Below, one piece after another: positions 1-49,569 of a DNA stretch of 49,569 nt; the stretch's first letter is position 1, and the number at the start of each line of letters is the position of its first letter. Location: assembly GCF_001528745.1 (NCBI RefSeq), contig NZ_BCNS01000096.1:1-49569 (forward strand), read 5' to 3'. A model generated the notes under the pieces. It did not search any database. It saw nothing but the letters and a program-made list of their open reading frames with translations, and was not told where the DNA came from. The position numbers and the translations under genes were made by a program. The DNA is from Marinobacterium profundum. Lineage in GTDB: Bacteria > Pseudomonadota > Gammaproteobacteria > Pseudomonadales > Balneatricaceae.

Positions 1-114
1 TTGAAACTCCTTGATAAAGCAGCCCCGGTCGGCCAGGAAGTTACCTACGGCGGCAACGATGCCGACCTTGCCCGGGCAGGACACTTTAAGAATGTATGCA
101 GGTTTGTTCTTCAT
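1..114 (-). CDS. purU: Formyltetrahydrofolate deformylase PurU, N-terminal part (runs off the window)
   Basis: Only the first 38 codons are present: the gene starts with ATG at 114 on the minus strand and continues past base 1. The visible protein is an ACT-domain N-terminus (ILKVSCPGKVGIVAAVGNFL) as found in PurU, which hydrolyses 10-formyl-THF to formate and THF in the cytoplasm. The next gene upstream, etfA, ends 35 bp away on the same strand, and an AGGA-like ribosome binding site precedes the ATG. PurU genes are commonly found with sarcosine and dimethylglycine oxidation genes, where THF carries the released one-carbon units; the flavoprotein and ETF genes upstream fit that. Another ACT-domain protein cannot be fully excluded because the catalytic domain is outside the window. 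Confidence 0.82.
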   Translation of the reverse strand, partial: MKNKPAYILKVSCPGKVGIVAAVGNFLADRGCFIKEFQ

Positions 115-148
115 CTCGGTTCCTATGTATTTAAAGGTAATCGAAGTC

Positions 149-1078
149 TCAGAGCGCGGCGTCGAGCGCGGGCATCACGTCAAACAGGTCACCGACGATG
201 CCGTAGTCTGCCACCTGGAAGATGGGCGCATCCGGGTCCTTGTTGATCGCCACGATCATCTTGGAGTCCTTCATGCCAGCCAGGTGCTGGATGGCACCAG
301 AGATGCCCACGGCGATATACAGATCAGGCGCCACCACCTTGCCGGTCTGGCCCACCTGGTAATCATTGGGTACAAAGCCGGCATCGACCGCAGCGCGGGA
401 TGCACCCACCGCAGCACCCAGCTTGGCGGCGACTGTATCCAGCAGGACAAAGTTCTCGCCGTTGCCCATGCCGCGACCACCGGAAATCACGATACGTGCC
501 GTGGTCAGTTCCGGGCCTCCGGACTTGGCTTCGGTACGGCTGACAAGACGTGCCAGGGCCTGGGCGGCAGGCGCGTCTATCGCCAGGCATTCGGCGCTGC
601 CGCCGGTAACCGCTACTGCTTCGAACTTGGTGCTGCGTACCGTGATCACCTTGATGGCGTCATGGCTGCGCACTGTGGCCAGGGCGTTACCGGCATAGAT
701 CGGACGCTCAAAGGTGTTGGCATCAATCACGCCGCTGATATCGGAGATCTGCGGTACATCCAGCAGCGCAGCGACGCGGGGCAACAGGTTTTTGGCGAAG
801 GTCGTGGTGGATCCCAGCACATGGCTGTAGCCTTCGGCACAGCGCTGCACCAGCGGCGCCATGTCTTCAGCCAGGGGCTGAGCGAAGAGTTCGCAGTCGG
901 CGCTCAGCACCCGGCGTACACAGGGGATGGCGGCAGCGGCAGCTGTCACCGTGCTGCACTCGCCGCCCAGTACCAGGACATCAATATCGCCACCGATCTG
1001 AGCGGCGGCGCCCAGAGTGTTAAAGGTCGACGAGGCGATGGTACAGTTGTCGTGATCTGCGATGACAAGAATGGTCAT
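149..1078 (-). CDS. etfA: Electron transfer flavoprotein alpha subunit
   Basis: This 309-aa protein is the FAD-binding subunit of ETF, which takes electrons from flavoprotein dehydrogenases and passes them to ETF:ubiquinone oxidoreductase. The C-terminal FAD-binding half is clear: a GGRGMG segment near residue 200, the [20 protein letters not shown] stretch near 245-265, and a [16 protein letters not shown] stretch near 275-290. It lies 11 bp downstream of etfB and just before purU, so the three form an operon. The co-located dimethylglycine/sarcosine dehydrogenase-like gene suggests a dedicated ETF for methylamine demethylation rather than the housekeeping fatty-acid ETF, but this is inferred from position only. 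Length is normal for the family. Confidence 0.95.
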
Positions 1079-1089
1079 GGTGCGTCTCC

Positions 1090-1842
1090 TTAAGCGATCG
1101 CTGCGTCGTGTTTGAGTTTTTCCACCAGCTCGGCGGCGTTGGCTACCAGCACACTGCCGGTCGTGCGTACCGGGGGCTCAACCACCTTGACCAGTTCCAA
1201 CCGGGGGGTCAGATCGACACCCAGGGACTCGGCGCTGATGCTGTCCAGCGGTTTTTTCTTGGCCTTCATGATGGCCGGCAGGGAGGCAAAGCGCGGCTCC
1301 TGCAGGCGCAGGTCGGCGGTGATAACCGCCGGCAGGTTCAGTGCCACTGTCTCCAGGCCACCGTCCACTTCACGGGTGACTTCAATCTGCTCGCCCGACA
1401 CCTTCAGGCTCGAGGCAAAGGTGCCCTGGGGCCAGCCCAGCAGGGCGGCCAGCATCTGGCCGGTCTGGTTGCAGTCGTCATCGATGGCCTGTTTGCCCAG
1501 CATCACCAGACCCGCGCCTTCCTGCTCGGCCAGAGCCTTGAATGTTTTGGCCACGGACAGCGGCTCGGTGGTGCCGGCGTGCGGCACCAGAATGGCGCGA
1601 TCAGCGCCCATAGCGAGCGCCTGACGCAGGGTGTCCTGGGCCTTTTCCGGGCCTATGGACACGGCGATGACTTCAGTGGCCACGCCCTCTTCCTTCAAGC
1701 GAACCGCCGCCTCGACAGCAACCTCGTCAAAGGGGTTGATGGCCATCTTGACGTTTTCGAGCTCTATAGCTGACCCGTCTGCTTTAGCTCTGATTTGCAC
1801 GTTATAATCAATGACACGCTTTACACCCACTAAAATTTTCAT
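1090..1842 (-). CDS. etfB: Electron transfer flavoprotein beta subunit
   Basis: This 250-aa protein is the AMP-binding beta subunit that pairs with EtfA. It opens with [18 protein letters not shown], the typical EtfB N-terminus, and carries the family stretch with [17 protein letters not shown] around residues 36-52. A strong AGGAGG ribosome binding site lies 5 bases before the ATG at 1842. The stop is 11 bp from the etfA start. Upstream, a 185-bp AT-rich gap with hairpins separates it from the flavoprotein gene on the same strand, so it may have its own promoter or depend on read-through. The gene is clearly more GC-rich than the flavoprotein gene before it. Confidence 0.95.
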
Positions 1843-1891
1843 AAATCCTCCTGAAAACTTTCCGACACAACACTCAGAAATATGATTATCT

Positions 1892-1931
1892 AAAATAATT
1901 AGCCAAACCGGCTTTACGATGAAATTATTTT
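1892..1931. other. Nested inverted repeat in the etfB leader region
   Basis: AAAATAATT (1892-1900) is the exact inverse of AATTATTTT (1923-1931), and AGCC/GGCT (1901-1904, 1910-1913) form an inner stem. The symmetric A and T runs could serve as a terminator in either direction, or as a leader structure for etfB. It lies about 50 bp upstream of the etfB start. Function is inferred from the repeat alone. Confidence 0.4.
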
Positions 1932-1958
1932 AAATAACGTTTCCCGATATCTAATTGA

Positions 1959-1987
1959 CAAGAAGCCGATTCAGCCTCAGCTTCTTG
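1959..1987 (-). terminator. Hairpin after the DMGDH-like gene
   Basis: CAAGAAGC (1959-1966) and GCTTCTTG (1980-1987) form a perfect 8-bp stem about 40 bp past the stop of the minus-strand flavoprotein gene. No good T run follows on the minus strand, so this is at best a weak terminator or a 3'-end stabiliser. It may partly uncouple the flavoprotein gene from etfBA-purU. Confidence 0.4.
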
Positions 1988-2027
1988 CCTGTTGATATAC
2001 TCACTTTCAGATTAAAAACTCGAAACC

Positions 2028-4451
2028 TTAAGCTCTAAGTCGAGCATTTTCAGGATCAAACATAGAGTTTTGCACCACCTGGGCCTTATAGGGCTCGCCA
2101 ATGATCTCCACTTCAAACTCAGCGCCTTCATGGGCATAAGCGGGATCAATAAAGCCCATGGCGATATTCTTTTGAACGCGGTGACCGTAACCCGCTGAGG
2201 TAACAGTACCAATCACTTTACCGCCGACGCAGATAGAGTCGCCCGGATGTGCCGCGGCGATTTCACAATCAACTGTCATGGTGACGAATTTCTTGCGTGC
2301 AGGTTGCCCCGCCTTCGCCATCAGAGCCTCTTTACCAGGGAAACTCTCCTTGTCCATGTTAATGAAGCGATTCAGATCACTTTCGAAGGGGTCGAATTCA
2401 GTGATCAAATCCGCTTTCCAGTGACGGTAGCTCTTCTCCAGGCGCATGGATTCGGTTGCCAGCATACCAAACGGCACCAGGCCGAATGCAGAGCCCGCTT
2501 CGTCTAACAGGGAGTGAACAAGGAAGAGTTGCTCATTGGGTACATGCAACTCCCAACCTAGTTCACCGTTAAAGCTAACGCGCATCGCCAGGGTTTCAGC
2601 ATGACCAATGAACACAGGTTTCGCCGTAAGCCAAGGGAAGGCTTTGTTTGACCAATCTGTACGAGGAGACAAGGACGCAAGCAAGTCACGAGACTTGGGA
2701 CCCGAAACCACCAAAATGGTGTGACTATTCGTCATTGGCGTAATCACAACACCTCCATCTTTGGGAAGACGGGTGCGCAACCAATCCATATCGTGATACT
2801 CAGAAGCCGCCGCAGAGCCATACCAGAAGGTATCATCTGAAAGTTTAGCCAGTGTTGCTTCGCCCGCTACATTACCTTTACCGGTAAGGAAGTAGCACAA
2901 GCCAACGCGACCTACTGTTTTCGGCACATTGGAACACATCAGGCTGTCTAGCCATTCAGCCGCTTTAGGACCTTTGATTTCGTAACGGTTAAAGCCACTG
3001 ACTTCCATCATGCCAACACCTTCATGTACCGCTTTGATTTCGGCGGCAACAACCTTCTCGGTATCGGTAAAACGGAAGCTGTGCTTGAATTCAAAATCAG
3101 CATCAGGCTTGTAGAACATGGCGCGTTCCCAGCCATTCACCACTCCAAACTCGGCATTTTTTGCTTTCAACACCGGGTAGATTGGCGTGGTTTTCGCCAA
3201 ACGGCCTGCCGGGCGGAACTCATGGGGCATATGGAAGCGGAATTCATTTTGGTAATCTTCTACCGCTTTACGAGCAGTAAATTCAGTGTTCGCATGGCGT
3301 GTGAAACGTGCTGGGTCAATCGCCCAGGTATCCCACTCTGACTCACCGTGAACGATGATTTCGGCCAGGATCTTACCGTGACCACCACCCTCACCCAAAC
3401 CGGCACGAAGACCGATAATAGAATAGAGGTTATCGAATCCAGGGGTCTTGCCTACGAGCGGGTTACCATCGGCAGAATAAGTGATTGGGCCATTGACGAT
3501 GCTGCGGATACCGGTTCTTTCCAGGCATGGCATACGCTTAAAGACACGCTCCATGTTATCCAGGCAGCGATCCAGGTCATCAGGGCAAAGTGCGTTAACA
3601 AAGTTAGGGTCTATACCGTCCATGCCCCAGGTTTTACAACGCTGCTCATAAATACCCACCAGCAAACCGTCTTTTTCCTGGCGGCTATAGAAATCGTCGA
3701 GTGGGTCACGCAGCAAAGGAACGCGTTTTCCAAAGGCCTGTATTTCGGGTATAGATTCGGTCAGGAAGTACATGTGTTCCATCGAAATAACAGGGTACTT
3801 AACCCCTATCATGTCACCGATTTCATTCACTCGATAACCACCGGCATTGACAACTTTTTCACAGGTGATATCGCCATTTACAGTTTGAACGACCCATTCA
3901 CCATTCGGCTTTTGATAGACATTCTCAACGGGACAGTGACGATATATTTCGGCGCCTGCTTTACGAGCCGCACGCGCCAATGCCTGGGTAAGCTGAGCGG
4001 GATCGATGTCACCATCCAGCGGATCCCAAAGACCGCCCAACAGCTCATGGGTTTCAATCAGCGGGTGACGCTTGGCACATTCAGCCGCATCAATTAATTC
4101 AAAATCGACGCCCATTCCTTTTGCCAGCGAAATAAAGTGTTTATAGCCATCGAGATGATCTTGGGTTGATGCTAATCGAATACCGCCGGAAGCATGATGG
4201 TAGTTGATGGGGTTTTCAGGGTCGGCAGCCAACTCTTTGTAAAGCTTGATGCTATGGCTCTTTAATCCGACCATCGTCTGAACCGCACCAAAATTGGTAA
4301 CCTGAGCGGCGGAATGCCAGGTCGTACCGGATGTCAGCTCGTTCCTTTCGACCAGTACAACGTCTGTCCAGCCTTCACGAGTCAAGTGGTAGAGGGTGCT
4401 ACAACCACCGATTCCACCACCAATAATCACTACCTTACAATGCTTCTTCAT
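2028..4451 (-). CDS. Dimethylglycine/sarcosine dehydrogenase-like flavoprotein (DAO-GcvT fusion)
   Basis: This 807-aa protein should oxidatively demethylate an N-methylated glycine (dimethylglycine or sarcosine), passing electrons to ETF and one-carbon units to THF. Residues 11-16 are the dinucleotide motif GGGIGG. Residues 41-48 read SGTTWHSA, with His46 at the place where mitochondrial DMGDH and SarDH attach FAD covalently. The DAO domain covers about 1-370, followed by an FAO_M segment and a GcvT folate-binding domain (about 430-807). An AAGGAAAAG ribosome binding site precedes ATG 4451. etfBA and purU follow on the same strand and support the role. Dimethylglycine, sarcosine and related substrates cannot be told apart from sequence. 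Base composition is noticeably more AT-rich than the ETF genes. Confidence 0.85.
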   Translation of the reverse strand: MKKHCKVVIIGGGIGGCSTLYHLTREGWTDVVLVERNELTSGTTWHSAAQVTNFGAVQTMVGLKSHSIKLYKELAADPENPINYHHASGGIRLASTQDHLDGYKHFISLAKGMGVDFELIDAAECAKRHPLIETHELLGGLWDPLDGDIDPAQLTQALARAARKAGAEIYRHCPVENVYQKPNGEWVVQTVNGDITCEKVVNAGGYRVNEIGDMIGVKYPVISMEHMYFLTESIPEIQAFGKRVPLLRDPLDDFYSRQEKDGLLVGIYEQRCKTWGMDGIDPNFVNALCPDDLDRCLDNMERVFKRMPCLERTGIRSIVNGPITYSADGNPLVGKTPGFDNLYSIIGLRAGLGEGGGHGKILAEIIVHGESEWDTWAIDPARFTRHANTEFTARKAVEDYQNEFRFHMPHEFRPAGRLAKTTPIYPVLKAKNAEFGVVNGWERAMFYKPDADFEFKHSFRFTDTEKVVAAEIKAVHEGVGMMEVSGFNRYEIKGPKAAEWLDSLMCSNVPKTVGRVGLCYFLTGKGNVAGEATLAKLSDDTFWYGSAAASEYHDMDWLRTRLPKDGGVVITPMTNSHTILVVSGPKSRDLLASLSPRTDWSNKAFPWLTAKPVFIGHAETLAMRVSFNGELGWELHVPNEQLFLVHSLLDEAGSAFGLVPFGMLATESMRLEKSYRHWKADLITEFDPFESDLNRFINMDKESFPGKEALMAKAGQPARKKFVTMTVDCEIAAAHPGDSICVGGKVIGTVTSAGYGHRVQKNIAMGFIDPAYAHEGAEFEVEIIGEPYKAQVVQNSMFDPENARLRA

Positions 4452-4529
4452 GACTTTTCCTTAGTGTGTGTTTTCGCAACACCCGCCCATATAGCTGGCC
4501 TTACTTACAGGGCTTGGTTTCAGGTTTAT

Positions 4530-4559
4530 TTAATAATCTAGGCCAAACCACCCAAACAA
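4530..4559 (-). promoter_or_regulatory. Putative sigma70 promoter of the DMGDH-like gene
   Basis: On the minus strand a TTGTTT -35 box (4554-4559) is followed 18 bp later by a TATTAA -10 box (4530-4535), about 80 bp before the start codon at 4451. The -35 box touches the LacI-type palindrome. Both boxes are imperfect, so this is a prediction only. Confidence 0.45.
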
Positions 4560-4575
4560 TGAAAGCGCTTTCATT
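4558..4575. promoter_or_regulatory. LacI-family operator, perfect 18-bp palindrome
   Basis: AATGAAAGCGCTTTCATT is a perfect palindrome with the central CG and the TGAAAGCGCTTTCA core typical of LacI/GalR operators. It lies about 107 bp upstream of the flavoprotein start and abuts its predicted -35 box. The LacI regulator encoded at 5072-6100 is the obvious candidate to bind it. Pairing of this site with that protein is inferred from proximity and consensus. Confidence 0.8.
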
Positions 4576-5071
4576 TTTAACACCACACATCTCCATACGC
4601 AATACACTGACTGAATTTTTTAATTATATTTACAGGTTGCTTGAGATCATTTGGGCATATGAGCCGTCAGAACCCTAAGGACAAATGCACTCTCAAGGGG
4701 CATTTTTTCATGCTTATTAAGGTGATCGCACCATTTGAACGCACAAACAGCATCGACAGGAGATAATATAACTTATTGATTTTTATATAAAATAAATATA
4801 AATAACTCTGTAAACAACAACCCTTAGCTAACTATCGGGTCAAAGATACTCGCCCCCCTTCATGACTGAACCTACTCGGCCACCCGAATGAAAAAGCCGT
4901 CGCTGACAGCCAAGCAGCAGGCCCGCTTTCAGGTATCAGCCTGCCAGGATCTGCCGAGCAGAGTGTCTCCAGCGGCAGGGTAATGCTCCCCTTTCAGGCA
5001 AGCTGAAGGTGGCGCGATCCAAGTCTCACTTTCGGATAACCCTAGGGGAATAGCGCTAAGAAGCAGTTAAA

Positions 5072-6100
5072 TCAAGGTGGGCTAGAGCATGACTTCCGTA
5101 CCACCAATTCAACATCCAAAGTCGGAGGAAAGCCCACATCTTCGCCTTTTAGCCTGGAGATCAGATATTCCGCGGAGAGTAAACTTATCTGCTGCTGGGG
5201 AGTTCTTAGTGTCGTTAATGGAGGCGTCAAATGAGGTGCCAGCCAGGTATCATCAAACCCGGTAATAGAGACCTCTCCAGGCACATCAACTCCCAGTATT
5301 TTACTCTCAAAAACAGCACCATAGGCCAGGGGATCCGAACCACAGACTATTGCGGTCGGCCGGCTAGAGCCAGACATTAAGATACGAAATGCCTCCTGTC
5401 CATGTTCAACCCCAAAAGGTCTTTCGATAACAAGCTCATCAGGCAAGCTTAAATTATGTCGAGCCAAGGCAGCACGCACGCCCTGTAAGCGATTGTATGC
5501 TCGATCATTCCCTTGCAAAATACCCGAGATCATGGCAAATTTTCTATGCCCTACTCCTACTAGGTAATCTGTAATTCTTGCGGCTGCAGCATGATTATCA
5601 AACCCCACACAAGGGTGTTCGCCCAAACCATCCGTAACCCAAGTGATAATGTATGGAATTTTTTTGCTATTGAGCAAAGTGTAAACAGACTCATCGCGTG
5701 ACAAGCCGACAAGTAATATTGCGTCGACGCCATGGGAAACCATCTGGTTAATCTGGAGACGTTCTTTTTCAGTAGAATAGTTAGAAGATGCCACAACCGT
5801 CGTGTAGCCTTCATTCGAAATACGATGTTGAAAATACTCAAGAAAACGCCCAAAAAGGGTGTCATCCAATGACGGAACTATAACACCAATCATACGCGAC
5901 CGGTTGGACGCGAGGGTACGTGCAGCCGCATGGGGAACGTAGTTTAGAATTTTTATTGCCTCCTCTATTTTCTTCTTACTACGCTCACTAACAACGCTCG
6001 GATTATTTAGAAATCGCGATACTGTCGCGGGCGATACGTCTGCGTGCCGGGCCACATCATCCAAAGTCGGATTATTAGATGAAGTCGTTAATTTTTTCAT
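5072..6100 (-). CDS. LacI/GalR-family transcriptional regulator
   Basis: This 342-aa protein has a LacI HTH at residues 12-35 (TLDDVARHADVSPATVSRFL), a hinge helix ending in AARTLASNRSR, and a periplasmic-binding-protein-like effector domain from about residue 65. It should bind DNA as a dimer and respond to a small ligand. The only strong LacI-type operator nearby is the palindrome at 4558-4575, in front of the DMGDH-like gene, so it probably controls that gene; the ligand could be a methylated glycine or betaine, but nothing in the sequence shows this. LacI members usually sense sugars, so control of a demethylase would be unusual. The gene is relatively AT-rich, like the flavoprotein gene. 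Confidence 0.9.
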   Translation of the reverse strand: MKKLTTSSNNPTLDDVARHADVSPATVSRFLNNPSVVSERSKKKIEEAIKILNYVPHAAARTLASNRSRMIGVIVPSLDDTLFGRFLEYFQHRISNEGYTTVVASSNYSTEKERLQINQMVSHGVDAILLVGLSRDESVYTLLNSKKIPYIITWVTDGLGEHPCVGFDNHAAAARITDYLVGVGHRKFAMISGILQGNDRAYNRLQGVRAALARHNLSLPDELVIERPFGVEHGQEAFRILMSGSSRPTAIVCGSDPLAYGAVFESKILGVDVPGEVSITGFDDTWLAPHLTPPLTTLRTPQQQISLLSAEYLISRLKGEDVGFPPTLDVELVVRKSCSSPP

Positions 6101-6698
6101 ACAGCTAACCTCAAACCGCCAGGCAAAAATCGAAGTCGATCAATATCATCAACTATCATTAAAAGTCAAATGCGGTATTTACGGTCTTTAGATATGCCAA
6201 CCACCCCAATAAGTCAAAAAATCCACTATGAAAACCCCTTCTTCCAGGGCAACGGAATCGAAGCCTTCATCAAAAACGTTATAGTGTGCGGCCATTAACT
6301 CATGGGTGCCCTTCTGCTTGCTCTGCTTACCCCGCAACCGGGCCAGGCCGGAAACTCCCCGGCCTGCAAACGGGACAGTCCGCGTCTAAGACACCTGCCA
6401 TCAGGCACCCTGCACCTCCTGTGCTGATTGCTCGCTGTGGTGAGCCATATCTCATCGCGGTCGCGATCACTACGATACAACCTTCTGCCGTGTGTGGCTT
6501 ATCTTCAGGCACATTCCGTCATCAGAGGCGAGCAAGCGCCCTGCCGATCCGGCATCGCTAACACCTGCACTGAGTTCGGTGCCAGGCAATAGACCAACAG
6601 CCATTGAAAGACGCACAAAAAACGGCCAACCCACCTATGCGAAGAGTTGGCCGTCGCCTCATTTCATTCAGAGCCGACCGGACAAGGCCCATTTTTGA
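6101..6698. other. Gene-free region between lacI and tynA
   Basis: About 600 bp separate two minus-strand genes. No ORF here has homology I recognise. A 34-codon plus-strand ORF (6194-6298) begins with ATG but has no ribosome binding site. The tynA terminator occupies 6617-6654. The lacI promoter should lie within the first 150 bp. Composition becomes GC-rich after 6290. Confidence 0.5.
6617..6654 (-). terminator. Rho-independent terminator of tynA
   Basis: ACGGCCAAC (6622-6630) and GTTGGCCGT (6646-6654) form a perfect 9-bp stem. Read on the minus strand it is followed by TTTTTT (complement of 6617-6622). It lies 45 bp beyond the tynA stop codon. Confidence 0.9.
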
Positions 6699-8972
6699 TT
6701 AATGTTGGTGCGGCGTTTCTTTGGGCAAGTTTAATGTGGGAGTTTGGTCAAAGAAGTTCCAGGGCTTCAGCATGGCATGAACATATTCAGTCGGCATCAT
6801 CGGCCACTCTTCTGCACGGGCAATGTGTGTTGCGCCGGTGGTCATCCAGAGTACATTGTCTTCATTTTGAATCGACTGATTGTCGTCCGTGTAGGCTTTG
6901 AGCCCCGTATCGGTTTTTGCCTGATTGGGGTATTTGCCTTCAGGGAAGCGTTCTTCAGGGTTGTATTGCGTTACCCAGATTTGCTTGTCCATAAAGTTCA
7001 CCCGCTTGTACAGCCATTCATCCGGACTGAATAACGCCCCCTTGGCGATGGGATGAGTGCCGCCAGCAAACGGAATAACCTGATACGACACCGGGTTCCC
7101 CATGCGGTTTTCTTTATTGGTGTTGGTCATCAGACGAATGGTCGACGGATCAAATTTCTGAATCGCTTCCTGCTCGTTTGGCACGATCCGTTCATTGGTG
7201 GTCATGACACTTTTGCGAGGGCCACCTGCGGTGTTTTTCGCCACTACAGGGTCGATCTCCATCAACGAGTTTTGCTCGCCATCAACGTCCAGATCCAATC
7301 GGAAATTATAGATATGCTGGTGCGTGGTTCCGACGATGTTGTGGTCAATCAGGGTGCCATAACGCGTGTCCTCTTTTGCGGTGGCATCGTGCATGGTACG
7401 CGCGTTAACACCTTTGACTGCTTCGATTCCGGACGCGCCCACATCCAGCTTGATAGTGCCATTGGCCAGTAACACCCAATCAAACATGTAGTCGTAGTTG
7501 CCAATAGTGCTGATCCAGCGCACCACTAATTCACGACGGGCGCGGCTTTCATTGCGAGAGTCGCCCTTCATTTTATAGTGCTTGTATTCAGGGCCTGCGT
7601 AGCGCTCAAAAATGGCGATGGCGTTGGGAATGGTATAAGGCTCACCATTGCTGTCGGCGACGGTCGCAGGGAAAAGCCTGGCGTTCGTCGGCACATCTGA
7701 TCCGAGTTCCAGCGGCGAGGTTAAAACGCCCATGCCATAATCACCCGAGTCCAGATACGCCTTGAAATACCAGCCTGTATCCGGGTCGCCATAGGGAACG
7801 ATCATGCCACCGAGGGAGCCTTCATACATCACTTTGCGTTTGGTGCCACCATCGTTATAGGTCAAGGTGGAAAGTACAAGACCCACCCGCGAATCCAGCT
7901 TCAGGTGGAAGTCCCAGTTTTGCCAATGCACCATATTGCCATTCATGCTGTAGTTAGGGCCTTGCGGCTCACTCACGATCAGCGGTTTTACCAGCGCTTT
8001 CTCTTTTAAGTCTCGGCCATCGTAGGGACGTGGCGTCAGGGGAACCGGGATCACACCGTCGTCCTCGATCTTCAAGACGGACTCGGTTTCCAGGTCGACC
8101 ACCGCCACCAAACCTTCAATGGGGTGGGCCCAAAAGTTGCCATCACCAACATTCAGGTAAGACACTACTTTAAGCAGGCGCTGCTCTTGCTTCAAACCAT
8201 CGGCTTCTTCAAAGTAACCGACAGTGAGCGGGGTCGCGATGACTTTACTCACATCATGAATATCGCGTTTCGCCAGAGCTTGTGCATATGCCGGGCTGTT
8301 TTCGATGACCTTTTGCACCGTGACCATATCATCCAGTATCACCATGCCATGGGCACCTTCGATAGGCTCCCAGCGTGTCACCGTTTTGCTGCCAAGGTCT
8401 ACGGTGCCTTCAATGACCTGTTTTCCATCCAGAACCGTAAAGTTGGCCAGGCGCTGGAAGGTCTGGTTGCCGCCAAAGGTCCAGTCCCAGACCCTGGCTT
8501 TGTCCTGCTCGGCCAACAGGATTTCCGTAAAACGCAAATTATCCTTGTAATGTGCCGATTGCCTGACCACCTGGCTTGCCAAAGCGATTTCATCGGCACT
8601 CAATGGATCCATCGGATGCACACCTGCGCTCACGGCAAAAGTTTGTAACAGCTGGTTTTGCAAAACTTCGTTGGCAAACTGACTGTCTACCAGAACCTGG
8701 CCATTCTCGACCTTGATAGGCGCCATCAAGTCGATAATTTTGCCATTCACTTCAGCCTGTCTTTCTCCAACGGTAGCCCTGATATGCACCTCACCCTTGT
8801 TGATATGTACCTGCTGCGCATCCTGGTCAAAAAACATGGAGGCTCCCGTGCTCTCCAACGACGACTCCAGCGTGATGTACTCCACCGGACTACCGTGGCC
8901 AAGAACCACAGGGCTGCTTAATGCACCACATAGCATGAGCGCTTTGACCAGCGCCTTTGGTTTAAACGTCAT
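6699..8972 (-). CDS. tynA: Primary-amine oxidase (copper/TPQ amine oxidase), periplasmic
   Basis: This 757-aa enzyme, the same length as E. coli TynA, oxidises primary amines such as tyramine or phenylethylamine to aldehydes with release of ammonia and peroxide. An N-terminal signal peptide (about residues 1-25, ending near LGHG) sends it to the periplasm. The TPQ cofactor motif TIGNYDY is present (the first Tyr of NYDY is modified), as are the copper ligands HQH in GTTHQHIYNF and the third His in TTGATHIARAEEWP. Overall resemblance to the enterobacterial enzyme is very high, including the MHDxTAKxDTRYGTLIDHN stretch. The gene ends with a clear terminator and is divergent from an AraC regulator that probably controls it. 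No aldehyde dehydrogenase is adjacent. Confidence 0.96.
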   Translation of the reverse strand: MTFKPKALVKALMLCGALSSPVVLGHGSPVEYITLESSLESTGASMFFDQDAQQVHINKGEVHIRATVGERQAEVNGKIIDLMAPIKVENGQVLVDSQFANEVLQNQLLQTFAVSAGVHPMDPLSADEIALASQVVRQSAHYKDNLRFTEILLAEQDKARVWDWTFGGNQTFQRLANFTVLDGKQVIEGTVDLGSKTVTRWEPIEGAHGMVILDDMVTVQKVIENSPAYAQALAKRDIHDVSKVIATPLTVGYFEEADGLKQEQRLLKVVSYLNVGDGNFWAHPIEGLVAVVDLETESVLKIEDDGVIPVPLTPRPYDGRDLKEKALVKPLIVSEPQGPNYSMNGNMVHWQNWDFHLKLDSRVGLVLSTLTYNDGGTKRKVMYEGSLGGMIVPYGDPDTGWYFKAYLDSGDYGMGVLTSPLELGSDVPTNARLFPATVADSNGEPYTIPNAIAIFERYAGPEYKHYKMKGDSRNESRARRELVVRWISTIGNYDYMFDWVLLANGTIKLDVGASGIEAVKGVNARTMHDATAKEDTRYGTLIDHNIVGTTHQHIYNFRLDLDVDGEQNSLMEIDPVVAKNTAGGPRKSVMTTNERIVPNEQEAIQKFDPSTIRLMTNTNKENRMGNPVSYQVIPFAGGTHPIAKGALFSPDEWLYKRVNFMDKQIWVTQYNPEERFPEGKYPNQAKTDTGLKAYTDDNQSIQNEDNVLWMTTGATHIARAEEWPMMPTEYVHAMLKPWNFFDQTPTLNLPKETPHQH

Positions 8973-9165
8973 TGCGATGTTCCTTGTTTATCTAGTTTCT
9001 GCTACTCGCTTAAATAATCATGACAAGGCTCCATCGGCGGGTATTGTAAAAAACGGACGATATAGACACATCGAAAAATTGGCACATTCCATGCTTATTA
9101 AGTGGACTTTGGCGTAAAAAACCAGCCATTTGACCAACGGTGGTGCGAAGCATCTGGAGCATGGA
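8973..9165. promoter_or_regulatory. Divergent promoter region tynA / araC-type gene
   Basis: This 193-bp spacer between divergent genes must hold both promoters. It is AT-rich around 9005-9100. A near-repeat, TTGGCA at 9079-9084 and TTTGGCG at 9108-9114, could be AraC-type half sites. I see no unambiguous -35/-10 pair. Confidence 0.4.
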
Positions 9166-10047
9166 ATGACCCTGGGACACTATATTCCGCTGCAATACGG
9201 CTTTAAATTAAGCGGTGAGCATTACCAACAACGCCTGATTCGTTACCCGGGTCTGTCCGTGCTTTACTATCAATTCACCGCGCCCTTATCAGACTTGCCT
9301 ATCCAGGCGGTGCCCGATGGCTGTGCAGACATTCTGTTTTGTTGCACCGATATGAATCCTCAGGCGTGGTTACGCGGCAGTGCTCTGCGCTGGACGCCTG
9401 TTTTTAATCAGCCAGGGCAAACCTATTTTGGGATTCGGTTGTCGCCTTCTGTCAGTCGACGCCTGCCCTTTGTGCCTTACCAGCAAGTGACCGGATGCAA
9501 AGTCGACCTTGTGGATATCTGTTCTGATGCAGAGCAATGGATAGATCACTTGACCCAATGCCCGCATTTTTCCGATCGCGTTAGCTGGTCAGAGCAATGG
9601 TTAATCCAGAACGGGGTGATGGACGGAGGACAAACAGACATGATTGGGCACAGTCTGGAGCGGATCCATCAAACCTGTGGCGTGATTCGCATCGAAGAAC
9701 TTGCCAATGAGGTGCATTGCAGCGCGCGCTCCTTGCGCCATAAATTCAATACCGAGATGGGGCTGTCGCCGAAAAAGTACGCCCGTATTGTGCGTTTTCA
9801 AGCCACCTTGGAGCACTTGGTCAGCGGTACAGAAAGCGAGTGGATGGATCCAGGTCAATCGCCCTCATTTGCCAGCCTGGATGATGACTATGGTTATTAT
9901 GATCAGTCGCATTTCTATAAGGAATTCCAAGAGTTTACCAACTGCACGCCGAAGCAATTACAATTTCAGTTAGCAACATCGTCCTCGCACCATCGGCCGA
10001 GAAGTTACAGCGCAATCGCTCACCATGGCGCCACCAGCGTGGCTTAA
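9166..10047 (+). CDS. AraC-family transcriptional regulator
   Basis: I chose ATG 9166 (293 aa) because GGAG at 9156-9159 is correctly spaced. An in-frame TTG at 9130 would add 12 residues but has no ribosome binding site. The N-terminal half carries the QAVPDGCADILF signature of AraC proteins with a cupin-like sensor domain. The C-terminal AraC DNA-binding domain (about residues 170-285) has a first HTH, IEELANEVHCSARSLRHKF, and a second segment ending in YYDQSHFYKEF and TPKQLQ. It is transcribed away from tynA and is the likely activator of the amine oxidase gene, a role FeaR (also AraC-type) plays in enterobacteria. The inducer is unknown. Confidence 0.88.
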   Translation: MTLGHYIPLQYGFKLSGEHYQQRLIRYPGLSVLYYQFTAPLSDLPIQAVPDGCADILFCCTDMNPQAWLRGSALRWTPVFNQPGQTYFGIRLSPSVSRRLPFVPYQQVTGCKVDLVDICSDAEQWIDHLTQCPHFSDRVSWSEQWLIQNGVMDGGQTDMIGHSLERIHQTCGVIRIEELANEVHCSARSLRHKFNTEMGLSPKKYARIVRFQATLEHLVSGTESEWMDPGQSPSFASLDDDYGYYDQSHFYKEFQEFTNCTPKQLQFQLATSSSHHRPRSYSAIAHHGATSVA

Positions 10048-10122
10048 TCATAACTACCGCTAATCCGTGATTTGGTCACTGAGTGCGCGCTGGGGCTGGC
10101 ATTTACACCGCTGAGTTAGGCC

Positions 10123-13100
10123 TCAGTTTGCATCCGTTTTTTGGCTCAGCTGTTCGAGCAGCGTCCTGGCCGCCAGCAGATCGGTGCTATCAAAACCTTC
10201 ATCGAACAAACTGTAACGCGAGGCCAGTAACTCAAGGGCTTCCCGCCTCTTGGCCCCCTGCTCGCCCCCGGACAAAAGCCGGGCAAGGTCGACCGCAGCG
10301 CGCAGCTCCAGCGAGCGGCTTCCCTGTTTGGCGGCCAGCGCTATGGCCTGCTGCAGGTAATTTAGCGCGACTTCAGGCTGCTGCCGCTGCAACAGCCCCT
10401 TCAGCCGATAAAGCTCCGGCGTATATAAATGCTCGCCGGTCCGTTTGACGCAGTCCAGAGCCTCATCCAGCACCGTTAACGCCTCCTGCTCCTGACCAGC
10501 CTTGCCGAGGGCGTCGGCCAGCAGTGCCATAAAGTAGGGTTTGAGAAACTCGCCTCCAGTGGCCTGGTAATCCTGCATCCCCTGGCGAATGATCCCAATG
10601 CCCTCAGCCGACGCGCCCTGCTCAACCAGGGCCCAGCCGCGCAGGATACTGGCGCGGGCATGCCAATAGGGGAAACCCTGCTCGGTCGCAAGCTCAATAA
10701 CCGACTCGGCCCACTCCCGCGCCTCTGAAACTTCACCGCGCTGGTGATGCAGCTCCGCCCTAAAGATCATCGGATCCGCCAGGGTATAAGGGTTGGGAAC
10801 CTCCTGTGCCAGTTCCAGCGCATCCAGACAGCGCCTCAGCGCCTGATCGGGAAAACCGCGGAACCACAGGGTCGAGGCGCCGATAATCCGCCCCAGAATT
10901 CCGGGCTCGATGCCGTACACAAAGGCATGGCTAGCATGTTCGTGCGCATCATAGAGCGCCAGCACCTGGTCACAGTGTTTTTGCGCAGCATTCAGCTGGC
11001 CGCGAAACAGCGAAGTCGCCCCCAGGGCAGCATGGGCCTGCACCAGCAGGGCCGGGTCTGCTGCTGCCTGCGCCATAACCAGCAGTTGTTCGGCCATGGC
11101 CTGGGCGGCACCGAAATCGGCCCTCAGGGTATAAAACCGGCGCAATGCCACCAGCGCGGAAAACAGCGGCTTGCTGTCACCAAGCTCCCGCGCAAGGGTC
11201 ATGGCCCGGGTAAAGCTCGTTTCAACCTCAGTGGCGCCAAAGCCGCGCACCGCCATCCAGACATGCCCCAGGCTGATCTCCAGCTGCAGCTCCAGCTCTG
11301 CCCGCCTCGACGTATCGGGCAGTGCCGGCAGCAGGCCCTGCGCCTGGCGCAGGTGCGCCAGCGCCTCCTTGCTGGCGGAGCGGTGCATCGCCTGATCTGC
11401 GGCCCGCAGCAGATATTCCACCGCCTTGCCGGCGTTACCACTGCAACTGTAATGGTGCGCAAGCTCGCTGCAGCGATCATCCAGACTGGCGCTGAAGAGG
11501 GTTTCAATCGCCTGGGCCGTGCGTTCATGCAGCCGGCTGCGCCGCTCCTGCAACAGAGAGCCGTAGGCCACTTCCTGGGTCAGGCCATGCTTGAAGGTGT
11601 ACTCGACTTCCGGAAAAGCCGGGCGTTCATACAGAAACTCTCCCGCCTGCAGACGTGACAGCCCCCGTTTCAGATCGTCATCCGGCGGCCCGACCACCTG
11701 CTGCACCAGACTCCAGGGGAAATCCTTGCCGATCACTGCAAGAGTCTGCAACAGGGCCTTCTCGGCCATGGCCAGGCGGTCAATACGTGCACTCAGAACC
11801 CCCTGTACCGTAGTCGGTATATGCAGATCCGCCGGCGCCTGCTGTAGCTGAAAATTACCCGCGCTGCCACTGAGCACGCCTTCCTCCACCAGGGTCTGCA
11901 CCACTTCCTCCAGAAAGAAGGGATTGCCTTCGGTCTGGGTCATGATCAGTGGCTTGAGCGCCGCCAGGGATGCATCGTCCCCCAGCAGGGCGGCGAGCAG
12001 CTCCTGCGCCTCTATCGGCCCCAGCGGGTCGAGGCGTAGCTGGGTATAGCAGCTTTTCTGGCCCCAGTCGTGCTGGTATTCGGGTCTATAGTTCACCAGT
12101 AGCAACATGCGAGCAGCGGGCACACCGTCACTGAGGGTTCTGAGGAAAGCTTCGGTTTCGCGATCCAGCCATTGCAGATCCTCGAAAATCAGTACCAGCG
12201 GCTGATCGAGGCTCTCATGCACCAGCAACTGGCGGATCGCCTCGAAGGTGCGCTGTCTCCGCACCTGCCCATCCATCTGCCGCAACGCTGAATCGGCCTC
12301 GGTCACCCCCAGCAGGTAGAACAGGTAGGGCAGACTGCCTTCCAGGCTGCGATCCAGCGTCAGCACCTTGCCGGTGATTTTTTCACGCCGCTGCCGTTCA
12401 TCATCCTTGGGCCCAATCTGCAGGTAATTCTTCAGCAACTCGATCAGCGGGAGGCACGCAAAGGCCTTGCCGTGGGAAACCGAAAAGGTCTCCAGTACTC
12501 GACAGGACTGCTGCGCGCGATGCTTGAACTCGTAATACAGCCGCGACTTACCGACACCCGGCTCCCCCACCACACCGACTATTTGCCCCTGACCACTGCA
12601 GGCCTTATCCAGCGCCTGCTGTAGCTGCACCATTTCGCCCCGGCGACCGACAAAGCGTGCCAGCCCCCGGTGCGCGGCTACCTCCAGCCGGGTTCGCAGG
12701 GCGCCGAGCCCCTGCAGTTCATACACAGCCAAAGGCTCGGACAGGCCCTTGATGCGAGTTTCTCCCAATGGCTTGAAGTTGAAGTACCCCTCTGTGAGGC
12801 GATGGCTCGCTTCGCTCACCAGGATGGTGCCGGGGGTAGCAATACCCTCCATGCGCGCGGCTATGTTGATGGTATTGCCCACTGGGTCGTAATCCGTGTG
12901 CAAGTCATCGGTACGAATTTCCCGCACCACCACTTCACCGCTGTGAATACCCACCCGCACCTGCAGCGCAATGCCTTGCTCCAGCCGCAGGCGATCGCTG
13001 TGATGGCGTATCGTTTCCTGCATGCGCAGCGCCGCATAGAGTGCGCGTCTTGGATGGTCTTCGTGGGCGATGGGTGCCCCGAACAGCGCCAGAATGCCAT

Positions 13101-13539
13101 CACCCAGAGACTTGGCGACATAGCCCTCGTAGTGATGCACAGCTTCCATCATCAGCTCGAGTACCGGGTCGATTAGTCGGCGCGCCTCTTCCGGATCCAG
13201 ATCCTGAATCAGTGCTGTGGAGCCGGTCATGTCCGCGAACAGCACTGTAATGGTCTTGCGCTCGCCGCCATTGCCACCGCGCGCCTGGCGGGCACTTTGC
13301 TCTGCCAGTATCCGCTGGGCCAGATGCGGCGGGGTATAGTGAATGGGCGCTGCGGTAGTGGCGGCCGGCAACGCCTCGGGGGCCGCATCTTCCAGCGCGA
13401 TACCGCAGGCATTACAGAAACGGGCAGTCGGACTCACGACCTGACCACAGCCCGGGCAGCAGCGCGCCATGCGGGTACCGCAGTGCTCGCAAAAACGGGC
13501 GCCGGTTATATTGTCCTGGCCACAGTCAGTGCAACGCAT
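10123..13539 (-). CDS. Zinc-ribbon, class III nucleotidyl cyclase, AAA-type ATPase, TPR protein
   Basis: This 1138-aa cytoplasmic signalling protein has four parts. Two zinc ribbons occupy residues 1-45 (C3, C6, C17, C20; then C28/C31 and C42/C45). The class III cyclase domain is at about 95-277, with metal ligands D103 and D147 and transition-state residues N225 and R229 in GNTINIAARM. A STAND/AAA-type ATPase follows, with Walker A GEPGVGKS (325-332) and Walker B LVLIFEDLQWLD. Helical TPR-like repeats fill roughly 690-1130. The conserved catalytic residues suggest it can make cyclic nucleotide. It lies 87 bp upstream of a response regulator gene on the same strand but in the direction of leaving that cluster. 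No input or partner is visible. Confidence 0.9.
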   Translation of the reverse strand: MRCTDCGQDNITGARFCEHCGTRMARCCPGCGQVVSPTARFCNACGIALEDAAPEALPAATTAAPIHYTPPHLAQRILAEQSARQARGGNGGERKTITVLFADMTGSTALIQDLDPEEARRLIDPVLELMMEAVHHYEGYVAKSLGDGILALFGAPIAHEDHPRRALYAALRMQETIRHHSDRLRLEQGIALQVRVGIHSGEVVVREIRTDDLHTDYDPVGNTINIAARMEGIATPGTILVSEASHRLTEGYFNFKPLGETRIKGLSEPLAVYELQGLGALRTRLEVAAHRGLARFVGRRGEMVQLQQALDKACSGQGQIVGVVGEPGVGKSRLYYEFKHRAQQSCRVLETFSVSHGKAFACLPLIELLKNYLQIGPKDDERQRREKITGKVLTLDRSLEGSLPYLFYLLGVTEADSALRQMDGQVRRQRTFEAIRQLLVHESLDQPLVLIFEDLQWLDRETEAFLRTLSDGVPAARMLLLVNYRPEYQHDWGQKSCYTQLRLDPLGPIEAQELLAALLGDDASLAALKPLIMTQTEGNPFFLEEVVQTLVEEGVLSGSAGNFQLQQAPADLHIPTTVQGVLSARIDRLAMAEKALLQTLAVIGKDFPWSLVQQVVGPPDDDLKRGLSRLQAGEFLYERPAFPEVEYTFKHGLTQEVAYGSLLQERRSRLHERTAQAIETLFSASLDDRCSELAHHYSCSGNAGKAVEYLLRAADQAMHRSASKEALAHLRQAQGLLPALPDTSRRAELELQLEISLGHVWMAVRGFGATEVETSFTRAMTLARELGDSKPLFSALVALRRFYTLRADFGAAQAMAEQLLVMAQAAADPALLVQAHAALGATSLFRGQLNAAQKHCDQVLALYDAHEHASHAFVYGIEPGILGRIIGASTLWFRGFPDQALRRCLDALELAQEVPNPYTLADPMIFRAELHHQRGEVSEAREWAESVIELATEQGFPYWHARASILRGWALVEQGASAEGIGIIRQGMQDYQATGGEFLKPYFMALLADALGKAGQEQEALTVLDEALDCVKRTGEHLYTPELYRLKGLLQRQQPEVALNYLQQAIALAAKQGSRSLELRAAVDLARLLSGGEQGAKRREALELLASRYSLFDEGFDSTDLLAARTLLEQLSQKTDAN

Positions 13540-13626
13540 GGGATTATGTATCCTCCGTCTGGCGTTTACAGAACAGCATCCGTTGCCATTGTGCGCATTT
13601 CAGCTCAAAGCATAGCCGCAGTGCCA

Positions 13627-14313
13627 TCAGCCATCATAGCGGTAACCGACGCCGTGCACCGTGACGATAATCGCGGGGTTGCGCGGATCCAGCTCCACCG
13701 CCTTGCGCAGCTTGGAGATATGCTGATCCAGGGTGCGGCTGCTGGGAAGATAGTGGCGCCCCCAGCATTCATCAAACAGCTCGTCACGGCTCAATACCCG
13801 GCCAGGATTACGGTGCAGCAACTGCAGAATCTGCATGTCCCTGAGGCTCAGGTCGATGCGACTGCCGCTGCGCTCGGCCCGCAGCTGCGCCGGCAACACC
13901 CGCAGGTCCGCCATCTGGAAGCTGTCATCTTCGGCGGGCTGCATGCGCCGCGCCAGACAGCGACGGGTGACAGCACGGATGCGCGCCACCACCTCGCGGC
14001 TGCCAAAGGGCTTCTTGATATAGTCATCGGCTCCGAGTTCCAGCCCCAGCACCTGATCAATCTCCTCCGACTTGGCGCTAATAAAGATCACCGGCAGCTG
14101 CTGGTCCTGTTGACGGATGCGCCGGCACAGGCTGTAGCCGTCCTGCCCCGGCATCATGATATCCAGCAACACCAGGTCGGGCCTGTGCTGCTCGAACAGC
14201 GCCCAGGCCTGGTCGCCATTGGCGGCCTCCAGGCAGCTGTAGCCCTCGGCCTCCAGCAGATCCGTCAGCCCCAGGCGGATATTCAGATCATCTTCGGCAA
14301 TCAGTATTTTCAT
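13627..14313 (-). CDS. OmpR/PhoB-type response regulator
   Basis: This 228-aa protein has a receiver domain (acidic E7/D8/D9, phosphoacceptor D51 in LLDIMMPG, and the KP of IKKPFG) and a winged-helix DNA-binding domain from about residue 130, ending RNPAIIVTVHGVGYRYDG. It is the DNA-binding output of the histidine kinase encoded immediately upstream: the kinase stop overlaps its ATG by 4 bp, showing translational coupling. Targets are unknown; the secreted VWA protein gene that starts the operon is a candidate member of the same response. Confidence 0.95.
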   Translation of the reverse strand: MKILIAEDDLNIRLGLTDLLEAEGYSCLEAANGDQAWALFEQHRPDLVLLDIMMPGQDGYSLCRRIRQQDQQLPVIFISAKSEEIDQVLGLELGADDYIKKPFGSREVVARIRAVTRRCLARRMQPAEDDSFQMADLRVLPAQLRAERSGSRIDLSLRDMQILQLLHRNPGRVLSRDELFDECWGRHYLPSSRTLDQHISKLRKAVELDPRNPAIIVTVHGVGYRYDG

Positions 14314-16019
14314 GGTTTTAACTCCAGCCGAATCAGAAAACAGGCGCCCTGCCCGCCGGGCTCCAGGGTCAGGTCACCACCGTGGGCGCGGGCAAGTTCG
14401 CGCGCCAGCCCCAAACCAATACCCGTGCCCGCCACGCCATCGGTGAGTTTGTTGCTGCTGCGATAAAACGGCTCGAATATCCGCTGCTGCTCGCCGGGTT
14501 CAATCCCCGGGCCCTGGTCCTGTAGCCGAATATAAATGCTTGAGCCCTGCAACCAGGACTCAAGTTTTAGCCGGCCACTGTTAGGCGCATATTTCTCACA
14601 GTTGCTCAGCAGGTTATTGAGAATTTGCTCCAGCGCGCCGGCATCGTAGCGCAGCCTGGCGCCTATCCCGGCGGCAAATTCGGCCTCGATACCGCGTTGC
14701 AGCAGCAGGGGCACAAAGGTCTGCAGTATGCGGTCAATCTGCTCATCCACATCGGCGGACTCAAAACGTAACTGCAGCCGCTGGCGCTGCAGCCTGGAGA
14801 AACTCAGCACGTTGTCGATCAGGCGCGACAGGCGCTGACTCTCGCCGGTAATAACATTCAGATAACGCAACACCACGGGGTCCTGTTCGTCATCCGCCAG
14901 ACGTTCCTGCAGCATTTCGGCATAGAGGCGCACATTGGTCAGCGGGGTTTTCAGCTCGTGGGACACCTGATTAACAAAATTGACCCGCTGACGGGCCAGT
15001 CGCAGCTCCCGACCATGCTCGCGGTACAACAGATAGCCCAGCAGACCCAGCCCCAGTGCCAGTAGCAGCAGCGGCGCCACCTGCGTGAACGCGCCCTGGG
15101 CTCCGGCCTGAGTGCCGGCCGGGGCATGATACTCAAGCCGCCAGCTGCCCAGCGGATGGTTCAGCCAGAGCACGCGCAGTGCATTGCCCTGGGCCCGGTA
15201 ACCACCCCAGCTGTAAAGAGTGCTGCCACGGCTGTCCAGCAGGCGAATTTCGGCATTGCCCAACTGCCGGTCGCCCAGCTCGCCCTCCGGCAAGCGGTTA
15301 ATCAGATCCGACAGCAGGCGTGCGCTGTTAAGCACAAAGCCCAGTGTCCGCCCCTGATCATCGCGCCACCAGTACACCTGCATTAAACCGGTGTTGGCGT
15401 GCCAGGCAATCCAGCCAGAAGGCGCAGTGGCAACAGCTTCTGCCTTGGCGGTTACAGAGTCGGCGTCCGCCAGATCCAGCGCCAGCTCGGCCGGGGCCGA
15501 CGGCGCCCGCAGCTGGCCACTGGCCAGATAACTGGAGGAATCACCCGCCGCCAGCACCGGTGCCTGCTGCCGCTGATCCACGGGATCAGCAGCCGCCGGG
15601 CGAAACAGGTCCGGCGACTGCCACAGTGGCTGCATCTGCTCGACAAAACGCTGCTCCGCCTGGCTCAGCGGTGCGAAGCGCGGAGGAAACAGCCGCTCGC
15701 TATTCCCGTCGCCGCCCAGTACAAACAGCTGCTCCACGTAGACCGAGTCCTTGATAAAGGCACGCAAGTTTTCACTGCTGTAGTCGTGGTCCGTCTGGCG
15801 CTGCAGGCGCTGTGCCTGCTGTGCCAGCACACCTTCAAGCTGACGAAAATGGGTCTGCAGTTGCTGATCCACTGACTGCAACTGCTGCTCGATCAGCGTC
15901 TGCAGCTGCAACCCCACCAGCTGCTGTTCGTTGTGCTGCAGGCGCAGGCCGAGCCAGCCCAACAGCAGCACGGGCAGGAGCACCAACAGAATCAGCAACA
16001 GCGGGGCGCGATATCTCAC
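14310..16019 (-). CDS. Membrane sensor histidine kinase
   Basis: This 569-aa kinase has a first membrane segment at about residues 5-25, a large periplasmic sensor region (about 26-310), a second membrane segment at about 312-332, and a cytoplasmic kinase. The H box is VSHELKTPLT with H354, followed by N box NNLLSNCEKYAP, G1 DQGPGIEPGEQ and G2 GTGIGLGLA. It should autophosphorylate and pass phosphate to the overlapping response regulator. The periplasmic region is rich in Gln, Leu and Ala, with heptad-like Gln/Leu stretches near 30-75, and I recognise no known sensor fold there. The VWA gene upstream ends 24 bp before it, so all three genes form an operon. Confidence 0.95.
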   Translation of the reverse strand: MRYRAPLLLILLVLLPVLLLGWLGLRLQHNEQQLVGLQLQTLIEQQLQSVDQQLQTHFRQLEGVLAQQAQRLQRQTDHDYSSENLRAFIKDSVYVEQLFVLGGDGNSERLFPPRFAPLSQAEQRFVEQMQPLWQSPDLFRPAAADPVDQRQQAPVLAAGDSSSYLASGQLRAPSAPAELALDLADADSVTAKAEAVATAPSGWIAWHANTGLMQVYWWRDDQGRTLGFVLNSARLLSDLINRLPEGELGDRQLGNAEIRLLDSRGSTLYSWGGYRAQGNALRVLWLNHPLGSWRLEYHAPAGTQAGAQGAFTQVAPLLLLALGLGLLGYLLYREHGRELRLARQRVNFVNQVSHELKTPLTNVRLYAEMLQERLADDEQDPVVLRYLNVITGESQRLSRLIDNVLSFSRLQRQRLQLRFESADVDEQIDRILQTFVPLLLQRGIEAEFAAGIGARLRYDAGALEQILNNLLSNCEKYAPNSGRLKLESWLQGSSIYIRLQDQGPGIEPGEQQRIFEPFYRSSNKLTDGVAGTGIGLGLARELARAHGGDLTLEPGGQGACFLIRLELKP

Positions 16020-16043
16020 AGGCTCAAAGGCCTCCCTTTTCCG

Positions 16044-17378
16044 TTAATAGGTTTGCTGAGTGGAGCGTTTGTACTGGCGTTCGCGCAATTCCTTGCGCTT
16101 GCGGTTCCAGTCATCTTCCGATGATATTTCATCGGCATCTTTGAGCGCTTCGGCTTTCTGCGCCTCCAGACGAGGCGAACTCAGACTGTCGGCCTTGGAC
16201 CCCAGCAGCTTGGCACTTTTTTGCAGAATGCTCCTGGCACCTTCGATATCACCCTGGTCACGCCGCTCCAGCGCCTGACGGCTGTATTCATTGGCTACCT
16301 GTTCCACCGCAGACTCCAGTGCCAGTTTGTCGACCGCCTGCTGCACTTCCTGCTCCGAGGCACTGAAGGCGACCTGTACCAGGCCACTGAGCTGGCGTTT
16401 TTCCCGCAGTGCCAGATTGTTGTAATCCAGCTGCACCTCGGCCAGATCCAGAGTACTGCCAGCGGCGTGGGCCGGGACTTCTACCTCGAGAATGACGAAC
16501 TTTTCCTGCTCACTGTAGAGCGAACTCAGACGGGTGCGCACCCGGTCGCCGATCACCTCAGCCTCACGCCCGATCAGACGCAGCGGCCGTACGCCATTGA
16601 GGCAGCGAATTTCGATGTTCAAATCCTGCGCCACAACGGACATAACATCGCCGAATTCATATTGAAAGACACGTTCAAGATCCGCGGCATTTTCGACAAA
16701 GGCATGGTTACCATCGCTAAAGCCCGCCAGCTGGGTCATCAGGTCTTCGTTGTACCCCAGTCCCAGGCCAATAGTGGTGACACTGATACCTTCCTTGGCC
16801 AGGGACTGGCCCAGGCGTCCCAGTTCATGGGGTGACTGGGGCCCGACATTGGCCAGGCCATCGGACAGCAATATGACCCGGCTCACCTGCTGGCGCTCCA
16901 GGAACTTGCGCACTTCCCGCGCGCCCTTGCTAACGCCGGCAAAGAGCGCCGTATTGCCGCCGGCCTGCAACCGACGAATGGCGCGATAAATCGACTGGCG
17001 ATCCTCCACCCGGGTCGCCGGCACCACCACCTGAACGCGGGAGTCATAACTGATCACCGAGACGATATCCCGTGCATCCAGGCTCGCAATCGCCATAATG
17101 GCCGCCTCGCGCGCATTGGCTATTTTCTCGCCGCTCATGGAGCCGGACTTGTCGAGCACTATGGCGACATTCACCGGCGAGCGCTGCGCCTGGCTTTCCT
17201 GCTCGAACCCCTGCAGAGCTATCTTGATAAAGGCCGTCTGAGTGCTGCCGGCGTCCATCACGGGCGTGGCCAGACTCAGATTAAGGCCCACCTCCCGCGC
17301 CTGTACTGCCAGCGGCAGCCAAAGCACGAGCAACAGTAGTGGCCGCAGCCAGCAATGATGTTTTATCCCAGTATGCAT
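16044..17378 (-). CDS. Secreted von Willebrand factor A domain protein
   Basis: This 444-aa protein has an N-terminal hydrophobic signal segment (about residues 9-27) and a VWA domain from about residue 70. Its MIDAS motif DKSGS is at D76, S78 and S80, so it should bind a divalent metal and a protein ligand in the periplasm or at the envelope. A Lys/Arg/Glu-rich tail follows (ending RKRKELRERQYKRSTQQTY). Such proteins are often labelled Ca-activated chloride channel proteins without functional proof. It is the first gene of an operon with a histidine kinase and response regulator, which suggests that it takes part in signal sensing or is regulated with it; this is inferred. Confidence 0.88.
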   Translation of the reverse strand: MHTGIKHHCWLRPLLLLVLWLPLAVQAREVGLNLSLATPVMDAGSTQTAFIKIALQGFEQESQAQRSPVNVAIVLDKSGSMSGEKIANAREAAIMAIASLDARDIVSVISYDSRVQVVVPATRVEDRQSIYRAIRRLQAGGNTALFAGVSKGAREVRKFLERQQVSRVILLSDGLANVGPQSPHELGRLGQSLAKEGISVTTIGLGLGYNEDLMTQLAGFSDGNHAFVENAADLERVFQYEFGDVMSVVAQDLNIEIRCLNGVRPLRLIGREAEVIGDRVRTRLSSLYSEQEKFVILEVEVPAHAAGSTLDLAEVQLDYNNLALREKRQLSGLVQVAFSASEQEVQQAVDKLALESAVEQVANEYSRQALERRDQGDIEGARSILQKSAKLLGSKADSLSSPRLEAQKAEALKDADEISSEDDWNRKRKELRERQYKRSTQQTY

Positions 17379-17601
17379 GATCGTTCTCCCCGGTTGAGTG
17401 TATACAGTGCCGGTCGCGCTGCAATGGTCACTGTCTGTGTTGCACTCTAGGGCGCCCGCGCGCTCGGGCGGTCAGACAAACGTATGGGTATTGTAAAAAG
17501 ATTGTAAGCAGCCCTGACACTGATCAAAATTCGACCGCACACCGGTATCTGTGATATAAAGCGGCGCTCTTACAGAATCAGCTTTTCAAAGGTATTACAC
17601 G

Positions 17602-17967
17602 ATGGCGATCATCCGCTGGATTCTTGGACGAATCATTCTGCTACTCGACTTTCTGACCCGCCCAAGGGGCATCAAGCGTACACCCGAGCAACAGGCCGTG
17701 CTAGATACGCAGACCTCGCGCCTGTCACTGTACCAGTACGCCGCCTGCCCGTTTTGCGTCAAAGTACGTCGCGCCATGCGTCGTCAGTCGCTGAAGATTG
17801 AAACAAGGGATGCGAAAAAGCAGGCGAACTACCGCCAGGAACTGCTGCAACAGGGTGGACAGCTGAAAGTGCCGTGCCTGCGCATCGAAAGCGAAAACGG
17901 CGATGTACAGTGGATGTATGAATCGTCGGATATAGTGCGCTACCTGGACTCGGTCGCGGCGGTTTAA
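17602..17967 (+). CDS. Glutaredoxin-like protein with hydrophobic N-terminus
   Basis: This 121-aa protein has a thioredoxin fold with the active-site motif C49-P-F-C52 and the cis-proline KVPCL segment of glutaredoxins and GST N-terminal domains. The N-terminal stretch IIRWILGRIILLLDFL is strongly hydrophobic and may anchor it to the inner membrane. It probably reduces protein disulfides or glutathionylated targets. It is divergent from the VWA gene with a 223-bp spacer containing a TATAAA-like -10 region near 17555. It is likely a single-gene unit; downstream, a hairpin at 18010-18042 separates it from the DUF3461 gene. Confidence 0.85.
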   Translation: MAIIRWILGRIILLLDFLTRPRGIKRTPEQQAVLDTQTSRLSLYQYAACPFCVKVRRAMRRQSLKIETRDAKKQANYRQELLQQGGQLKVPCLRIESENGDVQWMYESSDIVRYLDSVAAV

Positions 17968-18009
17968 GTAAGCCCGGCTGGCACCAACGGGAGCTAGCGC
18001 TGGATCTAT

Positions 18010-18042
18010 GCGGACAGATTGCAGGCTCTATAATCTGCCCGC
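18010..18042. other. Hairpin between glutaredoxin and DUF3461 genes
   Basis: GCGG-A-CAGATT (18010-18020) pairs with AATCTG-C-CCGC (18032-18042), giving 10 paired bases around one mismatch and an 11-nt loop. It lies 43 bp after the glutaredoxin stop, has no T run after it on the plus strand, and may be a transcription end or mRNA-stabilising structure. Confidence 0.5.
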
Positions 18043-18168
18043 TTCGACAATAACAACAATCTCGATTACAGACGGCACATATATCCAAATGTGCTGATAC
18101 TGGCTTTTGCGGTTATCCTGCTATAGCCAGACGACCCTTTATCCATTGTTATTGGCGAGACCGAACTC

Positions 18169-18564
18169 ATGTCAGATTACCCTACGCTCGAAGAGATGGG
18201 CATTAGCTCCTTCGAAGACATCACCAAGTACAGCCTGCGCCGCGAAAGCGATGTGGACGTGCTGAAAATTTACTACAAGCGCCCCAAGGCGTCGCTGCTG
18301 TCACGCAGCAAGAAATTCACTTTTGCACGTCCGCGCAAGTCCATCCCGATGCAGTTCCGCAGCGGTGAAAAATGGGACAGCCTCACCGACAGCAGCCCAA
18401 CGCTGCAGAACGCCGTGATTGAGCTGAACAAGCTGACTACCCAGCCTGCCGCCCTGCCGCCAGAAGACCTGAAAGCCCGTTTTCTGGAAGATCTGAATCA
18501 CCTCGAAACCGTGGTGAACTCTAAAATCGACGAACTGCGTCGTCAGATCGAAAGCATGAAGTAA
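18169..18564 (+). CDS. DUF3461 family protein, copy 1
   Basis: This 131-aa protein begins MSDYPTLEEMGISSFEDI and contains the basic segment LKIYYKRPKASLLSRSKKF followed by a predicted C-terminal helix ending LRRQIESMK. I match it to DUF3461, a small family of proteins of unknown function. It is likely cytoplasmic, with no signal or membrane segment. A shorter paralogue lies at 19217-19558 with the same PTL..MGI start and the same helical end (LNHLETVVNSKIDELR here versus LSHLEKVVSAKIAEMR there). The two flank an opposite-strand small gene. I can assign no biochemical role. Confidence 0.78.
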   Translation: MSDYPTLEEMGISSFEDITKYSLRRESDVDVLKIYYKRPKASLLSRSKKFTFARPRKSIPMQFRSGEKWDSLTDSSPTLQNAVIELNKLTTQPAALPPEDLKARFLEDLNHLETVVNSKIDELRRQIESMK

Positions 18565-18575
18565 GGCGCTTTGCC

Positions 18576-18599
18576 GGCGGTGGCTCTATAGCCACTGCC
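18576..18599. terminator. Hairpin between convergent genes
   Basis: GGCGGTGGCT (18576-18585) and AGCCACTGCC (18590-18599) pair with one mismatch around a 4-nt loop. It lies between the convergent DUF3461 gene and the 87-aa gene, 11 bp after the former's stop. A poly-T tail is weak, so it may act as a shared 3'-end structure. Confidence 0.5.
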
Positions 18600-18648
18600 T
18601 GCTGCTCTTACTGAAACATATCAAGGCACCTGCGAAACCTGATGCAAC

Positions 18649-18912
18649 TTAGTGCGACTCGCTGGCCGCCTGCTGTGCCTGCTTTTGCTCCAGCATCATC
18701 TCACCCATCTTGCGACCGAAGACTTCCATCACCGCATCCGGGTTGTCCTGGCACTCTTCAAATGCCGACACCATGGCCTGCAGTGTGGGCAGGGTTTTGT
18801 CCACCAGCTCGTTGATGTAAACCTCAGCCGTTACATTGGTATAACGCTCGTAGTCCGCAAAAAGCTTTGCCGCCTGTTCGCTGAGTTTGATTTCCACGCT
18901 TGCTGCAGCCAT
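18649..18912 (-). CDS. Small protein of unknown function (87 aa)
   Basis: I do not recognise this gene. The protein begins MAAASVEIKLSEQAAKLFADYE, is acidic and helical, and ends in a Gln/Ala-rich tail (MLEQKQAQQAASESH). AAGG is 7 bases before the ATG, and composition resembles its neighbours, so it is probably real. The N-terminal half (VEIKLSEQAAKLFADYERYTNVTAEVYINELVDKT runs over residues 6-40) loosely recalls ribbon-helix-helix proteins: one short beta strand followed by two helices. It is convergent with one DUF3461 gene and divergent from the second. A DNA-binding role is only a guess. Confidence 0.6.
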   Translation of the reverse strand: MAAASVEIKLSEQAAKLFADYERYTNVTAEVYINELVDKTLPTLQAMVSAFEECQDNPDAVMEVFGRKMGEMMLEQKQAQQAASESH

Positions 18913-19216
18913 ATCGTCACCTTCGTTTTTTTATAGCAGTGTTTTATAAACAGAGGCGCCATTCAGGGCGCATGATTGCATCATGACCAGCAAGGCCCGC
19001 TGTGGCTAGATCCAGCCTTGCTGCCTGGGTGGAACCAAGCGCGCCTTTCCCGTCTGCCTGACTGGCATCATCGTTCAGTGGCGACTGGCGCTAGAGCAAT
19101 GCCGCCAAAGCCCCTACCCTGTCAGACGGACCATCATGGCTCTCCCCCTATATACAAGGACAGGACTGCCGCTCAGCCCAACTGCCGCCACCCTTTGCCG
19201 ACAAGCTGGAGATCTC
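18913..19216. other. Spacer between the 87-aa gene and the second DUF3461 gene
   Basis: This 304-bp region lies between divergent genes and should contain both promoters. I see no clear operator or -35/-10 pair. An in-frame ATG at 19136 could extend the DUF3461 protein by 27 residues, but the extension does not match the paralogue. Confidence 0.4.
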
Positions 19217-19558
19217 ATGCACAAGTACCCGACACTCTCTGCCATGGGAATTACCGAGGTTGAGTCCATTGCGCGCTATGCGCTCAAGGAAGGCAGCCAC
19301 AGCGACGAACTCAAGATCTACTTCCACAGCACTGACGGCAGTAGCCTGCCTCACAGCATGAAATTCGATTTCCCCCACGCGGCCAAAAATACCTCCGCCG
19401 CCGAGTTGCTCGGCGCTCTGGGCGAATTGCAGCAACTGACCCGCCAGGGCCAACCCGCAGCCACACGGGAGCAGCTGCTGAGCGAGCTGAGCCACCTCGA
19501 AAAGGTCGTCAGCGCCAAGATCGCGGAGATGCGTTTCAACCTGAAACAGTGGCACTGA
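19217..19558 (+). CDS. DUF3461 family protein, copy 2
   Basis: Start ATG 19217 was chosen because GGAGA is well spaced (19208-19212) and the resulting MHKYPTLSAMGITEVESI aligns with the first residues of the copy at 18169. The 113-aa product lacks most of the basic middle of copy 1 (KRPKASLLSRSKKF is replaced by HSTDGSSLPHSMKF) but keeps the C-terminal helix. This suggests an old duplication followed by divergence. The function is unknown. It is convergent with the fucose dehydrogenase gene 38 bp away. Confidence 0.75.
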   Translation: MHKYPTLSAMGITEVESIARYALKEGSHSDELKIYFHSTDGSSLPHSMKFDFPHAAKNTSAAELLGALGELQQLTRQGQPAATREQLLSELSHLEKVVSAKIAEMRFNLKQWH

Positions 19559-19596
19559 CATCAGAGTACTGAAATAACAGCACCGAGACCCCAGTG

Positions 19597-20601
19597 TTAA
19601 CCGATGGTGACAGGAGCTATGTAGTTTCTGTCCATAAGTGCCTGCCAGAATTCAGCTGGAATCGAGTGTTCATACCAGTCAAGATTCTGCTGTATTCTGG
19701 CAGCGCTGGTCATGCCAATAACAACCGATTTGACGCAGGGATATAGCAGGGGGAACTGAATTGCGGCGGCGGGCAAGGGAACCCCATATTCACTGCATAC
19801 TTTTTCCAGCCCAATGACCTTGTCGATGACCTCAGACGGCGCTGCATCATAAAAATAGTGCCCTGCGCCGGCTGATCCCTTGGCGAGGATGCCCGAGTTA
19901 AAGGGCGCGGCCGCAATAAGTGAAACCTCTTTCTGGCTGCATCTGGCGGTAAAGCTTTCAGTAATTTCATTTTCAAGCAGCGTGAAGCAGTTAGCCACCA
20001 TAAAACAGTCAAAATCGGCCTGATCCAGCGCCGAATCACATGCCTGCCACTCATTAACGCCCAGGCCGATGGCCTTGACGGCCCCCTGATCGCGCAGCTC
20101 AGACATCGCCCTGAAGCCACTATCCATGGCAATACGGAATAGCTCTGGCAGCTTTTCCCCCTGGGTAAACACATCCAGATCATGCATCAGCAGCATATCA
20201 ATTTCAGCCACGCCCAGGCGTTGCAGCGAATCCTCAAAGGCACGCATGACCCCATCATAGGTGTAGTCATAATGACGTTTGAAGGGCGCCGCACCGACAA
20301 AACCGGCTTCTTCCATGGGTGCGTTTTTCTGCAGCGGATGCAGCAAACGCCCTACCTTGGTGGAGAGAAATATTTCATCCCGTGGCTTTTCATGCAACGC
20401 CAGCCCCAGGCGGCGCTCGGAAAGACCAGCGCCATAGTGGGGGGCGGTATCGTAATAGCGTACACCCTGACCCCAGGCCGCATTCACCGCCGCTTGGGCT
20501 TCAGTGTTGGTAATACTGCGAAATAAATTACCAATTCCTGCGGCACCGAAGCCCAACTCAGTTATCGGCGTACCGCTCCTGTCCATAACCCTGGTTTTCA
20601 T
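19597..20601 (-). CDS. Aldo/keto reductase, probable L-fucose (D-threo-aldose) 1-dehydrogenase
   Basis: The 334-aa protein starts at ATG 20601 (MKTRVMDRSGTPITELGFG); a TTG six codons upstream is less likely. The AKR tetrad is present: D51 and Y56 in YDTAPHYG, K82, and H140 in LLMHD. This subfamily oxidises L-fucose and related sugars to the 1,5-lactone with NAD(P). It is the first enzyme of the non-phosphorylative fucose pathway, whose other genes lie just upstream. A 275-bp gap with an inverted repeat (GGACAAA 20682-20688, TTTGTCC 20704-20710) separates it from the FAH hydrolase gene, so it may have a separate promoter. D-arabinose or L-galactose are alternative substrates. Confidence 0.85.
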   Translation of the reverse strand: MKTRVMDRSGTPITELGFGAAGIGNLFRSITNTEAQAAVNAAWGQGVRYYDTAPHYGAGLSERRLGLALHEKPRDEIFLSTKVGRLLHPLQKNAPMEEAGFVGAAPFKRHYDYTYDGVMRAFEDSLQRLGVAEIDMLLMHDLDVFTQGEKLPELFRIAMDSGFRAMSELRDQGAVKAIGLGVNEWQACDSALDQADFDCFMVANCFTLLENEITESFTARCSQKEVSLIAAAPFNSGILAKGSAGAGHYFYDAAPSEVIDKVIGLEKVCSEYGVPLPAAAIQFPLLYPCVKSVVIGMTSAARIQQNLDWYEHSIPAEFWQALMDRNYIAPVTIG

Positions 20602-20876
20602 GATTAAAGTCCACGTCAATTTTTATGGGTATTTAGGGGAAGGCCAGTCCATAAACTTTATTTAAATACTTCTAACCCGGTGGACAAACAGATTCCCTCC
20701 CGATTTGTCCGTCACGTCCGGCTGAATACTCGGCAGGCAAGTTGCTGCTTTGATTCTTGCGGATTAATACTCTGTCGCAGGATGAGCAAAATTCCACCGG
20801 GCTCAGTTGTGCAGGCAGCGGTCAGATAAAAAACGGGATCAGCGCTGTCTGTATACATTTTCAAACGACAAGCTGC
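20602..20876. other. Spacer upstream of fucose dehydrogenase gene
   Basis: This 275-bp region contains a perfect 7-bp inverted repeat GGACAAA (20682-20688) / TTTGTCC (20704-20710) and an AT-rich stretch (20650-20670) that could hold a minus-strand promoter. It does not contain the ACTAACATGTTAGT palindrome seen at the GntR promoter. Confidence 0.35.
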
Positions 20877-21737
20877 TTACAGATCAAAGGCACGCACGAG
20901 CTGGCGTTGCTCGCCCAGTCTATCGATGCCCAAACGCATCACTTCACCGCCTTTGAGATATTTCGGTGGATTCATGCCCAGACCCACGCCCGGCGGGGTT
21001 CCAGTCGAAATAATGTCACCGGGTTGCAGGCTCATGAACTGACTGCAATAGGCGATAAGGAAAGGCACCTTGTACACCATGGTCGCCGTAGTGCCATTCT
21101 GGTAGCGATTTCCGTCAACCTCGAGCCAAAGGCCCAGTTCATCTGGGTTACCTACCTCGTCGGGCGTAACCAGCCAGGGTCCTGTAGGGCCGAAAGTGTC
21201 ACACCCCTTGCCCTTGTCCCAGGTGCCCGAGCGCTCGAGCTGGTACTCTCGCTCCGAAATATCATTGATAACGCAGAAACCAGCCACATGCTTCATGGCA
21301 TCCGCTTCATCGATATAGGAGCCGCCTGTACCTATCACCACACCCAGTTCAACTTCCCAATCCGTTTTCTGGGAGCCGCGGGGGATTTGAATATCATCGT
21401 TAGGCCCAACAATAGCCGAAGTCCATTTACTGAACATCACAGGCTCAGGAGGCACCGGCATACCGGATTCCTCAGCGTGATCGGCATAGTTCAAGCCGAT
21501 ACAGATAAACTTGCCCACAGCGCCAACACAGGCACCCAGGCGCAGGTCTTGCTGCGGCGTGCCTGCAACGATCGGCAGCGTGCTGATATCCAGCCCTTGC
21601 AAGCGCGCGATACTGTCGCGGCCAAGCGCAGCTCCGGCGATATCTGGCACTATCGCAGAGAGATCGCGGACCTGGCCGTTCTCATCCAGAACACCTGGTT
21701 TTTCCTGGCCTGCCAACCCGTAGCGTAGAAGCTTCAT
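20877..21737 (-). CDS. Fumarylacetoacetate hydrolase family protein, probable 2,4-diketo-3-deoxy-L-fuconate hydrolase
   Basis: This 286-aa enzyme has the FAH-fold metal site: E128 and E130 in DWEVELGVVIG and D159 in VINDISERE, plus the GLNYADHAEE and STGTPPGVG signatures. In the non-phosphorylative fucose and rhamnose pathways this family cleaves the 2,4-diketo-3-deoxy acid to pyruvate and L-lactate. All earlier steps of the fucose route are encoded next to it, which supports that role over other FAH activities such as acylpyruvate hydrolysis. It follows the sugar-binding protein gene on the same strand with an 82-bp gap containing a strong hairpin. Confidence 0.85.
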   Translation of the reverse strand: MKLLRYGLAGQEKPGVLDENGQVRDLSAIVPDIAGAALGRDSIARLQGLDISTLPIVAGTPQQDLRLGACVGAVGKFICIGLNYADHAEESGMPVPPEPVMFSKWTSAIVGPNDDIQIPRGSQKTDWEVELGVVIGTGGSYIDEADAMKHVAGFCVINDISEREYQLERSGTWDKGKGCDTFGPTGPWLVTPDEVGNPDELGLWLEVDGNRYQNGTTATMVYKVPFLIAYCSQFMSLQPGDIISTGTPPGVGLGMNPPKYLKGGEVMRLGIDRLGEQRQLVRAFDL

Positions 21738-21775
21738 GTAGATTTCCTGTTGTTGAATCCGTGTTGAGGGATAAA

Positions 21776-21808
21776 GGCATGACCCGGTAATTTAAGCCGG
21801 ATCATGCC
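21776..21808 (-). terminator. Hairpin after the sugar-binding protein gene
   Basis: GGCATGACCCGG (21776-21787) pairs with CCGGATCATGCC (21797-21808) with one mismatch. On the minus strand it follows the binding-protein stop (21820) and leads into TTTATCCC. It probably stabilises the binding-protein mRNA or partly terminates, so the binding protein can be made in excess over downstream enzymes. Confidence 0.65.
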
Positions 21809-21819
21809 CCTGAAAACGA

Positions 21820-22767
21820 TTAATCGTAGAGCACAGCGGCAATCTTGGGCTCGTCAATGTTCGACGCATCATAATAGTAAAAGCCGGTATCTATGATCTC
21901 GGGGAGCTTCTCGCCACGATAGGCACTCAGGGCGGCCTTGACGGTTTCATAGCCAATGCCGACAGGGTTCTGCGTGATAGCACCGGCCATCACCCCTTCA
22001 CGAATCGCATTGGTCTGGGCTTTGCCAGAGTCGTAGCCAATGATGACAAGATCGGTCGCGCTCATCTCGCGCACGGCATTCACAATACCAATGGCAGAAC
22101 CTTCGTTGGTGCCAAACATGCCAGAAAGGCCCGGGTTCGCAATCAAAATGGCCTTGGCCACTTCAGTCGATTGCAGCTGGTCACCCTGGCCATACTGCAC
22201 CGAGACCACTTCAACATCCGGATAGGCCTCTGCAATGCGGTTGAGGAAACCGTCGCGACGGTCGATGCCAGTACGGCTGGTCTGGTCATGGGCGACCACT
22301 GCCACTTTCCCTGCCCCGCCAATGAATTCCGCCATCTTGTCTGCGGCCAGCGCCGCCGCCGCGACATTGTCAGTCGTGGCGGTGGTTACCGGGATATCGC
22401 TCTCCACACCGCTATCAAAGGCGACGACCGAGATACCCGCCTCGGCAGCCTTGCGCAGCAGCGGGATGGCAGCCTGACTATCGAGGGCGGCAAAGCCAAT
22501 GGCGCTGGGCTTGTTGGCCAGCGCCGCGGCAAGCATGTCGATCTGACGATCCACCATAGTTTCACTGTCAGGACCTTCAAAAGTGACCCGCACATCAAAT
22601 TCTGCAGCCGCCTGATCAGCACCTAATTTCACAGCCTGCCAGAATTGATGCTGAAATCCTTTTGAAATCAGCGGGATATAAATTTCTTCCTGGGCCATAG
22701 CAGCAGGAGCGGTAACGCTCAGAGTGATTGCACCAATAACGCCAAGTAGCGTGCGACGTGTCAACAT
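21820..22767 (-). CDS. Sugar ABC transporter periplasmic binding protein (RbsB type)
   Basis: This 315-aa protein has a signal peptide (TRRTLLGVIGAITLSV..AMAQ, cleavage after about residue 25). The mature part is a type I periplasmic binding protein like RbsB, with stretches such as QIDMLAAAL and GMFGTNEGSAIGIVNAVRE. It should capture a sugar, probably L-fucose from context, and deliver it to the permease encoded just upstream. The twin-arginine-like start is short and may not be a true Tat signal. The gene is third in the ATPase, permease, binding-protein order and ends in a hairpin. Confidence 0.9.
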   Translation of the reverse strand: MLTRRTLLGVIGAITLSVTAPAAMAQEEIYIPLISKGFQHQFWQAVKLGADQAAAEFDVRVTFEGPDSETMVDRQIDMLAAALANKPSAIGFAALDSQAAIPLLRKAAEAGISVVAFDSGVESDIPVTTATTDNVAAAALAADKMAEFIGGAGKVAVVAHDQTSRTGIDRRDGFLNRIAEAYPDVEVVSVQYGQGDQLQSTEVAKAILIANPGLSGMFGTNEGSAIGIVNAVREMSATDLVIIGYDSGKAQTNAIREGVMAGAITQNPVGIGYETVKAALSAYRGEKLPEIIDTGFYYYDASNIDEPKIAAVLYD

Positions 22768-22868
22768 GTTGATTTCCTCAGTTTCTGTTTTTTTTGGGTC
22801 GAGGTTGTGCGGGGACTCTGGATCGCCCCCTCACAGGGTTAAAAACTGTTTCGGTTGGTAATTCGATA

Positions 22869-23894
22869 TCAGGCTTTCTTGCGACGCATCATGTCGGCAT
22901 AAACGGCCAAAATGATAATTGCTCCGGTCACCACGGTTTGCCATTCCTGGGCGACCGAGAGAACCCGCAAACCGTTGGTCAACACCGCCATGATCAGGGC
23001 CCCGATCAGGGTACCGAGGATAGTGCCCCGCCCGCCGGACAGTGAGGTTCCACCTATAACAACAGCGGCAATGGCCTCAAGTTCGTACCCCAAACCCAGG
23101 GCCGGCTGCGCAGAATTAAGACGCGAAGCGATCAGCAGCCCGCCGATGCCGCAAATACCGCCGGCCAGGGCGTAGATCGCCATCTTCCAGCCATCCGTAT
23201 TGACGCCGGACAGACGCACCGCCTCTTCGTTGGAGCCCAGTGCAAAGGCATAGCGCCCAAGCACGGTGCGGCCGAGGATATAACTGGCAGCCGCGGCGAC
23301 CAGGAAGAGGATGAGCACACCGTTGGGAATGGGCAGCGCCGGAATGATTTCACCAATCAGGGATCCACGGGAAATCAGGTCAAAACCGGGCGTGTCATTG
23401 AAATAAATCGGACGGGTGCCCGAAATTACCAGCGACAGTCCCTTGAGAATCAGCATCATGCCCAGTGTGGCGATAAAGGGCGGGATCTTCATCTTGGCCA
23501 CAAAGGTGCCGGAACAAAGACCACAGAGTGCACCGGTCGCAATGGCAGCCACCACGCCCAGGGGCAACGGCATACCCGCGTAGGTCAATACGACACCGGC
23601 CATCACCGCCGTGAACGTCATCAGGGTGCCGACGGACAGGTCGATGCCGCCGGTGATAATCACCAGGGTTGCGGCTATCGCCAGCACGCCATTAACCGAG
23701 GTCGCCTGCAGGATGGCGATCATGTTGGAGGTCTGCATAAAATTGGGTGAGACCAGGGAGAAAGCGATCAGCAGCACTATAAGGCTGGCAAAGGCCAGCA
23801 GCCGCTGATGGGTCCCCATTTCAATCAGCCGGGACAACAGGCTTTTGGGTTTTTCGGGGGGCACTGTGGTTATAGTCGGGTTTACGGCACTCAT
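22869..23894 (-). CDS. Sugar ABC transporter permease (RbsC type)
   Basis: This 341-aa inner-membrane protein has about eight to ten hydrophobic segments and the RbsC/branched-chain permease-like signature GGIDLSVGTLMTF. It also has the conserved GGTSLSGGRGTILGTLIGAL stretch near residue 280 that contacts the ATPase. The ATPase stop overlaps its ATG (23894), showing coupling. A basic cytoplasmic tail (DMMRRKKA) ends the protein. The substrate is inferred from the fucose enzymes in the same operon. Confidence 0.92.
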   Translation of the reverse strand: MSAVNPTITTVPPEKPKSLLSRLIEMGTHQRLLAFASLIVLLIAFSLVSPNFMQTSNMIAILQATSVNGVLAIAATLVIITGGIDLSVGTLMTFTAVMAGVVLTYAGMPLPLGVVAAIATGALCGLCSGTFVAKMKIPPFIATLGMMLILKGLSLVISGTRPIYFNDTPGFDLISRGSLIGEIIPALPIPNGVLILFLVAAAASYILGRTVLGRYAFALGSNEEAVRLSGVNTDGWKMAIYALAGGICGIGGLLIASRLNSAQPALGLGYELEAIAAVVIGGTSLSGGRGTILGTLIGALIMAVLTNGLRVLSVAQEWQTVVTGAIIILAVYADMMRRKKA

Positions 23895-25417
23895 TATTTT
23901 TCTCCTGCCAGCGATACGCTAGCTTCACGCTGCGTGGCCAATTGCATGATTGCTTCCTGGGTTGTACCCGCACCACCTGGCAGAATGCCGGTCAGGCGCC
24001 CTTCACACATAACGGCAATGCGGTGACTGAGGCGCATGACCTCGGGCAGCTCGGACGAAATCACTATGATCGCGCGACCCTGGCCCGCCAGTTCCTCAAG
24101 TAGCTTGTAGATTTCAGACTTGGCGCCTATATCGATACCACGGGTGGGTTCGTCGAAAATCAGAATATCGCAGTCCCGCAGCAGCCATTTGGCGATAACC
24201 ACTTTTTGCTGATTACCCCCGGAAAGAAACCGAACCTCCTGCCGGTCAGACGGCGTACGAATACCCAACTGGCTGATATAACCGACAGCGACATCCTTCA
24301 TCGCCTTTTCATCCAGCACGCCCGCCCGGCTGGTAAAGGTATTCAGGCTTGCCAGGGATATATTTGCGCGCACATCCATGCCCGTGGCTAGGCCAAAGTG
24401 CTTGCGATCCTCCGACAGATAACCAATTCCGGCAAAGACAGCGTCGTTGGGAGACTTGATGCTGCGAACCTTGCCGTGAACCCTGATCTCGCCGCTCTCC
24501 AGCGGATCGGCGCCAAAGATTGCACGGGCCACTTCGGTACGGCCGGCGCCCATGAGACCGGCAAATCCGAGTATCTCGCCCTTTTTTACAGAAAAGCTGA
24601 CGTCGCGTATTTCTGCGCCTCGATTGAGCTGCCTGACTTCAAGCGCGACTTCGTTGCCAGAGGTGTCCGGCACTACCAGCGGGTTTTCCTGCACCTCACG
24701 GCCGACCATCATCGAGATAATTCGGCTCAGCGGCGTCTCGCTCGCCTGCACAGTGTCGACGTATTCGCCATCGCGCATAACGGTTACCCGATCTGCAATC
24801 TGCTTTATCTCGTCCATCTTGTGGCTGATATAGATGATGCCCACGCCCTCAGCCTTGAGCTGGCGAATGATGCCAAAGAGTTCAGCGATTTCCGCATCAT
24901 TCAGTGCCGCCGTAGGTTCATCCATGATGAGCACACGAGAGCGGAATGACAGCGCCTTGGCGATCTCGATCATCTGCTGTTTGGCAATCGTCAGAGTCCC
25001 GACAATGGCCTTGGGATCAAGTTTCAGGTTCATCGTGGCGAAAATTTCCGCCGTCTGCTGGTTCAGGGCACGCTCATCCAAACGCCCCAAAAAACCTCTG
25101 GGCTCACGTCCGATAAATACATTCTGCGCAACCGTCAGATCGTTCATCAGGCTGAGTTCCTGATGGATTATTCCGATACCCAACTCCTGCGCCTCACGTG
25201 GTCCAGCCGGTTCAGCCAGCTCACCCCGAACCCAGACGTCACCGCCATCGCGCTTGTATATGCCCGACAGGACCTTCATCAGAGTCGACTTGCCGGCACC
25301 GTTTTCCCCCATCAGCGCGTGGACTTCTCCCTCAGCCAGATCAAACTGCACACTCTTCAGCGAATGCACCCCTGGAAACCACTTTTCGATCCCGTGCATT
25401 TTGACAAGTAGTGTCAT
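23894..25417 (-). CDS. Sugar ABC transporter ATP-binding protein (RbsA type, two ABC domains)
   Basis: I start it at ATG 25417 ([20 protein letters not shown], 507 aa), with GGAGG 8 bases upstream; the TTG at 25432 overlaps that site. There are two ABC domains. The first has Walker [10 protein letters not shown] near residue 37 and Walker [12 protein letters not shown]. The second has a degenerate P-loop (GLMGAGRTE) as in RbsA, signature [15 protein letters not shown] and Walker [13 protein letters not shown]. It powers import of the sugar with the permease encoded at 22869-23894, and the stop overlaps the permease start codon. Confidence 0.94.
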
Positions 25418-25470
25418 CCCGCAACCCTCCAAAACCTATTTTAATAATTATTAGATGGTGAGGTTTCTCG

Positions 25471-26220
25471 TCAGATGGTGACTCCGCCGTCAACCAGCAT
25501 CGCCTGTCCTGTCACAAGCTGGCTTTCATCTGAAAGCAGATAAGCGACCATATGCGCAATGTCGGATGCTTGAGCCAAACGCCCCATGGGCTGGCGGGCG
25601 ATAAAATCTTTCTCGGCCTGAACCGGATCAGCCGCAGCCGCAATGCGTCCGCGCAGGGATGGCGTATCAACTGTGCCAGGGCAAAGCGCATTGCAACGCA
25701 GGCCCTGCTTTACATAATCAGCGGCAATCGCCTTGGTCAGCCCAATGACCGCAGCCTTGGTTGTGCCATAGGCGGTACGGGCAGGAAAACCCTTAATAGA
25801 GGATGCCATAGACGCCATGTTCAGGATCGAAACACTCCCGGTTTGCTGCGCGCGCTGCAACATGCCAGGTAAAAAAGCGCGGCACATGCGGATCATGGAG
25901 GTTACGTTCAGACTGACACTGAAGTCCCAGTCTTCATCTGAAAGCTCGAGTATGGTGCCGTGATGCACAAAACCGGCGCAGTTAAAGAGTCCGTCCAGCC
26001 CTGGCAACTCTGCGGCGAGCGCGTTGACAGCCTCGGCATCGGTCACATCCAGAAAGCGGGTCTCGATTAAGTCTGACTCGCGCTGCAAACTTTCGAGCGC
26101 ATCCAGATTGATATCGGTAGCAATAACCCGCGCACCCTGAGCGACGCAGGCCTGTACACTGGCTCGACCAATGCCTTGTCCGGCAGCAGTAATTAGAATT
26201 GTTTTGCCTTCAAGCCGCAT
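25471..26220 (-). CDS. Short-chain dehydrogenase, probable 2-keto-3-deoxy-L-fuconate dehydrogenase
   Basis: The 249-aa SDR has the cofactor motif TAAGQGIG (11-18), an acidic residue at D36 that favours NAD, NCAG (80-83), and the catalytic set S137/S140, Y151 and K155. It resembles the BDH2/DHRS6-like group that includes the 2-keto-3-deoxy-fuconate 4-dehydrogenases. In this pathway it would make 2,4-diketo-3-deoxy-L-fuconate for the FAH hydrolase. It lies 29 bp downstream of the UxaA-type dehydratase gene, giving a direct hand-off. An alternative substrate is 2-keto-3-deoxy-rhamnonate. Confidence 0.85.
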   Translation of the reverse strand: MRLEGKTILITAAGQGIGRASVQACVAQGARVIATDINLDALESLQRESDLIETRFLDVTDAEAVNALAAELPGLDGLFNCAGFVHHGTILELSDEDWDFSVSLNVTSMIRMCRAFLPGMLQRAQQTGSVSILNMASMASSIKGFPARTAYGTTKAAVIGLTKAIAADYVKQGLRCNALCPGTVDTPSLRGRIAAAADPVQAEKDFIARQPMGRLAQASDIAHMVAYLLSDESQLVTGQAMLVDGGVTI

Positions 26221-26249
26221 GCTTGATTCTCCTGTTTTAGTTTTTCAAA

Positions 26250-27773
26250 TCACATGACTGCGCCGATCTGCCAAGGCACAAACTCTGCCCCGCCAAATCC
26301 CAGCTCTTCACTTTTTGTCTGCTCGCCGGAGGCGACACGAATAATGAGTTCGAACAGCTCATGTCCCTTGTCTTTAATACTCACGCCGCTGGAAACAATG
26401 TCTCCGCAATTCAAATCCATGTCGTCAGACATGCGTGTATACATCTCTGTATTAGTGGCAAGTTTGATGCAGGGCGTTGGCTTGTAGCCGGAGACAGAAC
26501 CACGGCCTGTCGTAAAGACAATCAGATTTGCCCCGGAGGCGACCTGACCGGTTACCGAGCAGGGGTCGTAACCCGGACTGTCCATAAAGACAAAGCCCTT
26601 GGTGTCGATCGGTTCAGCGAAGAGGTAAACATCACTCAGAGGAGCTGTACCACTCTTGGCGACCGCGCCGAGTGACTTTTCGAGGATAGTGGTCAAGCCG
26701 CCGCGCTTGTTGCCAGGGCTGGGATTGTTGTCCATCTCCCCGCCATTACGCGCGCAGTAATTTTCCCACCAGCGCACCCGTGCAATCAGCTTTTCTGCCA
26801 CCTCTTGAGACACAGCGCGGCGGGTAAGCAAATGTTCAGCGCCATAGATCTCCGAGGTCTCAGACAAAATCGTGGTGCCGCCGTGGCGTACCAGCAGGTC
26901 CGAGGCATAGCCCAGTGCAGGGTTGGCCGTGATGCCGGAATAACCGTCCGAGCCACCACACTGCATCCCCACAGTGATAGCCGAAACCGGGGCGGGACTG
27001 CGCTCGGCACTATTGGCGATTGCAGCAATGGCGCGCAGCTCCTCAAGCCCTTTTTCAATGGTTTTGCGCGTCCCGCCCTCTGCCTGGATAGTCATATAGT
27101 GCAGGGCGCCATCTGCCCGAATCGAACGCCCGCCGACCAGAGCATCAACCTGCATCACCTCGCAGCCGAGACCCACCAGCAGAATTCCGCCGAAATTGGG
27201 GTGTCGCGCATATCCAGAAAGAGTGCGAAACAGGGTGTCGTAACCTTCGTCCTTGCCAGACATACCGCAGCCCGAGCTGTGAACGATAGGCACTATGCCG
27301 TCGATATTGGGAAATTCATCGAGCAGCCCGGATTTTTCCGCAGCCTCGGCGATGAAGCGGGCGACCGAGCCTGCACAGTTAACCGAGGTTAAAATTCCGA
27401 TGTAATTTCGAGTGCCTGTCTTGCCGTCTGCTCTGGCATACCCCATGAAGGTTCTTTCATCGCTCGCAACGGGCAGCGCGACACTTTGGCTCGCGAAAGC
27501 ATAGTCCTGCAAGTGCTCTCCCATCCCCAGGTTGTGCGTATGCACATGTGCACCCGCTGCAATATCTGCCGTGGCCTGACCAATGATCTGGCCATATCGA
27601 ATCAGATCTTGCCCCGCCTTGATTGGGCAAACTGCAACCTTGTGTCCACGCGCTACCGCTTGCTGCAGGCAAACATTGGCACCTTGCAGTGCATGCCCAG
27701 CGGTGAGATCGCAAAGAGCAACCACGACGTTGTCGTTTGGATGCAGGCGAATTGTCTCTGTAGCCTTACTCAC
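26250..27773 (-). CDS. UxaA-family dehydratase, probable L-fuconate dehydratase
   Basis: The protein resembles altronate dehydratase UxaA and galactarate dehydratase GarD. It has an N-terminal SAF domain (about residues 1-95, HTHNLGMGEHLQDYAF) and a large catalytic region with GTRNYIGILTSVNCAG, HSSGCGMSGKDEGYDTL and QCGGSDGYSGITANPALG. I prefer GTG 27773 (507 aa), which has AAGGGGG 7 bases upstream, over GTG 27800. All other enzymes of the fucose route are present and no enolase-superfamily fuconate dehydratase is, so this should convert L-fuconate to 2-keto-3-deoxy-L-fuconate. A similar UxaA-type assignment has been made for the Campylobacter jejuni fucose locus. Altronate dehydration is the alternative, but uxaB/uxaC are absent. 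Confidence 0.85.
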   Translation of the reverse strand: MSKATETIRLHPNDNVVVALCDLTAGHALQGANVCLQQAVARGHKVAVCPIKAGQDLIRYGQIIGQATADIAAGAHVHTHNLGMGEHLQDYAFASQSVALPVASDERTFMGYARADGKTGTRNYIGILTSVNCAGSVARFIAEAAEKSGLLDEFPNIDGIVPIVHSSGCGMSGKDEGYDTLFRTLSGYARHPNFGGILLVGLGCEVMQVDALVGGRSIRADGALHYMTIQAEGGTRKTIEKGLEELRAIAAIANSAERSPAPVSAITVGMQCGGSDGYSGITANPALGYASDLLVRHGGTTILSETSEIYGAEHLLTRRAVSQEVAEKLIARVRWWENYCARNGGEMDNNPSPGNKRGGLTTILEKSLGAVAKSGTAPLSDVYLFAEPIDTKGFVFMDSPGYDPCSVTGQVASGANLIVFTTGRGSVSGYKPTPCIKLATNTEMYTRMSDDMDLNCGDIVSSGVSIKDKGHELFELIIRVASGEQTKSEELGFGGAEFVPWQIGAVM

Positions 27774-27836
27774 GCTGAGCCCCCTTGTTCCGAAATTCAC
27801 ATTTCATGTGCCTTGTTGTATCCTCAAACTAGCACT

Positions 27837-27867
27837 CGACACATCTGTCGTCAACTAACATGTTAGT
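27837..27867. promoter_or_regulatory. Probable GntR operator in the fucose divergent promoter
   Basis: Two inverted repeats lie 10-40 bp upstream of the GntR gene. CGACA and TGTCG flank CATC at about 27837-27850, and the perfect 14-bp palindrome ACTAACATGTTAGT is at 27854-27867. They sit in the 103-bp spacer between the divergent UxaA and GntR genes and are well placed to control both. Which one the GntR protein binds cannot be told from sequence. Confidence 0.6.
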
Positions 27868-27876
27868 ATTCAGGTA

Positions 27877-28578
27877 ATGGAAATGAATGCAGTCACCCTC
27901 ACCGACATAGAAGACCTGAGTGGTTCCCTTGCCCAGCGGGTCTACCAGTCCCTGCGCGAAGCCATCCTCTCGATGGCCTACCCGCCGGGTACGATTCTGA
28001 GAAAAGGCGCCATTTGCGAACAGCTCGGCGTTTCGCGCTCACCGGTATCAGAAGCCATAGCTCGACTGTCTGCAGAGGGGTTGGTGGATGTCATCCCCCA
28101 GTCGGCAACGCGGGTTTCCTGCTTTTCGATGGATGAGATTCGCGAAGCGAGTTTCCTGCGCGAGGCGCTGGAATTGGCGGCAGTTGCAAGAGTTGCCGAA
28201 CAGCGCAGCGACGAGCAGTTGACGCAATTAACCAGGAACCTGCGACTGCAGGAGCTATTGGTGGAAGACAGGGATTTTGCGGGCTTCTACAAGACGGACG
28301 AAGAGTTTCATGCATTGCTGATGGAGTTCACCGGCTTCCCTGGAGCCTCCTCGGTTGCATCGACTGTGTCCTTGCAACTGAAACGTGCCCGCATGCTGTT
28401 GCTGCCCGAAGAAGGCCGGCCGGCAGAAGCCGTCAAGGAACATAAAGCAGTCCTGGACGCCATTCGCTTGAGTGATCCTGTCGCCGCCCAATCTGCAATG
28501 AAGCTGCACCTGGGGCGACTCATCACACAGCTCGAACCACTGGAAGGTCAGCATCCAACCTTCTTTCGCACACGCTAA
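27877..28578 (+). CDS. GntR-family regulator (FadR/FCD subfamily)
   Basis: This 233-aa protein has an N-terminal winged HTH (about residues 18-80, with LRKGAICEQLGVSRSPVSEA) and a C-terminal FCD effector domain of six helices with the metal-binding acid/His pattern (D..H in DEEFHALLM and late His in KEHKAVLDAIR). FCD regulators usually sense sugar acids or lactones. It is divergent from the dehydratase gene and precedes fucU and the lactonase gene on the plus strand, so it probably represses both halves of the fucose locus until an intermediate such as fuconate binds. ATG 27883 has a better spaced AGG and could be the real start. Confidence 0.9.
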   Translation: MEMNAVTLTDIEDLSGSLAQRVYQSLREAILSMAYPPGTILRKGAICEQLGVSRSPVSEAIARLSAEGLVDVIPQSATRVSCFSMDEIREASFLREALELAAVARVAEQRSDEQLTQLTRNLRLQELLVEDRDFAGFYKTDEEFHALLMEFTGFPGASSVASTVSLQLKRARMLLLPEEGRPAEAVKEHKAVLDAIRLSDPVAAQSAMKLHLGRLITQLEPLEGQHPTFFRTR

Positions 28579-28691
28579 GACGCCATACCCAGCTACACGA
28601 GTACCGCGCCAGAAAGCACTGGTCCTGAAAGTGGCTGATACAAATTTTCGCAATAAGCGCACCGCAGCGCTGCAACCGATGGAGACTCCCC

Positions 28692-29123
28692 ATGCTGCGT
28701 AATATTCCGCCGGTGCTATCACCGGACCTTCTGCACGCACTGCGTGCCATGGGCCATGGCGACGAAATCGTCATAGCGGACGCAAATTTTCCGGCAGAAA
28801 GCTCCAGCCCCAAATGCATCAGGCTGGATGGAATTTTGGCGACCGATGTCCTGCGGGCGATCCTCGAAGTCATGCCGCTCGACAGCTTCGAGCCTGTCCC
28901 GGTATTAACCATGCAGGTTGTAGACGACGCCGACGCCATTCCGGAGATTGTGGCAAATTTCCAATGCATCATCGATACAACGGCCGATCACCCGGCGAAG
29001 ATTGGCAGCCTGGAACGCTTTGCTTTTTACGAACGCGCAAAATCCGCCTTCGCGATCGTTCAGACCGGCGAGCGACGGCTTTATGGCAATATCATCCTGA
29101 AAAAAGGTGTTATCCAACCATGA
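28692..29123 (+). CDS. fucU: L-fucose mutarotase (RbsD/FucU family)
   Basis: The 143-aa protein has the family core MGHGDEIVIADANFP with the catalytic His at residue 22, and the C-terminal YGNIILKKGV segment. It catalyses interconversion of alpha and beta anomers of L-fucose and would supply the anomer used by the dehydrogenase. GGAG precedes the ATG by a few bases. Its stop codon overlaps the lactonase start (ATGA), so the two genes are translationally coupled. FucU, rather than the rhamnose-type RhaM, is the best evidence that this locus is for fucose. Confidence 0.9.
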   Translation: MLRNIPPVLSPDLLHALRAMGHGDEIVIADANFPAESSSPKCIRLDGILATDVLRAILEVMPLDSFEPVPVLTMQVVDDADAIPEIVANFQCIIDTTADHPAKIGSLERFAFYERAKSAFAIVQTGERRLYGNIILKKGVIQP

Positions 29124-29950
29124 AAATCGATGCTCATCAGCATTTCTGGCAACTCGACAGAGCGGATTACGGCTGGCTCACACCCGAGCTGAGCATGCTG
29201 TATCACGATTTTCTGCCTGATGACCTGAGCCCCATGCTGGAGACAACCGGGATAGACGGCACTGTGCTGGTGCAGGCCGCCCCGACAATCCAGGAAACCG
29301 AGTTTTTACTGTCACTCGCCGAGCAACATGCCTTTATCAAGGGCGTCGTCGGCTGGGTGGATTTTGAAAGCAAGACAGTAACCGGCGAGATAGAGCGACT
29401 GGCAGCCCATCCGGTTCTGGTGGGCTTTAGGCCCATGATCCAGGATATCCCCGACCCTCACTGGATGCTGCGCCCGGAGCTGAAGCCCGCATTTGACGCA
29501 TTGATCGCCAATGACCTGACATTAGATGCCTTGACCCTCCCGCTACACCTCAGCAATCTGCAGCAACTGCTCGATCACTACCCTGATATGCGGGTCGTCA
29601 TCAACCACGGCTCGAAGCCACAGATACGCCAGGGCGCTTTTGATGCGTGGGCCTGTGATATGGCGGCGCTGGCGAAAGGGACCAGCGCCTTCTGCAAGCT
29701 ATCAGGTCTGGTGACCGAAGCGGCGGAAAACTGGACGGCGGAGGACCTGAAACCCTACGTCGATCACCTGCTGCAAACCTTTGGCCCCAGACGCCTGATT
29801 TGGGGCAGCGACTGGCCTGTTTGCAAGCTTGGCGGGGGCTATCAGCAGTGGCTGTCGGTAACCGAGACCCTGCTGGGGGGCCTCAGCGAGACTGACCGCG
29901 CAGCGATTTTCGGACTCAACGCTGTCCATGCCTACCGCATCCCTGACTGA
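29120..29950 (+). CDS. Amidohydrolase-family L-fuconolactonase
   Basis: The 276-aa protein starts at ATG 29120, which overlaps the fucU stop. It has the amidohydrolase_2 metal site HQHFW (H6, H8), a later VINHGSKP histidine and the terminal RLIWGSDWPV aspartate. It belongs to the group that hydrolyses L-fucono-1,5-lactone, and also galactonolactone or rhamnonolactone in relatives, to the free acid. It provides the step between the AKR dehydrogenase and the UxaA-type dehydratase. It is the last gene of the plus-strand arm. No terminator is obvious in the 198 bp before the cyclase gene. Confidence 0.9.
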   Translation: MKIDAHQHFWQLDRADYGWLTPELSMLYHDFLPDDLSPMLETTGIDGTVLVQAAPTIQETEFLLSLAEQHAFIKGVVGWVDFESKTVTGEIERLAAHPVLVGFRPMIQDIPDPHWMLRPELKPAFDALIANDLTLDALTLPLHLSNLQQLLDHYPDMRVVINHGSKPQIRQGAFDAWACDMAALAKGTSAFCKLSGLVTEAAENWTAEDLKPYVDHLLQTFGPRRLIWGSDWPVCKLGGGYQQWLSVTETLLGGLSETDRAAIFGLNAVHAYRIPD

Positions 29951-30148
29951 TCTTTGCTCTCTGACCGCTGGCCTTTAACTTCTGAGATCTGCCACAGGCG
30001 CCCGGCACGAGACTCAGGCTCCGTACCATCCTCAACACCGCAGCCGTCTACACTTAAGGGTACCCCGCGCATTGCAGCGGTATGCGGCAATCGGCGGTAC
30101 CTCGGCCTGTACACAGCGCCTATACACTCCTTGCAGTGAGACAGTTCC

Positions 30149-32074
30149 ATGAGCCAGTCCCAGGGTCAGCGCAAACTTACCGCCATTCTCAGTGCCGATG
30201 TCGTCGGTTACTCGCGATTGATGGGCGAAAACGAGCAGGCCACCGTCGACACCCTGAAGGAATATCAGCAGGCCATTGGCCGGGTCATCGAACGTCATAA
30301 GGGGCGCATTGTCGATGCGCCCGGCGACAATATCCTGGCCGAATTTCCCAGTGCCGTGGAAGCCGTTAACGGTGCCGTCGAAATACAGAAAGTGCTGGAA
30401 GGGCGTAACCTGGAGCTGCCGACCGACAGACGCATGGAGTTTCGCATCGGCGTCAACCTCGGCGATGTTATCGAAGACGAGAGCGACATCATCTTCGGCG
30501 ATGGTGTCAATATTGCCGCCCGCATGGAAGCACTGGCCGAGCCTGGCGGTATCTGTATATCCAGTTCAGTCTACGATGCCGTTGAAGGCAAGGTGCACTT
30601 CGGCTACGACTTTCTCGGCGAACAGCGCGTCAAGAACATAGCCAAGCCGGTCAATGTCTACCGGGTGCGCGCCAGCGACATGCCTCTGCCTGCGCACAAA
30701 GCGCCAGCTGGCGCAGGATGGCAGTTCGCGGCCGCCGCACTGGCCCTGGGTCTGACGCTGGGCGGTCTCGCGGTCTGGCTATCTTCTGCCCCCTCGGCGC
30801 CACAGCAGGACGTCGCCGCGCCATCTGCTGCGCCGGCCAGCAAACCTGCTGACTCCATGGCCCAACCCGGCCCCTACCTCCTGGTGGGGCAGCTCGTGGA
30901 TCAAAGCGGTATCGCGTCGGGGAGCGGGCGCATCTACGGCCAGGCTATGATTGATTCAAGCAACTGGATTAACGCCAATGGCGGTATTAATGGCCGCATG
31001 ATCGACTTGGATACCGTCGATACCTCCTACCTGGTTCCCAGGGCGCTGGAGGGTTACCGCAAGTGGAAAACCCAGAATGTACTGGCCATTCATGGCTGGA
31101 GCACACCCTCCACCGAAGCTCTGGTCAGCGCTGTCGCCGAGGATGAAATACCCTATTTCTCGGCCTCCTACGCCGCCTCCCTGACGGATCCTACCGGCCG
31201 TGGTGTCGAGGGCCGGGCCGCCCCCTATAATTTTTTCTATGGCCCATCCTACTCGGACGCCTGTCGCGGCCTGGTGCAATGGGCCCGTGAAGACTGGAAA
31301 GCCCGCGGCAAAACCAGCACCCCAAAATTCGTCCATATGGGTGAAAACCATCCCTACCCCAATGCGCCGAAAAAAGCCTGTCAGGCCTACGCCACGGAAC
31401 TCGGCTTCGAGGTACTGCCGGTTATTGCCATGCCCATGACGCCGGGCGATAACAGCACCCAGTGCGAACGGCTCAATTCCCAGGGGGCTGATTACGCCTA
31501 TCTCGCCAATACCACTGCCTCAGTTTCCGGTCTGCTAAGCACCTGCAAGGCGCTCCAGGTTCAAACGCAGTTCATGGTGAATATCTGGGGCTTTGATGAA
31601 AATGTAATGAAGGCGGCAGGTAACGCGGCCGATGGTGTGGTCTGGGTCATGGGCGCCGCCAAGTGGGGCGACGATGTCCCGGGCATGTACACAGTGCAGG
31701 AAGTTTCCAAAATGTCGGACCCTACCGGCCAGACGTACCGTCCGGTGCACTACATCCGCGGGGTCTGTTCGATGTTTTTTATCAAGGAAGCCATGGAGTG
31801 GGCCGACAGAAACGGCGGTATCAGCGGCGCAAATATCCGCCAGGGCATTTACCAGCACAGGGACTGGGTGCCCGTGGGACTCGAGGGAGTCTGTTCACCG
31901 GCAACCTGGACCCCCGAAGATCATCGCGGCGTAACCCGGGTGCTGATCTATCGCAGCCATATCAAGGGCCCGACCGAGGCGGATGTCGCCGAACTGGTCG
32001 CCCGGGGCATCATCCGCATGGAGCGCGTCTTTTCTGTGGATATTCCGCGCCGCCCCGAGTGGCTCGGGCTCTGA
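30149..32074 (+). CDS. Class III nucleotidyl cyclase fused to a periplasmic binding-protein-like sensor
   Basis: This 641-aa protein has an N-terminal cytoplasmic cyclase (about residues 8-175). Metal ligands D17 (SADVVGYSRL) and D60 (APGDNILAEF) and the transition-state pair N121/R125 (GDGVNIAARM) are all present. One membrane segment (192-212) and an Ala/Pro/Ser-rich linker (213-240) follow. The C-terminal part (about 243-641) resembles type I substrate-binding proteins of the Leu/Ile/Val or amide-urea kind (YLLVGQLVDQSG, NANGGINGRMIDL) and should lie in the periplasm. Six cysteines in the sensor suggest disulfides. No transporter genes for such a binding protein are adjacent, which favours a receptor role. 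It is convergent with the TauE/SafE gene 27 bp away. Confidence 0.9.
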   Translation: MSQSQGQRKLTAILSADVVGYSRLMGENEQATVDTLKEYQQAIGRVIERHKGRIVDAPGDNILAEFPSAVEAVNGAVEIQKVLEGRNLELPTDRRMEFRIGVNLGDVIEDESDIIFGDGVNIAARMEALAEPGGICISSSVYDAVEGKVHFGYDFLGEQRVKNIAKPVNVYRVRASDMPLPAHKAPAGAGWQFAAAALALGLTLGGLAVWLSSAPSAPQQDVAAPSAAPASKPADSMAQPGPYLLVGQLVDQSGIASGSGRIYGQAMIDSSNWINANGGINGRMIDLDTVDTSYLVPRALEGYRKWKTQNVLAIHGWSTPSTEALVSAVAEDEIPYFSASYAASLTDPTGRGVEGRAAPYNFFYGPSYSDACRGLVQWAREDWKARGKTSTPKFVHMGENHPYPNAPKKACQAYATELGFEVLPVIAMPMTPGDNSTQCERLNSQGADYAYLANTTASVSGLLSTCKALQVQTQFMVNIWGFDENVMKAAGNAADGVVWVMGAAKWGDDVPGMYTVQEVSKMSDPTGQTYRPVHYIRGVCSMFFIKEAMEWADRNGGISGANIRQGIYQHRDWVPVGLEGVCSPATWTPEDHRGVTRVLIYRSHIKGPTEADVAELVARGIIRMERVFSVDIPRRPEWLGL

Positions 32075-32101
32075 TGTCCACCAGCTCTAAACATCAGCAC
32101 C

Positions 32102-32860
32102 TCAGAAGAAGCCTTTAACTGTCAGGCCGACGCCGGACAACAGCAGCAGGCCGAAGGCAAAGCGCCGCAGGGCCTGATTGGACAGAGGCGGCGGGAAGCG
32201 CCGCGCAGCCACGGCCGCGAACATCACCACTGGTGCCCCCAGCAGCGCCAGGCCGACAAAGCTCTCGCCCACCGGCTCCGTCCAGAGTACGACAACCAGA
32301 CGCAATGCTGACATCACGCTGAACAGGCAAATCAGAGTCGCACGAATAGCGGCTATACGATCTGGCTGCCGATACATCATAAAGGTGGCGGGTGGACCAA
32401 AGACTGCAAAGAGTCCACCCATAAGACCGGCCAGCACGCCGCAGAAGGCAAAGGCCGGGATCGAGGAGGGTTGCTCCAGCTGTTTTACCCGGTACATCAT
32501 CAGCAAGCTGCTGCCGACCAGACAAAGCCCCAGGGTACCCTGGAGCAGTCCCAGTTGCCCCTCACTGGTGTAAGAGAGTAATTCCAAACCAACAAAGGTG
32601 ACCGGCAGGCAGGTTGCCAATATCAGCCCCAGCGCCCGCCAGTTAGTGTCCCGCCAGAGGCCTCCTCGCAGCGTCGCCGCTGCATTGACCAGCGTCAGTG
32701 CACCGACCAGTAGCGCCGTCACATCGATGGGGGCCAGCCCCAGCGCCGTAACTGTGGCCATCACTATCAGACCAAAGGCAAAGCCGGTTGTGGCCTGAAT
32801 ATAACTGGCCAGCGCCAGGCAAAGCAGCAACAGCAGCTCAGAGCCACCAATGACGATCAT
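32102..32860 (-). CDS. TauE/SafE family sulfite or sulfonate exporter
   Basis: This 252-aa membrane protein has about seven to eight hydrophobic segments, and a duplicated arrangement (an N-terminal ATTGFAFGLIVMATVT segment and a middle GVLAGLMGGLFAVFGPPATF segment) typical of the TauE/SafE family. Members export sulfite, sulfoacetate or related anions. It is the last gene after soeA, soeB, soeC and an aldehyde dehydrogenase gene, all on the minus strand, with 58 bp to the latter. Next to sulfite dehydrogenase it may relieve excess sulfite; next to an aldehyde dehydrogenase it could equally be a SafE exporting a sulfonated acid. Confidence 0.85.
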   Translation of the reverse strand: MIVIGGSELLLLLCLALASYIQATTGFAFGLIVMATVTALGLAPIDVTALLVGALTLVNAAATLRGGLWRDTNWRALGLILATCLPVTFVGLELLSYTSEGQLGLLQGTLGLCLVGSSLLMMYRVKQLEQPSSIPAFAFCGVLAGLMGGLFAVFGPPATFMMYRQPDRIAAIRATLICLFSVMSALRLVVVLWTEPVGESFVGLALLGAPVVMFAAVAARRFPPPLSNQALRRFAFGLLLLSGVGLTVKGFF

Positions 32861-32918
32861 GCAACATCCTCGTCGTTACTCCTGGGGGCGAATAAAGCCA
32901 TCAGGCGGCCCGCACCGT

Positions 32919-34286
32919 TCAGTCCGCGATCCACAGCGACTTGATATTGCAGAACTCGCGAATGCCGTAACTCGCCAGCTCACGCCCAAGACCCGACGCC
33001 TTGGTGCCGCCGAACGGCATGCGCACATCGCTGGCCACAGGCGCATTGACGAAGCAGGCACCGGCTTCGAGACGCCGGGCAATGGCTTCACCGCGTTCGA
33101 TATCGGCGGTCCAGATGCTGGCCCCCAGGCCAAAGCGGGTGGCGTTGGCCAGACGAATGGCATCTTCCGCATCCGCCGCCCGCACAATGGATGCTACAGG
33201 CCCAAACAGCTCTTCATCGAACGCCATGTTGCCGGGCTTCACCTTGTCCAGCACCGAGGGCTGATAGAACCAGCCGGGGCCATCCTGCACAGCGCCACCG
33301 GTGAGCAGCTGGGCGCCACCGGCAAGGGCCGCATCCACCTGCAGCTGCAATCCGCTGCGCAGATCTTCCCGCGCCATGGGCGCCAGCGTCGTACTCGCCT
33401 GCAACGGGTCGCCGGTCTGCAACTGCGCCACACGGGCCAACATGCGCTCGACAAACTCATCGGCTATGGTGGGCGTGAGGATAAAGCGCTTGGCGGCGAT
33501 GCAGATCTGGCCGGCATTGCCAAAGCGCAGTTTCATGGCGAACTCCACCGCCTTGTCGAGATCGGCATCCTCCAGCACGATAAAGGGATCGGAGCCCCCC
33601 AGTTCCAGTACCACTTTTTTCAGATTCTGCCCCGCCATGGCGGCGATCTTGCGCCCGGTAGCTTCGCTGCCAGTAAAGGCGACGCCGTGCACACGGCCAT
33701 CGGCGATAACCGCGGCGGTCTGCTCGACGGAAATCAGCAGAGTGCTGAACAGACCTTCAGGCGCCTCGGCTTCACGCAGTATGTCTTCGATCAGCAGCGC
33801 ACAGCGGGACACATTTGGCGCGTGTTTGAGCAGCGCGGTATTGCCGGCCATCAGCGTTGGCGCCAGGAAACGGAACACTTGCCACAAGGGGAAGTTCCAC
33901 GGCATCACGGCCAAAATGGTGCCCAGCGGCTCGAAGCTCACCAGGGAGCGGCGCGCATGGGTCGGGATCAGTTCATCCTGCAGCATGGCCGCGGCGTGCT
34001 CGGCGTAGTGCTCACAGCACTGGGCACACTTGTCTACTTCCCCCAGGGCTTCGGGTAGCAGCTTGCCCATTTCCAGCGAAATAGTCCGCGCCAAAGACTC
34101 GCGCTGGGCCCTCAGTACCGCCGCGATCCGGCGCAGCAGTGCGCCCCTCTGGTCGTTGTCAGTGGCACGCCACTCCAGGCTCGCCGCCTGGGCCTTCTCC
34201 AGGCGCGCCTCGAGCTGGGCACCGCTGAGCAGGTCAAAGACTTCAATCAGTTCGGCGGTGGCCGGATTGCGGGATTCAAACATCAT
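32919..34286 (-). CDS. NAD(P)-dependent aldehyde dehydrogenase (Sad/SSADH-like)
   Basis: I start at ATG 34286 (MMFESRNPATAE, 455 aa); the 28-residue extension upstream lacks resemblance to the family. Catalytic residues are E228 in LELGGSDPF and C262 in GQICIAAKRF; GTILAVMPWNFPLWQV and KHAPNVSRCA match the E. coli Sad (YneI) subfamily of succinate semialdehyde dehydrogenases. Its place between soeC and a TauE/SafE exporter gene raises the possibility of sulfoacetaldehyde dehydrogenase (SafD), a relationship known from Neptuniibacter taurine metabolism. Succinate semialdehyde remains the default substrate. It lies 118 bp after soeC. Confidence 0.85.
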   Translation of the reverse strand: MMFESRNPATAELIEVFDLLSGAQLEARLEKAQAASLEWRATDNDQRGALLRRIAAVLRAQRESLARTISLEMGKLLPEALGEVDKCAQCCEHYAEHAAAMLQDELIPTHARRSLVSFEPLGTILAVMPWNFPLWQVFRFLAPTLMAGNTALLKHAPNVSRCALLIEDILREAEAPEGLFSTLLISVEQTAAVIADGRVHGVAFTGSEATGRKIAAMAGQNLKKVVLELGGSDPFIVLEDADLDKAVEFAMKLRFGNAGQICIAAKRFILTPTIADEFVERMLARVAQLQTGDPLQASTTLAPMAREDLRSGLQLQVDAALAGGAQLLTGGAVQDGPGWFYQPSVLDKVKPGNMAFDEELFGPVASIVRAADAEDAIRLANATRFGLGASIWTADIERGEAIARRLEAGACFVNAPVASDVRMPFGGTKASGLGRELASYGIREFCNIKSLWIAD

Positions 34287-34404
34287 TTCAAAGCATCCTT
34301 GTGTATCAGGTTGAGACGGGCGCTTCGCAAAGCCTTTACCCGCAAAAGCAGCAGCACCGGTACCCGGCACGGCGGCTCAGAATTAACGAAAAAGTCCTAC
34401 TGTC

Positions 34405-35334
34405 TCAGGTGCGCTGGTCGCCGTGATACAGGCGCACAACATGCCGGGCTTCGGCGAAAAACAGCCAGCGCTCCACCAGCAACCCCGCCAGCGCTAGCAG
34501 CGCCGCCAGCAAGGTAGCCACAGCATGACCCTGCAGCAGCAGCAGAAAGGGCACGACAAAGGCCAGTGCCACCATGGCAAATCTCAGGCGCAGCAACTTG
34601 TTGGCCGCCACTGTATAGCCAAACTCATTGGTCAGGAAGGTACCGGCACTGTGGCCTGCATCCAGCAGCCGCACGCTGGCCTGGGTAAAGCCGGTGGCGG
34701 TCTTGATGGTGGCACCGGCGGGCTTGCCGATCCAGAACAGGTAGATCAGTTTGGCCACCGCACCCAGGGCAATCAGACCCAGACCTGCGCTGCGCAGCGC
34801 CGGCGACAGGCCATCCTGCAGCAACGCCTGCAGCGTGGCCAGGCAGAGCGCACCAGACATCAGTCCCATGGACAGATAGTTCAGCGGCGTCAGCGCCGTG
34901 CACCACTGACGAATGGTTTTCAGGCTCGCATAGATCATGCTGGTGCAGAACAGCGTGACCATGGCCAGCATCGCCGCCACCACACCGCAGGCGCTGTAAA
35001 GGGCGCTCAATTCACTGCCCTGAACGTAGATACCAAACAGATACAGCAGCGCCACCGGATAGAAGAGCACGGCGAACACCGCCTCGCGGGACAGCCAGGA
35101 GGTGCGAAAGCGCGCAAAGGAGCGCCAGGCGTTCTTCGGATTCGCCAGGTGCAGCGTGGACGACAGCAGGCCGATGGTGATCATCAGCAGCGCCAGCACA
35201 CCCCCGGACAGCAGCAGGGTGCTGTCCTGCAGCGCATTCAGCCCCGCCAGCTGTGCCAGTACCATCAGGGCGAACAGGCCATAGCCGGCCCCGGAGGTAA
35301 CGGTAAAGATCAGTACAGAAAATGCCGGATGCAT
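34405..35334 (-). CDS. soeC: Sulfite dehydrogenase membrane anchor (DmsC family)
   Basis: This 309-aa protein has about eight membrane segments and belongs to the DmsC anchor family. It should bind quinone and accept electrons from the iron-sulfur subunit. The first segment MHPAFSVLIFTVTSGAGYGLF and the LHLANPKNAWRSFARFRTSWLSRE stretch (about residues 63-86) are typical. It follows soeB by 56 bp on the same strand. In the DMSO reductase family the anchor alone does not distinguish sulfite oxidation from other substrates; the large subunit and the absence of a Tat signal there guide the call. Confidence 0.85.
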   Translation of the reverse strand: MHPAFSVLIFTVTSGAGYGLFALMVLAQLAGLNALQDSTLLLSGGVLALLMITIGLLSSTLHLANPKNAWRSFARFRTSWLSREAVFAVLFYPVALLYLFGIYVQGSELSALYSACGVVAAMLAMVTLFCTSMIYASLKTIRQWCTALTPLNYLSMGLMSGALCLATLQALLQDGLSPALRSAGLGLIALGAVAKLIYLFWIGKPAGATIKTATGFTQASVRLLDAGHSAGTFLTNEFGYTVAANKLLRLRFAMVALAFVVPFLLLLQGHAVATLLAALLALAGLLVERWLFFAEARHVVRLYHGDQRT

Positions 35335-35390
35335 GGCAACAACTCCAGTCCGGGCCCGCTAGCGGGCCAGTTGCGATATATAGCTAACCG

Positions 35391-36083
35391 TTAGCGCGTG
35401 ATGACCTTGTTAACCCACTGCTTCACGGTCGCCCCCAGAGACGGCTTGAACTGGTAGCTTTCAACCACCTTCTTGTTGCGCGGTGGCAGGTAGGTATTCA
35501 CCGGGTTGTAACCCAGTTCCGGCATCAGCTGCTGACCGCTGCGCTCGCGCGTCAGGCGGCTGACTTCGGAGTTCGGATCATCGAAATCACCGAACACCCG
35601 CGAGCTGGTCGGGCAGGTCAGCACGCAGGCGGGCTGGCGTTCAGCTTCCGGCAGTTTTTCATCGTAGATGCGGTCCACACAGAGAGTACATTTCTTCATA
35701 GTGCCTTCCTGCGGATCCAGCTCGCGGGCGCCGTACGGGCAAGCCCAGGAGCAGAGGTTGCAGCCCATGCACTTGTCCTGATCCACCAGCACTATGCCGT
35801 CTTCCTTGCGCTTATAAGAGGCGCCCGTCGGGCAGACGGTGACGCAGGCAGCGTCTTCGCAGTGCATGCAGGACATCGGCATGTGGACGGTCTTGCTGTT
35901 GGGCGTATCCCCCACTTCGTAGGTGCGTACCCGGTTAAGCCAGGTGCCCGACGGATCACGGCCGTATGGGTCCTTATCCGACAGTGGGCCTATGGTGCCG
36001 GAGGTATTCCATTGCTTGCATGCAGTCGCGCAGCCATGGCAGCCAACGCAGGTATCGAGATCGACGACGAGTCCGAGTTTCAT
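35391..36083 (-). CDS. soeB: Sulfite dehydrogenase iron-sulfur subunit (DmsB type)
   Basis: The 230-aa protein has four cysteine clusters for 4Fe-4S centres: CVGCHGCATAC (residues 15-25), CMHCEDAACVTVCPTG, CMGCNLCSWACPYG, and CTLC with the late CVLTCP. It has no signal peptide and should carry electrons from the molybdopterin subunit to the DmsC-like anchor on the cytoplasmic face. GGGAG lies 11 bases before the ATG. It follows soeA with an unusual 135-bp spacer that contains a decayed copy of the soeA 3' end and a small overlapping ORF. Confidence 0.9.
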   Translation of the reverse strand: MKLGLVVDLDTCVGCHGCATACKQWNTSGTIGPLSDKDPYGRDPSGTWLNRVRTYEVGDTPNSKTVHMPMSCMHCEDAACVTVCPTGASYKRKEDGIVLVDQDKCMGCNLCSWACPYGARELDPQEGTMKKCTLCVDRIYDEKLPEAERQPACVLTCPTSSRVFGDFDDPNSEVSRLTRERSGQQLMPELGYNPVNTYLPPRNKKVVESYQFKPSLGATVKQWVNKVITR

Positions 36084-36087
36084 ATTC

Positions 36088-36207
36088 TTATTCTCCCGTT
36101 ATTTCTCGCCAGGCGTCAGCGCTATGCTGAGCATCGGACGCTGGAGATTTAGGGTCCTGCAGATCGGGTGATATTCCGAACCAGGCAATAAAGAGGCTAC
36201 ATTTCAT
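36088..36207 (-). CDS. Small ORF between soeA and soeB (39 aa)
   Basis: ATG 36207 lies 9 bases after AGGAGAGG at the end of soeA, and the ORF ends with TAA 4 bases before the soeB ATG. The peptide begins MKCSLFIAWFGISPDLQD and is not one I recognise. The second half overlaps, in another frame, a degenerate copy of the end of soeA, so the ORF may be only a by-product of that duplication. The strong ribosome binding site and the exact fit between stop and soeB start suggest that it could be translated and couple soeA to soeB translation. Confidence 0.35.
   Translation of the reverse strand: MKCSLFIAWFGISPDLQDPKSPASDAQHSADAWREITGE
36099..36152 (-). pseudogene. Decayed copy of the soeA 3' end
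   Basis: Read on the minus strand this stretch encodes LNLQRPMLSIALTPGEK followed by TAA, matching the true soeA end NLKRPMLDILTRGEK. At DNA level GAGCATCGGACGCT is identical at 36129-36142 and 36246-36259, an offset of 117 bp, and the flanking CTCGCCA.GCGTCAG is also shared. It is a remnant of a tandem paralogue or partial duplication of soeA, with the rest deleted. Confidence 0.75.
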
Positions 36208-36218
36208 GTTGTCCTCTC

Positions 36219-39167
36219 CTACTTCTCGCCACGCGTCAGAATATCGAGCATCGGACGCTTGAGGTTGACGTTCTTGTGACTGCTGTAGCTGAGCATCTGC
36301 GGCGATTCCTTGGCCCCCGGCAGCGGCTCATGGGACGAGAACAGCGGCCAGCTTCCGGTTTCACCTTCTGCCGCCGGCGTGATCTTGACGCGCAAGTCGT
36401 ACCAGGCGGCCTGCCCCGTAACCGGATCCGAGTTGGTCACTCCGTCTTGCTTGTCGCCCTTCGCGGGCAGCAGTTCAGAAATCAAATGGTTCATCAGGAA
36501 GGCATCGGTCGCCTCGTTTGAGTCCTTCGACAGGCCCCAGGCGCCGCCCTTTTTGGCAATGGCGTTCCAGGTCCAGACGGTGTTCTCGTTGCAGCCTTCC
36601 ATCAGTTTCACCTGGGCCCGGATCTTGCCGTTGTGCGACTCGACCCAGACCCAGGACAGATCCTTGATGCCGGCTTTCTCGCCCGCTACCCGGTTCATAA
36701 ACAGATAGTTCTGCGACATGATCTGGCGCAGCCAGGCATTCTGACTGTCCCAGCTGTGGTACATAAACATGGGCCGCTGATTCACCGCATGGAACGGATA
36801 CTCATCACGATCGATACGCTGCTCTTCCAGTGGCATATAGAAGAACGGCAGTGGGTCGAAATATTTGACCAGCCGCTCCCTGTGGTGCTCTTCAGTGGGC
36901 ATGGGACCGTCGTAAAGGCCCTGGCCCGCCAGGCGGAAAGTCTGAAGTTTTTCCGAATACAGCTCAATCAGGATCTGATCGGTAGAACCCACCCAGCCGG
37001 CCTCCTTCGCCAGCTCCATGTAATCGCGGTTGGCGTGGCGCATATAGCGCTGATTCAACCCCAGCTCGAATTCAAAGAAACCCTCATTTTCTTCATAGGC
37101 TTCCCACTGGCGCGGATTCGGCTCTCCACGCAGCGACTTGCTGCCATCCACGCCACGGTAGCCCGCCAGGAAACCGATACCGGGTTCCTTCTGGAAGTTG
37201 ACGATGAAATCCTTGTAGCCTTCGTAGCGACGCTCACCTTCGGGGGTGGTAAAGGCCGGGAACTTCAGTCGGCCCGCCATCTCGATCATCACTTCCTGCC
37301 ACGACAGCACATCGCGGTCGGGCTGAATCACCGGAATGCGCACCGAGTCGCAGGCGGCATGGGTCTCGGAGATAGGCCGGTCAAGCATCGAAATAGTATC
37401 GTAGCGCTCCAGATAGGTGGTATCCGGCAGTATCAGGTCTGAGTAGGCCACCATCTCGGAATGGAAGGCATCGGAGCAGACGATAAAGGGAATTTTGTAC
37501 TCGCCGTCGTCTTCCTTGGCACAGAGCATATCCAGCGTCTGGGCGGTATTCATGCTGGAATTCCAGGCCATGTTGGCCATGAACAGCATCAGGGTATCGA
37601 TCTTGTAGGGATCGCCCTTGACCGCGTTGCTGATCACCATATGCATCAGGCCGTGGCAGGAGATGGGCGCGTCCCAGCTGTAGGCCTTGTCGATGCGCAG
37701 CGGATTGCCGTCGGCATCGATGACCAGGTCTTCCGGGCAGGTCGGGAAACCCAGCGGTGGTGATTTCAGCGGCGTATTGGGCGCGCACTCCTTCGCAGGC
37801 TTGATGCCCGGTGGCACATGCTTGGGAAACGGCGGCTTGGCCAGATGACCACCGGGGCAGTCGATGGTGCCGAGCAGAATCTGCAGCAGATGGATGGCAC
37901 GGCAGGTTTGGAAGCCATTGGAGTGAGCGGAAATACCGCGCATCGCATGCATCGACACAGGGCGGCCGATGAACTTGTCCTGCTTGCGGCCCGCCCAGTC
38001 GGTCCACTCAACATCGATAGTGATGGTTTCCCTGAACGCCACATGGGCCATCTCCAGTGCCAGACGCTCGATGGTCTCGGCATCCACGCCACACTCTTTG
38101 GCCGCATTTTCGGGGGCATATTGGTCGTCAAGATACTTGTGCAGCAGAATGCTCATGGCAGTGCGCAGCGGCGTGCCATCCGGCGCCTTGAACTCGCCAA
38201 ACAGGGCCGGCGCCACATCGGTACGCCTGGCGTCAGCGAAGCTGTCGGTCGTCTGATCCCAGATTTGGATTTCGCCGGCGCTGCGGTAGAACAGTCCATC
38301 GCCTTTCACGCCCGGGGTATTCACCACCAGTTGCGGCGAGTTGGTGTAGCGAATAAGGAACTCTTCATCCACCAGCTGGTGCTTGAGCAGCACATGCACC
38401 ATCGATAGCGCCAGCAAACCATCGGTGCCTGGCCGAATGGAGATCCACTCGTCAGCGATGGCCTGGTAGCCGGTACGTACCGGGTTGATGGAGACAAACT
38501 TGGCGCCGCGTTCCTTGAGCTTCTTCAGACCAATCTTGATGGGGTTGGAACTGTGATCTTCCGCCACACCCCACATCATGAAGTACTTGGTGTTGTCCCA
38601 GTCCGGATCGCCGAACTCCCAGAAGGCATGGCCCATGGTGTAGAGACCGCCGGCCGCCATATTGACCGAGCAGAAGCCGCCGTGGGCCGCCCAGTTGAGG
38701 GTGCCAAACTGGCTCGCCCACATGCCGGTAAGGGCCTGCATCTGATCACGGCCGGTAAAATAAGCGAGTTTTTTTGGATCTGTGGCGCGGATGTGGGAGA
38801 GGCGCTTTTCAAGGATATCCAGTGCCCGGGTCCAGGAAATGACTTCAAACTCGCCAGCGCCACGCTCGGTACCGGGTTTGCGCAACATGGGGGCGCTGAG
38901 TTTGGCCGGGGAATTCTGCTTCATGATGCCAGAGTTTCCCTTGGCACAGAGCACACCCTTGTTGATCGGGTGGTTGGGGTTGCCCTGAATAAAGCGAACC
39001 TGGTTGTCTTCCACCGTTACCTTGATGCCGCAGCGGCAGGCACACATGTAACAGGTGGTGTATTTGGTCTGCTGCTTTTCGTGCGCCTCGAACTCAGGCA
39101 ATTCAACGGAATCGATCAGCAATTGCGGATCAAGGCTGCAGGGCACATCAGCTTTTACTGAATTCAT
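36219..39167 (-). CDS. soeA: Sulfite dehydrogenase molybdopterin subunit (SoeA type)
   Basis: The 982-aa molybdopterin guanine dinucleotide enzyme has an N-terminal 4Fe-4S site C39-x2-C42-x3-C46-x27-C74 and the family domains through to a C-terminal molydopterin dinucleotide-binding region. There is no twin-arginine signal, so it should act in the cytoplasm, as SoeABC does, oxidising sulfite to sulfate with quinone as acceptor. Length, lack of Tat signal, the soeB and soeC order, and the nearby TauE/SafE and SulP genes support SoeA over DmsA, polysulfide or thiosulfate reductase. The assignment is by family resemblance, so other substrates of this branch are possible. Its promoter should lie in 39168-39280. 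Confidence 0.82.
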   Translation of the reverse strand: MNSVKADVPCSLDPQLLIDSVELPEFEAHEKQQTKYTTCYMCACRCGIKVTVEDNQVRFIQGNPNHPINKGVLCAKGNSGIMKQNSPAKLSAPMLRKPGTERGAGEFEVISWTRALDILEKRLSHIRATDPKKLAYFTGRDQMQALTGMWASQFGTLNWAAHGGFCSVNMAAGGLYTMGHAFWEFGDPDWDNTKYFMMWGVAEDHSSNPIKIGLKKLKERGAKFVSINPVRTGYQAIADEWISIRPGTDGLLALSMVHVLLKHQLVDEEFLIRYTNSPQLVVNTPGVKGDGLFYRSAGEIQIWDQTTDSFADARRTDVAPALFGEFKAPDGTPLRTAMSILLHKYLDDQYAPENAAKECGVDAETIERLALEMAHVAFRETITIDVEWTDWAGRKQDKFIGRPVSMHAMRGISAHSNGFQTCRAIHLLQILLGTIDCPGGHLAKPPFPKHVPPGIKPAKECAPNTPLKSPPLGFPTCPEDLVIDADGNPLRIDKAYSWDAPISCHGLMHMVISNAVKGDPYKIDTLMLFMANMAWNSSMNTAQTLDMLCAKEDDGEYKIPFIVCSDAFHSEMVAYSDLILPDTTYLERYDTISMLDRPISETHAACDSVRIPVIQPDRDVLSWQEVMIEMAGRLKFPAFTTPEGERRYEGYKDFIVNFQKEPGIGFLAGYRGVDGSKSLRGEPNPRQWEAYEENEGFFEFELGLNQRYMRHANRDYMELAKEAGWVGSTDQILIELYSEKLQTFRLAGQGLYDGPMPTEEHHRERLVKYFDPLPFFYMPLEEQRIDRDEYPFHAVNQRPMFMYHSWDSQNAWLRQIMSQNYLFMNRVAGEKAGIKDLSWVWVESHNGKIRAQVKLMEGCNENTVWTWNAIAKKGGAWGLSKDSNEATDAFLMNHLISELLPAKGDKQDGVTNSDPVTGQAAWYDLRVKITPAAEGETGSWPLFSSHEPLPGAKESPQMLSYSSHKNVNLKRPMLDILTRGEK

Positions 39168-39765
39168 TATTATTTACCAACCCGATACCGGTGCCGCAAC
39201 CTGGAGTCTCCGCGATCGAAAAGCAGGCGACCACACCATGATTATCCTTCACAGTGCTGATCAAAAATCGGGCACTGCAGCTAGCAGCCTGTCGGACTTA
39301 CCACTGATCTACTGCGGAAAAGCCGATTTTGGTCATTTTTCGTCCTCTTTTTCGTTAAATAGAACCACTATTTGCCTCAAAAGAGCTCAAAAACTGCCTC
39401 AAAACGGACTTTCCCTCGCTACGATCGGCCAAGTCCGACAGGCTACTAGCAGGCATAACAGCCATGACGCCAACATATAACTTAAAAGAATATGCTGAAG
39501 TTAACTGGCTATATAAGCAGTGTAGAAGATTGCGCGACCAGGCGACAAACGCCAACCAGCATGGATTGATGGGGCCAGCCAAGCACTCAGAAAGCTGCAG
39601 CCCCAAAAAGCAGCGGCACTGTACCCCTGCGGTCCCAGGATCCATGGCATGACAGACCCCGTTTATCTGGCACTATGGGCTAACCTTGGAAGTCACTAAG
39701 CTTGAGCGTAACCGCTGGCTGCTCTGCGATAGGATCCCAGCCGCCGCACCGACACAGGGGCTTTC
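39168..39765. other. Spacer between divergent soeA and SulP genes, with a MITE
   Basis: This is 598 bp without a credible gene. It holds the soeA promoter side (39168-39280), a 161-bp inverted-repeat element (39285-39445, given separately), and the SulP gene leader. Short ORFs in it have no recognisable products. Confidence 0.6.
39281..39449. mobile_element. MITE-like element with terminal inverted repeats and CTAG duplications
   Basis: CAGCCTGTCGGACTT begins the element at 39285 and its inverse, AAGTCCGACAGGCT(A), ends it at 39445. Each end is flanked by CTAG (39281-39284 and 39446-39449), which looks like a 4-bp target duplication of the type made by IS5- and IS1182-family transposases. 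The 161-bp element has no transposase. One end matches the other in 14 of 15 or more positions. I infer a non-autonomous element; no full copy is in this window. Confidence 0.8.
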
Positions 39766-41532
39766 ATGGCACGTGCATTAAAAACCCGACCCAAACAGAC
39801 ACTCTGGACACGGCTGTTCCCGTTTTTACTCTGGGGCCGCCTGCTTAATCGCGAAAGCCTGCGCTGTGATTTTTTTGCCGGCCTTACCAATGCAGTCATA
39901 GTGCTGCCCCAGGGCGTGGCCTACGCCCTTATCGCCGGCATGCCGCCCCAGTACGGCCTTTATGCTGCCATAGTACCGGCCATTATTGCGGCGCTCTTTG
40001 GCTCGTCCTTCCACTTGATCTCGGGCCCCACAGCGGCACTCTCCATCGTCGTCTTTACCACCATAAGCCCGCTGGCCGAGCCCGGTTCCGCCGCCTTCAT
40101 TCAACTGGCTCTGACGCTGACCCTCATGGCCGGACTCTTCCAGCTTGGGCTGGCGCTGGCGCGCATGGGCGTACTGGTGAATTTTGTCTCTCATTCGGTG
40201 GTCATCGGTTTTACCGCAGGCGCGGCGGTGGTCATCGCCTCCAGCCAGATGAAAAACCTGCTGGGGGTCAGCGTGCAGAGCGATGGCACCTTTATTTCCA
40301 CCTGGATCGGTCTACTGGAGCGCCTGCCCGATACCAATCTGTATTCCCTGGCTGTGGCCCTGAGCACCCTGTTCAGCTGCCTGATTATCAAGAAGCTGTT
40401 ACCCAAATGGCCCAACATGCTGCTGGCCATGATTATTGGCAGCCTCCTGGCGGCACTGCTCGGCGCCGCCGAGCACAACATTGCCCTGGTGGGCTCGATC
40501 CCTGCGACACTGCCACCCCTGAGTCTGCCGGACTTTTCGCCGGCACTGCTGCACCAGCTGGGCTCGGGAGCGCTTGCCATCGGCCTGCTCGGCCTCGTTG
40601 AAGCCGTATCCATAGCCCGTTCGGTGGCCAGTCGCTCGCATCAGACTATCAGCGGTAATCAGGAGTTTATGGGCCAGGCGCTGTCGAATATTGTCGGTTC
40701 CTTTTTCTCCTGTTATGCCTCCTCCGGCTCCTTCACCCGCACCGGGGTTAACTACGCCTCTGGAGCGCGTACCCCCCTGGCAGCCGTCTTCGCGGCTATC
40801 TCCCTGGCCATCATAGTGTTGCTGCTGTCGGATCTCACCGCCTATGTGCCCATCCCCAGCATGGCGGGCATTCTGCTGGTGGTGTCCTGGAACCTGATCG
40901 ACTTTCACCATATAGGCGCCATTCTCAAAGCCGGGCGCTCGGAAGCCTCGGTGCTGATCATCACCTTCCTCGCCACCCTGATCATGGCCATGGAGTTCGC
41001 CATCTATATCGGCGTCATGTTGTCACTGGTGTTCTACCTCAAGACCACCTCCAAGCCGAAAATCGTCCAGGTGCTGCCGGACCCGACCTCCCCCACGCCC
41101 TTCTTCGTCAGCAACGAAGGTCGCGATCTGCCCGAATGCCCGCAGCTGCGCATTATCCGCATCGAAGGTTCGCTGTTTTTCGGCGCGGTGAACTACGTCA
41201 AGGAATACCTGCAGGACCTGCCGCAGGATAACCTGCTGATCGTCGGCAACGGCATGAACTTTATCGATATCGCCGGTGCCGAGCTACTGGTGCACGAGGC
41301 CCGGCGCCGCCGTGCCGCCGGAAGCACGCTTTATCTGAGCAACCTGAAAGACCGGGTGTCCCATTACCTCGAAAAGAACGGCCATATTGAGGAACTGGGG
41401 GCAGAAAATATTTTCATCAGCAAGGGCATCGCCATCGCACGCATCTACGAGCGTCTCGACCGCCCCACCTGCGACAACTGCACTACACGCATTTTCAGTG
41501 AGTGCCGCCGCGACAGTCCCCCGGCGCAATAG
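39766..41532 (+). CDS. SulP-family anion transporter with STAS domain
   Basis: The 588-aa protein has a hydrophobic transporter region (about residues 20-430) with the SulP signature of N-terminal NAVIVLPQGVAYALIAGMPP and PQYGLYAAIVPAIIAALFG stretches. A cytoplasmic STAS domain follows (about 450-555, with the NGMNFIDIAGAELL core). A short tail contains three cysteines (CDNC..FSEC). SulP proteins move sulfate, bicarbonate or other anions. It is divergent from soeA, the sulfite dehydrogenase gene, which makes sulfate or sulfite the most interesting candidate, but the substrate is not shown by sequence. Confidence 0.9.
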   Translation: MARALKTRPKQTLWTRLFPFLLWGRLLNRESLRCDFFAGLTNAVIVLPQGVAYALIAGMPPQYGLYAAIVPAIIAALFGSSFHLISGPTAALSIVVFTTISPLAEPGSAAFIQLALTLTLMAGLFQLGLALARMGVLVNFVSHSVVIGFTAGAAVVIASSQMKNLLGVSVQSDGTFISTWIGLLERLPDTNLYSLAVALSTLFSCLIIKKLLPKWPNMLLAMIIGSLLAALLGAAEHNIALVGSIPATLPPLSLPDFSPALLHQLGSGALAIGLLGLVEAVSIARSVASRSHQTISGNQEFMGQALSNIVGSFFSCYASSGSFTRTGVNYASGARTPLAAVFAAISLAIIVLLLSDLTAYVPIPSMAGILLVVSWNLIDFHHIGAILKAGRSEASVLIITFLATLIMAMEFAIYIGVMLSLVFYLKTTSKPKIVQVLPDPTSPTPFFVSNEGRDLPECPQLRIIRIEGSLFFGAVNYVKEYLQDLPQDNLLIVGNGMNFIDIAGAELLVHEARRRRAAGSTLYLSNLKDRVSHYLEKNGHIEELGAENIFISKGIAIARIYERLDRPTCDNCTTRIFSECRRDSPPAQ

Positions 41533-41678
41533 CCCTGCGCCTGCAGCATTGGCCACATAGGCAGGTACTATCTGGTTCCTCCGTGCCTGCGCGGCCTCCT
41601 TTACACTGCTTTTATCCAGCGCCCGCCTGCGGCATCGCAGCGCCGGGGCTTTGCAGTGTTTAACCTGAGGCAGAACTG

Positions 41679-42659
41679 ATGACCGAGACGATGCTCATTG
41701 AACAACCCGACACTATGATTTCCGTGCGGGAACGCTTTGGTATCAACTCAGACCTGCGCGTGCCCGCCTTCACCGAGCGTGACGACCATGTGCCGGAAAT
41801 CGACCCAGCCTACAAATTCAACGAAGACGTGACACTTGCCATCCTTGCGGGCTTTACCCAGGACAGGCGCGTCATGATTCAGGGGCTGCATGGCACCGGT
41901 AAATCCACCCATATCGAGCAGGTGGCGGCACGCCTGAACTGGCCCTGCATAAGGGTCAACCTGGACGGTCACATCAGCCGCCTTGATCTGGTAGGCAAAG
42001 ACACCATCAGCCTGCGCGATGGCAAGCAGGTAACAGAGTTTCAGGAAGGCATAGTTCCCTGGGCACTGCGCCGCCCCGTGGCACTGATTTTTGACGAATT
42101 CGACGCCGGCCGACCGGATGTGATGTTCGTAATCCAGCGCATCCTGGAGCGCGATGGCAAGTTCACCCTGCTGGATCAGAACGAAGTTATACATCCGCAC
42201 CCCTATTTCCGCCTGTTCGCCACCGCCAATACCGTGGGTCTTGGCAATCTCAATGGCCTGTACCATGGCACCCAGGTGCTCAACCAGGCCCAGATCGACC
42301 GCTGGAACATTGTCGCCACCCTCAATTACCTGCCCCGCGAAGACGAAATCGCCATCGTACAGGCCCGGGTGCCTTCCTTCGCCACAGCAGAGGGTCACAA
42401 ACAGGTTGCCGCCATGGTGGCCGTAGCCGAGCTGACCCGCCAGGGCTTTGCCAGCGGCGATGTATCGACCCTGATGTCGCCCCGTACCGTTATTTCCTGG
42501 GCCGAAAACAACGATATTTTCCATGACCTGGCCCGCTCGTTCCGGCTGTCGTTCCTGAACAAGTGCGATGAAGCCGAGCGGCCGATTGTCGCCGAGTACT
42601 TCCAGCGCTGCTTCAATCAGGAACTGACGGAATCCTATCTGCTGCACGCATCCAGCTGA
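41679..42659 (+). CDS. cobS: CobS-type AAA+ ATPase (cobaltochelatase subunit family)
   Basis: The 326-aa MoxR/CobS-group ATPase has Walker A GLHGTGKST (69-77), Walker B ALIFDEFDAG, a sensor stretch LFATANTVGLGNLNG and an arginine finger region near LNQAQIDRWN. In aerobic cobalamin synthesis CobS works with CobT and CobN to insert cobalt into hydrogenobyrinic acid diamide. CobT follows by 7 bp. No cobN or other cobalamin gene is in this window, so the role as cobaltochelatase subunit rests on family resemblance. Length matches CobS. Confidence 0.87.
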   Translation: MTETMLIEQPDTMISVRERFGINSDLRVPAFTERDDHVPEIDPAYKFNEDVTLAILAGFTQDRRVMIQGLHGTGKSTHIEQVAARLNWPCIRVNLDGHISRLDLVGKDTISLRDGKQVTEFQEGIVPWALRRPVALIFDEFDAGRPDVMFVIQRILERDGKFTLLDQNEVIHPHPYFRLFATANTVGLGNLNGLYHGTQVLNQAQIDRWNIVATLNYLPREDEIAIVQARVPSFATAEGHKQVAAMVAVAELTRQGFASGDVSTLMSPRTVISWAENNDIFHDLARSFRLSFLNKCDEAERPIVAEYFQRCFNQELTESYLLHASS

Positions 42660-42666
42660 GGTAGCC

Positions 42667-44481
42667 ATGACTCAAAGCGGCTTCAACAAACCGCTCACCG
42701 CCTGGGATCCAGAGCAGGCACCGCAGCTCGCGCCCCAGGCTGCGGAGAAGAGCAGCGACGCCCCCAGGCTTGAGCGCAAGCAGCAGCAGATCGAAGAACT
42801 GAGCGGCGCCGCCATGCGCGCGGAAACAGGCATCCGCAACCTGCGTTTTCGCGGCCGGCGGCTGGAAATTGACGGCCGCGCTTATCCGGTGCGCGTGCCC
42901 CATCTGCTCACCGATCTGGAGCGGGACGACTTTCGCTCCTTTCGCGGCGCCGCCGATGGCATAGCCCTGCGCCTGCGGCACAACGACCGCCGCCTGCATG
43001 ACAAACTCAAGCCCACCGCGCCCATTGCCCGGCTGATATTCGAAATGCTGGAGCAGCTGCGGGTCGAATCCCTGGTCGAGGACCATCATCCCGGTGTGCA
43101 CGCCAATCTGACCCACAGGTTCAGTGCCTGGAGCGCGCAATTCCACGCCTCCGGGCAGACCGAAAACCATATCGGCCTTATGCTCTACACCCTCACCCAG
43201 ATGAGTTGGGCACTGCTCAGCGGCAACCCGGTGAGCGAAGAGTCCGAAATGCTGATCGAAATGCCCCGCGTCTCCCTGGGCCGCCAGATAGGTGCGCACT
43301 TTGGCCTGTTGCGCCGCACCCGCCAGGACCAGCAGGCCTTTGCCGAACATGCCCTGGCCATCGCCGCGGTGATTCAGGACATGATAGATGAACTGAATCA
43401 GGAAATGGCGCTGAACGAAGAGCGCGATGCCTCCGAAATCAGCGAGAACAGCCACCAGAACTTCAGCCTGCTGCTGGAACTTGAAGGCGATGACGGTGAG
43501 CTGGGTGGCCAGTCTGCCGCCGCCAGCGAGCGCGAGCATGCCGACGAGGCCGATAGCTATCGCGTTTTCACCACCCAGTACGATCGTGTGCTGCCTGCGG
43601 CCAAGCTGGTGCGGGCCGAACAGCTAACGGACCTGCGCGAGAAGCTGGATACTCGTATCCGCGCCCAGGGGCTGAATGTGCCGCGCCTGGCCCGCAAGCT
43701 GGCGCGCATTCTGTCGGCGCCTGAGCGCGACGGCTGGGAGTTCGGCCTGGAGGAAGGTCGCCTCGATGCCCGCCGCCTGTCCCGCCTGGTCACGTCTCCA
43801 GGTTACCGACAGCTGTTTCGCCAGGAGCGCCATCAGCCCCACAGCAACTGTCTGGTCAGTTTCCTGATCGACAACTCCGGCTCCATGAAGGCCCATATCG
43901 AATCCATCGCCATGCTGGTCGATGTGTTTTCAAGGGCTTTGGAGCAGGCCGGCGCCAGTACTGAGGTACTGGGCTTCACCACCGGACACTGGAACGGTGG
44001 CCGGCCCATGAAGCAGTGGCTTGGCCGTGGAAAACCGCCCAACCCCGGCCGTCTGAACGAGTTGAACCATATCGTTTACAAGGATGCGGACACGCCCTGG
44101 CGGCGCGCCCGGGCATCCATGGCGGCACTGCTAAAGCCGGATCTGTTTCGCGAAGGCGTCGATGGCGAGGCTCTGCTCTGGACTTTAAGCCGCATGCAGG
44201 CAAGGCGCGAGGAAAGGCGCATCATTATAGTGATTTCCGACGGCTGCCCGATGGACAGTGCCACCCTGCACTCCAACAGCGACGACCTGCTGGATGTGCA
44301 TCTGCGCCAGGTGGTAAGTCAGATTGAAGCCCGCGGCGACATGGAACTCTATGCCCTGGGTGTCGGGCTGGATCTGAGTCCCTACTATCGCCATAACCTG
44401 GCGCTGGACATGGAGCATCGGCTCGACAACGCCGTGTTCGAGGAAGTCTTGCAGCTGCTTGCGCGGGGAAGGCGTCGCTGA
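42667..44481 (+). CDS. cobT: CobT-type VWA subunit (cobaltochelatase family)
   Basis: The 604-aa protein has an N-terminal helical region, an acidic middle segment (about residues 275-300, LELEGDDGELGG), and a C-terminal VWA domain with MIDAS residues D402, S404 and S406 (FLIDNSGSM). A conserved GFTTGHWNGGRPMKQWL stretch precedes further VWA strands. It should form the chaperone ring with CobS. The start is 7 bp after the cobS stop with overlapping ribosome binding site, showing an operon. A LuxR-type relic follows 13 bp past the stop in the opposite direction. Confidence 0.87.
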   Translation: MTQSGFNKPLTAWDPEQAPQLAPQAAEKSSDAPRLERKQQQIEELSGAAMRAETGIRNLRFRGRRLEIDGRAYPVRVPHLLTDLERDDFRSFRGAADGIALRLRHNDRRLHDKLKPTAPIARLIFEMLEQLRVESLVEDHHPGVHANLTHRFSAWSAQFHASGQTENHIGLMLYTLTQMSWALLSGNPVSEESEMLIEMPRVSLGRQIGAHFGLLRRTRQDQQAFAEHALAIAAVIQDMIDELNQEMALNEERDASEISENSHQNFSLLLELEGDDGELGGQSAAASEREHADEADSYRVFTTQYDRVLPAAKLVRAEQLTDLREKLDTRIRAQGLNVPRLARKLARILSAPERDGWEFGLEEGRLDARRLSRLVTSPGYRQLFRQERHQPHSNCLVSFLIDNSGSMKAHIESIAMLVDVFSRALEQAGASTEVLGFTTGHWNGGRPMKQWLGRGKPPNPGRLNELNHIVYKDADTPWRRARASMAALLKPDLFREGVDGEALLWTLSRMQARREERRIIIVISDGCPMDSATLHSNSDDLLDVHLRQVVSQIEARGDMELYALGVGLDLSPYYRHNLALDMEHRLDNAVFEEVLQLLARGRRR

Positions 44482-44494
44482 ACAGCGAGCTGAT

Positions 44495-44660
44495 TCAGTA
44501 ACCGGCCAGCTGCAGCTGCTCCACCAGCTCGGCGCTGTTGCGTACCCGCAGACGTTCATGGATGGCCTGGATATGATTACGTGCCGTGGCAGGCGCTATC
44601 CCCAGCGCCCGGGCCACTTCCTTGTGACTGAGCCCCCGCGCCACCTGCAGCGCAGGCGGC
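44495..44660 (-). pseudogene. LuxR-type HTH remnant
   Basis: On the minus strand this encodes a C-terminal LuxR/NarL DNA-binding helix set (VARGLSHKEVARALGIAP and ARNHIQAIHERLRVRNSAEL), ending LAGY and a TGA stop at 44495-44497. Only about 55 residues of the protein are present; upstream sequence (44660-44715) is not LuxR-like and is AT-richer, so the N-terminal receiver or sensor part is missing. It is a deletion remnant, sitting 13 bp from the convergent cobT stop. Confidence 0.75.
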
Positions 44661-44684
44661 CTGATGCTTGCGCTACAAACCCCT

Positions 44685-44714
44685 CATAAAAGGGCTGGCA
44701 CCTGCCCTTTTATG
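44685..44714. terminator. Bidirectional hairpin terminator
   Basis: CATAAAAGGGC (44685-44695) and GCCCTTTTATG (44704-44714) form a perfect 11-bp stem with an 8-nt loop. The A run on one side and T run on the other allow termination on either strand. It probably ends read-through from cobT toward the TRAP genes. Confidence 0.7.
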
Positions 44715-45021
44715 GCATGTTTTAATTGCCTCCGTCTCCATCTGAAAAACAGCCTGTACAGGGCTGTTCCCCCCATAGATCCTCTGCTTTAACACTGGTC
44801 AATTAGCCGCCTTTTCTCTTGGCCCCAGCCATGCATATGAAGTGGCCCTAAACATTCACACTGGCAAAGTTGAATATAAAACGACCGCCTACCCTTGCAG
44901 GGTGAGCGCTCGGGGCGCGGACTGATGCCCTGAACGGAGTTGCCAGATCTCATATCCGGCAGAGCCAACTAGAATAATAACAACCCAGAACTCGTTGATG
45001 GACCCAGAATCGGAGCTACAA

Positions 45022-46038
45022 ATGAAATTTCCAAGTAAGGCTACGAAAGTTCTATCCCTGTCACTCTGCCTCGCTGTTTCCGCAGTCGTGAGCACAATGG
45101 CCCAGGCCAAAACCTTCAAAGTTGCAGTCGGTGATGCCGCAGGCGGCACCCAGCATGAGCTCGGCAAGAAATTCAATGAAGTACTGATGGAAAAAACCGG
45201 CGGCAAGCATGACGCCAAACTGTTCATGAATGGCCAGCTCGGCAGCGAACAGGACACCGTGAACGACGCTGCAATCGGCACCCTGGATTTCTCCATCCTG
45301 GCTATTAACAACGTGACCCCCTTCTCCCCCACCGTTGGCGCCCTCACCCTGCCCTACATGATCCAGAGCCTGGACGATGCCATCACCCTGACCCAGGGCC
45401 CTGTAGGTGAGCAGCTGGTCGAGAACACCCTGCGAGATGCCGGCGTACGGATTATCGGCTGGGCCTACTCCGGCTTTCGCGTGCTGACCAACTCCAAGCA
45501 TCCGGTCACCACCCCGGCAGAACTGAAAGACGTTGTAGTTCGCGTGCCCAAAAACGAAATCATGATCGACACTTACAAGGCTTGGGGTATCAACGCCACG
45601 CCTATGGCCTGGTCCGAAACCTTCACTGCACTGCAGCAGGGCGTTGTCGATGGCCAGGACAACCCGTACATCACCGTATATGCGATGAAGTTTGATGAAG
45701 TACAGAAGTACGTTACCAATCTGCGCTACCTGTTCTCCATTGAACCCCTGATCGTCAGCGAATCAGTGTTCCAGGATCAGTCCGCCGAAGACCAGGCTGC
45801 CATTCTGGAAGCTGGCAAGGCTGCCACGGCCCACAGCGCTCAGTTCCTGCGTGATCAGGAAAGCAAAATCAAGGCAGAACTGACCGAGAAAGGCATGGTC
45901 ATTGCTGATCCGGCCGATAACGAGAAAGAGTGGATCGACCTCGCCACAAGCAAGGTCTGGCCGAAGTATATCGACAGCATCGGCGGCAAGGACGTCCTGA
46001 ACAACGTGCTGAAATCGCTGGGCCGCGACGAAATCTGA
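45022..46038 (+). CDS. TRAP transporter solute-binding protein (DctP family)
   Basis: I start it at ATG 45022 (MKFPSKATKVLSLSLCLAVS), with GGAG 8 bases upstream; ATG 44995 would add residues before the signal peptide. The 338-aa protein has a Sec signal peptide (cleavage near AQAKT, residue 30). The mature DctP fold has the conserved basic segment VVVRVPKNEIMID and the family stretch FTALQQGVVDGQDNP (about 195-215). It should bind a carboxylate or sulfonate in the periplasm for the permease encoded after it. The substrate is not evident. Confidence 0.92.
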   Translation: MKFPSKATKVLSLSLCLAVSAVVSTMAQAKTFKVAVGDAAGGTQHELGKKFNEVLMEKTGGKHDAKLFMNGQLGSEQDTVNDAAIGTLDFSILAINNVTPFSPTVGALTLPYMIQSLDDAITLTQGPVGEQLVENTLRDAGVRIIGWAYSGFRVLTNSKHPVTTPAELKDVVVRVPKNEIMIDTYKAWGINATPMAWSETFTALQQGVVDGQDNPYITVYAMKFDEVQKYVTNLRYLFSIEPLIVSESVFQDQSAEDQAAILEAGKAATAHSAQFLRDQESKIKAELTEKGMVIADPADNEKEWIDLATSKVWPKYIDSIGGKDVLNNVLKSLGRDEI

Positions 46039-46231
46039 TCCCTTGTTAGCGGCCGCCCTTGCGGTGGCCGCGCAATGCATCGGTTTCCACCAGAAGGCTG
46101 TCTGGATAGGCGGGTCCAAGCACGTTGACCACCCCTATTCCTGCAGCCTTCTGGTTTTCTATCAGCACGTTAGAATGCATGGCGCTGCTGCCCGTCGGGC
46201 AGGTCAGTCCGCATTTCCAGGAGAACTCACT

Positions 46232-46786
46232 ATGGCAAAAGCCACGGTTCTATTCAGGATTCTCGGTAATATCGAGAGTTACATCTGCCGAACTCTCCTC
46301 TCCGTCTTCGTCATACTGCTTTTCCTGCAGATCATTTCACGGGAGTTGTTCCAGCATTCCCTTTCATGGACTGAAGAGCTTTCGACTTACATGTTTGTCT
46401 GGTTCGTATTCTTTGGCGCCAGTTATGCAGCCAAACTGTCGGCCCACAACCGTGTGACTTTCCAGTTCAAACTCCTGCCTCCCAAGGTCGGGGTCGTCAT
46501 GGAAGCTATCTCCGACCTTATCTGGGTCTGCTTCAACTGCTATTTCGTGTACCTGAGCTACGACTTTGTTTTCCACAAGATGAACCTGTTCTGGAAATCT
46601 CAGACGCTCGGCGTACCCATGAAATATATTTACCTGATTCTGCCTATCGCATTTTCCCTTATGACTATTCGCATTCTGCAGGTTAATTATTACAAGCTGA
46701 TCAAAGGCATTGATATTCGAGATCCCGAGTCACTCGAAGTCGAAAAGCTGATGGACTCAGACAAACAGAATAGCAAGTCCGTCTAG
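46232..46786 (+). CDS. TRAP transporter small membrane subunit (DctQ family)
   Basis: The 184-aa protein has four predicted membrane segments and the DctQ pattern including SWTEELSTYMFVWFVFFGA. It starts at ATG 46232 with AGGAGAA 8 bases upstream. It forms the permease with the DctM subunit, whose gene starts 14 bp later. The basic/acidic tail (DPESLEVEKLMDSDKQNSK) is cytoplasmic. A 193-bp gap after the binding-protein gene has no clear terminator. Confidence 0.9.
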   Translation: MAKATVLFRILGNIESYICRTLLSVFVILLFLQIISRELFQHSLSWTEELSTYMFVWFVFFGASYAAKLSAHNRVTFQFKLLPPKVGVVMEAISDLIWVCFNCYFVYLSYDFVFHKMNLFWKSQTLGVPMKYIYLILPIAFSLMTIRILQVNYYKLIKGIDIRDPESLEVEKLMDSDKQNSKSV

Positions 46787-46800
46787 GTCAGGAGTTTGTA

Positions 46801-48144
46801 ATGGTTGAATCATCCATCGTATTAATTCTGTTTGGCAGCTTCATCGGCCTGCTGCTGATGGGCGCACCTATTACCGTCGCCCTGGGCGTATCGGCCCTGG
46901 TGTCATTTCTTTATCTGGACGAGAACCCAATCAAGTTTGTTCAGATTGCCTTTACCTCCGTAGGCTCTTTCCCGCTCATGGCACTGCCTGCCTTTATTCT
47001 CGCTGGCGCCCTGATGGAAGCCGCCGGTATTTCGCGCCGCCTGGTGCATCTGGCGGAAAGCTTTGCTGGCCCCGTGACCGGTGGTATTTCAGCCGCTGCT
47101 GTACTGGCGTGCATGTTCTTTGGTGCCATCTCCGGTTCCGGCCCCGCAACCACCGCAGCGGTAGGGATGCTGATGATTCCGGCCATGATCAAGCGCGGTT
47201 ACGACAAAGGCTATGCATCGGCGATTACGGCATCGGCCGGTAGCCTGGGGATTATTATTCCGCCGTCGATTCCCATGGTGATCTTCGGTATTTCAGCGAT
47301 CGGCATGGTCGCGCCACCTGAGGCCATCGCCAAGTTTGGCGAGTTTCAGACAGTATCAATTCCCAAGCTCTTTATTGCAGGCTTTGCACCGGGGCTGATT
47401 ATCGCTACTACCTTGCTGATCATGAACTACGTGAGCTGCAAAAAACGCGGTTACCATGGTACCAGTGATGGCTGGTCATTCAACCAAATCACCAAGGCAT
47501 TCAAAGAGGGTTTCTGGTCGATACTGGCGCCTCTGGTTATTCTGGGGGGGATCTATACCGGCTTCTTTACCCCGACTGAATCCGCCATTGTCGCCATTTT
47601 CTATACCCTGTTCGTGGGCGTGTTCATTCACAAGGAGCTCAAGCTCGAAAGCATTTTCCATTCTCTGGAAACCACCACCTGGCTGAGCGGACGCGTGCTG
47701 CTGATTCTGTTCACCGCCACTGTATTTGGCCGCCTGCTGGTTGAAAACCAGATTCCCGCCATCGTGGCCGAGTCCATGCTCAGTGTTACCGATAATCTGT
47801 ATCTGATCTGGACCATGATCATCGCCTTCCTGCTATTTGTCGGCATGTTCATGGAAACCCTGGCCGCCATCATGATACTGACGCCGGTACTACTGCCCAT
47901 CGCCTACAGCCTGGGAATAGACCCGGTTCACTTCGGTATTGTCGTGGTCTGCAGTCTGGGAATCGGCTTTCAGACGCCGCCGCTGGGTGAAAACCTGTTT
48001 ATTGCCTCCGGCATCTCCGGCACCTCGATCGAAGAGATTTCCCTGCGGGCTCTGCCCTTTGCGTTTGCATCCATTGTTGGCGTATTCATCATCGCCTTCT
48101 TCCCGGATCTGACGCTCTTCCTGCCAAGGCTGCTGGGATATTAG
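46801..48144 (+). CDS. TRAP transporter large permease subunit (DctM family)
   Basis: The 447-aa protein has about twelve membrane segments. It contains the DctM signatures GAISGSGPATTAAVG (near residue 103), LGIIIPPSIPMVIFGI (near 150) and LGIGFQTPPLGENLF (near 390). It uses the ion gradient to take up the ligand delivered by the DctP protein. It follows the small subunit gene by 14 bp and precedes a universal stress protein gene, an arrangement seen in TRAP operons such as ectoine TeaABC-TeaD. Confidence 0.94.
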   Translation: MVESSIVLILFGSFIGLLLMGAPITVALGVSALVSFLYLDENPIKFVQIAFTSVGSFPLMALPAFILAGALMEAAGISRRLVHLAESFAGPVTGGISAAAVLACMFFGAISGSGPATTAAVGMLMIPAMIKRGYDKGYASAITASAGSLGIIIPPSIPMVIFGISAIGMVAPPEAIAKFGEFQTVSIPKLFIAGFAPGLIIATTLLIMNYVSCKKRGYHGTSDGWSFNQITKAFKEGFWSILAPLVILGGIYTGFFTPTESAIVAIFYTLFVGVFIHKELKLESIFHSLETTTWLSGRVLLILFTATVFGRLLVENQIPAIVAESMLSVTDNLYLIWTMIIAFLLFVGMFMETLAAIMILTPVLLPIAYSLGIDPVHFGIVVVCSLGIGFQTPPLGENLFIASGISGTSIEEISLRALPFAFASIVGVFIIAFFPDLTLFLPRLLGY

Positions 48145-48219
48145 TTATCAGGACAAAGCTCGCGCCATAACGGGCGCGGGCCCCTTATGCGGCATATTGA
48201 AGAATCTGAGGTAAATACC

Positions 48220-48756
48220 ATGCTGCCAGAATTCAAAAAAATACTTTATTGTACCGACCTGTCGAAGAACGCCTCCTTTGCATTCAAGTACGCGGTTTAT
48301 CTCGCCAAATCCACCGGCGCCGATATTCACGTGCTTCATGTGATTGAAAAGCTGTCGGACGATGCCCACTTCGCGCTTCAAACCTACGTGCTCAATGACA
48401 AGAGCCGGGATGACTTTTTGCATCACCGCATCCAGCACGCCCGCGAGCGGCTGAATGAACGCCAGGATTATTTCTGGGATGTGCTGGCGCCAGAGGAGAA
48501 GGCATTTCGCTCAAAAATAGTCTCCGTCGACATTGTTGAAAACACTCCGGCGGAAAACATTCTCAAGAAGTCGCGGGAACTGCAGTGCGACCTCATCGTA
48601 ATCGGTGCCCATGAGAAAGGCCGCATCATGCATACCTTCCTCGGCAGTGTAGCCAAAAGCGTACTGCGTCATTCCAAAATTCCCACCCTGGTCGTGCCAC
48701 TACCGGACAAGGAAGAAGCAGCCAAGGAAAAGGCCGCCGCCAGAAAGCGTTCCTGA
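48220..48756 (+). CDS. Universal stress protein (UspA family), TRAP-associated
   Basis: The start ATG 48220 (MLPEFKKILYCTDLS, 178 aa) has GAGG nearby; an ATG at 48187 is in frame but further. The fold is UspA: N-terminal KILYCTDLSKNA, and the C-terminal phosphate loop VIGAHEKGRIMHTFLGSVAKSVLRHS before IPTLVVPLP, an ATP-binding type. The Lys/Ala/Glu-rich tail is charged. It lies 75 bp after the DctM gene and could regulate the TRAP transporter, as TeaD does for TeaABC. A hairpin terminator follows. Confidence 0.9.
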   Translation: MLPEFKKILYCTDLSKNASFAFKYAVYLAKSTGADIHVLHVIEKLSDDAHFALQTYVLNDKSRDDFLHHRIQHARERLNERQDYFWDVLAPEEKAFRSKIVSVDIVENTPAENILKKSRELQCDLIVIGAHEKGRIMHTFLGSVAKSVLRHSKIPTLVVPLPDKEEAAKEKAAARKRS

Positions 48757-48775
48757 TAGTCAGAAGCTCAATTCT

Positions 48776-48808
48776 CCCCGGGGCTTACAGCTCCGGGGGT
48801 ACCCTTTT
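48776..48808 (+). terminator. Rho-independent terminator after the universal stress protein gene
   Basis: CCCCGG (48776-48781) pairs with CCGGGG (48793-48798), followed by GTACCCTTTT. It lies about 20 bp after the UspA stop and should end the TRAP operon. Confidence 0.6.
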
Positions 48809-48952
48809 ACCCGCAACTCCCTTCTCAATATCTATTCTCGATATCCCTCAGTAACAACCCTCCTTAATCGCCTTCGACAATCACAGCTTTGAACCCGGAG
48901 GTGCAACAACGACGCTTATTTGAAACGTCCGTAACACCTGGGCGAGTCAGAG

Positions 48953-48985
48953 ATAGTGTCCGCCGAAAAAGTAAGTCGACACTAT
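48953..48985. repeat. Perfect 8-bp inverted repeat
   Basis: ATAGTGTC (48953-48960) and GACACTAT (48978-48985) form a perfect stem around 17 bp. It may be a remnant of an insertion-sequence end or an unrelated hairpin. Confidence 0.45.
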
Positions 48986-49061
48986 TGGGCGGTCACCGCA
49001 CCTGGCTCAAGATGAATTCACCGACGGTTGGCGGTTACTGACGACCTACCCCCTAGACAGA

Positions 49062-49093
49062 GCGCCGCGGCGGATAAAACGCGGATGGGATTA
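49062..49093. repeat. Degenerate repeat, copy 1
   Basis: This 32-bp block starting GCGCCGCGGCGGATAAA matches the block at 49324-49355 with 29 of 32 bases the same. After it, GCTTGGCG, GCGGTC, CCGG.TCAA and AAAGC occur in the same order in both neighbourhoods, so the real repeat may be 100 bp or more. Confidence 0.7.
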
Positions 49094-49323
49094 GTTAAAT
49101 AACCGCTTGGCGCCCCCACGGGACCCGCGCTGCGGGCACATAGACCATTGCGGTCATACCGGATCAAGACAAAGCCACCACCACTGTGACGCGGATATCA
49201 TGCGACGAGCGCCATCGCTTCGTGATGGTTGTCGGAATTCGCAAGCTCATTCCAACCTACCATAATTATTACGCTTTAATATCCTGTTGCAGGATCTGAA
49301 AAGCGGAACAATACTCAACCTGG

Positions 49324-49355
49324 GCGCCGCGGCGGATAAAGAGCGGATGGGATCA
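49324..49355. repeat. Degenerate repeat, copy 2
   Basis: This is the second copy of the block at 49062-49093, with three substitutions. The following 150 bp share further short motifs in the same order as copy 1 with longer inserted sequence between them. Confidence 0.7.
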
Positions 49356-49569
49356 GGTGCTACGATGGAGACTTCTCCGTAGGAACTGCGCCCTCGCAGT
49401 GAATGCGTTCGGCCGGCACCGCGCTAAACGGATGGTATGCTTGGCGATGGCCCGTCCCGCAGGCAAGTATGCTGCGGTCGTCAAACCGGGTCAAAGCTGC
49501 GCTTCGACAAGTCCCGTTTTGACCCTACTATCACATGGCAGGGCGGCCGCGAGCGGCGCTGTCTACCGT

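Follow-up and report, generated by a model that had tools for sequence, protein, structure and literature searches.

We found a single gene at positions 30149-32074 of the plus strand of the window (the whole stretch of Marinobacterium profundum DNA analysed here, 49,569 nucleotides long), in which a class III cyclase, a membrane segment, a linker and a type I periplasmic binding protein follow one another, as recognised from the open reading frame, Pfam, solved relatives and full-length homologues in five further genomes. The gene encodes 641 amino acids, and the open reading frame call gives exactly these limits, with ATG as the start codon; scans for promoters and terminators found none. 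The cyclase domain occupies residues 12-169 (30182-30655, plus strand) and was assigned by Pfam (Guanylate_cyc, E 1.3e-10, 41.6 bits against a curated cut-off of 21.9), by the residue checks given below and by its closest solved chain in a sequence search, 3mr7 (2.6e-38). It is followed on the same strand by a single hydrophobic, probably transmembrane, segment at residues 193-211 (30725-30781, Kyte-Doolittle mean 1.99) and by a Pro/Ala-rich linker at residues 212-241 (30782-30871), which overlaps the fast-changing region (residues 176-240). The C-terminal domain, hereafter the sensor, spans residues 246-603 (30884-31957, plus strand) and matches Peripla_BP_6 with E 2e-51 and 176.1 bits, against a curated cut-off of 31.7; it is kin to the binding proteins of Liv-type transporters.

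Six genomes, two of them single-contig assemblies, carry seven intact genes of this kind between them, and an assembly artefact is therefore unlikely. In all seven proteins the top-scoring hydropathy signal is one strongly hydrophobic segment within residues 191-213, and an AlphaFold2 model of the whole protein places a helix, at low confidence, at 191-212. For the sensor, the closest solved chains in a sequence search are the transporter binding proteins 3eaf (5e-21) and 3lkb (1.8e-11), which a profile built from eight sensors also ranks first among solved chains. The models themselves are weak, with a mean pLDDT of 60.5 for the whole protein (ten-sequence alignment) and 63.2 for the sensor (eight-sequence alignment). 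A Foldseek search with the sensor model returned 586 matches at E <= 0.001, headed by 3lkb (valine-bound), 3eaf and 4q6w with TM-scores of 0.51-0.57 and rmsd of 7.0-7.7, and with several aromatic-acid-bound proteins in the first 50; the title of 4q6w, as far as the Foldseek table shows it, reads complexed with '3-Hydroxy Be...'. The sensor fold is thus that of a type I binding protein by homology rather than by the structure models. A preliminary description of this DNA had proposed the order cyclase, one membrane segment, C-terminal binding protein, and had named a departure from the binding-protein fold as one point on which this could fail; Pfam, the solved relatives and the hydropathy of the seven intact fusions bear the order out, and at the level of sequence no such departure is seen.

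The surroundings hold a second class III cyclase of 1138 amino acids at 10123-13539 on the minus strand, one of several of that long type in the genus, with N-terminal cysteine motifs that resemble a zinc ribbon by eye. Two related small proteins of 131 and 140 amino acids, with the motif 'YPTLxxMGI', are encoded at 18169-18564 and 19136-19558 on the plus strand, and other genomes of the genus encode relatives of them at this locus. Upstream of the fusion gene lies a sugar-acid cluster (21820-29950) with a Peripla_BP_4 transporter, a short-chain dehydrogenase, a galactarate/altronate dehydratase-type enzyme, a GntR/FCD regulator, an RbsD/FucU protein and an Amidohydro_2 protein. We take this cluster to resemble L-fucose-type catabolism, and part of it also adjoins a cyclase remnant in genome G006. 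Elsewhere in the M. profundum genome, at locus L137, another Peripla_BP_6 protein (5073-6425, minus strand) is divergent from a class III cyclase (6571-8406, plus strand) that carries KTIGD and YDIWGD motifs and, by eye, a sensor-HAMP-like front; this pair stands next to a gene that looks cytochrome c-like by eye.

The sensor domain and its transporter relatives

Stand-alone homologues, 47-57% identical to the sensor, were compared at 29 loci, namely those for which DNA was fetched, apart from the Azospirillum plasmid matches and later family matches. LivF and LivM homologues adjoin the sensor gene at all 29, and the five loci with at least 13 kb of sequence (L036, L049, L050, L052 and L053) also hold LivH, LivG and an acyl-CoA synthetase. 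By Pfam, one such operon encodes a pair each of ABC ATPases, permeases and AMP-binding enzymes, together with a thioesterase; in the record of Azospirillum ramasamyi WP_111068461.1 the homologue is likewise surrounded by AMP-binding proteins and by what is named a long-chain fatty acid-CoA ligase. Alongside the fusion genes, roughly 8-10 kb or more per side, LivF and LivM were found in none of seven cases. Judged by linked permease and ATPase genes, the fused sensors are therefore set apart from the ABC-transporter substrate-binding proteins (0/7 against 29/29), which agrees with the preliminary description in that cognate transporter genes are absent nearby. A sugar ABC transporter that is unrelated, and that has a binding protein to itself, does lie upstream at 21820-25432. 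A search for Liv-type genes in the window gave only matches of 23-27%, to the ATPase of that unrelated type of sugar transporter.

By its sequence kinship the sensor evidently derives from the binding protein of a Liv-type ABC transporter. The acyl-CoA synthetase genes that neighbour the stand-alone homologues suggest that the ancestral cargo was an organic acid activated with CoA, and it is on these neighbours that our guess of an organic-acid ligand is based; amides, urea and branched-chain amino acids, put forward earlier as ligands, appear less likely in their light. The six sensor cysteines (372, 411, 439, 466, 540 and 582; a seventh, 136, lies in the cyclase) had been read as a hint of disulfides in a receptor. 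Their count and positions stand, but they do not mark a receptor, since Cys 439, 466, 540 and 582 occur in 29/29 transporter homologues, and 372 and 411 together in 18/29; all six are, on this alignment, an inheritance from the transporter family and not receptor-specific.

How far the binding site itself has been kept can be read from 127 sensor positions that are conserved in at least 93% of the 29 transporter proteins. Of these, 102 are kept in at least six of the seven fusions and 25 are changed, among them H248 (Q in six of seven fusions), Y292 (T in all seven), G318 and D321 (S, T, A or I), which, if other type I proteins are a guide, lie at cleft-facing strand ends. On the loss of cleft residues, which the preliminary description had treated as decisive against it, the picture is mixed: most of the conserved sensor positions are retained, and with 25 of them changed the sensor may bind a different ligand or none.

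The same sensor subfamily was also found behind a different membrane module, in two Gammaproteobacteria MAGs (L034:5644-7284 and L035:417-2081). This module, as judged by eye, bears RNVFRIGTMY along with a pair of hydrophobic stretches; Pfam recognises no cyclase domain in either protein up to E = 0.1, and there are no Liv genes in the available flanks, that of L035 reaching only about 0.4 kb upstream. A sensor tree of 38 rows, its root set at the midpoint simply for display, joins the cyclase-fused sensors with the RNVFR-fused ones at a support of 87/88, and the cyclase-fused sensors form one group with 82/85, both values below the 95/80 mark. The RNVFR-fused sensor is probably the sister of the cyclase-fused one, and a single move out of transport, followed by an exchange of modules, is a likely course on this tree.

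Distribution, decay and constraint of the fusion

The seven intact genes belong to G000 (M. profundum), G001, G002, G004, G006 (two copies) and G039, with identities as low as 72%. Among the matches listed in a search of 96 related genomes (E <= 1e-3), the carriers are five of the seven genomes of the genus Marinobacterium and one genome of a neighbouring genus, G039. A search of 116 genomes of the family (1e-50) recovered the same carriers and, in addition, seven genomes from a different genus in which the sensor stands alone. Outside Marinobacterium and G039, no fusion was found in 390 genomes of the order (1e-18), 369 of the class (1e-25) or 398 of the phylum (1e-30), draws that overlap and in which at most three candidates were scored per genome, so that fusions in cyclase-rich genomes, or with another subfamily of binding protein, could be missed; a separate scan of genome contigs extends to close relatives only. 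Among 72,556 plasmids (1e-20), 457 records had a match, and in none of these does a single region span 80% of the query. Two long open frames with a sensor match, L072 (554 amino acids) and L154 (712 amino acids), were considered as distant fusions and set aside, as neither has a cyclase.

Signs of loss are present within the genus. The copy in G003 (L048:6469-7761) carries an in-frame internal deletion that leaves cyclase residues 1-83 fused directly to residues 309-641 of the sensor, the sensor has no match in G005 at 1e-50, and truncated extra cyclase copies lie at L047:9910-10689 in G003 and at L055:7210-7965 in G006. The fusion gene is therefore dispensable in places, as G005 and G003 indicate. 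The genes downstream of the intact fusion are shared by four genomes (M. profundum, G001, G002 and G004).

For nine of the 21 possible pairs of fusions, dN/dS (NG86) was 0.035-0.090 in the cyclase and 0.083-0.205 in the sensor, ratios that are approximate given that many dS values exceed 1. Both domains are thus under purifying selection, the cyclase being the more constrained. The linker and membrane segment (the 176-240 region) are often saturated, and low ratios in the domains together with this fast-changing stretch fit a pair of constrained domains joined by a loose connection. That the fusion is instead a recent, mostly useless joining of genes that is now decaying, as the deleted copy in G003, the truncated cyclases and the bare genome G005 might be taken to mean, is highly improbable to us, given that seven genes are intact at identities as low as 72%, that dN/dS is low for cyclase and sensor alike, that downstream genes are shared and that G006 has two intact copies.

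Catalytic and substrate-specifying residues of the cyclase

All seven intact fusions have D17, D60, N121 and R125, which we take to be the two metal-binding Asp and the transition-state Asn and Arg; among 40 aligned cyclases, four of which are fusions, these residues occur in 39, 40, 40 and 40, respectively. The two positions that specify ATP are different. Where the Lys would stand, all seven fusions have Asp56, and at position 114, where the Asp would stand, five have Ile, G001 has Thr and G004 has Val. There is a one-residue insertion near 114, and in a pairwise alignment it is D113 of the window protein that would fall opposite the Asp of 3mr7; the window protein is, however, the only fusion with Asp at 113, the remaining six having Gly. 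The Lys and Asp pair occurs in 8/40 aligned cyclases, none of the eight a fusion, and of the 36 non-fusion relatives in the alignment 28 have a non-canonical pair. The earlier claim of intact catalytic residues consequently holds for D17, D60, N121 and R125 and fails for the substrate-specifying pair.

According to PMC4215837, ATP cyclases carry Lys and Asp at these positions, and GTP cyclases carry Glu followed by Cys, Ser, Thr, His, Ala or Gly. By the Lys/Asp rule none of the seven fusions classes as an adenylyl cyclase, and the label 'adenylate cyclase' is unsafe because both residues are replaced. Against the guanylyl rule, the first residue is acidic but Asp and not Glu, and the second is Ile in five proteins, Thr in that of G001 and Val in that of G004. 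We lean towards regarding the substrate residues as nearer to the guanylyl-cyclase pattern, short of matching it; with both ATP-specifying residues replaced, they do not decide among cAMP, cGMP or both as the product. The same replacements could mean low or no activity.

This last possibility leads to an alternative that we consider unlikely, namely that the protein is a pseudocyclase receptor, which makes no cyclic nucleotide and in which a ligand-regulated dimer or nucleotide-binding module signals by protein contact. Both ATP-specifying residues are absent in all seven intact fusions, as this alternative would have it, and the RNVFR proteins, with a sensor and no Pfam cyclase, indicate that the sensor can be used without one. 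On the other hand, both metal Asp and the transition-state Asn and Arg are retained throughout, the cyclase is more constrained than the sensor, and the frequency of non-canonical pairs among the non-fusion relatives means that loss of the pair is common in this cyclase family.

In a Pfam scan of 40 proteins (36 cyclase relatives and the four fusions), TPR_2 was present in 26, TolB_N in three and Peripla_BP_6 in four. Relatives of this cyclase had been expected to end in TPR or TolB-like domains, and they do, the latter in few cases; among the other long cyclase frames none matched the sensor, which is carried only by the four fusions. The M. profundum genome has six class III cyclase matches in all and ten cNMP_binding matches, and the proteins with the latter could read a cyclic-nucleotide signal.

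A probable receptor cyclase and its known counterparts

The reading that we favour, and hold to be fairly probable, is that the whole protein is a one-protein receptor cyclase, controlled by a ligand through a periplasmic domain derived from a transporter. The N-terminal class III cyclase would lie on the cytoplasmic side as a homodimer, and one membrane helix with a flexible linker would put the C-terminal, two-lobed binding domain in the periplasm. This domain would have as its ancestor a substrate-binding protein that served an ABC transporter of the Liv type (branched-chain-amino-acid-like); the cargo of that transporter is probably an organic acid activated to a CoA ester, and the ligand of the receptor is probably an organic acid too. 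We hypothesise that the ligand closes the sensor and thereby rearranges the pair of membrane helices, so that the cyclase would be reached from its own C-terminal end and its output changed, the product being a cyclic nucleotide (cAMP, cGMP or both).

A binding domain that still feeds an ABC permease, with the cyclase part anchoring it or reporting transport, seems to us very unlikely. Its kinship to transporter proteins and the retention of most conserved positions could be read in this way, and other Peripla_BP_6 proteins elsewhere in the M. profundum genome make a distant transporter partner possible. However, cognate-type LivF, LivM, LivH or LivG genes are near none of the seven fusion genes, and among the matches listed there is no stand-alone sensor in the seven genomes of the genus; within M. 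profundum the full protein matches, at E <= 1e-3, itself and otherwise only cyclases.

For the receptor cyclase, the traceable kinship of the sensor to a transporter binding protein, the gene neighbours of which point to organic acids, makes the receptor-ligand pair searchable by ordinary binding assays. If the reading is true, the protein would also offer a system for testing how control reaches a class III cyclase from the C-terminal side.

Class III cyclases combine with many kinds of sensor, and to our knowledge few bacterial receptor cyclases of this class have a known extracellular ligand. The nearest counterparts on the enzyme side are proteins with an N-terminal cyclase and C-terminal TPR (in some, TolB-like) domains, numerous in rhizobia, whose homologous cyclase is up to 59% identical; they share with the fusion a catalytic domain that comes first, and differ in that the C-terminal part of the fusion is a binding protein. 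On the sensor side, the Liv-type substrate-binding proteins encoded beside AMP-binding acyl-CoA ligases, as in Azospirillum ramasamyi, are of the same subfamily, but they are encoded with permeases and ATPases and have no joined cyclase, and the RNVFR proteins are a probable sister sensor, likewise lacking Liv genes in the available flanks, but without a recognised cyclase. Among the titles and abstract openings listed in our searches of the open-access literature, none described the combination of a class III cyclase with a binding protein. Bacterial Ser/Thr kinases with binding domains are described in PMC1262709, including a Nostoc kinase with an ANF receptor domain and a Streptomyces kinase with a solute-binding protein. 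They resemble the fusion in joining an enzyme of cytoplasmic type, which is named first, to a transport-type binding domain, the enzyme being a kinase and not a cyclase. Since the joining of a binding-protein domain to an enzyme is already known for bacterial kinases (PMC1262709), we regard the pairing with a cyclase as a new variant.

A further comparison is with an animal system. In the natriuretic-peptide receptor guanylyl cyclases a type I binding-protein fold lies outside the cell, followed by one membrane helix and a class III cyclase inside. The order of the fusion is the reverse, with no kinase-like domain between, and the likeness is an analogy in which no descent is shown. A bolder proposal, which we find doubtful as a whole, is that the fusion is a mirror image of these receptors, a ligand-gated GTP or mixed cyclase with its sensor last, captured from an organic-acid transporter, and that this sensor clade has been passed between cyclase-membrane and RNVFR modules, so that bacteria would reuse transport proteins directly as cyclic-nucleotide receptors. 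If the receptor reading is true, the fusion would be a clear example of a receptor that arose from a transport protein, in the domain order opposite to that of the animal receptor cyclases.
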